A stretch of 34,228 nt of DNA, from contig NZ_VHLG01000023.1 of assembly GCF_006516955.1 (NCBI RefSeq), forward strand, positions 1 through 34,228, read 5' to 3'. The notes under the pieces are model-generated. The model had not been told where the DNA came from. It ran no database searches and saw only the letters and a program-made list of their open reading frames with translations. The DNA is from Martelella alba. Lineage in GTDB: Bacteria > Pseudomonadota > Alphaproteobacteria > Rhizobiales > Rhizobiaceae. Shown piece by piece: positions 1-34,228 of the stretch. The translations under genes and the position numbers were made by a program. Each line of letters begins with the position of its first letter. Positions within the stretch are counted from its first letter, which is position 1.

Positions 1-184
1 GCCTCATCCCGCCGTTCAAGGTAGGCATGCGGCCCGCCACAATCCTCCGGCGGGCAAGTCCCGGATCCGCCAGTGCAATTTGGGTAGGGTTGTCGAAGCC
101 GGAACCAAAACCGTGCCGCCAGACCATCGGGCTGATACCGAGAAGACGAACTTTTATCTGGTAGATTTGCAGCGCGGGTGACAT
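1..184 (-). pseudogene. Plasmid pRiA4b ORF-3 family protein, internally deleted and cut by the window edge
   Basis: Read on the minus strand from an ATG at 184-182, the first codons give MSPALQIYQIKVRLLGISP followed by MVWR, which I recognise as the N-terminus of the pRiA4b ORF-3 family, common on rhizobial plasmids. The normal continuation (a VLVP-like strand, then a GWEGIHL-like segment) is absent. About 20 codons later, in another frame, the characteristic C-terminal block appears: CTGGSGTCPPEDCGGP, then a YLERRDE-like run reaching base 1. Most of the middle of a roughly 180-residue protein is therefore gone, with a frame change at the junction. Function of the family is not established. 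The two end motifs are seen directly; the family name is from memory, and the deletion is inferred from their abnormal closeness. Confidence 0.7.
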
Positions 185-354
185 CCCAAACCCTTGGCAT
201 CACAAATCCCAAACCGCAATTGCCCCACACTTTGCGGTACTCTCCTACAATAAGTTGCAGCGGCAACGGGCCGATGAACTGGCATTTGGCTCTCCTTCGA
301 CGGGATACGTCCTCCCCGCATTATTGCAGCTGGGAGCCGGGACGGGCCATCTCA

Positions 355-534
355 TTAATCGTTCTCCAGCGTCAGCTCGGCGATATTGGCATGAAGAGAT
401 TTGACATCGACGGTTGGTCCCGCCGGTTCCGTCTTCGCTTCATAGCCAAAAACGCCTGTCGCCCCCTCAAGGAGCTGATCCTTCCATTGTTTGATCTGGT
501 TGGTGTGCACGTCGAACTGCTGAGATAATTCCAC
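355..534 (-). pseudogene. IS3-family transposase OrfA fragment
   Basis: The minus strand encodes a 59-residue stretch beginning VELSQQFDVHTNQIKQWK, then LLEGATGVFG, and later DVKSLHANIAELTLEND before a TAA at 355-357. This is the central and C-terminal part of an IS3-family OrfA: the helix-turn-helix (ELSQQFDVHTNQI) and the start of the leucine-zipper region that normally continues into the OrfB overlap. The N-terminal part is lost. A GDK codon string just upstream, around 540-550, lies in another frame, consistent with a small deletion. No OrfB and no terminal inverted repeats are visible, so it cannot move on its own. Confidence 0.72.
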
Positions 535-706
535 TTATCCCCGTTATGCAGATTTCCCGAGACACTTCGCATTGACGAATTCTTCGCCATCATGGGCACT
601 GCGTGCCGGTGTGCCAGAATTGAGTGGCTGCAGGTAGATCACCATAGGCGTCAGCGCTTTGGCAGCAAGCTCCCAGAGCGCTCATTGTTCTGCCTCATCG
701 GCTTCT

Positions 707-722
707 CGAAAAACCGGTTTCC
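707..722 (-). repeat. Dispersed AAACCGGTTT palindromic element, copy 1
   Basis: On the minus strand this is GGAAACCGGTTTTTCG, starting 18 nt after the TAA of the LysR gene that ends at 741. The identical 16-mer occurs at 8433-8448, also 18 nt after a stop codon and in the same orientation relative to its gene. Flanking A-rich and T-rich runs allow a hairpin ending in T residues, so it may act as a terminator. AAACCGGTTT-containing intergenic repeats are common in Rhizobiales genomes. Confidence 0.6.
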
Positions 723-740
723 GCTTTTTCGCCAGATGCG

Positions 741-1637
741 TTAAAACTCGAAACGCTTACGCGCTGCCGCAGCCAGAAAACGCGCCAGCGCCACAGCGGC
801 GCTGCGGTTTTCGCCCTGTCTCGACAGGCGCAGATAATAGCAGGCATCGTCATCGATACTGATATCCGACAGTTTGATCAGCTGACTGTTTTCCAGTGCC
901 GGAGCGATCAGCGCCTCGCGGCAAAGCGCTACGCCGCCGCCGCTCAAGGCTGCATCATAGCCAAGTCCCGAGCTTGAGAAAAAGCTGCGCGTGGTCTGCT
1001 CGAAAGGCGGCGCGACAAGTCCGGCGCGGGCAAACCACAGCCGCCACATGCGCATGTCTTCGTCATGAAGCAGGTTGGCACCGGCAAGCCCCTCATTGCC
1101 GGAAATCGGATGGCGCTCCAGATAGGCCGGAGAGCAGACTGGCACGGCGCGCCCGGAAATAACCGGAACCGCACCTTCCGGCATGTCACCCCCCAGCGCA
1201 AAGCCTACGGAAATATCCGGCTCCGGGGAAACCGTATGATCGGCCACCTGTTCCTGAAAATAGATCGAAATATCGGGGTGTAGAGCCATGAACCGGTTGG
1301 CCGCATCCAGCAGCCATGGCGCAAAAACGCTGCGCAGTGCCGCAACCGAAACCGGCTCACCCTCGCGCATTGTCAGCCGGTCGATCTCCTGACGGATGGC
1401 GCTAAAACTGTCATGCACAACCCGCGACAGGCTTTCGCCAGCCTCTGTCAGCTCGGTCTGTCGTCCCTCGCGGCGAACAAGGCGTATCCCTGCCCATTCC
1501 TCGATTTGCCGGAGCTGATGGCTGATGGCCGAATGCGAAACATTCAGCTCTCGTGCCGTTGCCGTCACCGAACCGGTGTTCAGAAAGGATTCCAGCGCCC
1601 GCAATGCGCGCAATGGTGGCAAACGGTCGCGTGCCAT
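741..1637 (-). CDS. LysR-family transcriptional regulator (GcvA-like)
   Basis: A 298-residue protein of typical LysR length. The N-terminal winged helix-turn-helix lies at about residues 6-65 (LRALRALESFLNTGSVTATARELNVSHSAISHQLRQIEE, split here: helix-turn-helix core TATARELNVSHSAIS), followed by the linker helix and a substrate-binding domain from about residue 92 to the end. The start ATG at 1637 is preceded by GGAG at a normal distance. The gene is divergent from the Nit1-like hydrolase and peptide-type ABC operon that begins at 1790, the usual arrangement for a LysR regulator and its target. The intergenic region holds a near-perfect AT/GC palindrome that may be its operator. The effector is unknown; regulation of the adjacent operon is inference from position. 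Confidence 0.9.
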   Translation of the reverse strand: MARDRLPPLRALRALESFLNTGSVTATARELNVSHSAISHQLRQIEEWAGIRLVRREGRQTELTEAGESLSRVVHDSFSAIRQEIDRLTMREGEPVSVAALRSVFAPWLLDAANRFMALHPDISIYFQEQVADHTVSPEPDISVGFALGGDMPEGAVPVISGRAVPVCSPAYLERHPISGNEGLAGANLLHDEDMRMWRLWFARAGLVAPPFEQTTRSFFSSSGLGYDAALSGGGVALCREALIAPALENSQLIKLSDISIDDDACYYLRLSRQGENRSAAVALARFLAAAARKRFEF

Positions 1638-1682
1638 GATGTTCTCCCGTTATGACGCGTGTATATGTGAGATATTTAGACG

Positions 1683-1705
1683 AAAAGCGCAAATTTTGCG
1701 CTTTT
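1683..1705. promoter_or_regulatory. Palindrome in the LysR/hydrolase divergent promoter region
   Basis: Eleven-base arms AAAAGCGCAAA and TTTGCGCTTTT are separated by a single T, followed by three more Ts. It lies midway between the start codons of the LysR gene (1637) and the hydrolase (1790). It could be an operator for the LysR protein or, because of the GC core and T-run, a small intrinsic terminator. The central position between divergent genes favours an operator. The inverted repeat is seen directly; its role is inferred. Confidence 0.5.
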
Positions 1706-1789
1706 TTTGTCCAAAATCGCGGCATACCCTGCCAGTGATGAATTTTTAGCCGTTTAACAAAAGACGGCATCGTGCGTTACGAGGCCTAT

Positions 1790-2644
1790 ATGATCGAGCC
1801 GACCACTGAGATGAAATCTGCGCTTCGCATTGCCATCGCCCAGATGTGCTCTTCCAATATTCACCAGCGTAATATCGAAACGCTGGAAAAACTGGCGGAA
1901 GAAGCCCATACCGCAGGCGCCGAACTGCTGGCGCTTCCGGAAGCCTCCGGCATGGTCAACCGTGATGTTGTTTCGGCCCGTCAGAGCATTACCGACGAGG
2001 CGCATGATCCGTTTCTGGCGGCGGCCCGCGATCTTTCCGCCCGCTACGGTCTCTGGATCCACACCGGCTCGACGCCGATGAAGAAGGCCGGTACGGCGAT
2101 CTTCACTAATAGCAGCCATCTTATTGATGCGAAGGGCGATATCGTTGCCCGTTATGACAAGATCCATCTCTTTGACGTTGACCTGCCGGGCCTGCCGCCA
2201 AGCCGTGAATCCGACCGTTACGCCCCTGGTGCGGAAGCCGTGCTGGCGAAAACGCCTTGGGGTCCGTTCGGCATGTCGGTTTGCTATGATCTTCGTTTCC
2301 CGCATCTCTATCGCGGCTATGCCAAGGCCGGTGCGCGCATTCTGTTCATCCCCTCCGCTTTTGCCATGGCAACCGGCGAAGCGCACTGGCCGACGCTGCT
2401 GCGCGCCCGCGCCATTGAAAACGGCTGCTATGTTGTGGCGGCGGCACAGTGTGGCCATCATGATGACGGACGGCAGACATGGGGGCAAACGATGATCGTG
2501 GATCCCTGGGGCCATGTGCTTGTCGATATGGACAAGACGATCGGTCTCACCGTGACCGATCTCGACCTGACACGGGTGGAAAAGACACGAGCTTCAATCC
2601 CCTCGCTTGTCAATGAACGGCCCTATCGTTTCGATCCGGCCTGA
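1790..2644 (+). CDS. Carbon-nitrogen hydrolase, Nit1/omega-amidase branch of the nitrilase superfamily
   Basis: A 284-residue nitrilase-superfamily protein with the full Glu-Lys-Cys triad: Glu in LPEAS (residue 51 from the chosen start), Lys in YDKIHLF (124) and Cys in SVCYDLRFP (165). The downstream blocks HWPTLLRARAIENGCYVV and VDPWGHV resemble Nit1 (deaminated-glutathione amidase) and omega-amidases rather than true nitrilases, so amide hydrolysis is the likelier chemistry. The reading frame stays open to a GTG at 1772, but the ATG at 1790 has GAGG five bases upstream and gives the family's usual length; ATG 1811 is a further option. It is the first gene of an operon whose remaining genes encode a peptide-type ABC importer, suggesting that it processes an imported amide or peptide-like compound. 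The exact substrate cannot be told. Confidence 0.88.
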   Translation: MIEPTTEMKSALRIAIAQMCSSNIHQRNIETLEKLAEEAHTAGAELLALPEASGMVNRDVVSARQSITDEAHDPFLAAARDLSARYGLWIHTGSTPMKKAGTAIFTNSSHLIDAKGDIVARYDKIHLFDVDLPGLPPSRESDRYAPGAEAVLAKTPWGPFGMSVCYDLRFPHLYRGYAKAGARILFIPSAFAMATGEAHWPTLLRARAIENGCYVVAAAQCGHHDDGRQTWGQTMIVDPWGHVLVDMDKTIGLTVTDLDLTRVEKTRASIPSLVNERPYRFDPA

Positions 2645-2760
2645 CAAAACCTGAATATCCGCATAAGGCGCGGCGTTTTTGACGTCGCGACAACCACACG
2701 AAGACACAGCCTGCCAACCGGCCCGCGTGAATGAAACAACAGACAGAGGGAAAGCATGCC

Positions 2761-4347
2761 ATGATGAAACGCAGGACATTCGTTACACTCAGTATTCTCG
2801 CGCCGCTTGGTGCCACACTGCCACTGGGTGGTATTGCTGCCCGCGCTGAAGAGGAACGCCCTGATTTTACCTTCGCCGTCGACAATCTGTGGCCGACGCT
2901 CGATCCGGTCATCGGCATCTCCACCACTGGCGGCCGGGTTTACGGCAATGTGTTCGATACGCTGATCCGTCGCGATTATGACAAGGACCCGGAAGGCAAT
3001 GAAATCGTTCCGTGGCTGGCCGAAAGCTGGGAGCGCACAACGCCGACGGTCTGGACCGTGCATCTGCGCAAGGGCGTGAAATTTCAAAATGGCGACGAGA
3101 TGACTGCCGAAGATGTCGCCTTTTCTCTTTCCGCAGAACGCCTGTGGGGCGACCAGCCGTTGGCGCCACGCGGCAAAAACTATGCCCGCGGCATCGTCCG
3201 CGTTGATGCCATCGATGACTATACGGTCGAGATCGAAACCGAATTTCCCGACTCCACTTTCATCAACCGCATGACCACGCCGATCGGCTATGTTCTGCCG
3301 AAGAAATATTATGAGAAGGTCGGCACGGATGCCTTTGGCCAGAAGCCGATTGGCACCGGCCCCTATATGGTCACCGATTTCGACCCATCCGATCACGCAA
3401 CCACCGTTGCCTTTGACGATTACTGGGCGGGTAAACCGCCGCTCAAGGGCGTCACCTTCAAGATCGTGCCGGAATATTCCACCCGTCTGGCAGGGCTTGC
3501 TGCAGGCGATTATGACATGATCGTCTCGATTCCCGTCGACCAGATGGATCAGGTCCGCTCCATGTCCGGTGTCGAACTGATCGTCACTCAGATCGGCAAT
3601 TACCCGATGGCTGCCTTTAACACGCTGACCATTGACGGCATGGACGATAATCCGTTGGCTGATCCGAACCTGCGTAAAGCGATGGTCATGGCCGTTGACC
3701 GGCCGGCGATCACCAAGGCGCTGTGGGGCGACCTGACCTTCACCCCGGCTCCGTTCGATTTTCCCGAATATGGCCCTTATTACGATCCGGACCGCAAGCC
3801 CGAATATGGCTATGATCCCGACAGGGCGAAGGAGTTCCTTGCCAAGACAAGCTATAAAGGCGAGCCGCTGATCTGGAACATCGTGCGCGGTTTCTACCCC
3901 AATTACGAGGAAGCGGCCGAGTATATGGTTGAGATGTGGCGCGACCTCGGCATCAATGTCGAACTCAATGTCGTTGATAATTTCTCACTCGCCTACAAGC
4001 GTCCATTCCATCTGCTCAATATGTCAATGTCATCGGAATTCACCGGCGACCCCTACCGTCCGCTGTGGCTCGACTGGGGCCCATCTTCCTCGCGCGTGAC
4101 AGCATCGCACCGCACCTGGGTGCCAAGCGAAGCCTTTCTCAAGGATGGCGAAACCTTCGAGCGCGGCCAGACCTTTGAGGAAAAGGACAAGGCCTATCTC
4201 GATCTGGTCAAGGACTGGGAAGATGTGACGCCGGGCATGTATCTGTGGCGCAATGTCCAGAGCTTTGCCATTTCCGACAAGTATGAATGGAACCCCGGCA
4301 CATCGCAGCTAACGATCTTCGACAATACCTTCATGAAGGTTAACTGA
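2761..4347 (+). CDS. ABC transporter substrate-binding protein, family 5 (dipeptide/oligopeptide/nickel type)
   Basis: A 528-residue SBP_bac_5 family protein. The N-terminus MMKRRTFVTLSILAPLG carries a twin-arginine-like motif (KRRTFV) and a hydrophobic stretch ending at an ARA-like cleavage site near residue 29, so it is probably exported, perhaps by Tat. Family features include LWPTLDPV near the mature N-terminus, then LAESWE, VWTVHLRKGVKFQNGD, GTGPY and RKAMVMAVDR. The frame is open to an ATG at 2731, but the ATG at 2761 places the signal peptide correctly and follows GAGGG. It delivers substrate to the permeases encoded at 6022 and 6951. The ligand could be a peptide, a modified amino acid or another small amide; the neighbouring Nit1-like hydrolase fits such a ligand but does not prove it. 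Confidence 0.92.
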   Translation: MMKRRTFVTLSILAPLGATLPLGGIAARAEEERPDFTFAVDNLWPTLDPVIGISTTGGRVYGNVFDTLIRRDYDKDPEGNEIVPWLAESWERTTPTVWTVHLRKGVKFQNGDEMTAEDVAFSLSAERLWGDQPLAPRGKNYARGIVRVDAIDDYTVEIETEFPDSTFINRMTTPIGYVLPKKYYEKVGTDAFGQKPIGTGPYMVTDFDPSDHATTVAFDDYWAGKPPLKGVTFKIVPEYSTRLAGLAAGDYDMIVSIPVDQMDQVRSMSGVELIVTQIGNYPMAAFNTLTIDGMDDNPLADPNLRKAMVMAVDRPAITKALWGDLTFTPAPFDFPEYGPYYDPDRKPEYGYDPDRAKEFLAKTSYKGEPLIWNIVRGFYPNYEEAAEYMVEMWRDLGINVELNVVDNFSLAYKRPFHLLNMSMSSEFTGDPYRPLWLDWGPSSSRVTASHRTWVPSEAFLKDGETFERGQTFEEKDKAYLDLVKDWEDVTPGMYLWRNVQSFAISDKYEWNPGTSQLTIFDNTFMKVN

Positions 4348-4360
4348 CCAAGGATATACC

Positions 4361-6025
4361 GTGCAAAAACCCGCCCTCAGCCTGCTGGAGATCAGCGGCC
4401 TGACCGTGTCATTGCCACCGGGCGCCGACCGTAGCCTCGCCGTCAGCGGACTGAACCTGTCCGTTGACGGCGGCGAGTGCGTCTGTCTTGTTGGCGAGTC
4501 CGGCTCGGGCAAATCGATCACCGCACAGGCGGTGCTTGACATGCTGCCCGAGGGGCTTTGCCAGACAGAAGGAGATATCCGCTTTGAGGGCAAAGATCTG
4601 CCCAAAGGCAATGTTGCGGCGATGCAGAAGCTACGCGGCCGACGGATCGGCATGATCTTTCAGGAAGCGGGAGCCAGCCTCGATCCGGTCGTCACTGTGG
4701 GACACCAGATCGAGGAACTGCTGCTTGTCCATGGCGTTTCCGGTGCGGCGGAACGGCGCAAGCGGGCGCTTGAGATAATTGAAGCGGTGCAATTGCCCGA
4801 TCCGCCGCGCATTCATCGTTATTATCCCCACCAGCTTTCCGGCGGTCAGGCGCAACGTATCGTCATCGCAATGGCGCTGGCGCTGAAACCGGCGCTGCTG
4901 ATCGCCGACGAGCCGACCACCGCACTGGACGTCACCACGCAAGCGGAAATCCTGCGGCTGATCCGCAGCCTCCAGCACGAGTTCAATGCCGGGCTGTTGT
5001 TCATTACTCATGATCTTTCAGTGGTCGCTGATATTGCCGACCAGGTGATGGTGATGCGACGCGGCGAGGTGGTGGAACAGGGAACGCGGGCCGAAATCTT
5101 TTCCAATCCGCGTCATCCCTATACGATCCAGCTTCTGGAAAGCCTGCCGAAGCGCGATGAGGATCACACAACCGATCCGAAAGCGCCGGTGGTGCTGGAA
5201 GCATCCAACCTGTCAATCACCTATCATCAGCGCAACGGGTTATGGGCCACCCAGCCCGTTCATGCCGTGCGCGATGTCTCAATCACCCTGCGGCGCGGCC
5301 AGACCCACGGCCTGGTGGGACAGAGCGGCTCGGGCAAGTCCTCCTTCATTCGTGGTGTGCTGCAGCTTGAAACGCTCGACAGCGGTTCTGTCATCATTGA
5401 CGGAACCGACATTACCGGCTTTGTCACCGGCATGCCGCGCGCCATGCGCAAGAAGATACAGCTTGTTCAGCAGGATCCGCACACGGCGCTCAATCCGCGC
5501 AGCCGCATCGGCCTTTCTATCGCTGAAGGTGCGCTGATCCATGGCGCCGGACGCAAGGCCGCTGAAGAAAAGGCCCGTGCCATGCTCGATCTGGTCGGCC
5601 TGCCGCAACAGGCCTATGACCGTTTCCCGCATGAATTTTCCGGCGGCCAGCGCCAGCGCATCTGCATTGCCCGGGCGCTGGCCGTCGAGCCGGAAATTCT
5701 CGTCGCCGACGAGGCCATTGCCGCCCTTGATGTTTCCATTCAGGCGCAGATCCTCAAACTCTTCGCCGACCTGCAAAGGCGGCTCGGTTTTGCCATGCTG
5801 TTTGTCACCCATGACCTGCGCGTTGCCTCGGCGATCTGCGATGAGGTTACCGTGATGTACAAGGGCGAGGCGGTTGAACAGGGCGCGGCCATTCAGGTCT
5901 TCGCACAACCGCAACATGATTATACCCGCATGTTGCTGGACTGCGTGCCGGACAAGAACGGCGTTGCCCGCGCCGCATTGAAACGCCGCACTGCGCGGCT
6001 CGACGCGGAGGAAACGGCCCAATGA
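4361..6025 (+). CDS. Fused double-ATPase subunit of peptide-type ABC transporter (DppD-DppF-like)
   Basis: A 554-residue protein containing two complete ABC ATPase domains in tandem, equivalent to DppD and DppF joined, as in GsiA/YejF-type proteins. Domain 1 has Walker A GESGSGKS at residues 45-52, the signature LSGGQAQR and Walker B ADEPTTALD. Domain 2 has Walker A GQSGSGKS, the signature FSGGQRQR and Walker B ADEAIAALD. Both sites therefore look catalytically competent. The start is a GTG at 4361 with AAGGA seven bases upstream. It lies 13 bp after the binding-protein gene and its stop overlaps the next start (ATGA at 6022-6025), indicating translational coupling. It powers import through the two downstream permeases. 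Confidence 0.94.
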   Translation: MQKPALSLLEISGLTVSLPPGADRSLAVSGLNLSVDGGECVCLVGESGSGKSITAQAVLDMLPEGLCQTEGDIRFEGKDLPKGNVAAMQKLRGRRIGMIFQEAGASLDPVVTVGHQIEELLLVHGVSGAAERRKRALEIIEAVQLPDPPRIHRYYPHQLSGGQAQRIVIAMALALKPALLIADEPTTALDVTTQAEILRLIRSLQHEFNAGLLFITHDLSVVADIADQVMVMRRGEVVEQGTRAEIFSNPRHPYTIQLLESLPKRDEDHTTDPKAPVVLEASNLSITYHQRNGLWATQPVHAVRDVSITLRRGQTHGLVGQSGSGKSSFIRGVLQLETLDSGSVIIDGTDITGFVTGMPRAMRKKIQLVQQDPHTALNPRSRIGLSIAEGALIHGAGRKAAEEKARAMLDLVGLPQQAYDRFPHEFSGGQRQRICIARALAVEPEILVADEAIAALDVSIQAQILKLFADLQRRLGFAMLFVTHDLRVASAICDEVTVMYKGEAVEQGAAIQVFAQPQHDYTRMLLDCVPDKNGVARAALKRRTARLDAEETAQ

Positions 6026-6954
6026 TCCGCATCATTCTCCTGCGCCTGCTGCGCTCGCTTGCGACCCTGCTGATCGCCGTCACTATCGTCTTTTTCTTCA
6101 TCCGCCTGTCGGGCGATCCCGCCGAAGCGCTGGCTCCGCCGGATGCGCCGCCGGAAGTGGTGCAGGCCTACCGCCTCAAGCTCGGTCTCGATAAGCCGCT
6201 GCCGGTGCAATATGTCAGCTACCTTACCAATCTCGCCCATGGCGATTTCGGCTATTCGGCCAATACCGGACGCCCGGTGCTCTCGGTGTTTCTCGATCGC
6301 CTGCCTGCAACACTGGCGCTTGGCGGCACGGCACTGATCATCGCCGTCTTGCTCGGCATCGCCATCGGCATCATTGCCGCGCTTAACCGCAACCGGTTTC
6401 TTGACCGCTTTGTCATGGGTTTTTCGGTGTTTGCCTTCGCCATGCCGAATTTCTTCTTCGGCCTGATCGTCATTCTCGTCGGGGCTCTCGCCTTTGGCCT
6501 GTTTTTCGGGGCGGACGCCAATGGCAGCATATCCTTCTGGCTTCTATTGCCACCGGCGGCAACGCTTGGCCTGTCGTCAATGGGCTCTTTTGCCCGCTTC
6601 ACCCGCTCCTCGCTGCTGGAAACCCTGAACCAGCCGTTTATGCGGGCGTTGGAAGCACGTGGCATTCCTGCCCGCCGCAGGCTGTTCCGCCACGCAGCGC
6701 CGAATGCTGCAATCCCGATCGTCACCCTGCTTGGCTTCAGCATTGGCGGCATTGTCGCAGGCGCGGTGGTCACCGAACAGGTGTTTGCATGGCCGGGTGT
6801 CGGCCAGCTACTGGTGCGTTCGGTGGCAACCCGCGATATCGCCATGGTTCAGTTTCTGGTGCTGGTGGTTGCCTTCTCGATGACCGCAGCCAATCTCATG
6901 GTCGATATTCTCTATTCCTTCCTTGATCCGCGCATCCGGAGGGCTTCTGCATGA
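6022..6954 (+). CDS. Peptide-type ABC transporter permease (DppB-like)
   Basis: A 310-residue integral membrane protein of the BPD_transp_1 family. It opens with a membrane segment (about residues 8-30), followed by a periplasmic loop with GLDKPLPVQY, typical of DppB/GsiC. The cytoplasmic coupling (EAA) loop reads EARGIPARRRLFRHAAPNA at about residue 210 and is followed by TEQVFAWPGVGQL, a conserved block of this subunit. The end has FLDPRIRR, the usual DppB terminus. The start overlaps the ATPase stop and the end overlaps the next start (ATGA at 6951-6954), so the three genes form one tightly coupled unit. It pairs with the 6951 permease. Confidence 0.93.
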   Translation: MIRIILLRLLRSLATLLIAVTIVFFFIRLSGDPAEALAPPDAPPEVVQAYRLKLGLDKPLPVQYVSYLTNLAHGDFGYSANTGRPVLSVFLDRLPATLALGGTALIIAVLLGIAIGIIAALNRNRFLDRFVMGFSVFAFAMPNFFFGLIVILVGALAFGLFFGADANGSISFWLLLPPAATLGLSSMGSFARFTRSSLLETLNQPFMRALEARGIPARRRLFRHAAPNAAIPIVTLLGFSIGGIVAGAVVTEQVFAWPGVGQLLVRSVATRDIAMVQFLVLVVAFSMTAANLMVDILYSFLDPRIRRASA

Positions 6955-7817
6955 CACAATTAGGCTCCCTCTGGCAGCGTATGCCCTGGGCAGTGCGCCT
7001 CAGCCTGCTCTTTATCATCCTGTTCGTGCTGTTTGCGCTGTTTGGCTCATGGCTGACCCCCTATGATTTTCGCGAGACTTCGCTGTTTGACCGGTTCAAA
7101 CCGCCTTATTTCCTCGGTGGTGAGCTGAAACATTTCCTTGGAACTGACGGGCGTGGGCGTGATCTGCTGGCCCGACTTGTGGTCGGTGCCCGGGTGACGC
7201 TGCTGGTCGCCGTCACCGGTACGCTGATCGGTGCGGTGTTTGGCTCGTTGCTCGGTCTGCTCGCCGGTGCCCGGCGCGGCAAGACGGAAAGCATCATCAT
7301 GATGGCCGTCGATGTGCAAGCCTCCGTTCCGATTATCATTATCGCGCTCTTCGTGCTGGCGATCTTCAAGAGCAGCCTGCCGCTGATCATCATCATTGTC
7401 GGCTTTGCCGGCTGGGAACAATATGCCCGACTGGTGCGCGCTGCGACCCTTTCGGTGCGTGAGCGCGGCTATGTCACCGCCGAACGTGTGCTCGGTGCAT
7501 CTCCGGTGCGGATCTATCTGCGTTATGTGCTGCCGAATATCTTCAACATCATTCTGGTGCAGTTCACCATCAACCTGCCGCTAACGGTATTGCTCGAAAC
7601 TGCATTGAGCTTTCTCGGCCTCGGCGTCCAGCCGCCGATGACCAGTCTCGGCGAGATCATGAGCGAGGGCCGCGACCGGCTGCTGACCTCATGGTGGCTG
7701 ACCATTTTTCCAGGCGGGATCATCTTCTGCCTCGCGCTTTCGGTCTCGCTGATCGGCGACTGGATGCGCGACCAACTGGACCCCACATTGCGCAATGCCG
7801 GGCGCAACAGTTCCTGA
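6951..7817 (+). CDS. Peptide-type ABC transporter permease (DppC-like)
   Basis: A 288-residue BPD_transp_1 permease. Recognisable DppC features are an N-terminal membrane segment followed by PYDF, then HFLGTDGRGRDLLARLVVG before the core transmembrane domain, the coupling loop ERVLGASPVRIYLRYVLPN, and ETALSFLGLGVQPP, the subunit's signature. The C-terminus GDWMRDQLDPTLR is canonical. GGAGG precedes the ATG, which overlaps the stop of the DppB-like gene. It completes the importer: binding protein, double ATPase and two permeases, with no gene missing. Confidence 0.93.
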   Translation: MTQLGSLWQRMPWAVRLSLLFIILFVLFALFGSWLTPYDFRETSLFDRFKPPYFLGGELKHFLGTDGRGRDLLARLVVGARVTLLVAVTGTLIGAVFGSLLGLLAGARRGKTESIIMMAVDVQASVPIIIIALFVLAIFKSSLPLIIIIVGFAGWEQYARLVRAATLSVRERGYVTAERVLGASPVRIYLRYVLPNIFNIILVQFTINLPLTVLLETALSFLGLGVQPPMTSLGEIMSEGRDRLLTSWWLTIFPGGIIFCLALSVSLIGDWMRDQLDPTLRNAGRNSS

Positions 7818-7925
7818 CCCGACATTACTGTTTACCGGCGGCTCCCCTCACCGCCATGCCCTCATGTTGCTCCGGCCATGAGGGCACACTCTCTGCCTGT
7901 TTTGCGAACATCAAGGACCGATACC

Positions 7926-8414
7926 ATGGAAAATCCGTCACTGCTCGTTGCTTCACTTGCCGCTGGCAAGCCTCTGCCGGACACGAAGCCCGGCCAGTGG
8001 AACAATGACAGCCTCAGCGGCGTCTACCATTCCGAACATGCATCAAGCTACTGGAGCAACGGCCAGTTTCCCTCAGGCTTCAGCCTGACGCTGAACATGA
8101 AATTTGCGCCGAACGCGCTGTCCTATAAAGGCGTCAACGACACCAATCCCGACAAGCTATATATCAATGCCTTCGAGGCAACACTCGATGACAAGCCTGC
8201 GCCGATCGCAGGGAATAAACGCTATAATGAGGTGCGCATCCGCCAGCTTGGCCCACGCGAATTTCAGGTGCTCGAACAGCTCGATGGCGACGTGATCGTC
8301 GGTCAGTACTGGGTGTTTTCCGACGACACGAAAGTGCTGATGCGCTGGGGCGTCGGCAAATCACCCGAAAACGCCTCCAAGGCCTTTTTCGAAACATTCA
8401 TCCGTAAGGATTAA
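7926..8414 (+). CDS. Uncharacterised 162-residue protein at the end of the peptide-ABC operon
   Basis: The ATG at 7926 follows AAGGA with normal spacing; the frame is open to 7878, but that part has no initiation signal and overlaps a leader-like region. The protein has no signal peptide or membrane segment. It has several beta-strand-like alternating stretches (GYW/YWSNGQF, FSLTLNMKF, VRIRQLGPREFQVLEQL, IVGQYWVFSDDTKVLMRWG), which suggests a small beta-rich, possibly lipocalin- or barrel-like fold. I do not recognise the family. It sits 108 bp after the last permease gene, in the same direction, and just before the 3' repeat element at 8433, so it is probably the operon's last gene and may bind or modify the same compound. 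That role is inference. Confidence 0.7.
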   Translation: MENPSLLVASLAAGKPLPDTKPGQWNNDSLSGVYHSEHASSYWSNGQFPSGFSLTLNMKFAPNALSYKGVNDTNPDKLYINAFEATLDDKPAPIAGNKRYNEVRIRQLGPREFQVLEQLDGDVIVGQYWVFSDDTKVLMRWGVGKSPENASKAFFETFIRKD

Positions 8415-8432
8415 AGGATCGGGTGAAGAACT

Positions 8433-8448
8433 GGAAACCGGTTTTTCG
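8433..8448 (+). repeat. Dispersed AAACCGGTTT palindromic element, copy 2
   Basis: GGAAACCGGTTTTTCG, identical to the minus-strand reading of 707-722 and again 18 nt beyond a stop codon. With the upstream GAAGAAC it can fold into a hairpin closed by the T-run, so it may end transcription of the ABC operon. The two copies are in inverted orientation and bracket the LysR-hydrolase-ABC module. Confidence 0.6.
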
Positions 8449-8534
8449 ATGACCGCCGCGTTAAAAGAAAAGGCCAGAGTGCCGGGGGATTCAGATTAAA
8501 CGCTCAGCATTCTCAAGGGTGCTGTCGAAAAGAC

Positions 8535-9464
8535 TTAGCAGTCCCTGGTAAAAGCCACGGTGGATTTCGGCCGCTCGTCGACGCTCAGACTGAAGACGTC
8601 CGGCCGGGAATAATGGCCCGTCACGTCGAAATCGTAACGCGCGCCGATCAGGACGGATCGGTCGATCTCGGCCGTGACCAGCCCCTCACCTCCTTGCAAA
8701 GGCCCCGCCAGAACATCGCCCAGAGGCCCGACGATAAGGCTGCCGCCATTGATCAGCGGGCGGGCATCATCCCAGGCCTCGACGGTAATGCCCAGATCCT
8801 TCGGTGACGGCTGATACTGGCAGGAACTGATCAGGAAGCAGCGCCCCTCATGGGCGATATGGCGCATGGAGGCCCGCCAGACATCGCGTTCATCCACGGT
8901 CGGCGCGCACCAGATCTCGACCCCCTTGGCATACATCGCCATCCGCAGCAGCGGCATGTGGTTTTCCCAGCAGATCGCCGCGCCGATACGCCCCGCGCCA
9001 CTTTCGATCACCGGCAGGGTCGATCCATCGCCCTGCCCCCAGATCAACCGTTCGGTTCCGGTCGGCATAAGCTTGCGGTGTTTCGCCACCAGCCCCTTTT
9101 CGGGATCGAAGAACAAGGCGGTGCAATAAAGCGTTGCGCCGGCCCGCTCGATCACGCCGATCACAAGGCTTGCCCCGGTGCGTTCCGACAGGCCCGCCAG
9201 CTCCTCTGTCTCAGCCCCCGGAACGTCGATGGCATTGGCGTGATAGGCGGCGAAGTCCGCGCGCCCCTCCGGCACACGATATCCCAGCCGGGTCCCGAAG
9301 ATCTCGCCCTTCGGGTAGCCGCCCAAAAGCGCCTCGGGCAGAACCACGAGGTCCAGACCGGCACTGCGGATCTCTTCCTCATAGCTCAGGATTTTCGAAA
9401 GCGTTTCGGCCTTGCCAGCATGAGAAGAGCCGATTTGCAATGCGGCGATGCGGGATTTTGTCAT
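8535..9464 (-). CDS. Nitrilase (aromatic/aryl-type branch, nitrile to carboxylate)
   Basis: A 309-residue true nitrilase. The catalytic residues are visible: Glu44 in [13 protein letters not shown], Lys131 in [12 protein letters not shown] and Cys165 in [17 protein letters not shown]. The CWENH-type active site and the PTxxER block separate it from amidases of the superfamily and fit EC 3.5.5.1, hydrolysis of a nitrile directly to acid plus ammonia. The C-terminal blocks [12 protein letters not shown] and [16 protein letters not shown] are also typical. It is divergent from the LysR gene at 9546 with only about 80 bp between starts, so that regulator probably controls it. There is no transporter next to it. 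Nitrile class (aryl, arylaceto or beta-cyano-amino acid) cannot be decided by eye. Confidence 0.92.
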
Positions 9465-9545
9465 GGGGGGGCCAACCTATATTTCGCTTGCGCCAGCTTT
9501 ATATTTCCATAAAAACAAATCAACCGCATCCCAGAACTAACTCAT

Positions 9546-10466
9546 ATGAATGAAAATGATATAAGTTCGATCGACCTGAACCTTCTCAAGGTATTCGAGG
9601 CCATTTACGAGGAAGGCAGCGCCAGCCGCGCGGCGCTGCGTCTGGGCGTGACCCAATCTGCGGCCAGTGCGGCGCTTTCTCGTCTGCGGACCCTCTATCA
9701 GGATCAGCTTTTCGAGCGGCGCGGCCGGGGCCTGGTCCCGACGGCCCGCGCGCACGAGCTAAGCGCAACCGTACGCGAGGCTCTGAGACTGTGCCGGAGC
9801 ACCATGCTATCTACGGCCCCGGGCGAACCGTCTTATCGGGATCGCACCATTTCTCTGGGCCTGTCCGACGATCTGGAAATTGCAATGGGCCGGGCGCTTG
9901 CCGACAGGCTGCGCATCACCGCACCGGGCCTTCGACTGCTGCTGCGCCAGACCAACAGCTACGTTGCGACGGATGCTCTGGCCAGCCGCGCCGTGGATCT
10001 GGTGCTAACTGCGGGCGGATTTGCCTCACGCGCGATTTCGCATCAGACGGTGATGACCGGCGGCTATGCCTGTATTCTGCGCACCATCCCCCGGCATGTT
10101 CGGGCAGAGCTGAGCCTCGACGATTACCTGCAACGCGACCATCTTTTGATCTCTTCGGACGGTTACGCTGGTATCGTCGACGACGCACTGCAAACACTCG
10201 GGCTTCATCGCCATATCGAAGTCTCGACCACCCATTTCGCCGCTGTGCCATTCCTGCTGGGCAGTGAAAATGCCATTGCAACGCTGCCCACCCATGCCGC
10301 CCGGGTGATTGCTCGGCTTGCAGGGTTTGAGCTTATGCCCTGCCCACTGACCCTGCCGACCTACGCGATAGAACTTGGCTGGCGCCCGGAAAGGCTGCGC
10401 GATCCCGCAATTCGCGTGGTCCGCGATGCGGTTCTTCACGTTTTCGATCCGGGATCACAGATCTAG
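9546..10466 (+). CDS. LysR-family regulator divergent from nitrilase
   Basis: A 306-residue LysR protein of the NodD/LinR-like group. The N-terminus reads IDLNLLKVFEAIYEEGSASR, followed by the helix-turn-helix RLGVTQSAASAALSRLR and the LFERRGRGLVPTARA linker typical of this group. The effector domain extends from about residue 95 to the C-terminus. It is transcribed away from the nitrilase gene, and the short shared intergenic region (9465-9545) would hold both promoters. The inducer is unknown. No clear ribosome-binding site precedes the ATG at 9546, but the position of the helix-turn-helix makes this start reasonable. Confidence 0.9.
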   Translation: MNENDISSIDLNLLKVFEAIYEEGSASRAALRLGVTQSAASAALSRLRTLYQDQLFERRGRGLVPTARAHELSATVREALRLCRSTMLSTAPGEPSYRDRTISLGLSDDLEIAMGRALADRLRITAPGLRLLLRQTNSYVATDALASRAVDLVLTAGGFASRAISHQTVMTGGYACILRTIPRHVRAELSLDDYLQRDHLLISSDGYAGIVDDALQTLGLHRHIEVSTTHFAAVPFLLGSENAIATLPTHAARVIARLAGFELMPCPLTLPTYAIELGWRPERLRDPAIRVVRDAVLHVFDPGSQI

Positions 10467-10482
10467 ATGTTTGATCACATTG

Positions 10483-10514
10483 TTTGCTGGTTCTCATTCC
10501 TGGAAACCAGCAAA
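10483..10514 (+). terminator. Hairpin after the LysR gene, possible terminator
   Basis: TTTGCTGGTT and AACCAGCAAA form a perfect ten-base stem around a 12-nt loop, 17 bases past the LysR stop codon at 10466. There is no T-run, so termination is plausible but not certain. It sits between convergent genes. Confidence 0.4.
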
Positions 10515-10605
10515 GTTCAAGGCCGTAGCTTCCGTCACGGTCCAGTTTCCTGGGAGTGGGAACCTTCTACAGGCAGTATCTGACATACAGCCCCTTCTGA
10601 ATGGC

Positions 10606-11589
10606 TCAGCGCTGCGCCATCGCTTCGAACTGCTCCGGATAGCGCCCGCCCGCGACATGTTCCGGTGCGAAGGTCTGGTCGAGCAAGGCTAGATCGGCTT
10701 GATTGAGCATGACGTCGGCCGCCGCAACATTTTGCTCCAGATGCGGGATTTTCTTCGCCCCGGGGATCGGGATGATATCCGCCCCCTGCGCCAGAACCCA
10801 GGCCAGCGCAACCTGGGCGGCGGTCGCCTCTTTCGCGGTCGCAATCTTTTCGATGACTGCAACTAACTTCCGGTTTGCCTCAACGTTTTCCGGCTGGAAG
10901 CGAGGCAGGCTTGCGCGAAAGTCTCCCTCGCCCATCGTGACCCGACCGGTCAGAAAACCACGTCCGAGCGGGCTGAACGGAACGAATGTCACCCCCAAGT
11001 CGCGACAGGCGGCCAGCACGCCGTTCGTCTCGACGTCGCGGGTCCAGAGCGAGTATTCACTTTGTAGCGCAGTGATCGGATGCACCGCATGGGCGCGCCG
11101 CAGCGTCTCGGCCGAAACCTCCGACAGACCAATCGCCCGCACCTTGCCCTCGGCCACCAGATCGGCCATCGCGCCGACTGTCTCCTCGATCGGCACGGCG
11201 GGATCGGCCCTGTGGAGATAAAAAAGGTCGATCACATCGGTATCGAGCCGCTTCAGCGAGGTCTCAGCCACCCGCTGCGCATTGGCGGAAGAGCCATCCG
11301 TGCCGGTGATCTCGCCAAAATCTGTACGCGCCGGATTGTAGGTAAAGCCGAACTTCGTGGCGATCACCAGCTTGTCGCGGTGCGGCTTCAGCGCGCGGCC
11401 AAGCAGGCGTTCATTGCGATGCGGGCCGTAGACTTCGGCGGTATCGAAAAAGGTCACGCCAAGCTCGACCGCCCGGTGCAACGTACGGATCGAGGCCTCT
11501 TCATCCTGCACGCCATAGGCCTGGCTCAGCCCCATGCAGCCAAGACCGATGGCCGAAACCGTAAATTCTCCGAGCTTACGCTGTTCCAT
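10606..11589 (-). CDS. Aldo/keto reductase
   Basis: A 327-residue NADPH-dependent aldo/keto reductase of the bacterial AKR11/AKR13-like type, acting on aldehydes or ketones in the cytoplasm. Visible landmarks are the start MEQRKLGEFTVSAIGLGCMG, the active-site tetrad (Asp and Tyr in FFDTAEVYG, Lys in VIATKFGF, His in DLFYLHRADP), SEVSAETLRRAH and the cofactor-binding PIPGAKK block near residue 275. The frame remains open to 11625, but the ATG at 11589 has AAGGAG at the right distance and the usual MEQR-like beginning. It is divergent from the LysR gene at 11692, which probably regulates it. The substrate is unknown. Confidence 0.93.
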   Translation of the reverse strand: MEQRKLGEFTVSAIGLGCMGLSQAYGVQDEEASIRTLHRAVELGVTFFDTAEVYGPHRNERLLGRALKPHRDKLVIATKFGFTYNPARTDFGEITGTDGSSANAQRVAETSLKRLDTDVIDLFYLHRADPAVPIEETVGAMADLVAEGKVRAIGLSEVSAETLRRAHAVHPITALQSEYSLWTRDVETNGVLAACRDLGVTFVPFSPLGRGFLTGRVTMGEGDFRASLPRFQPENVEANRKLVAVIEKIATAKEATAAQVALAWVLAQGADIIPIPGAKKIPHLEQNVAAADVMLNQADLALLDQTFAPEHVAGGRYPEQFEAMAQR

Positions 11590-11691
11590 CTGCTTCTCCT
11601 TGGAATACCTGCGAATGACCTCCAAATAGTGACCGCGTATTCAAATGATAATTCGTGCAATCGACAACAACCCGGTCTAATATTTAGATCA

Positions 11692-12588
11692 ATGGACAGA
11701 ACACAGCTTTCTCAACTCGTGGTTTTCCAAACCGTGGCCGAAACCGGAGGCTTTCGCGCAGCCGCCGACAGGCTGGGCATCGCGCCCTCCGCAGTCAGCC
11801 ATGCGGTCTCGGCGCTGGAGAAAAGCCTCGGCGTTCGGCTTATGGCGCGGACCACACGTTCGACCCGGCCAACGGAAGAAGGCATCCGGCTACTGACCCG
11901 CGTGACCGCCCCGCTGACCGAGATCGCCTCGGGTCTGGCTGAGACCGGGAAAAACCCCGATGAGCCGAGCGGTCCCTTGCGCATCACCCTGCCGCTGCTA
12001 CCGGTCGAGGAAGTGATCATGCCCCGCCTGCGCGCGTTCCTGACTCGCTATCCGAAGATCGAGCTGGACATCCGCGCCGCCGATAGTTTTGAGGACATTG
12101 TCGAAAGCGGCTGCGATGCCGGGATCCGTCTCGGCGAAAACCTTGAGGCGGACATGATCGCGGTGCCCGCCTCCGGTCCGCAACGCGGCGTGATTGTGGC
12201 GACACCGGAGTATTTTGAACGAAACCCGCCACCAGAGCACCCCCGCGATCTGAATGCCCATAACTGCATTCGTCGCCGTTTTGACAGCGGCCGGATCTAT
12301 CGTTGGGAACTGGAGCGCGACGGTCGTGCCCTGACTGTCGAAGTGCAGGGCAACCTGATCCTCCCGCAACAGGAGTTGATGCGACGGGCGGCGCTGGACG
12401 GGCTGGGGCTGGCTTTCGTGTTTGAAGAAGCCGTTGCCGATGACATCCGGGAGGGGCGCCTCGTCACCGTCATGGATGACTGGTGCCCGCCCTTTGACGG
12501 CTTCTACATCTACTACCCCTCGCGGCATCAGATGCGCCCTGCCCTGCGGGCTTTCGTCGATTTCTTCAGATACCGGGAAGGCCGGTAG
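11692..12588 (+). CDS. LysR-family regulator divergent from aldo/keto reductase
   Basis: A 298-residue LysR protein. The helix-turn-helix region is MDRTQLSQLVVFQTVAETGG through AADRLGIAPSAVSHAVSALE, followed by MARTTRSTRPTEEG. The effector domain contains ADSFEDIVESGCDAGIRLGE and VIVATPEYFERNPPPEHP, typical of the AaeR/DsdC-like group that often regulates oxidoreductases. The open frame extends far upstream to 11080, but that part is only the antisense of the aldo/keto reductase; the true start is the ATG at 11692, which places the domain at the N-terminus and gives normal length. It is divergent from the reductase with about 100 bp between starts. Confidence 0.9.
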   Translation: MDRTQLSQLVVFQTVAETGGFRAAADRLGIAPSAVSHAVSALEKSLGVRLMARTTRSTRPTEEGIRLLTRVTAPLTEIASGLAETGKNPDEPSGPLRITLPLLPVEEVIMPRLRAFLTRYPKIELDIRAADSFEDIVESGCDAGIRLGENLEADMIAVPASGPQRGVIVATPEYFERNPPPEHPRDLNAHNCIRRRFDSGRIYRWELERDGRALTVEVQGNLILPQQELMRRAALDGLGLAFVFEEAVADDIREGRLVTVMDDWCPPFDGFYIYYPSRHQMRPALRAFVDFFRYREGR

Positions 12589-12604
12589 ATAGCACCAACC
12601 CCCT

Positions 12605-12660
12605 TCAGGCGGTGGATCCGACGAGATAGTCGATCAGGGTCCGCAGGCGGCGGGGCATCG
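12605..12660 (-). pseudogene. 3' tail of a LysR-type gene, truncated by IS material
   Basis: The minus strand ends with MPRRLRTLIDYLVGSTA and a TGA at 12607-12605. The pattern of basic residues plus RTLIDYL is what LysR proteins have at their C-terminus. Upstream (higher coordinates) the frame runs straight into an IS3 orfA remnant, so the rest of the gene is gone. Too short for certainty. Confidence 0.4.
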
Positions 12661-12815
12661 CACCGGCAGCGGGCTGCGATACTGTCTTCGCCGCGCAGCC
12701 CCTCCAGCACTATGCGGATCTTCTCCTCCGCGGAATAGGATTTGCGGGTGGCTCGGCGGAATTCCTTGATCGCTTTGTTTGCCGTCGGCTTCTACGGACC
12801 GGTTTTCTGTCTCAT
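12657..12815 (-). pseudogene. IS3-family transposase OrfA fragment with nonsense codon
   Basis: From an ATG at 12815 the minus strand reads MRQKTGP, a TAG stop, then KPTANKAIKEFRRATRKS, YSAEEKIRIVLEGLRGEDS and IAARCR. This is the well-known N-terminus of an IS3-group OrfA (the helix-turn-helix with SAEEKIRIVLEGLRGE). It carries an in-frame TAG at the eighth codon and breaks off after about 50 codons at the junction with the LysR tail. It belongs to a different IS3 subgroup from the fragment at 355-534, as shown by the distinct sequence. Confidence 0.75.
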
Positions 12816-12898
12816 CGTCACTGCCTTTACGTGATCTATGATGAGCCAAATTCATCCCTTATCCGTTAAACCGGATCTGTCTCAGAGACGTTGAGACG

Positions 12899-12967
12899 GA
12901 ACACTCTGCCTTAGGCTATATGAGCCCAATCCAGTTCGAGAGCATCGCTCTCCAACTGGCCGCGTAA
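12899..12967 (+). pseudogene. IS3-family OrfB C-terminal fragment
   Basis: The plus strand reads EHSALGYMSPIQFESIAL, then QLAA and TAA at 12965-12967. HSALGYMSPIQFE is the conserved C-terminal block of IS3-family OrfB transposases, normally preceded by the DDE catalytic core, which is missing here. It is oriented opposite to the neighbouring orfA relic, so the two are unlikely to be parts of one simply truncated element. Confidence 0.65.
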
Positions 12968-12999
12968 AGCCCCGTTCGCTCTCCACTTTTTCCGGGCAA

Positions 13000-13383
13000 G
13001 TCCAAACCGTCATCAATACCGATAAGGCGCCAACCTATGGCATCGCTATCTCGGAACTGAAGGCCGACGGCAAATGCCCAAAGGAGCTTGTGCACCGGCA
13101 GGTCAAGTATCTGAACAACTTGATAGAGGCCGATCATAGCAAGCTCAAACAGTGGATCAAACCAGTCCGAGATTTCAAGACTTTGAAAGCGCCCTATGCA
13201 ACGATCAGGGGATTTGAAGTTATGCGTGCTCTGCCCAAGGGTCAGGCTGCGATCTTCAACTTAACCGGCGACATCCGTGGCGAGGCATGCATCGTTGAAC
13301 GAGCATTCAGGGTCGGGCCCAGCGCGCTTACCGAGGTTGTGGTAATGCTCGCACAGAATCTCGACACCAACTCGTGTGACTGA
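13000..13383 (+). pseudogene. IS6-family (IS26-like) transposase, C-terminal half
   Basis: The frame beginning near 13000 reads VQTVINTDKAPTYGIAISEL, continues with HRQVKYLNNLIEADH and KLKQWIKPVRDFKTLK, then YATIRGFEVMRALPKGQA, and ends at the TGA at 13381-13383. NTDKAPTY includes the second catalytic Asp region and VKYLNNLIEADHSKLK the catalytic Glu region of IS6-family DDE transposases. The N-terminal zinc-binding region and the first Asp are absent, so it is inactive. The IS6 terminal repeat follows at 13419. The left end of the element has been lost at the junction with the OrfB fragment. Confidence 0.85.
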
Positions 13384-13418
13384 AGCGTACGAAAGCCCCT
13401 TCTCAGCCATCCGGAATA

Positions 13419-13432
13419 TTTGCAACAGAGCC
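13419..13432 (-). repeat. Right terminal inverted repeat of the IS6-family relic
   Basis: TTTGCAACAGAGCC on the plus strand, i.e. GGCTCTGTTGCAAA on the minus strand, is the typical IS6-family terminal inverted repeat and lies 35 bp after the transposase stop codon. It marks the boundary between IS DNA and the ABC-operon promoter region. No matching left repeat is seen. Confidence 0.8.
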
Positions 13433-13478
13433 GGGCCGTCCACCACATCATCTCTGTCGGCATTCGGTTTTGGACATT

Positions 13479-13506
13479 TTTGGCACGCCGAGGCGAAAAT
13501 TTGGCA
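13479..13506 (+). promoter_or_regulatory. Direct repeat TTTGGCA x2 at 21-bp spacing, candidate AraC-family operator
   Basis: TTTGGCA occurs at 13479-13485 and 13500-13506, start to start exactly 21 bp, which is two helical turns. It lies about 140 bp before the start of the ribose-type ABC operon. The same TGGCA motif at the same spacing occurs upstream of the arginase-family gene (19435 and 19456). AraC-family proteins commonly bind such in-phase direct repeats, and one is encoded between the two operons at 18226. The repeats are seen; the binding is inferred. Confidence 0.55.
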
Positions 13507-13641
13507 ATATTCGTAGAGCGTGCCGCCCGCCCAACCTTCTTAATACGAACAGATCGACACATCGTTGAATGTGTGGCGATGAACCCGGGGCCGGGCATGA
13601 AAGAGACGTCAGAGAGCCCCGCGACCGTTCGAGGGGTTTGC

Positions 13642-15153
13642 ATGGCGAATGAACCAATCCTGGTGGCTGCGGGTCTCAGCAAGCGATATGGCGGTGTCTC
13701 TGCCCTGAAAGATGCCAGTTTCGAATTGCGCAAAGGCGAAATTCTCGGTCTCTGCGGCGAGAACGGCGCCGGCAAAAGCACCCTGATCAAGATTCTTGGC
13801 GGCATCGTCATTCCCAGTGAGGGAAGTCTGTCAATCGACGGCATTGCGATTACCTTCGGCGAACGCCCGGACCCCGCGCTCCTGTCGATTGTTCACCAGG
13901 AACTGTCCGTCATCCCGCATCTCTCAGTGCTCGACAATATCATGCTGAATCGCAGGAAAACCACGGCAGGCCTTTATCTTCGCGGCCGGCTCGCGCAGGA
14001 GACGAAGGCACTTCTAGCTCTCGTCGGGCTAGACCATGTTGATCACCGGACGCTGGCAGGAACCCTGACACTTGCCGAACAGCAGCTGATTGAAATTGCG
14101 CGCGGTCTGGCAAGCCAGTCGCAGGTGCTGCTGCTTGATGAGCCGACCGCAACACTCTCCGATGCCGAGATCAACAAGGTCTTCGCGGTTCTGCGCCAGT
14201 TGCGAGACCGCGGCACCACGATTGTTATCGTCAGCCATCGCCTGGCGGAGATCTTTGCTCTGACCGACCGTATTACCGTCTTCCGCAATGGCGAACATAT
14301 CTTTACGAAAAACACCGAAGACCTCGATCCACAGTCACTGGTTCGCGCCATGATCGGCCGTGATGTCGAGCATGTAGCCAAGAGTGCGGGACGGGTCAGC
14401 CCGTCCAAAGTCCCAGCCCGTATCGAAGCCCGCACCCTTGGCGTGGCAGGCGGGTTCGGTCCGGTCGACTTTTCGGTTCGCCCGGGTGAAATTCTAGCCA
14501 TTGTCGGCCAGCTTGGCTCGGGTGCAGATACCATTCTTGAAACCATGGCCGGTCTTCACAAGCCATCTCAGGGCGGGCTGAGCCTGAATGGAACGCCTCT
14601 TTCCCTACGCAGTATCGCCGATGCCTATCGCAATGGTATTGCCTATGTCGCAGAAGATCGCGCCGGGCGGGGGGTGTTCCTTACCGCAAGCATCGAGATC
14701 AACATCACCGCGCAAATCCTGAACAAGATCAGCCCGTTCGGCCTGATCTCTTCCCGCCTCAGCAAGAGCCGGGCCCTGCCACTGGCGCGCGCCTTCCAGA
14801 TTGATGAGAAACGGCTTTCGCATCAGGTTTCGACCCTGAGCGGCGGCAACCAGCAGAAGGTGTCGCTGGCAAAAGCAGCGGCAACCGAACCGCAGCTGCT
14901 GCTTCTCAATGAACCGACACGCGGCGTCGATGTCGGCGCACGCGCAGAAATCTATGCCCGACTGCAGGCGCTGGCGAGCGAGGGACTGGCGATCGCCTTC
15001 TACTCGACCGACCTCGAAGAGGTGATGGAACTCGCGGACCGCATCGTCACCGTCTATCGCGGCAGGATCGTGCGCGACCTGCCGCATGACGAGACGGATT
15101 CCGATGAAATTCTGAAAGACATTTTGCACGGCCGACAGGAGACCGTCCAATGA
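13642..15153 (+). CDS. Sugar-type ABC transporter ATPase (RbsA/MglA-like), two ABC domains
   Basis: A 503-residue double-domain ATPase of the carbohydrate-uptake-2 family. Domain 1 has Walker A GENGAGKST, the signature region LTLAEQQLIEIARG and Walker B LLLDEPTATLS. Domain 2 has a degenerate Walker A (GQLGSGADT, lacking the GK[ST] lysine), the signature LSGGNQQKVSLAKA and a Walker B with Asn for Asp (LLLNEPTRGVD). This asymmetry is usual for RbsA-like proteins. The frame is open from the IS6 terminal repeat at 13420, but the ATG at 13642 has GAGGGG upstream and begins the domain correctly. Its stop overlaps the next start (15150-15153). Ligand probably a sugar or other small polar molecule. 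Confidence 0.92.
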   Translation: MANEPILVAAGLSKRYGGVSALKDASFELRKGEILGLCGENGAGKSTLIKILGGIVIPSEGSLSIDGIAITFGERPDPALLSIVHQELSVIPHLSVLDNIMLNRRKTTAGLYLRGRLAQETKALLALVGLDHVDHRTLAGTLTLAEQQLIEIARGLASQSQVLLLDEPTATLSDAEINKVFAVLRQLRDRGTTIVIVSHRLAEIFALTDRITVFRNGEHIFTKNTEDLDPQSLVRAMIGRDVEHVAKSAGRVSPSKVPARIEARTLGVAGGFGPVDFSVRPGEILAIVGQLGSGADTILETMAGLHKPSQGGLSLNGTPLSLRSIADAYRNGIAYVAEDRAGRGVFLTASIEINITAQILNKISPFGLISSRLSKSRALPLARAFQIDEKRLSHQVSTLSGGNQQKVSLAKAAATEPQLLLLNEPTRGVDVGARAEIYARLQALASEGLAIAFYSTDLEEVMELADRIVTVYRGRIVRDLPHDETDSDEILKDILHGRQETVQ

Positions 15154-16133
15154 CATCTGCTTCGAGCACTTCCGTCTTCACCAAAGGCCGCGGCATGACC
15201 GCATTTTCACCGGCAAGAATGCATGCGACCGTCATTCAGCTCATCCTGGTGGCGATGATCATTCTGGCCGCGCTCACCGTGCCGAATTTTGCCTCGGCCA
15301 GCAACATCAGCGCCATTCTTTACACCGGTGCTCCGGTGGGCGTTGTTGCAATCGGCCTGGCCCTCATCACCCTGTCGGGCAATCTGTTTGTCCTGTCTCT
15401 TTCGGCAACGGCAGCCCTGGCATCGATCATCTTCGCCATGCTTTCCTCAGCGAGCCTCCCAGCGGCCATCCTTGCGACCCTTCTCGCAGGCGCGGTGGTT
15501 GGGTCGATCCAGGGCGTGGTCGTCGTATCCTTTCGCAGCAATCCGATCATCACCTCGATTGCAGCGGCGTCACTGATCAGCGCGATTGCTCAGTATCTTT
15601 CCAGCGGCCGGACCGTACTGATTGATGCCGATACCGGCTGGCTCGGCAATGGCGCGCTTGTCTCCGGCCTGCCCTATCAGGCACTGATTTTTGTCGTTCT
15701 TGCCTTGATCCTTGAATTCATCATCGAACGGTCCCGCACCGGCAGAGAAGTCAGGCTGACAGGCATGAACAAGGCAGCAGCAGCACTCGCGGGGATCCGC
15801 ACGTCACGGGCTGCAATGCTTGCCTATCTCATCGCCGGCACGGCAGCTGCTGCTGCAGGCGTGATGATTGCAGCGCAGGCAGGTGCTGGCAATCTGCGCG
15901 TCGGTCAGGATCTCGATTTCAGCGCCATTGCCGCCGTCCTCATTGGTGGCGTGGGCATCAAGGGCGGGCGCGGCCGGGTGCTGGATGCCGCCGTTGGCGC
16001 CATTTTTGTCGCCGTTCTTTCCAACATCCTGCTGGTCAACGGCTTCTCCTATGAAGTTCAGCTCATGGTCAAGGGCCTTGCGGTCATCGGTTCGGTCATG
16101 CTTGGCGCTGCGCTGAGCCGCGAACGGAACTGA
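15150..16133 (+). CDS. Sugar-type ABC transporter permease (RbsC-like), first copy
   Basis: A 327-residue integral membrane protein of the BPD_transp_2 family with about eight to ten hydrophobic segments. Typical RbsC-family blocks are VAIGLALITLSGN (where sugar permeases often have TGGIDLS-like sequence), GREVRLTGMNKAAAALAGI in the cytoplasmic coupling loop, and AAVLIGGVGIKGGRGRV near the C-terminus. AGGAG precedes the ATG, which overlaps the ATPase stop. A second, non-identical permease follows, so the channel is a heterodimer, in contrast to the homodimeric RbsC. Confidence 0.9.
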   Translation: MTSASSTSVFTKGRGMTAFSPARMHATVIQLILVAMIILAALTVPNFASASNISAILYTGAPVGVVAIGLALITLSGNLFVLSLSATAALASIIFAMLSSASLPAAILATLLAGAVVGSIQGVVVVSFRSNPIITSIAAASLISAIAQYLSSGRTVLIDADTGWLGNGALVSGLPYQALIFVVLALILEFIIERSRTGREVRLTGMNKAAAALAGIRTSRAAMLAYLIAGTAAAAAGVMIAAQAGAGNLRVGQDLDFSAIAAVLIGGVGIKGGRGRVLDAAVGAIFVAVLSNILLVNGFSYEVQLMVKGLAVIGSVMLGAALSRERN

Positions 16134-16158
16134 TCGAAGCCACGAAAGGTTTTAAAGC

Positions 16159-17121
16159 GTGACACGACCCCTCTCCTTTTATCTCCGCCTGGCACTTCTG
16201 CCTGCTCTGGTCATCATCTTCAGTGTCATGACCTCGGGTTTTCTCTCGATCGGCAACATCTATGCCATCGGCCAGACCTTTGCTGTTGTCGCACCCGTGG
16301 CCCTTGCAATAGGTCTGACCATGATTGCCGGCGAGCTCGATCTAAGCGTTGGCGCCATGGTGGCGCTTGCCGGCCTCATCATGGTCAAGTTCGGCGCGGA
16401 TTACGCCGTGCTCGGCATCCTGGCCGCTGTCCTTTTCGGTGCGCTTGTTGGCGTCTTGAATGCTTGGCTGACCTTGCGGCTCAAGGTCTCGTCTCTGGTC
16501 ACGACGCTCGGCATCATGATCGTCCTGCAGGGCGCCTCTGTCTGGCTTGAAGGCGGCAAGACAGCGATTTTCGATCATCTCGAAATGACGGATTTCGTCG
16601 GCCTCACGGTGTTGGGCATTTTCTCGCCCTGGAGCATCAGCGCACTTGTTCTGGGCGCCGTCCTGTTCGTCGTCCTGTCCTTCACCAGACTTGGTCGTGA
16701 CATTTATGCCGCCGGCAGCGACCGCAAGGCCGCCCTGATGAGCGGGACCCGGATCCGCCCGGCCCTGATCACGGTCTTTGTCTGCGCTGGCGTTTTCGCC
16801 GCCATCGATGGCGTGCTGATGGCCATCAGCCTCGGCCGTGCGTCCTCCCAGTTCGGTGGAAGTCTTCTCATCCAGTCTGTCACCGCAGCCATTCTTGGTG
16901 GCGTCGCACTGTCGGGCGGGGTCGGCAAGGTCTCCGGAATCCTTCTCGGTGCACTGATCCTGTCCGTTCTTAGCAATGGCCTGAGCTATATCGGCGCCGA
17001 CAGTTCAACAATCCTGCTCGCCAATGGCGGGATCCTGCTCATCGTCGTTCTTTTCGAGAGCGCGCTGACAGAACGTTTCCTTCGCTCTTTCGGTCAATCA
17101 ATCCAAACCATCAAACATTAA
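16159..17121 (+). CDS. Sugar-type ABC transporter permease (RbsC-like), second copy
   Basis: A 320-residue BPD_transp_2 permease with a GTG start at 16159 preceded by AAAGG. It contains GLTMIAGELDLSVGAMVAL, the hallmark of the family (the position equivalent to TGGIDLSVG), the coupling loop GRDIYAAGSDRKAALMSG and, late in the protein, AAILGGVALSGGVGKVSG. It is closer to the canonical RbsC pattern than the preceding permease. It lies 25 bp after that gene and 11 bp before the binding-protein gene, so all four genes are one operon. Confidence 0.92.
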   Translation: MTRPLSFYLRLALLPALVIIFSVMTSGFLSIGNIYAIGQTFAVVAPVALAIGLTMIAGELDLSVGAMVALAGLIMVKFGADYAVLGILAAVLFGALVGVLNAWLTLRLKVSSLVTTLGIMIVLQGASVWLEGGKTAIFDHLEMTDFVGLTVLGIFSPWSISALVLGAVLFVVLSFTRLGRDIYAAGSDRKAALMSGTRIRPALITVFVCAGVFAAIDGVLMAISLGRASSQFGGSLLIQSVTAAILGGVALSGGVGKVSGILLGALILSVLSNGLSYIGADSSTILLANGGILLIVVLFESALTERFLRSFGQSIQTIKH

Positions 17122-17132
17122 AGGGGAATTTC

Positions 17133-18134
17133 ATGCTTGACCTCAATCCGCGTTCCTTTCTGAAATCTCTGTTGCGCGGGGCCATGCCTCTCGTCATTGC
17201 CACGGGTGCACTGGCCAGCACGGCTCTCGCCGATGATGCCGCCGGCAAGAAAGTCATCTTCCTCGGCGCCGATGACATCTGCGAATACTGCGCTGCCTAT
17301 AATGATGCGCTGCGCCTCTATGCCAAGGATGCCGATCTTGATCTCGAAGTCGTCACCAACAAGTTTGATGCCGCCCAGCAGGCGACCCAGATCACCCAGG
17401 CCATTGCCAAGAAGCCTGATCTGATCCTGCTCTGGACCATCGACGGCACGGCGCTTTTTCCCTCCATGCGCAAGATCGGCCAGGCCGGAATTCCACTGCT
17501 CCTGACCGACGTTCAGCCCGATGCTGCACATGATGACCTCTGGATCTCCTACAGCGGCGCCAATTATGAAGGCGAAGGCCGAGAAGCCGCAGACCTTATG
17601 CTCGAAACCTTCAAGGCGAAGGGCCTCGGCGAGGAAGGCGACGTCATCATGATCACCGGCATTGTCGGCCAGGCTCAGACCATGTCACGCTACAAGGGCT
17701 TTTCTGAGCGCCTCGCCGAAATCGCCCCCGGCATCAATATTGTCGCGCAGCAACCCGGCAACTGGGATACGGGCACCGCGATGGATGCCGCATCGGGCCT
17801 GCTGACAAAATATGGCAGCACAATCAAGGGCATTTATTCCGATGAGGATGTCATGATGAAGGGTGTCGTCGCCGCCGCCGATCGTGCTGGTGTCGATGTC
17901 ACCAAACTCGCCATGGTTTCCGTTGGCTGCGAACCGGCCGGTGTCGAGCTGCTGAAACAGGGCAAGCTTGATGCAACCCTTGGCCAGGCCCCTGCCGATG
18001 AGGCACGCTATGCCATCGACAGCATTGTGAATTACTTCAACGGAGCGAAGCTCGAAAAAAGCGTCTACACGCCCATGCCGATCGCCCGCAAGGCCAATGG
18101 CGGCGCCGAGTGCAAGCCCTGGGATCAGTTCTGA
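17133..18134 (+). CDS. Periplasmic substrate-binding protein of the ribose-type ABC transporter
   Basis: A 333-residue protein of the Peripla_BP_4 (RbsB-like) fold. A signal peptide is present: basic N-terminus (FLKSLLRGAMPLVIATGALA) with cleavage probably after ALA near residue 33. The mature protein begins with KKVIFLGADDICEYCAAYND, followed by the typical QATQITQAIAKKPDLILLW and GREAADLMLE. The two close cysteines in CEYC plus two further cysteines (VGCEPAG, AECKPWDQF) are unusual for a periplasmic sugar-binding protein and could form disulfides. The ATG at 17133 has AGGGGAA upstream. It is the last gene of the operon, followed by a strong terminator. The ligand is not identifiable. Confidence 0.9.
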   Translation: MLDLNPRSFLKSLLRGAMPLVIATGALASTALADDAAGKKVIFLGADDICEYCAAYNDALRLYAKDADLDLEVVTNKFDAAQQATQITQAIAKKPDLILLWTIDGTALFPSMRKIGQAGIPLLLTDVQPDAAHDDLWISYSGANYEGEGREAADLMLETFKAKGLGEEGDVIMITGIVGQAQTMSRYKGFSERLAEIAPGINIVAQQPGNWDTGTAMDAASGLLTKYGSTIKGIYSDEDVMMKGVVAAADRAGVDVTKLAMVSVGCEPAGVELLKQGKLDATLGQAPADEARYAIDSIVNYFNGAKLEKSVYTPMPIARKANGGAECKPWDQF

Positions 18135-18156
18135 TCCTGCGACCGTCCTAAATGAT

Positions 18157-18188
18157 AAGAGGCGCTCCGTTTGTCCGGAGCGCCTCTT
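18157..18188. terminator. Strong bidirectional intrinsic terminator
   Basis: A perfect 13-base stem, AAGAGGCGCTCCG and CGGAGCGCCTCTT, around a six-base loop, lies 22 bp past the binding-protein stop codon. A-rich sequence precedes it and the gene on the other strand (AraC type, ending at 18226) converges on it, so it can serve both directions. Confidence 0.85.
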
Positions 18189-18225
18189 GCCGTTGAAGCC
18201 TGTCCGGACTGCGACAATCCGGCGT

Positions 18226-19206
18226 TCAGAGCAGGGATTTGGGCGTTACGCCGAATTCTTTCTTGAAGGAGCGCCCAAAGTGGGAAAGGTCGTTGAAACC
18301 GAAATCCAGTGCGGCATCGGTGATGCTGCGGACCCGGCGTTCGGAAATGGCAGAATAGGCCGCCTGCAACCGACGTGTCTGCAACCATCCCATCGGCGTC
18401 GTGCCAGTTTCAGCAAACAGCCGGCACAGGGTTCTGACGGAAACATTCTGTTCCCTTGCAACCTGCTGCAGTGTCAACGAACTGTCTGCCATATGCGCGT
18501 TCAGATAACGTTTGATCTGCTCGATCTTTGAGCGGCTAGCCGCACCGTCGGCAGCAGTGTCGCCGGTTCCCTGCCTGACGGCAGCTGCGATCATGTCCAG
18601 CATGGATGGGCTGAGCTGCAGCAGTACATCACTTTCAACCGACGTTGCCAGATTGTGAGCTTCGCCAAGAAGGGTGCCGAGCAACTTGCCAAAGGGCGAA
18701 CCACCGGACAGGATCACACCGCCCAGCCGGTCAACATCAACCAGCCGCGAAGATGCGATCGGCCGCGGGATCCGCATCAAGATCGAGCGATACGCCTGAT
18801 CATAACTATAGCTGTAGGGCCTGCCGGAATCATAAAGCAGAATGTCGCCAGCGCGATGCATGACCGAATTGCCGTTCTGCTCAAACCGGCCTTCGCCGGA
18901 AACCATAAAGGAAACGAAAAAATCGTCACGCGGACCACGTCGGACATCGAAGGCTTTGCGTTCATAAGTAATGCCGGTGGATGAAACATCGCTGATTTCC
19001 GTGGTTCCGAATTCCTGCGTCCTGAGACTGGCATTGAAGCCGGAAACCGAGCTGACACGGCCACTGCAAGGCGCATAGGTGCGGTAGACCAGCTCATGCC
19101 AATAGTCGAAGCGCTCACCGGCGCTGATATCCCTCGTCGAAAATTGCTTTTCCATGACGCCTGCCTGTCTGGCTTCAACCTCTGACATATGTGACGCAAG
19201 TTTCAT
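18226..19206 (-). CDS. AraC-family transcriptional regulator
   Basis: A 326-residue protein with an AraC_binding_2-like (FeaR-type) N-terminal domain and a C-terminal AraC helix-turn-helix pair. Residues from about 228 read KIEQIKRYLNAHMADSSL and LTLQQVAREQNVSVRTLCRL (first helix-turn-helix), then DAALDFGFNDLSHFGRSFKK and FGVTPKSLL (second). It lies between the ribose-type ABC operon (convergent, separated by a terminator) and the arginase/EthD genes (divergent), and the promoters of both contain TGGCA direct repeats 21 bp apart, so it is the leading candidate regulator of both. The start is uncertain: ATGs at 19206, 19188 and 19155 all lack a strong ribosome-binding site. FeaR-like relatives activate amine or aromatic catabolism; the effector here is unknown. 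Confidence 0.88.
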   Translation of the reverse strand: MKLASHMSEVEARQAGVMEKQFSTRDISAGERFDYWHELVYRTYAPCSGRVSSVSGFNASLRTQEFGTTEISDVSSTGITYERKAFDVRRGPRDDFFVSFMVSGEGRFEQNGNSVMHRAGDILLYDSGRPYSYSYDQAYRSILMRIPRPIASSRLVDVDRLGGVILSGGSPFGKLLGTLLGEAHNLATSVESDVLLQLSPSMLDMIAAAVRQGTGDTAADGAASRSKIEQIKRYLNAHMADSSLTLQQVAREQNVSVRTLCRLFAETGTTPMGWLQTRRLQAAYSAISERRVRSITDAALDFGFNDLSHFGRSFKKEFGVTPKSLL

Positions 19207-19237
19207 GCCAAAACACTACGGTTTATTGAGATTGGCA
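19206..19237. promoter_or_regulatory. TGCCAA/TTGGCA inverted repeat next to the AraC start, possible autoregulatory site
   Basis: TGCCAA at 19206-19211 and TTGGCA at 19232-19237 are inverted copies of the TGGCA core seen in the two proposed AraC operators. If the AraC protein starts at 19188 or 19155, this lies in its own promoter or leader. The motif is short and the evidence weak. Confidence 0.3.
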
Positions 19238-19588
19238 TACCTTAACGCTAGCAGGAGCGACGGCCTGCCTAGCTGCCTGACAAATTTCGTCGAATTCGGC
19301 GGCAACTGGAAGGTTAGTCTCTGCCGCGCCCCCTCCAGGAAGAGTAAGCAGAAGAGATTGACAACCCAGATGATCAAAGTTGAGGCAATATGGCGCGGGG
19401 TCAGTCGGCGTCCGTTCGCGCGAGAGGAGAGGCGATCTGGCACGAAACGGCGACAATCTGGCAACTGAGCACAAATTCGATGCCGCGCTTGCCGCTATCC
19501 TGCCTTCTCATTGCTGTTCGACGCTAACCGGGAACCGTTATCAAGACTATCCGGCTTGGCCGACAAGACTGAGGTGAAGGACCAACCA
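19238..19588. other. Intergenic region between AraC gene and arginase-family gene
   Basis: About 350 bp without a credible gene; the short open frames here have no initiation signals and no recognisable product. It contains the 21-bp-spaced repeat at 19435-19463 and must hold the promoter of the arginase-family gene. A GAAGGA ribosome-binding site lies just before the ATG at 19589. Confidence 0.6.
19435..19463 (+). promoter_or_regulatory. Direct repeat ATCTGGCA x2 at 21-bp spacing, candidate AraC-family operator
   Basis: ATCTGGCA is found at 19435-19442 and 19456-19463, exactly 21 bp start to start, about 125 bp before the arginase-family ATG. It shares TGGCA and the 21-bp phase with the pair at 13479/13500 before the ABC operon. 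Combined consensus: [TA]T[TC]TGGCA-like, with the first two bases variable. Confidence 0.6.
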
Positions 19589-20470
19589 ATGACCGAAGCC
19601 AGTTCAAAGACCCTGCGCCTGCTCATGCCCCAATGGCAGGGCGGCACACTACCCGCCTATCATTTCGGCGCCCAGATGCTGAACTTTCTGGCGCCCGTCA
19701 CCACAGGCGAAACAATCACCGTTCCGGTCGCAGCACCGTCCGGGGACGACCTTCCGGTTGAAGACGGTATTGTTGCCCGTACTGCCCTTTTGCAGCAGGC
19801 CGACGCCGCGGCCACCATTCTTTCCGAACAGTCCCCGGACCGTATCGTCGTCCTCGGCGGCGATTGCCTCGTCGACCTTGCCCCTTTCGCCTATCTGAGC
19901 GAACGACATGGCGACGATCTGGCGATCCTCTGGGTCGATTCCCATCCAGATATCCTGACGCCGGACCATTTTTCACACGCCCATGCCATGGTGCTCGGCA
20001 ATCTCCTCGGCAAAGGCGACAATGACTTTTCGTCCCGGGTCAAACACCCCGTCAAACCGCAGAATGTCATGTATGCTGGCCTTTACGACATGATGCCGCT
20101 GGAATGGAATTTCGTTCGGGGGAACGGCATGGCAATGGCCACGCCCGCAGAGCTTGCCGATTCAAGCGAGAAGGTGCTCGACTGGTTTCGATCGACCGGC
20201 GCCAGCCGTCTGGCCATCCATCTCGACCTCGATGTTCTGGATCCCAAATTCTTCCGCTCGCTCTATTTCAGCAACCCCTTGGATGCGCCGGGCGCATTCG
20301 GAGCAACACCGGAAGGCCGGATGACCATGGACCAGGTCACGCGCCTGCTGAATGATGTCGCCGCAGTTGCCGATATTGTCGGCCTCGGGATCGCGGAACA
20401 TCTTCCCTGGGACGCAATCGCATTGAAAAACATGCTGGAAAGCCTGCCTCTTATCGGCCAGACCGCCTGA
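19589..20470 (+). CDS. Arginase/agmatinase-family (ureohydrolase) protein with GGDC variant
   Basis: A 293-residue ureohydrolase-fold protein. Manganese-site motifs are mostly intact: WVDSHPD corresponds to the DxHxD motif and HLDLDVLDP to the DxDxxDP motif. The first motif is GGDCLVD where classical arginases have GGDHS, so the first metal-ligand His is Cys. Family members with GGDC exist, so this may define a subgroup with altered metal site or substrate instead of a dead enzyme. A HAHAM segment (residues near 132) may supply another ligand. The frame is open to 19511, but the ATG at 19589 has GAAGGA upstream. It probably hydrolyses a guanidino or formimidoyl compound; the substrate is not determined. 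It is followed by an EthD-domain gene. Confidence 0.85.
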   Translation: MTEASSKTLRLLMPQWQGGTLPAYHFGAQMLNFLAPVTTGETITVPVAAPSGDDLPVEDGIVARTALLQQADAAATILSEQSPDRIVVLGGDCLVDLAPFAYLSERHGDDLAILWVDSHPDILTPDHFSHAHAMVLGNLLGKGDNDFSSRVKHPVKPQNVMYAGLYDMMPLEWNFVRGNGMAMATPAELADSSEKVLDWFRSTGASRLAIHLDLDVLDPKFFRSLYFSNPLDAPGAFGATPEGRMTMDQVTRLLNDVAAVADIVGLGIAEHLPWDAIALKNMLESLPLIGQTA

Positions 20471-20546
20471 AGAGGCGCGGAGATCGCGACTGGAGCGGCC
20501 ATGCAGCCCCGCATGCAGGATATAAACAACAAGACTGGAGAACATA

Positions 20547-20894
20547 ATGTACACTGTGGCATTCATCATGAAGCGCAAACCCGGCATGAGTCTGGAAGAG
20601 TTTCTGGCCTATTACAAAGACCGTCACGGCCCGCGCATGGTCGAGCTGATCAAGGATGAAGGCCTGATCTCCTACGATCATTTTCCCGTCGATGTCGAAA
20701 TAACGGATGGCCGTTACGTCGCAAAGGATGGGCCGGCCTATGATGCAATTTCTGTCTATACGTTCGAAACTCAGGAACAGGCCGAGAAATGCTGGGCTTT
20801 TCCGGACGTGATCACGGACAGCGAAGCCTTCATCGATTTTGAGACAATGGTTACGCTGCCGGCAGCACGTCGCAAGGTCTTCCCTCTCAGCTGA
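20547..20894 (+). CDS. EthD-domain protein (dimeric alpha-beta barrel)
   Basis: A 115-residue protein with the EthD family pattern: an N-terminal beta-strand YTVAFIMKRKPGMSLEEFLA, then YYKDRHGPRMVELI, where the YxxxHGP motif is the family hallmark, and a C-terminal DFETMVTLPAARRKVF. EthD proteins are small dimeric ferredoxin-like-fold proteins found in catabolic clusters; some are enzymes or helpers of oxygenases. GGAGAACATA precedes the ATG, a good ribosome-binding site. It lies 76 bp after the arginase-family gene in the same direction and is probably cotranscribed. Its exact role is unknown. Confidence 0.85.
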   Translation: MYTVAFIMKRKPGMSLEEFLAYYKDRHGPRMVELIKDEGLISYDHFPVDVEITDGRYVAKDGPAYDAISVYTFETQEQAEKCWAFPDVITDSEAFIDFETMVTLPAARRKVFPLS

Positions 20895-20907
20895 TCAGTC
20901 GGTCTCA

Positions 20908-20943
20908 GAACAGATAGCCCGCCTGCCGGCGGGCCATCTGTTC
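20908..20943. terminator. Long hairpin between EthD gene and broken MFS gene, likely bidirectional terminator
   Basis: GAACAGAT-A-GCCCGCC pairs with GGCGGGC-C-ATCTGTTC around the loop TGCC: 15 base pairs with one A/C mismatch. It starts 13 bp past the EthD stop and lies between two convergent genes. There is no T-run on either side. Confidence 0.6.
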
Positions 20944-20951
20944 GAGTGATC

Positions 20952-21703
20952 TCAGGGAAGCCTTATTGCGAGTGTTCTCGCGATACCGAAAAGGCCTGTG
21001 CCAGCTAGGGCGATCAACAAGCCGGAAAACACATAGAATGCTGTCTGGAAATTGGTTGCGGCGATCAGGAAGCCCATGGCGATCGCGGGAAAGGCGTTGG
21101 ATAAATAGCCGACAATGTAAAAATTGGAGATTAGCTTTGCGCGCCTGTGTGTTGCGGCGGCAGCGCTTGCCAAGCCGAGCGCACCGACAAATACAGCTCC
21201 ATAGACCATGGCCGCTAACGCCCATCAGCACCAGCAGCAAAGTGCCGTGCGTCTCGCCGGTTGTAAAGACAAGCAGGGGCTGAACGATGATCATACCCCA
21301 AAGTCCACCGGTAACTGCGTGGCGCGATCGCAGACGTCCACACAGCACCTGACCAACACCGGCAAAGACCTGGAAAATGGCGGACACCATGCCCGCCAGG
21401 CTGGCACCGGACAGCCCGTAGAGCCTTGCCCCCCAGATCCGCGCCGATCGCCATAACCATTGATCCTGACGTCCACGCCGTCACAACGGAAAGGCACGCC
21501 AGGATGAACAGCGGGTAGACCGTATTGACCTCATCCGTATTAGACACTTTCATCGCCAATGCTTAGCCACGGGCGCGATGATTGGGCCAGGATAAAGCGA
21601 GAAGCCTAGCGCCCACCACCATGGCGATCAATGCTATCAGAACAAAGGGAAACACGGTCGGCGCGAAATCCGTCGAAAGCGAAAAAGAGCCATCGGAACT
21701 GGA
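20952..21703 (-). pseudogene. MFS transporter, N-terminal half missing and frameshifted
   Basis: Three minus-strand frames must be joined to recover the sequence. From high to low coordinates: a TM6-like segment (FPFVLIALIAMVVGARLLAL) in the frame ending at 21563; MKVSNTDEVNTVYPLFILAC through MVMAIGADLGG in a second; then, past a run of six C at about 21429-21434, ARLYGLSGASLAGMVSAIF through LLVLMGVS in a third; and, after another shift near 21210, MVYGAVFVGALGLAS to the TGA at 20952. This is TM6 to TM12 of a 12-segment MFS pump. TM1-5 are gone; the TetR start at 21713 lies where they should be. Three frame breaks plus the deletion argue for real decay, although a C-run miscall could explain one of them. 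Confidence 0.75.
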
Positions 21704-21712
21704 TAGGAACGG

Positions 21713-22340
21713 ATGCCCAAAGGACCAAATACCCGCGGACCAAGCCGCGAAAAACGGACCCGTCAGGGCATTATTGCCGCAGCCCTGTCTCAGTTCACTC
21801 AAAATGGTTTTGCCGCAACGACGATGGAAGATATCTCACAGGAATGCAGTGGCGCCAAAGGCACGCTCTACCGCTATTTCGCGCGCAAGGAGGACCTGTT
21901 CCTCGCCATCGTCACTAATGTTGTCAGCGGCATCCTGAGAGAGGCACGGCAGATCCCGCAGGCGGAAGGCGAGACCGTGAAGGCCTATATCAAAAGCACC
22001 TTGCTGCCAGTCATGTATCTGACAGAGGCTTCGGGGCGTGGTGACATCGCGAGACTAGTGCTGACAGAAAGCCGTGCCTTTCCGGATCTGGCCCCCCCTC
22101 TATCGCGAATAAGTCTATCGACCATTCCGCGCGCATTTCGAGGCAGTTTTGCTTCAGGCGGCCGCGGCAAGAGAAATTCCGGAGGACGCGAATGCGAAAG
22201 AACTTTGCTATCTTCTCATTGCGCCCTTGTGGCTAGGGCTGGTCAACAATGGCATACTGGATCGTGACAACATGGTAGACGCCGGTGAACTGCTCAGCAG
22301 GCAGGTTGACCTCGTATTTGGCGTTTTAAACGCACCATAG
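21713..22340 (+). pseudogene. TetR-family regulator, frameshifted with in-frame stop
   Basis: The N-terminal TetR DNA-binding domain is intact: REKRTRQGIIAAALSQF, then NGFAATTMEDISQECSGAKG and TLYRYFARKEDLFLAI. The frame is lost in a run of six C near 22091-22096 (LAPP). Dropping one C restores LAPLYRE, but a TAA then follows before VYRPFRAHFEAVLLQ and the normal C-terminal REIPEDANAKELCYLL to GVLNAP, ending at 22340. So both a 1-nt insertion and a nonsense codon are needed, which makes it a pseudogene. A truncated product of about 130 residues with the DNA-binding domain could still be made. TAGGA precedes the ATG. It is divergent from, and presumably once repressed, the broken MFS gene. Confidence 0.78.
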
Positions 22341-22407
22341 TCCTCCCCCCGCCAGACCCTGCGAGCATTGCCATCGCTCTCGCCCAACCCAAAAGCCTGC
22401 CATCATT

Positions 22408-23787
22408 TCATTGGAAATCAGAAAGCGGACGGCAGAGGCCTGCGCTTCTGATCGCGGCCTCAAGCGCACGCGCCGTTGCGAGAAGCAATGCATCGCTGCC
22501 CTGACGTCCGACGAGCTGAACAGAGAGAGGCAAGCCGTTATCCATGCCGCAAGGCAAGGCTATGACGGGCCCGCCCAGGACATTGGCAAAGCCGTTCGGC
22601 CCCACATGTGACCAATGGCCGAAATTTGACCTGCCATTGCGTTCCACAAGCCTTGGCGCAGCCCCAATCGTCGTCGGCAGAAAAAGAATGTCACCGGGAC
22701 CGAGCAAGTTGTGGAACTCGGCGACAAGGGTGGCCTGACGCCGCTTGGCCAGAAGGTAGTCATCACCGGAAACCAGTGCGCCAAGGTGCAATTTGAGCCG
22801 TGCGTCCTGGCCGTAGAGCTCCGCCTGGGTGGCAAGGCGAGCGCGATGATAGGACCAGCTTTCGCAGGTGGCGATCACGGCTGCGATGGCATCCAGTTCC
22901 TCCAGCATGGGAAAACGGGCATCGCTGCGATGCAGGCCAATCATCTGCAACAAGGGCTCGACCTGATCGACCGCCGCTTTCTGTGCGCCAGACAGACGCT
23001 CGTCAAAGTCACGCAGACGCAGATAGCGGGCATTTTTCGGCAGGGATGACAAACCGTCAAAGAAACGACCGGCAACCTTCCCGGGCGAGACGATTGCGTC
23101 AAGCAGGAGGGCAACATCCTCCACCGTCCGCGCCATGGGGCCGACGGTGTCCATGCTTTCCGAAAGCGGCATCACGCCCTGTCGGCTGACCAAGTCGCGC
23201 GACGGCATCATTCCGACAATACCGTTGAAGGCTGCCGGCACGCGGATACTGCCCCCGGTGTCGGTGCCAAGAGCAGCAAAAACCTCGCGCGAGGCGACAG
23301 CAACCGCCGATCCTGAAGACGACCCACCCGGCGTATGTGCTACATTCCAGGGATTGCGGGCGTTCGGTGCGAGCGATTTCTCATCATGCGCACCGATGGC
23401 AAATTCATTCGTCGCCACCTTGCCCAGAAACACCGCCCCCTGCTCGCGCAGTCCGGCAACAGCGGTGGCATCACGCGCGGCAATACGATCGGCATATAGC
23501 CTAGAATGGCCCGTGCCGCGCATGCCAGCAACATCGATAATATCCTTGAAGGCGAGTGGGACGCCCGTGAGCGGCGTACATGTCTCCCGACGGCTCCGGC
23601 GCGCATCTGCCGCGTGGGCCATTTCCAATGCCGCATCCGGCATCAAGGTGATGAAGGCGGAAAGCTTCGGCTCCGAGGCCTCACAGCGTTTCAGGCAGGC
23701 TTCGGTCAATTCAACGGCAGAAACCGAACCTTCGGCCAGCGCGGTCGCTGCCTTCGCCAGCGTGTCTATCTCGGAAAGGATCGTCAT
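22408..23787 (-). CDS. Amidase-signature family enzyme
   Basis: A 459-residue amidase-signature enzyme (GatA/AtzE/amidase type), hydrolysing an amide to acid plus ammonia or amine. The Ser-cisSer-Lys triad is visible: Lys81 in LAFKD, Ser156 in TPGGSSSGSAVAVAS and Ser180 in LGTDTGGSIRVPAA, with the 24-residue Ser-Ser interval expected of the family. There is no signal peptide, so it is cytoplasmic. GAGGGG lies ten bases before the ATG at 23787. It is the last gene of the minus-strand cluster, 25 bp after a small 72-residue gene and downstream of a nitrilase and an ABC importer. It may take an amide from the same substrate as the nitrilase, or an amide side product of it. Exact substrate unknown. 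Confidence 0.92.
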   Translation of the reverse strand: MTILSEIDTLAKAATALAEGSVSAVELTEACLKRCEASEPKLSAFITLMPDAALEMAHAADARRSRRETCTPLTGVPLAFKDIIDVAGMRGTGHSRLYADRIAARDATAVAGLREQGAVFLGKVATNEFAIGAHDEKSLAPNARNPWNVAHTPGGSSSGSAVAVASREVFAALGTDTGGSIRVPAAFNGIVGMMPSRDLVSRQGVMPLSESMDTVGPMARTVEDVALLLDAIVSPGKVAGRFFDGLSSLPKNARYLRLRDFDERLSGAQKAAVDQVEPLLQMIGLHRSDARFPMLEELDAIAAVIATCESWSYHRARLATQAELYGQDARLKLHLGALVSGDDYLLAKRRQATLVAEFHNLLGPGDILFLPTTIGAAPRLVERNGRSNFGHWSHVGPNGFANVLGGPVIALPCGMDNGLPLSVQLVGRQGSDALLLATARALEAAIRSAGLCRPLSDFQ

Positions 23788-23812
23788 GACGGCATGCCCC
23801 TCACCTATGACG

Positions 23813-24031
23813 CTATTCAGCGACCGGGTTCATAGCGAAGTCGCCGCCGTCCGCAGCGGCTCGTCGGCGGATCAAGCGGATTTTTTCATCCATGTAGCCG
23901 AGTGCGGCTGAAAGCGCAGCACGATCTTGCGAATCCAGCCCGGTTGCACCAGCCTGCAGCAGCCGTTCGTCATAAGCGGAAGCCAACGTTTCTTGCTGTG
24001 GTGCCGTTGAGATCATCGGATCATTCTTCAT
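23813..24031 (-). CDS. Small 72-residue protein between nitrilase and amidase genes
   Basis: The ATG at 24031 follows AAAAGG at seven bases; the frame is open further upstream but those residues overlap the end of the nitrilase gene and have no signal. The protein is largely helical in appearance: LASAYDERLLQAGATGL, then SQDRAALSAALGYMDEKIRL and a basic IRRRAAADGG, ending NPVAE. There is no membrane segment. I do not recognise it. Its size and position directly before an amidase-signature gene recall small partner subunits such as AtzG or GatC, so a stabilising subunit of the amidase is a reasonable guess, unproven. It lies 91 bp after the nitrilase and 25 bp before the amidase. Confidence 0.6.
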   Translation of the reverse strand: MKNDPMISTAPQQETLASAYDERLLQAGATGLDSQDRAALSAALGYMDEKIRLIRRRAAADGGDFAMNPVAE

Positions 24032-24122
24032 CGGAAGGCCTTTTATTCCCTCAAGAGAGGACGCGAAAAGCGGCCCGCTCTGGCGCCCATAGTCCAGAGC
24101 GGCGCGCAGACGCAGACTGTGA

Positions 24123-25019
24123 TCAATGCGCGGCGGCGGGCGCCAGCGGATCGGGATCGAAAGGATGGCGGATTTTTGAGAAATCAATATCCGCGATCAG
24201 CAGACCATCCTCATCATGCGCAAGCGGCTCCACCACATCCTGACCATCCGGTCCGAAAATATGGGTCGCACCGCCGCCAAGGGTGATCTTGGCTGCCCGC
24301 TCCGGTGTATCGGAAAATTCCTTCTGGATACCGGCGCCCAGAACCTGGGTCGTCGCCAGTACAAACATGCCGCCTTCGGCCGCATAGGCGCTGGTCGCAT
24401 TCATGTTGACCTTGGCCCCCATCGTGATGACCTGTGGCATGAGGCCCAGCGCCGGCCAGGCCGCCACATGGATTTCTTCCGTGAGGCCGAACATGATGTG
24501 GCGAAGCATTGGCCGTTTGTGCTCCGAGCAGTTAAGTGCACCAAGCGTGCCGATATTGGTGGCAACAACCTTCAGGTTGGTGTCCGGATCGCCCGGCGCG
24601 AAGAACGTACCCTCAGCACCCGAAGGCTTCAGCTTGCGGCGCGCAAGGACGGTCTTGCCGTTCTCATCTATGATCCACTGAGCCATATAGATGCGGCCCT
24701 GCGCATCCCGTTCGCTCAGCCCGAGAACAACCTCAATGCCGTATTCAGCTGCTGCAGCGGCAATCTTTTCATGTTCCGGACCGCCGAGACGTGCAGAATT
24801 CTCGATGAAATTGCGGCGATACTCTGTCTGCCACGCCTCATCTCCCAGCCACAGGAAAACCGGATAGCCCGGCAGCCAGATTTCAGGGAATGCAATGAGC
24901 TTGACGCCCTTCCGAGCGGCCTCTTCCATCAGCGCAATTGTCTTATCAGTTGTTGCGGCCAAATCGAACCAGACCGGCTCCGACTGGACTGCCGCGACCT
25001 TGACGATACGCTCATTCAT
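24123..25019 (-). CDS. Nitrilase (aliphatic-type branch) with CSEH active site
   Basis: A 298-residue nitrilase. The triad is Glu46 (FPEIWLPGYPVFLW), Lys129 (RRKLKPSGAEG) and Cys164 (GALNCSEHKRPMLR). The GYPxFxW block and EH after the nucleophile are typical of true nitrilases, but most have CWEH; here the residue after Cys is Ser. The superfamily-wide C-terminal block GGATHIFGPDGQDV is present. AAGGAG precedes the ATG at 25019; the longer open frame to 25247 runs through the tail of the binding-protein gene and is discarded. It lies 161 bp after the ABC binding-protein gene in the same orientation, suggesting that the imported compound or its product is a nitrile or amide. A nitrile-to-acid or nitrile-to-amide reaction is possible; the Ser variant may affect that balance. 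Confidence 0.9.
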   Translation of the reverse strand: MNERIVKVAAVQSEPVWFDLAATTDKTIALMEEAARKGVKLIAFPEIWLPGYPVFLWLGDEAWQTEYRRNFIENSARLGGPEHEKIAAAAAEYGIEVVLGLSERDAQGRIYMAQWIIDENGKTVLARRKLKPSGAEGTFFAPGDPDTNLKVVATNIGTLGALNCSEHKRPMLRHIMFGLTEEIHVAAWPALGLMPQVITMGAKVNMNATSAYAAEGGMFVLATTQVLGAGIQKEFSDTPERAAKITLGGGATHIFGPDGQDVVEPLAHDEDGLLIADIDFSKIRHPFDPDPLAPAAAH

Positions 25020-25180
25020 GGGTGTCTCCTTGGGGTACTGACCGAGAATCACGATAGGCGCCTGCCTAAGCCGTGGAAATGCAATCGGATCTGATTGTGT
25101 GGATGACTTTCGTGAAGAGGGGCAGACAACGAAGACTGCCCGCCCTGCTCCGCTGTATGTCCTGTCAGGGGGACGGGCAC

Positions 25181-26230
25181 TCAGTTGGCGAAGACGCCCT
25201 TGTACATCTCCAGCTGCGCCGGATATTCGCTGACAAGCGTGCGCCAATCCATGACATTGAAGGTCAGGTCCTCAGGAGCGCCAGAAACGAGCACGGCGCC
25301 CGGCATCGTGCTTTGCATGCCCATATCCGCGAGAACCTGCTGAGCCTCAGGACTGAACAGCCAGTTGATGAACAGCTTCGCGGCCGCAGGATGCGGCGCA
25401 TCGGTCAGAAGCGCTTCATTCAGCGGAATTGAGATCACACCTTCCTTCGGAAAGACAAATTCAAACGGTGCGCCCTTCTTTGCCGCAGCCTTGAAGAAGT
25501 GGTACGGAACATCGAGACCAACTGTTGCCTGGCCGGAAGCAACCGCCTGAATGGCCTGAGCGTTGGCCTGCGAAACGATGGGATGATTGGCCGCCAGGCG
25601 TTCGAACCAGGCCTTATCAAGCACGCCGGCAAGGGTAAGTGCCGTCAGTGCCTGCCCGGTGCCAGAGACCGTCTGAAGGCTGGAGATTGAAACTTGCTTG
25701 TCCCATTTCGGGTCGGCAAGCTCGGTCCAGCTTACCGGCGCATCCTCTGGCTTGACGTAGATCTTGTTGTAAAACGGACCGCTGACCGTCAGCGTCCAGT
25801 CAAACCACATATCGTTTTCGCCGACATACTTCTCATCAATGCCTGCAGCCGTCTCCGGTGTGTAGCTGACCAGAAAGCCCTTTTCAGCATAGTCCGGCAT
25901 TTCATTCGGGGTCGTATAGACCACATCACCAGCCGCCTGTCCCGATGCCGCTTCCGCCTCCAGTCGGGTGGTCAGCTTGGGTCCATATAGGTCGACGCCT
26001 GTGATCTTGATCTCAGGGAAACGCTTGGAAAAGGCATCAAAGATCGGCGCGTTCGCATTGGTGTTGGGGTTATAGACAACCAACTCGCTCTCGCCTGCGG
26101 CCTTGACCGCATCATAAAGAGAGCTCAGGATGGCATCATCGTCTTGAGCGAAAGCCGATCCGGCAGTAAAGCTGGCGGTTATGGCGATTGCGACACCGCC
26201 AATGAGATTCATCGTGTCATGTTTTTTCAT
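25181..26230 (-). CDS. ABC transporter substrate-binding protein, FbpA/AfuA-like
   Basis: A 349-residue periplasmic binding protein of the SBP_bac_6-like group (ferric iron, putrescine and 2-aminoethylphosphonate type). A signal peptide with cleavage after AFA at residue 28 is present. The mature protein has ESELVVYNPNTNANAP, then AAGDVVYTTPNEMPDYAEKG and WTELADPKWDKQVSIS, the pattern of this class, and late INWLFSPEAQQVLADMG. The conserved tyrosine pair of iron-binding FbpA is not obvious, so an organic ligand is more likely. GAGGG precedes the ATG. It is the third gene of the permease-ATPase-binding-protein operon, 32 bp after the ATPase gene. Confidence 0.9.
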   Translation of the reverse strand: MKKHDTMNLIGGVAIAITASFTAGSAFAQDDDAILSSLYDAVKAAGESELVVYNPNTNANAPIFDAFSKRFPEIKITGVDLYGPKLTTRLEAEAASGQAAGDVVYTTPNEMPDYAEKGFLVSYTPETAAGIDEKYVGENDMWFDWTLTVSGPFYNKIYVKPEDAPVSWTELADPKWDKQVSISSLQTVSGTGQALTALTLAGVLDKAWFERLAANHPIVSQANAQAIQAVASGQATVGLDVPYHFFKAAAKKGAPFEFVFPKEGVISIPLNEALLTDAPHPAAAKLFINWLFSPEAQQVLADMGMQSTMPGAVLVSGAPEDLTFNVMDWRTLVSEYPAQLEMYKGVFAN

Positions 26231-26262
26231 GTTATTGCCCTCTCTGGTGGAACAGCATCAGC

Positions 26263-27366
26263 TCAGTGAAGAAGCGGTGCGGATTGTGGAAGCGTTAGGA
26301 AGATCGTGTCATTGACCGCGGGCGCGGCAGTGCCATCTGTTGTTTGAGAAACGAGCATCGACTGACCAGCGACAGTGATCTCGATTTCGAGCGACGGGCC
26401 CAGCCGGGTTAGGCGGTCCACTTTGGCGGGAACCCGATTGATCCCGGCCTCTTTCGCCACGACCAGTTCTTTCGACTTGAGCCCTATGGCGCAGGTCTCG
26501 CCAATAGCAAACTGCCCCGACGTCTGAACCGAAACACGCGTTCCCTTGACGTCGAGTGTGACAGATCCAGTCTCTGTCCGGTCGACAACGATCCCTTCGA
26601 GCATGTTGTCATAGCCGACAAAGCCGGCGACATAGCGGGTTGCCGGATTGAGTAGAACCTCTGCCGGTGGCCCATATTGAACGATTTCGCCCTGATGCAC
26701 GACGGCGACCATATCGGCCAGCGCCATGGCTTCGTCCTGGTCATGCGTCACCATCACACTTGTCATGCCAAGTCGATCATGAATGTTGCGCAGCTCGCGG
26801 CGCAACTGATTGCGAAGGCCACTGTCCAGATTGGAAAGCGGTTCGTCGAGAAGCAGGATCGACGGTTCAGAACAGAGCGCCCGAGCGAGGGCCACACGCT
26901 GCTGCTGGCCACCGGAAAGCTGCCCCGGAAAGCGATCAAGCAGTGGACGAAGTCCAATGAGATCGGCGAGATCGGAAACACGCGTTTCGATGTCGGCGGT
27001 CGGGAACTTTTTCTGGCGCATAGGAAAGGCTATGTTGTCAAACACCCTCATATGCGGCCAGAGCGCATAATGCTGAAACACCATTCCCAAACCGCGCTTT
27101 TCAGCAGGAACCGGAACCGCCACACTTTCATCATACATGGTGCGGCCCATCACATCGAGCCTGCCGGCGCTGGGATGTTCAAGCCCGGCAATGCAGCGCA
27201 GAAGTGTGGTCTTGCCGCAGCCCGAGGGGCCTAGGAGGCAAAGATACGTTCCGGCCGGCACCTTGAGATTGATCCCCTTCAGGATATCGGTCTGGCCGTA
27301 AGACTTGCGCAGAGCAGAAATCCAAATGCTCGGGATGTCTGTATTGGCCTCTGTAATCGGGTTCAT
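26263..27366 (-). CDS. ABC transporter ATPase, FbpC/PotA-like
   Basis: A 367-residue ATPase of the iron/spermidine/sulfate importer class. Walker A GPSGCGKTT is at residues 46-54, Q-loop in VFQHYALWPHM, signature LSGGQQQRVALARAL, Walker B LLLDEPLSNLD and H-loop in VTHDQDEA. After about residue 250 a TOBE regulatory domain follows (GETCAIGLKSKELVV region). It energises the fused permease at 27399, whose gene ends 32 bp upstream of this start. AGGAAAGACC lies before the ATG. Confidence 0.93.
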   Translation of the reverse strand: MNPITEANTDIPSIWISALRKSYGQTDILKGINLKVPAGTYLCLLGPSGCGKTTLLRCIAGLEHPSAGRLDVMGRTMYDESVAVPVPAEKRGLGMVFQHYALWPHMRVFDNIAFPMRQKKFPTADIETRVSDLADLIGLRPLLDRFPGQLSGGQQQRVALARALCSEPSILLLDEPLSNLDSGLRNQLRRELRNIHDRLGMTSVMVTHDQDEAMALADMVAVVHQGEIVQYGPPAEVLLNPATRYVAGFVGYDNMLEGIVVDRTETGSVTLDVKGTRVSVQTSGQFAIGETCAIGLKSKELVVAKEAGINRVPAKVDRLTRLGPSLEIEITVAGQSMLVSQTTDGTAAPAVNDTIFLTLPQSAPLLH

Positions 27367-27398
27367 GATGCTTGGTCTTTCCTGTGGTGAGGCCTGAA

Positions 27399-29252
27399 TT
27401 AGTGCGAAATGCTGGCGGGAACGGTGAGGATCCGCCTCCTGCTGCGGGTCATGCGATACCAGAGCATCAACAGATAGAGGACCCCGACCGTCATCATGAA
27501 GAGCGCCAGATAGGTCAGGAAGAAAGCGGCAGCGAGTGCAACATCCCCGTTGTTGAACAGCGAGTAGGCATAGGTTGCGACAGTCTGGCTCTTGGTGCTC
27601 TGCAACAGGAGCGGGACGTCAAGCGCTCCGGCAATAGCCAGACTGACCAAGACCCAGGCGGCAGCGAGCGAAGGAGCACAAAGCCTTGCCGTAATGGACA
27701 ACATAACCGTCGCCGGACGCGCCGCACTCATACGTGCCGCATCTTCCAGTTCAGGGCTGACCTGAGCAATAATGCCTTCACAAGCGCGGATCGCGAGCGG
27801 AAGATGGGCGACCACAAGAGCAATGCCCATGAGGATATTTGAACCGTAAAGCAGTCGCAGACCCGGCATCGTGACGAAGGTCCAGACGAAAGCGAGCGAA
27901 AGCACGATGCCTGGCGCCGTTGCCGGAATCCAAGACGCGATCCGGAGAAAGATTTTCAAGAAGCCGATCGTGCTGCGCTTTTCGACATAGGCCATCGTAA
28001 AGGCCAGCGCGATGACGACAAGCCCGCCAACCGAGGCAATCGCCAGCGTCTCCAGCAGGATCGTGACCTGGCGCTGATCAGCAAAGATCGCGGCATAATT
28101 GGACAGTGTATAGGTACCATACATGCCGAAATAGGGTTGCAGCGAGCCGATCACCATCTGTACCAGCGGCAGGACAAGCGCAAGGATAAGGAACACAAGG
28201 ATCGCAAGCGACACCAGCCAATCAAAAGCCCCCCTGGCCGGCGCCGTTGCCCGGCGCGATTTGCCAACGATTGAGGTGAAATCGCGGCCCGCCACCATTT
28301 TCGACTGAACCAGAAGAAGCACTGAGATGAGAAGGATCACGAGCAGCGACAGGGCCGTAGCGGATGCCCATTGCGGGGTCGCCTCCTTGTTGAGATAAGC
28401 CTCGACCGAGGTCGACAGGGTTTCGATCCCCGCAGGAGAGGCCAGCAGAGCCGGGAAATCATAGACCTGGATCCCCTCGACGAACATCAGCATGCCAATC
28501 GCGATCAGAGCCGGGGTCAGAAGCGGAAGCGAAATCTGAAAAATGGCGCTTCGTCGGCTCGAACCTGACATGACAGCAGCGTCCTCAAGACTTCTGTCGA
28601 CCTGCAGGACTGGCCCCAGCAGCAGCAGGTAGGCGACAGCCGTGACCTTCAGCGTGGTGACGAAAACCAGGCCGGAAAAGCTGTAAACGGTAAGCCAGTC
28701 AGGCATATCCTGCCCTGCCCAGCGAAACATATTGGCAATCAAGCCGCTCCGCGGTGCGCCGATCATGCCCCAGCTGACCGCAAAGAAAAGACGGGGGATA
28801 GCAGCAATCAACACCATCGCAGGAATGAGCAGCCTGGCCAAGCGGGCGCCGGATCGTGCAGTTGCAAATGCAAAGCCGAGCGCAATCACGATCGAGATGA
28901 CAAGCACCAGCCCGGAATAGGCGACCGAAACGCCAAAGGCCCGATAGGTCGCCAGGCTGCTAAAGACATGGGTAAAGCCAGAAAGCGTAAACGTACCATT
29001 GCCGAAAGGCGTCGACTTGAATGCGCCTGCAATAAGCGTGAAGAACGGCCAATAGACAAAGGCAAGCAGCAAAAGGCAAAAACCGATCCCCGAGAAGCCC
29101 AGGCGTTTCAATATTCTGGTCAATGACAACAAAATGCGACTCCGGTTTTTCCCGCCCGACAAGGCTGATCTGTCTGCATTGTGATACGGTACGCGGACGC
29201 ATAGATATGCTGTGTGGGCATACCGTGCTGAAATATTGATCACGCCGATCAC
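27399..29252 (-). CDS. Fused ABC permease with two BPD_transp_1 domains (FbpB-like)
   Basis: A long membrane protein carrying two tandem permease halves. The first half spans about residues 50-320, with the coupling loop SLEDAAVMSGSSRRSAIFQIS; the second starts near residue 345, with coupling loop LEDAARMSAARPATVMLSI. About 12 membrane segments are expected. FbpB/AfuB-like permeases commonly have this two-in-one form, so one gene supplies both pore halves. The start is unclear: the frame opens at a GTG (29252), but the first 40 or so residues look non-coding and the protein more likely begins near the TTG or other codon before ILLSLTRILKRLGF (about 29150). It is the first gene of the minus-strand importer-nitrilase-amidase cluster. 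Confidence 0.88.
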   Translation of the reverse strand: MIGVINISARYAHTAYLCVRVPYHNADRSALSGGKNRSRILLSLTRILKRLGFSGIGFCLLLLAFVYWPFFTLIAGAFKSTPFGNGTFTLSGFTHVFSSLATYRAFGVSVAYSGLVLVISIVIALGFAFATARSGARLARLLIPAMVLIAAIPRLFFAVSWGMIGAPRSGLIANMFRWAGQDMPDWLTVYSFSGLVFVTTLKVTAVAYLLLLGPVLQVDRSLEDAAVMSGSSRRSAIFQISLPLLTPALIAIGMLMFVEGIQVYDFPALLASPAGIETLSTSVEAYLNKEATPQWASATALSLLVILLISVLLLVQSKMVAGRDFTSIVGKSRRATAPARGAFDWLVSLAILVFLILALVLPLVQMVIGSLQPYFGMYGTYTLSNYAAIFADQRQVTILLETLAIASVGGLVVIALAFTMAYVEKRSTIGFLKIFLRIASWIPATAPGIVLSLAFVWTFVTMPGLRLLYGSNILMGIALVVAHLPLAIRACEGIIAQVSPELEDAARMSAARPATVMLSITARLCAPSLAAAWVLVSLAIAGALDVPLLLQSTKSQTVATYAYSLFNNGDVALAAAFFLTYLALFMMTVGVLYLLMLWYRMTRSRRRILTVPASISH

Positions 29253-29340
29253 ATGCCTATTATTCAGTCTTCAACGTGATCTGTTGTGCAAAAAAATCTG
29301 TGCGGTGCTCAGGGATTCATCGCAACGGCACAGACTACAC

Positions 29341-30255
29341 TCATGGAGGACCAAGAAAACCACTTCTGTCCTGACTGAGGAGTTCCCTCGCCACATCTTG
29401 GATCACAGCCTTGAGGGCCAGATATTCCGGTTGCCGGGAAGACGATCGCAAAAGTGAAAGATCCAATGTCAGCCGTTCGTAACGCGACGGTATTAGGCGG
29501 AAGTCATCGAGCCGGTTATGTGCCGCAAGAAGAGAATAAGGCAGGATGGTGAAAGCATTCTGCTCAACAACCCTGATGGCTTCCGAAGCAGGCCAGACTT
29601 CGATCCGCCGTTTCGGCTCCAGCGCCAGTTCGGTCAGAATCCGCGCCTCTACAAGGCGAACATCCGGCGATTTCGCCGCTTCGACATAGGTCATGTCTCG
29701 GATATCATTGAGCGTCGCCCCCTTCGGGGCCACGATCAGCAATGCCTCCTTCCACAATGGCAGACGCTCGATGGCCGGATCAGCTTTTTCACCCCGACCA
29801 ACCTTTATCTTAAGCCCCGCAGCGCTGAGCCGTTGATCTGTCAGACCTTCGACACGCAGGAAAACATCAGGGTGGACCTGGGCAAAACGCAGAACCACTT
29901 TTTCCAACAGCAGTGAACTGGCGCTAGAGACCATACCAAGATGCAGTGTGCGGATATCTTCCTTACGATATTCCGCGTCACCGATCTGGCTGATCTTGGC
30001 GAGCAACGACGTCAGTTCGATGGCGCGCGTCATCAATTCACGGCCAACCTCTGTCAATTCCACGCCTGTATGGGAGCGGATAAACAGCGGCTTTCCGATA
30101 TCCGTCTCGAGCTTCATCATCCGCCGGCTCAGAGCTGATTGCGTAATGTGAAGCGTTTCTGAAGCCGCCTTGATGCTGCCAAGGGTACCGACTTCGAGAA
30201 AATAGCGCAGCTGCGTACTGTCGAGTGCCATTACTTGGGTATCTCCATTGGGCAT
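29341..30255 (-). CDS. LysR-family regulator, presumably of the importer-nitrilase-amidase cluster
   Basis: A LysR protein of about 300 residues: MALDSTQLRYFLEVGTLGS followed by the helix-turn-helix AASETLHITQSALSRRMMKLE and the linker PLFIRSHTGVELTEVGRE, then an effector domain with IRTLHLGMVSSASSLL. Starts at 30255 (MPNGDTQ) and 30231 (MALDSTQ, GGAG eleven bases upstream) are both reasonable; the open frame extends to 30291. It is codirectional with the importer genes and about 90 bp upstream of the longest permease frame, with the MFS gene divergent on the other side, so it may regulate either or both. Confidence 0.88.
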   Translation of the reverse strand: MPNGDTQVMALDSTQLRYFLEVGTLGSIKAASETLHITQSALSRRMMKLETDIGKPLFIRSHTGVELTEVGRELMTRAIELTSLLAKISQIGDAEYRKEDIRTLHLGMVSSASSLLLEKVVLRFAQVHPDVFLRVEGLTDQRLSAAGLKIKVGRGEKADPAIERLPLWKEALLIVAPKGATLNDIRDMTYVEAAKSPDVRLVEARILTELALEPKRRIEVWPASEAIRVVEQNAFTILPYSLLAAHNRLDDFRLIPSRYERLTLDLSLLRSSSRQPEYLALKAVIQDVARELLSQDRSGFLGPP

Positions 30256-30338
30256 ATCCCGACACGCCTTTAGCCATCTAGCCTGACACACACAAGGCCG
30301 TTCGGCCGATTGCCCATCATCAAACGAGCATTTTCTTC

Positions 30339-31733
30339 ATGCGACCCATTCTGGCTATCTCGCTCGCGGCACTTCCGACCTTTCTTTCCGGGCTCGAGCA
30401 ATCCGTCATGTCAACATCCGCAGCAACAATTGCCAAGCAGATGGGCAGCGAGACGTCCCTGGCATGGATACTGGCAGCGTTCTTTATCGCCGCCGCCGTT
30501 GCCACGCCTGTCTATGGCCGGCTTGGCGACCACTTCGGCCCATTGCGTGTTCTCGTCATCGCCATCGTCATTTTTGCAGTCGGCAGCCTGATCGCAACGC
30601 AGGCGCAGAGCTTCCAGATATTGACACTGGCACGCTTCATTCAGGGTATCGGTGGCGGTGGTCTGATTTCGTTGCCACAGGCCTTCCTGAGTCAGACCAT
30701 TCCACCGCGTGAACGGGCTGCTTATCAGGGTTACCTTGTCGCCGTTGCCTTCACAGCGAACACATTCGGTCCTGCCCTTGGCGGCTTCCTGATCGGTGGT
30801 CTTGGCTGGCAGTCAATCTTCTGGCTTCAGGTCCCGCTAGCTGCCACGGCGGCCGGCCTGCTGTTTTTCATCCCCGGAAAGGCCGTCCACAAGCAGCAGA
30901 CAGGGTTCAGGCTTCAGTTTGACTGGCTTGGTGCCATGCTTCTCATGGTTGCCGTCTCGAGCCTGATGATGCTGACGCAGGCTTTGTCCCGATCGGCGCC
31001 GGAACAGGTCGCGCTGATTTGGGCAGGCTGCTTTCTCCTCGCCGCAATCGCCTTCATCGTGGTTGAGCGAAAGGTTGCCGACCCCCTCCTGCCGTTGCCA
31101 CTCCTGAGCGGACCGATCGTCTGGAAATGCGGCGTAATCGTTTTCCTCTATGGGTTCCTGTTCACCGGTCTGAACAGCTATTTGCCGGTTCTGTTTCGAC
31201 GACACTTCGGCCTTTCCCCTGAAGAGATCGGCGTGATGATGATGCTTCCGCTTGGCTCTGTCGGGATCGGTTCCATCATCACGGGTCAGCTCGTCCGTCG
31301 CAGTGGCCGAACCATGGTCTTTCCAGCCTTCGGATTGGCGGTCGTGGGCACTATTCTGATCAGCTTCGTTCTCACCCTGGCCCACCTGTCGCCGTGGGAA
31401 ACCGCCCTTTGGGTCGGCATCAACGGCCTGTTCATGGGAAGTACTCTGGGCGTGGTACAGGTTGCTCTGCAGATCGGATCGCCCGCACACATGATCGGAC
31501 GGGCAACAGCCTTCGTCCAACTCTCGCGCACGATCGGCGCGAGCCTCGGCGCAGGCGTCGGTGGCCTCATATATTTTCGCATCGAGCATTTTCTAAACCG
31601 AAATACGCTTCAGGCCGTGGCCGACAGCGGCTTTTCCGCTCTGCCCTTCATGGTGCTGTTCTGCTTCTTCGCCGCCGTCGCACTAACCGCCGCCCTGACT
31701 GCAAGCCGGTGCCATGTACCGCACCTCGGCTGA
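30339..31733 (+). CDS. MFS exporter, DHA2-like drug/H+ antiporter family
   Basis: A 464-residue major facilitator protein with about 14 hydrophobic segments. Motif A is GRLGDHFGPLR (loop 2-3, about residue 60), followed by ARFIQGIGGGGLISLPQA in TM4 and a motif C-like AFTANTFGPALGGFLIGG in TM5, the antiporter signature. The end is shorter than many DHA2 pumps, but the pattern fits. It is divergent from the LysR gene (about 80 bp between starts), so it may belong to the same regulon and export the substrate, a product or a toxin. No strong ribosome-binding site precedes the ATG at 30339. Substrate unknown. Confidence 0.88.
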   Translation: MRPILAISLAALPTFLSGLEQSVMSTSAATIAKQMGSETSLAWILAAFFIAAAVATPVYGRLGDHFGPLRVLVIAIVIFAVGSLIATQAQSFQILTLARFIQGIGGGGLISLPQAFLSQTIPPRERAAYQGYLVAVAFTANTFGPALGGFLIGGLGWQSIFWLQVPLAATAAGLLFFIPGKAVHKQQTGFRLQFDWLGAMLLMVAVSSLMMLTQALSRSAPEQVALIWAGCFLLAAIAFIVVERKVADPLLPLPLLSGPIVWKCGVIVFLYGFLFTGLNSYLPVLFRRHFGLSPEEIGVMMMLPLGSVGIGSIITGQLVRRSGRTMVFPAFGLAVVGTILISFVLTLAHLSPWETALWVGINGLFMGSTLGVVQVALQIGSPAHMIGRATAFVQLSRTIGASLGAGVGGLIYFRIEHFLNRNTLQAVADSGFSALPFMVLFCFFAAVALTAALTASRCHVPHLG

Positions 31734-31879
31734 AACGGGTGGATCAAACTCGTCAGGCGCCAAATCGACCTGGGCCTATCAGAACAGGACCAGCGTAATA
31801 ATCTGGCGTGCGATGCAGAGACAGAAGTAGAACCTGAGAATGCTTGAAAAACTCGGAGCTCTTCAACCACAGCGGTGTC

Positions 31880-32068
31880 TCACCCACCGACGTCCTGATC
31901 AGGCTCAGCGGCCTCCAGAGTGTGTTCGTCGGCAACATACTGCTTGCGGGTTCTTCCCTTTTCTTTTTGCATCTTTTCTTCATCGCGATGCGACTTGATT
32001 GCAAAGAAAATGGTCGTGCCCAGCACGACAACCTTGAACAGGCCGAGGCCTATGGGAATCCAAATCAT
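31880..32068 (-). CDS. Small 62-residue single-pass membrane protein
   Basis: The ATG at 32068 is preceded by AAAGAG eight bases upstream. The product starts MIWIPIGLGLFKVVVLGTTI with one membrane helix (about residues 3-24), then a charged lysine/glutamate-rich tail (FAIKSHRDEEKMQKEKGRTR) probably in the cytoplasm. It resembles other alphaproteobacterial small membrane ORFs of unknown role. No clear neighbours belong to it: the MFS gene ends convergently at 31733. Coding status rests on the membrane helix, the start signal and size only. Confidence 0.5.
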   Translation of the reverse strand: MIWIPIGLGLFKVVVLGTTIFFAIKSHRDEEKMQKEKGRTRKQYVADEHTLEAAEPDQDVGG

Positions 32069-32371
32069 CGTCTTAACTCTTTACATACTGCTATTGGTTG
32101 TTTTCATCATGAGAAGTGCTGTCTCAGACACAACATTGCCAGGCCAGATGATGATGAGCACGCCAAGCGTGCTCTGAACAATCACCTTTGCTCGCACCCG
32201 GTCCCTTCGCGACCAGCTTGACCGCCTCAGACATTGCGGAATTCATTCGTCGCGGCCGACACGCAAGCGCTTCCGGAGCGCCGAGGATTCCAGCGCCCCC
32301 GAGCAAAACGGATCTGACCGGGGTGAATACAATCTTGGACATGTGCTTCATTTGTCTTTTCGCAGCAGCTC
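32069..32371. other. Intergenic region upstream of small membrane ORF, with hairpin
   Basis: No convincing gene here. A minus-strand frame (32124-32351) starts MSKIVFTPVRSVLL and looks faintly like a signal peptide, but its continuation is not protein-like and has no family. A hairpin of eight perfect base pairs, GAGCACGC-CAA-GCGTGCTC, lies at 32156-32174 and could end a transcript or stabilise an RNA end. Confidence 0.35.
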
Positions 32372-33748
32372 CTAAACGACTGCCTTTGATCCGAGAGAGG
32401 GCTGCCTGATGAGCGCTGCAAGCAAGTTCAAACCGTCTTCCAACACACCCTGGTCAGGCGCCACGCCCAGAGAAATCCGCACGGCTTCAACGGGAGACGC
32501 GCTTATCGAAAATGCTGCGGCAGGTACAATTGAAACGCCTGCGCGATTGGCGTGTTCGGCAAAGTCAAAGGCCCGCCAGAATGGCGGCAACCTTAGCCAG
32601 AGATGGTGACCATAGGGATTGGCGACAAAGTTGAAGTCTCCGAGAATCGACGCGGCAAGCTCTTGACGCGCTTCACTTTCAGCGCGAATTGCCTTCGCGA
32701 TTTCATCGAGCCTGCCGTCGGCTATCCAGCGGCTCGCGAGAGCTACCATTAATGGCGGCGCCATGAGCATCGTCGCGCGAAGAACGCCCGCCAGGCGCAG
32801 TGCGGCCGTCGGGTCGGGCGTCACGACATAGGCGACGCGAAGAGCCGGCGTGGAGCATTTTGAAAGCGTTGCGATGTGCCAGGTCAGTGCCGGTTCGAGT
32901 TCACACAACGAAACTGTTCTGTTCTCGGCTAATGGCGCATAAGGATCATCTTCGATGAGTGCGACGCCATATTTGCGGGCAATCATCGCCAACTCCCGAC
33001 GACGGTCCCCGGAAAGGCTGGCTGTCGTCGGATTATCCATGGTCGGAATAACATAGAGCGCTTTTAGCCTGCGCTCGTGACACGCTCGGGCAAATGCGTC
33101 AGGAACGATACCGTTCTCATCCATTGCCAATGGCTCTATAATGAGCCCCATCTGAAACGCCACGGCTTTGAAGCCCGGATAGGTCATCGCCCCTGCCGCA
33201 ACGACATCGCCGCGATCAAGCAGCAGCTCACAAATTGCGTAAAGCGCAGATTGCGCGCCCCCGGCCACGATCACGCGATCGGGAGAAACCGCTCCCGTCG
33301 TTCTGGACAACCAGCTTGTTGCTGCGACGCGATCTTGTCCGGCACCTGTGCTTTCCTGGTAGTGGAGATGAAGGAGCCCCTTTTGCCCGCCGAGCACTTC
33401 AGCGACACCTTCGGAGAGCAACTTTCGAAAGTCGACTGTCGCCGGCTGGGGTGGAATATTCATACTCAGGTCAAGCAACGAATGACGCACTTCGGCATCA
33501 GTCTCTTCGGACGATTCCGCAATATAAGTGCCACGCCCTGCCTGCGCTGAAATGAGCCCACGCCGCCGCGCCTCATTGAAAGCGCGCGTCACGGTCGTCA
33601 GATCAACATCCAGCGCCTCAGCAACGGCGCGCTGAGCAGGCAACCGCTCTCCCGCAGCCACCCGACCAGCACGCACATCTTCTTCCAGTGCCTCGACGAT
33701 GCCAAGATACTTCATTTTGGCACCCTCTGCCAAATGCGGGATCCACAT
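32372..33748 (-). CDS. MocR-type regulator (GntR wHTH plus aminotransferase-like domain)
   Basis: A 458-residue MocR/PdxR-family protein. The N-terminal GntR winged helix occupies about residues 10-80 ([21 protein letters not shown] and [16 protein letters not shown]). An aminotransferase class I/II-like domain follows from about residue 100, with [43 protein letters not shown] and the PLP lysine in [15 protein letters not shown]. Such proteins use PLP or a PLP-linked amine as effector and often regulate amino-acid, GABA or taurine genes. The start is the ATG at 33748 (MWIP, the typical beginning of the family), with GAGG six bases upstream; the open frame to 33856 is discarded. Repeats of TATGGTTT in the promoter suggest autoregulation. 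Confidence 0.9.
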
Positions 33749-33773
33749 ACAAAACCTCATACAGAAAGCCATA

Positions 33774-33805
33774 AAACCATACATTAATATAAATTCGTAT
33801 GGTTT
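33774..33805. promoter_or_regulatory. AAACCATAC/GTATGGTTT inverted repeat, probable MocR operator
   Basis: AAACCATAC at 33774-33782 and GTATGGTTT at 33797-33805 form a nine-base perfect inverted repeat with a 14-base AT-rich spacer, about 26 bp upstream of the MocR start. MocR proteins generally bind paired repeats next to their own gene. The repeat is seen; binding is inferred. Confidence 0.55.
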
Positions 33806-34190
33806 AATTTGCAAAGAAGAAATTGCGATTGCGCAAAAATCTCGAATTTCGATCAATCTTGACCAAAATATCTGGAAAGCGAGCCCTTGAAGGGCTGGTC
33901 ACGCAAGATTCGCACAACTGCAGATGCAACAATGTATGGATACCACTAAAGAAAAACCATACACGACACGCAACCGACCATGATCGAGAGCATCAGGAGA
34001 TCAGGCGCTGCGCCGGAAGTTGAAATGTCAGACAGACTGGATCTGCAGACAGAACCGGGATGCAGGCAAGCTCGGATGCCAGCCGTACTGATCGGCGACG
34101 GGCGCTCATACTAGCGGGGTTGTGGATCTATCCGAACGGCATTGCCAACTTAATTTGGTCAGCCCGATTGTGTTCCCTTTTTTGCGGATT
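33806..34190. other. Intergenic region at right end
   Basis: About 385 bp with no credible gene. It contains the second MocR-like repeat pair (33934-33962) and is otherwise plain. No tRNA, no IS terminal repeat and no recognisable protein fragment were found. Confidence 0.45.
33934..33962. promoter_or_regulatory. Second GTATGG/AAACCATAC repeat pair upstream of MocR gene
   Basis: GTATGG at 33934-33939 and CCATAC at 33957-33962 (inside another AAACCATAC, 33954-33962) form a further inverted pair about 190 bp before the MocR start. It may be a second operator or belong to a target gene on the plus strand. No gene is visible there. Confidence 0.4.
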
Positions 34191-34228
34191 TCAGGCGTTC
34201 ATCTCGCCGGCGTAGTCCTGCCATAGTC
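34191..34228 (-). CDS. Possible C-terminal end of a gene continuing beyond the right edge
   Basis: The minus strand ends ...LWQDYAGEMNA with a TGA at 34193-34191. The string looks protein-like but is only 11 codons long and is not enough to name a family. It would be a gene entering the window from the right. Confidence 0.2.
   Translation of the reverse strand, partial: LWQDYAGEMNA

Follow-up and report, generated by a model that had tools for sequence, protein, structure and literature searches.

A predicted AraC/XylS-type regulon joining a CUT2-type importer and a GGDC arginase-like/EthD gene pair in Martelella alba

The window, that is, the whole stretch of 34,228 nucleotides analyzed here, belongs to a Martelella alba genome of 55 contigs and 4,986,907 bases (about 5.0 Mb). 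On its + strand lies an importer operon made up of a CUT2-type ATPase with two ABC_tran stretches (13642..15153; domain models and comparison with L025, the locus of Martelella sp. HB161492), two BPD_transp_2 permeases (15150..16133 and 16159..17121; domain models), and a periplasmic substrate-binding protein of the Peripla_BP_4 type (17133..18134; domain model, structure and sequence comparison). The ATPase start was set at the ATG at 13642, replacing the mechanical TTG at 13420, because L025 shows a frame shift and lacks an ATG that lies upstream. The - strand then carries a FeaR-like AraC-family regulator with PF14525 AraC_binding_2 and HTH_18 domains (18226..19206; profile models), the real start of which may be further downstream. 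Back on the + strand are found an arginase-family protein with a GGDC motif, a relative of zmARG (6KSY) (19589..20470; domain, structure-database and alignment matches), and an EthD-domain protein with a predicted dimeric alpha-beta barrel fold (20547..20894; domain model, predicted fold).

The importer has the gene set and the folds of the CUT2 sugar importers (AraFGH, RbsABC, AlsABC), with two fused ABC domains, two BPD_transp_2 permeases, and a Peripla_BP_4 protein. Its top NCBIfam models are AraG, AraH, and the D-allose binding protein, and every displayed equivalog score for a named sugar importer (AraFGH, RbsABC, AlsABC, etc.) is under the cut-off, for the ATPase among the best 25 of 189 models. 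In the alignment, the binding protein has a glutamate (E238) where five of five displayed sugar-binding proteins have an asparagine; this reading of the pocket is based on sequence alignment and on the contacts of ribose-binding protein, and the structure model has a mean pLDDT of 80.9. The importer is likely to be rare: in an even sampling of 385 genomes of the class and 398 of the phylum, orthologues at E <= 1e-70 were matched in its own genome alone, with at most 5 candidates scored per genome.

By sequence, the arginase-like protein groups with the GGDC arginase of Zymomonas mobilis, zmARG, which it matches over nearly its full length (E 1.5e-93). GGDCL and DSHPD motifs are common to both proteins, and HLDLDVLDP in the window protein corresponds to HIDLDVLDP in zmARG. 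As is typical of the GGDC subgroup, GGDC replaces GGDH and the remaining metal ligands are kept; among the aligned sequences, C93 is present in 83 of 84 and D117, H119, D121, D213, and D215 in all 84. The score against the arginase equivalog TIGR01229 is 46 bits, below the curated 227.6 bits. A single scan of 84,980 species genomes confirmed 409 relatives in the family. The enzyme zmARG is dimeric (PDB 6KSY) and was reported to hydrolyze arginine with Mn (PMC6988801); the passages on zmARG in that source do not mention an importer, an EthD protein, or an AraC regulator, unlike the window locus. The EthD protein reaches 38.2 bits with Pfam PF07110 (gathering threshold 22), which places it in that family. 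Its predicted fold resembles CTB10 and 4-methylmuconolactone methylisomerase (Foldseek E 6e-07 and 3e-06, respectively), a likeness of predicted fold alone with 15-20% identity in the Foldseek rows, and no sequence match was found among solved structures. Homology does not name a substrate, as no NCBIfam cut-off was reached, in the rows shown, for the importer, arginase-like, or EthD proteins.

Two putative operators precede these gene sets. The original prediction had singled out TTTGGCA, twice with a 21-bp phase before the importer, and ATCTGGCA, repeated likewise before the arginase-family gene; their positions are exact (13479 and 13500; 19435 and 19456). The inverted TGCCAA (19206-19211) and TTGGCA (19232-19237) noticed where the AraC gene begins are also in place. 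This inverted pair (19206..19237, no strand assigned) is kept in L025 and is a possible autoregulatory site. Operator 1 (13481..13519, + strand), upstream of the importer operon, consists of the tandem half-sites TGGCA-N6-GGCGAAA (13481-13498) and TGGCA-N6-GTAGAGC (13502-13519), 21 bp apart; operator 2 (19438..19476, + strand), upstream of the arginase/EthD pair, consists of TGGCA-N6-GGCGACA and TGGCA-N6-CACAAAT, also 21 bp apart. Both were delineated from the sequence, a genome pattern search, and L025.

With zero mismatches, TGGCA-N16-TGGCA occurs at exactly two places in the window; with up to 2 mismatches, it occurs at 68 places vs. a shuffle mean of 46, so that the relaxed count is above chance. 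What the original prediction did not notice is that the two sites also agree at bases lying between the repeats, giving a 26-bp operator, TGGCACGnnnnGGCGAnAATnTGGCA, with 20 fixed bases. When up to 3 mismatches are allowed, this operator has five matches in its own genome, two with 0 (both sites) and three with 3, and the read-backwards control has 0. Because the pattern was built from the two window sites themselves, the weight of the evidence lies on the otherwise empty genome and on conservation elsewhere. No additional match with up to 2 mismatches points to a wider regulon in this genome. The 3-mismatch site on C11 falls within a mechanical open frame. Operator 1 has a PWM score of 26.0 and operator 2 only 15.4, both being training members, and their second half-sites (GTAGAGC, CACAAAT) match the family box-2 poorly.

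The search for the repeats in orthologous loci, set beforehand as the refuting test, left the prediction standing: both sites are kept in Martelella sp. HB161492, where operator 1 retains 25 of 26 core bases and operator 2 all 26. In the 300 bp scanned per AraC-adjacent arginase promoter, TGGC pairs at exactly 21 bp are found in 13 of 26 promoters (10 of 23 non-redundant), vs. at most 3 of 26 for any of the other spacings between 8 and 44 bp and, in shuffles, a mean of 0.21 and a maximum of 3 of 23. The other 13 of the 26 have no such pair in the 300 bp scanned; some of them have a site before another gene, and in others none was found. The pair is present in 14 of 27 loci with an AraC gene within 3.5 kb vs. 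1 of 56 without, in a comparison of 83 loci that includes three found via the importer and whose co-occurrence statistics ignore relatedness. By PWM, the counts are 14 loci with a nearby AraC gene vs. 2 without (L033 and L043), and in these two an AraC gene is farther off. Places scoring at least 20 number 37 in real sequence, including 17 of the 18 training sites, vs. 0 in reversed sequence; at a score of at least 15, there are 60 vs. 6. As for the complete 26-bp motif, the closest match has 5 mismatches among the 20 bases in nine family-level relatives and 4 mismatches in 80 loci, L025 excepted. Beyond Martelella, only the operator core and the 21-bp spacing are common, and the half-site of the wider family would be about TGGCn-N6-rCAAAGC. 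Uniqueness in its own genome, the 21-bp spacing across loci, and the association with AraC genes support the idea of a real operator at both promoters.

Each operator is followed, 37 bp after its second TGGC, by a candidate -10 box picked out by sequence and by its fixed offset across loci: CTTAAT (13539..13544, + strand) for operator 1, which matches TATAAT at 4 of 6 positions but departs from the TAnnnT form, and TATCCT (19496..19501, + strand) for operator 2. Transcripts are predicted to begin near 13551 and 19508. Of 31 non-redundant sites, 10 carry TAnnnT at offset 37, vs. at most 2 for other offsets and at most 4 for the best shuffled result. The constant position of this -10-like box points to an activator site of the AraC/XylS type. 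Both promoters show tandem direct repeats of about 21 bp with the downstream one near -35, as do AraC/XylS-type operators. A poor -35 overlapped by a half-site, together with a fixed -10, is the layout of activator-dependent promoters of this family, and the XylS site extends to -35. The XylS operator is given as TGCA-N6-GGNTA-N6-TGCA-N6-GGNTA in PMC4514859. XylS/Pm-type and window operators share two direct-repeat half-sites that recur after 21 bp and contain two boxes each, whereas the boxes of the window family (TGGC and roughly CAAAGC), the regulator, the effector, and the target genes differ. This kind of regulation is already known.

The regulator itself scores above cut-off with HTH_18 (1.6e-20) and AraC_binding_2 (1.8e-18), which assigns it to the AraC/XylS family. 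Its best NCBIfam model is FeaR (NF007243), a regulator of aromatic amine catabolism, with 129.5 bits over residues 29-323, below the curated equivalog cut-off of 199 bits; among the literature listings searched, no binding site for FeaR itself was found. In long tblastn segments, the AraC proteins of distant loci show only about 24-45% identity, and their orthology is therefore putative. In L033, the regulator reads in two frames.

The predicted tie between importer and arginase-fold enzyme finds support in other genomes. The two occur in one apparent operon in Thioclava, Rhizobium lusitanum, and Vibrio xiamenensis, and in Burkholderia and Paraburkholderia operator-like pairs lie ahead of each of the two gene sets. 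This evidence comes from loci found through the arginase and through plasmids: among 80 arginase-anchored loci, 5 have the importer, 10 EthD, and 4 both, and a plasmid search with the binding protein found the arginase in 3 of 4 records. The importer-arginase link is independently supported by shared operons and paired operator-like sites. In Pseudomonas gingeri (L040), no operator over threshold was found before the importer, and the 11-kb Vibrio contig has neither AraC nor EthD. In R. lusitanum, EthD accompanies a second importer and a GH3 gene; a nitrile hydratase and an amidase adjoin the Thioclava cluster. A nitrile or cyanogenic-glycoside substrate, considered from these neighbors, was dropped because the window amidase is just about 40% identical to the Thioclava amidase over 225 residues.

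Several other explanations have to be weighed. With a word as short as TGGCA, and with relaxed pairs frequent across the window, the repeats could be a functionless chance resemblance; conservation across genera rules out a chance origin, in line with the genome search, L025, the spacing scan, the reversed-sequence control, and the AraC association, and we give this idea practically no credence. The regulon could also be joint but governed by another protein, as TetR and LysR genes lie within the window and the genome has three further AraC_binding_2 (PF14525) loci, one product of which is 36% identical to the window regulator. Yet, in 12-15 kb stretches around these three loci, no place exceeds a PWM score of 12, and the TGGC pairs at 21 bp found there score 3.5 or lower. 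Since, moreover, the pair tracks a nearby AraC gene across the 83 loci, and XylS and MekR sites likewise repeat at 21 bp (PMC4514859), a different regulator seems improbable.

The same protein might instead repress at both operators, given that binding over -35 could block polymerase; the downstream half-site entering a poor -35 and the -10 at offset 37 argue against this, and we regard repression as improbable too. A comparably small chance is left for the importer and the arginase/EthD pair serving different pathways that answer one signal. The importer is not seen at 75 of the 80 arginase-anchored loci, and EthD and arginase occur without it in several; against this stand the apparent operons of Thioclava, R. 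lusitanum, and Vibrio and the plasmid records.

We therefore favor, with high confidence, a two-operon catabolic regulon in which an AraC/XylS protein would act through tandem operators on the importer and on the arginase-like/EthD pair. Such a single regulon, as originally proposed, finds support in operator conservation, AraC proximity, the -10 offset, and gene linkage. A dimer of the divergent regulator probably occupies the two half-sites, which stand in tandem at a distance of 21 bp. The downstream half-site reaches the -35 region, and the -10 box follows 37 bp beyond its TGGC; with this overlap and offset, the bound regulator would therefore recruit RNA polymerase at weak promoters when an effector is present (class II activation). 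Operator 1 would drive the CUT2 importer genes for the ATPase, both permeases, and the binding protein, and operator 2 the arginase-like/EthD pair. The importer may bring in a small polar solute, a guanidino or related C-N bond of which would be hydrolyzed by the metal-dependent GGDC arginase-fold enzyme, and the EthD protein may transform a product of this hydrolysis. Operator binding, activation, effector, and reaction order are what we infer here, and the substrate is a guess. Importer and arginase-like enzyme very probably cooperate in one uptake-and-breakdown pathway, because the same tandem switch stands at both promoters and its core precedes related genes elsewhere. The original prediction knew of no described system with this combination, and a literature search limited to open-licence PMC papers found no description of such a regulon.

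A wider reading, offered tentatively and rather doubtful as a whole, is that of an accessory and hitherto undescribed catabolic module of alpha-, beta-, and gammaproteobacteria, in which an AraC/XylS-type regulator with a tandem TGGC/CAAAGC operator would govern an importer with its sugar pocket refitted for a cationic ligand (Glu238), and this importer would feed a GGDC hydrolase and an EthD enzyme. A sugar- or polyol-like compound with a guanidino or amino group would be taken up and opened; in that case, the GGDC arginases would form a separate catabolic family and not be arginine arginases. The operator would also flag further pathway genes in relatives, namely GMC oxidoreductases (L040, L046), an EamA transporter (L040), and an NCS1 permease (Thioclava). 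To our knowledge, zmARG is the one characterized member of the GGDC arginase-like family. With an operator now predicted for these proteins, along with a regulator and an importer to which they are physically linked, induction, ligand-binding, and growth tests could be used to look for their substrate.

The TGGCA direct repeats noticed upstream of the two operons are exact in their coordinates, and the sequence shared by operator 1 (13481..13519, + strand), before the importer operon, and operator 2 (19438..19476, + strand), before the arginase/EthD pair, exceeds TGGCA alone. Alignment of the two sites gave TGGCACGnnnnGGCGAnAATnTGGCA as common to both; in a scan of the genome (4,986,907 bases), it has two matches with 0 mismatches and three with 3 mismatches. 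Domain and family models also bear out the guessed gene identities, namely a CUT2-type importer made up of an ATPase, two permeases, and a binding protein (13642..18134, + strand), a divergent AraC-type regulator with AraC_binding_2 and HTH_18 domains (18226..19206, - strand), an arginase-family gene (19589..20470, + strand), and an EthD gene (20547..20894, + strand). An IS6/IS240-type transposase fragment (DDE_Tnp_IS240, 4e-19) lies before operator 1, at 12922-13374. After EthD, the region 20908-22267 contains a 161-aa reverse frame having no Pfam match, which by eye resembles part of a decayed membrane transporter, and then a TetR gene. The flanks of the regulon (2731-10463 and 22411-30291) carry further uptake and amide-hydrolysis genes: an SBP_bac_5/oligo_HPY-type ABC importer, two CN_hydrolase genes, an amidase, LysR genes, and a further ABC importer with a TOBE_2 ATPase and BPD_transp_1.

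Conservation of the repeats in orthologous loci was found in part. In the closest relative located, Martelella sp. HB161492 (identities of 94% for the arginase, 97-98% for the importer, 97% for EthD, and 96% for the regulator), both operators are present, operator 2 with 26 identical bases and operator 1 with one difference. The part that aligns with the window starts there near 13457, roughly 24 bp ahead of operator 1, and most of the sequence further upstream is unaligned. In contrast, distant loci keep only the core and the spacing. The full motif is kept neither in nine family-level relatives (the best match misses 5 of the 20 fixed bases) nor in the 80 fetched loci outside that of HB161492 (the best match misses 4). 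The genes are accessory, since the regulator gene is present in 2 of the 13 genomes of the genus and the arginase gene in 10 of the 297 genomes of the family, own genome included in each case.

The spacing was scanned in 80 arginase-anchored GTDB loci (the best 80 of 409 confirmed) and three plasmid loci to which searches with the binding protein or EthD had led. Of the 83 loci in total, 26 have an AraC homologue no more than 3 kb from the arginase gene. In the 300 bp scanned ahead of that gene, a TGGC pair spaced exactly 21 bp apart is present in 13 of the 26 (10/23 without near-duplicates) and absent from the other half, while no other spacing between 8 and 44 bp is found in more than 3. Dinucleotide shuffles of the 23 non-redundant loci gave a mean of 0.21 and a maximum of 3/23. 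With the AraC limit set at 3.5 kb, the pair is found in 14/27 loci with an AraC gene vs. 1/56 without, and a position weight matrix (PWM) version of the same split gave 14/27 vs. 2/56. In the two exceptions, L033 (Paraburkholderia BL25I1N1) and L043, an AraC gene stands at the far end of the importer cluster. Distant regulators share only about 24-45% identity with the window regulator over long segments. Full conservation nearby, together with conservation of the core and its 21-bp spacing far away, indicates that the operator is real, which the original prediction had held likely.

The PWM was built from eighteen sites, the window operators among them, and describes a half-site TGGCn-N6-(box with CAAAGC) doubled at 21 bp. 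Scores of at least 20 are reached at 37 places in the loci vs. 0 in reversed sequences, and scores of at least 15 at 60 vs. 6. Because seventeen training sites are themselves among the high places (at least 20), window operator 2 being the exception with only 15.4, the weight falls on held-out places. Such sites are found before the arginase gene (L043 9905, L033 9904, and L049 9611), between the regulator and EamA-arginase genes of Pseudomonas gingeri (L040 8871), and just after a regulator gene, with the arginase gene about 1.1 kb further on (L046 8875 and L048 8895). Others precede GMC oxidoreductase genes (L040 16841 and L046 3037) or genes similar to these in size (L048 16633 and L047 12896). 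The same operator type occurs beside AraC paralogues in L040, L046, L047, L048, and L055 (Pseudomonas and one Paucimonas MAG). L040 has the fullest gene set, with two GMC oxidoreductases, OYE, a quinone-type dehydrogenase, MFS, and a Phenol_MetA_deg channel around arginase, EamA, and EthD; the other four have parts of it.

At an offset of 37 bp from the second TGGC, TAnnnT is found in 10 of 31 non-redundant sites, vs. at most 2 at other offsets and at most 4 of 31 at the best offset of shuffled controls. In the window, the candidate -10 box of the arginase promoter is TATCCT at 19496; all that the importer promoter shows at this offset is CTTAAT at 13539, which is not a TAnnnT box. Given the usual spacer, the -35 box would fall partly within the last bases of the second half-site, where no good -35 is read in either window promoter. 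AraC/XylS activator sites reach into the -35 region. The operator layout resembles such sites and has its 21-bp repeat in common with the XylS site, TGCA-N6-GGNTA-N6-TGCA-N6-GGNTA (PMC4514859). The regulation proposed for the operators belongs to a type already known.

The pathway link between importer and arginase is well supported, and gene linkage supports it without the operator evidence. In Thioclava sp. GXIMD2076 and Thioclava 'Guangxiensis', arginase, ATPase, two permeases, and binding protein (SBP) form one run of overlapping or close genes, with AraC and EthD divergent. The order is ATPase-permease-permease-SBP-arginase in Vibrio xiamenensis and in R. lusitanum, where AraC is divergent and EthD is grouped with a second sugar importer and a GH3 gene. 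The Thioclava run and the R. lusitanum importer each have a PWM site in front of them (scores of 31.3 and 34.2, respectively), and both sites belong to the training set. Burkholderia sp. 4M9327F10 has EthD-porin-SBP-ATPase-permease-permease-arginase with an adjoining, divergent AraC gene. In Burkholderia and Paraburkholderia, operator-like pairs precede the porin-importer genes (19.2 and 19.5, with TACATT at offset 37) and also the arginase gene (28.0 and 25.4; L033 has TGAC in place of the second TGGC), a two-promoter plan that, judged from these sites, is the same as the window's. In L043, the stretch from AraC to EthD showed no good site, and none above threshold was found before the L040 importer. 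A binding-protein search of plasmids gave four records, three of them with the arginase; the fourth, from Salipiger, has at the locus no more than a single permease and the binding protein. Counts uncorrected for relatedness are importer 5, EthD 10, and both 4 in the 80 arginase-anchored loci, and 8, 13, and 7 in the 83. In L033, the region from the importer to the intact arginase gene contains the pieces of a second arginase copy and a fragment of a binding protein (8252-9891). In Thioclava, an NCS1 permease gene preceded by a weaker operator-like site (21.4) adjoins nitrile hydratase and amidase genes (L105:1-5189) beside the EthD-AraC-arginase-importer cluster. In open-licence PMC text, no description of such a regulon or its substrate was found, nor of a system combining importer, arginase fold, and EthD, as originally supposed.

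The arginase-like protein matches the Zymomonas enzyme zmARG (PDB 6KSY) over residues 6-291 of 293 (E 1.5e-93). zmARG carries GGDC for GGDH and is reported to hydrolyse arginine with Mn (PMC6988801). Among 84 aligned relatives, the metal ligand Cys93 is present in 83 and the other five ligands in all 84. The scores of the protein fall well short of the arginase and agmatinase cut-offs of the family models, and arginine should therefore not be assumed as substrate. By structure prediction, EthD shares its fold with CTB10 and methylmuconolactone methylisomerase. All 7 aligned sequences of the binding protein have E238, at a position occupied by Asn in 5/5 sugar-binding proteins among the matches listed; this Asn contacts the sugar in ribose-binding protein. 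E238 is a hint, and no more than that, of a cationic ligand; a guanidino compound would suit such a ligand site.
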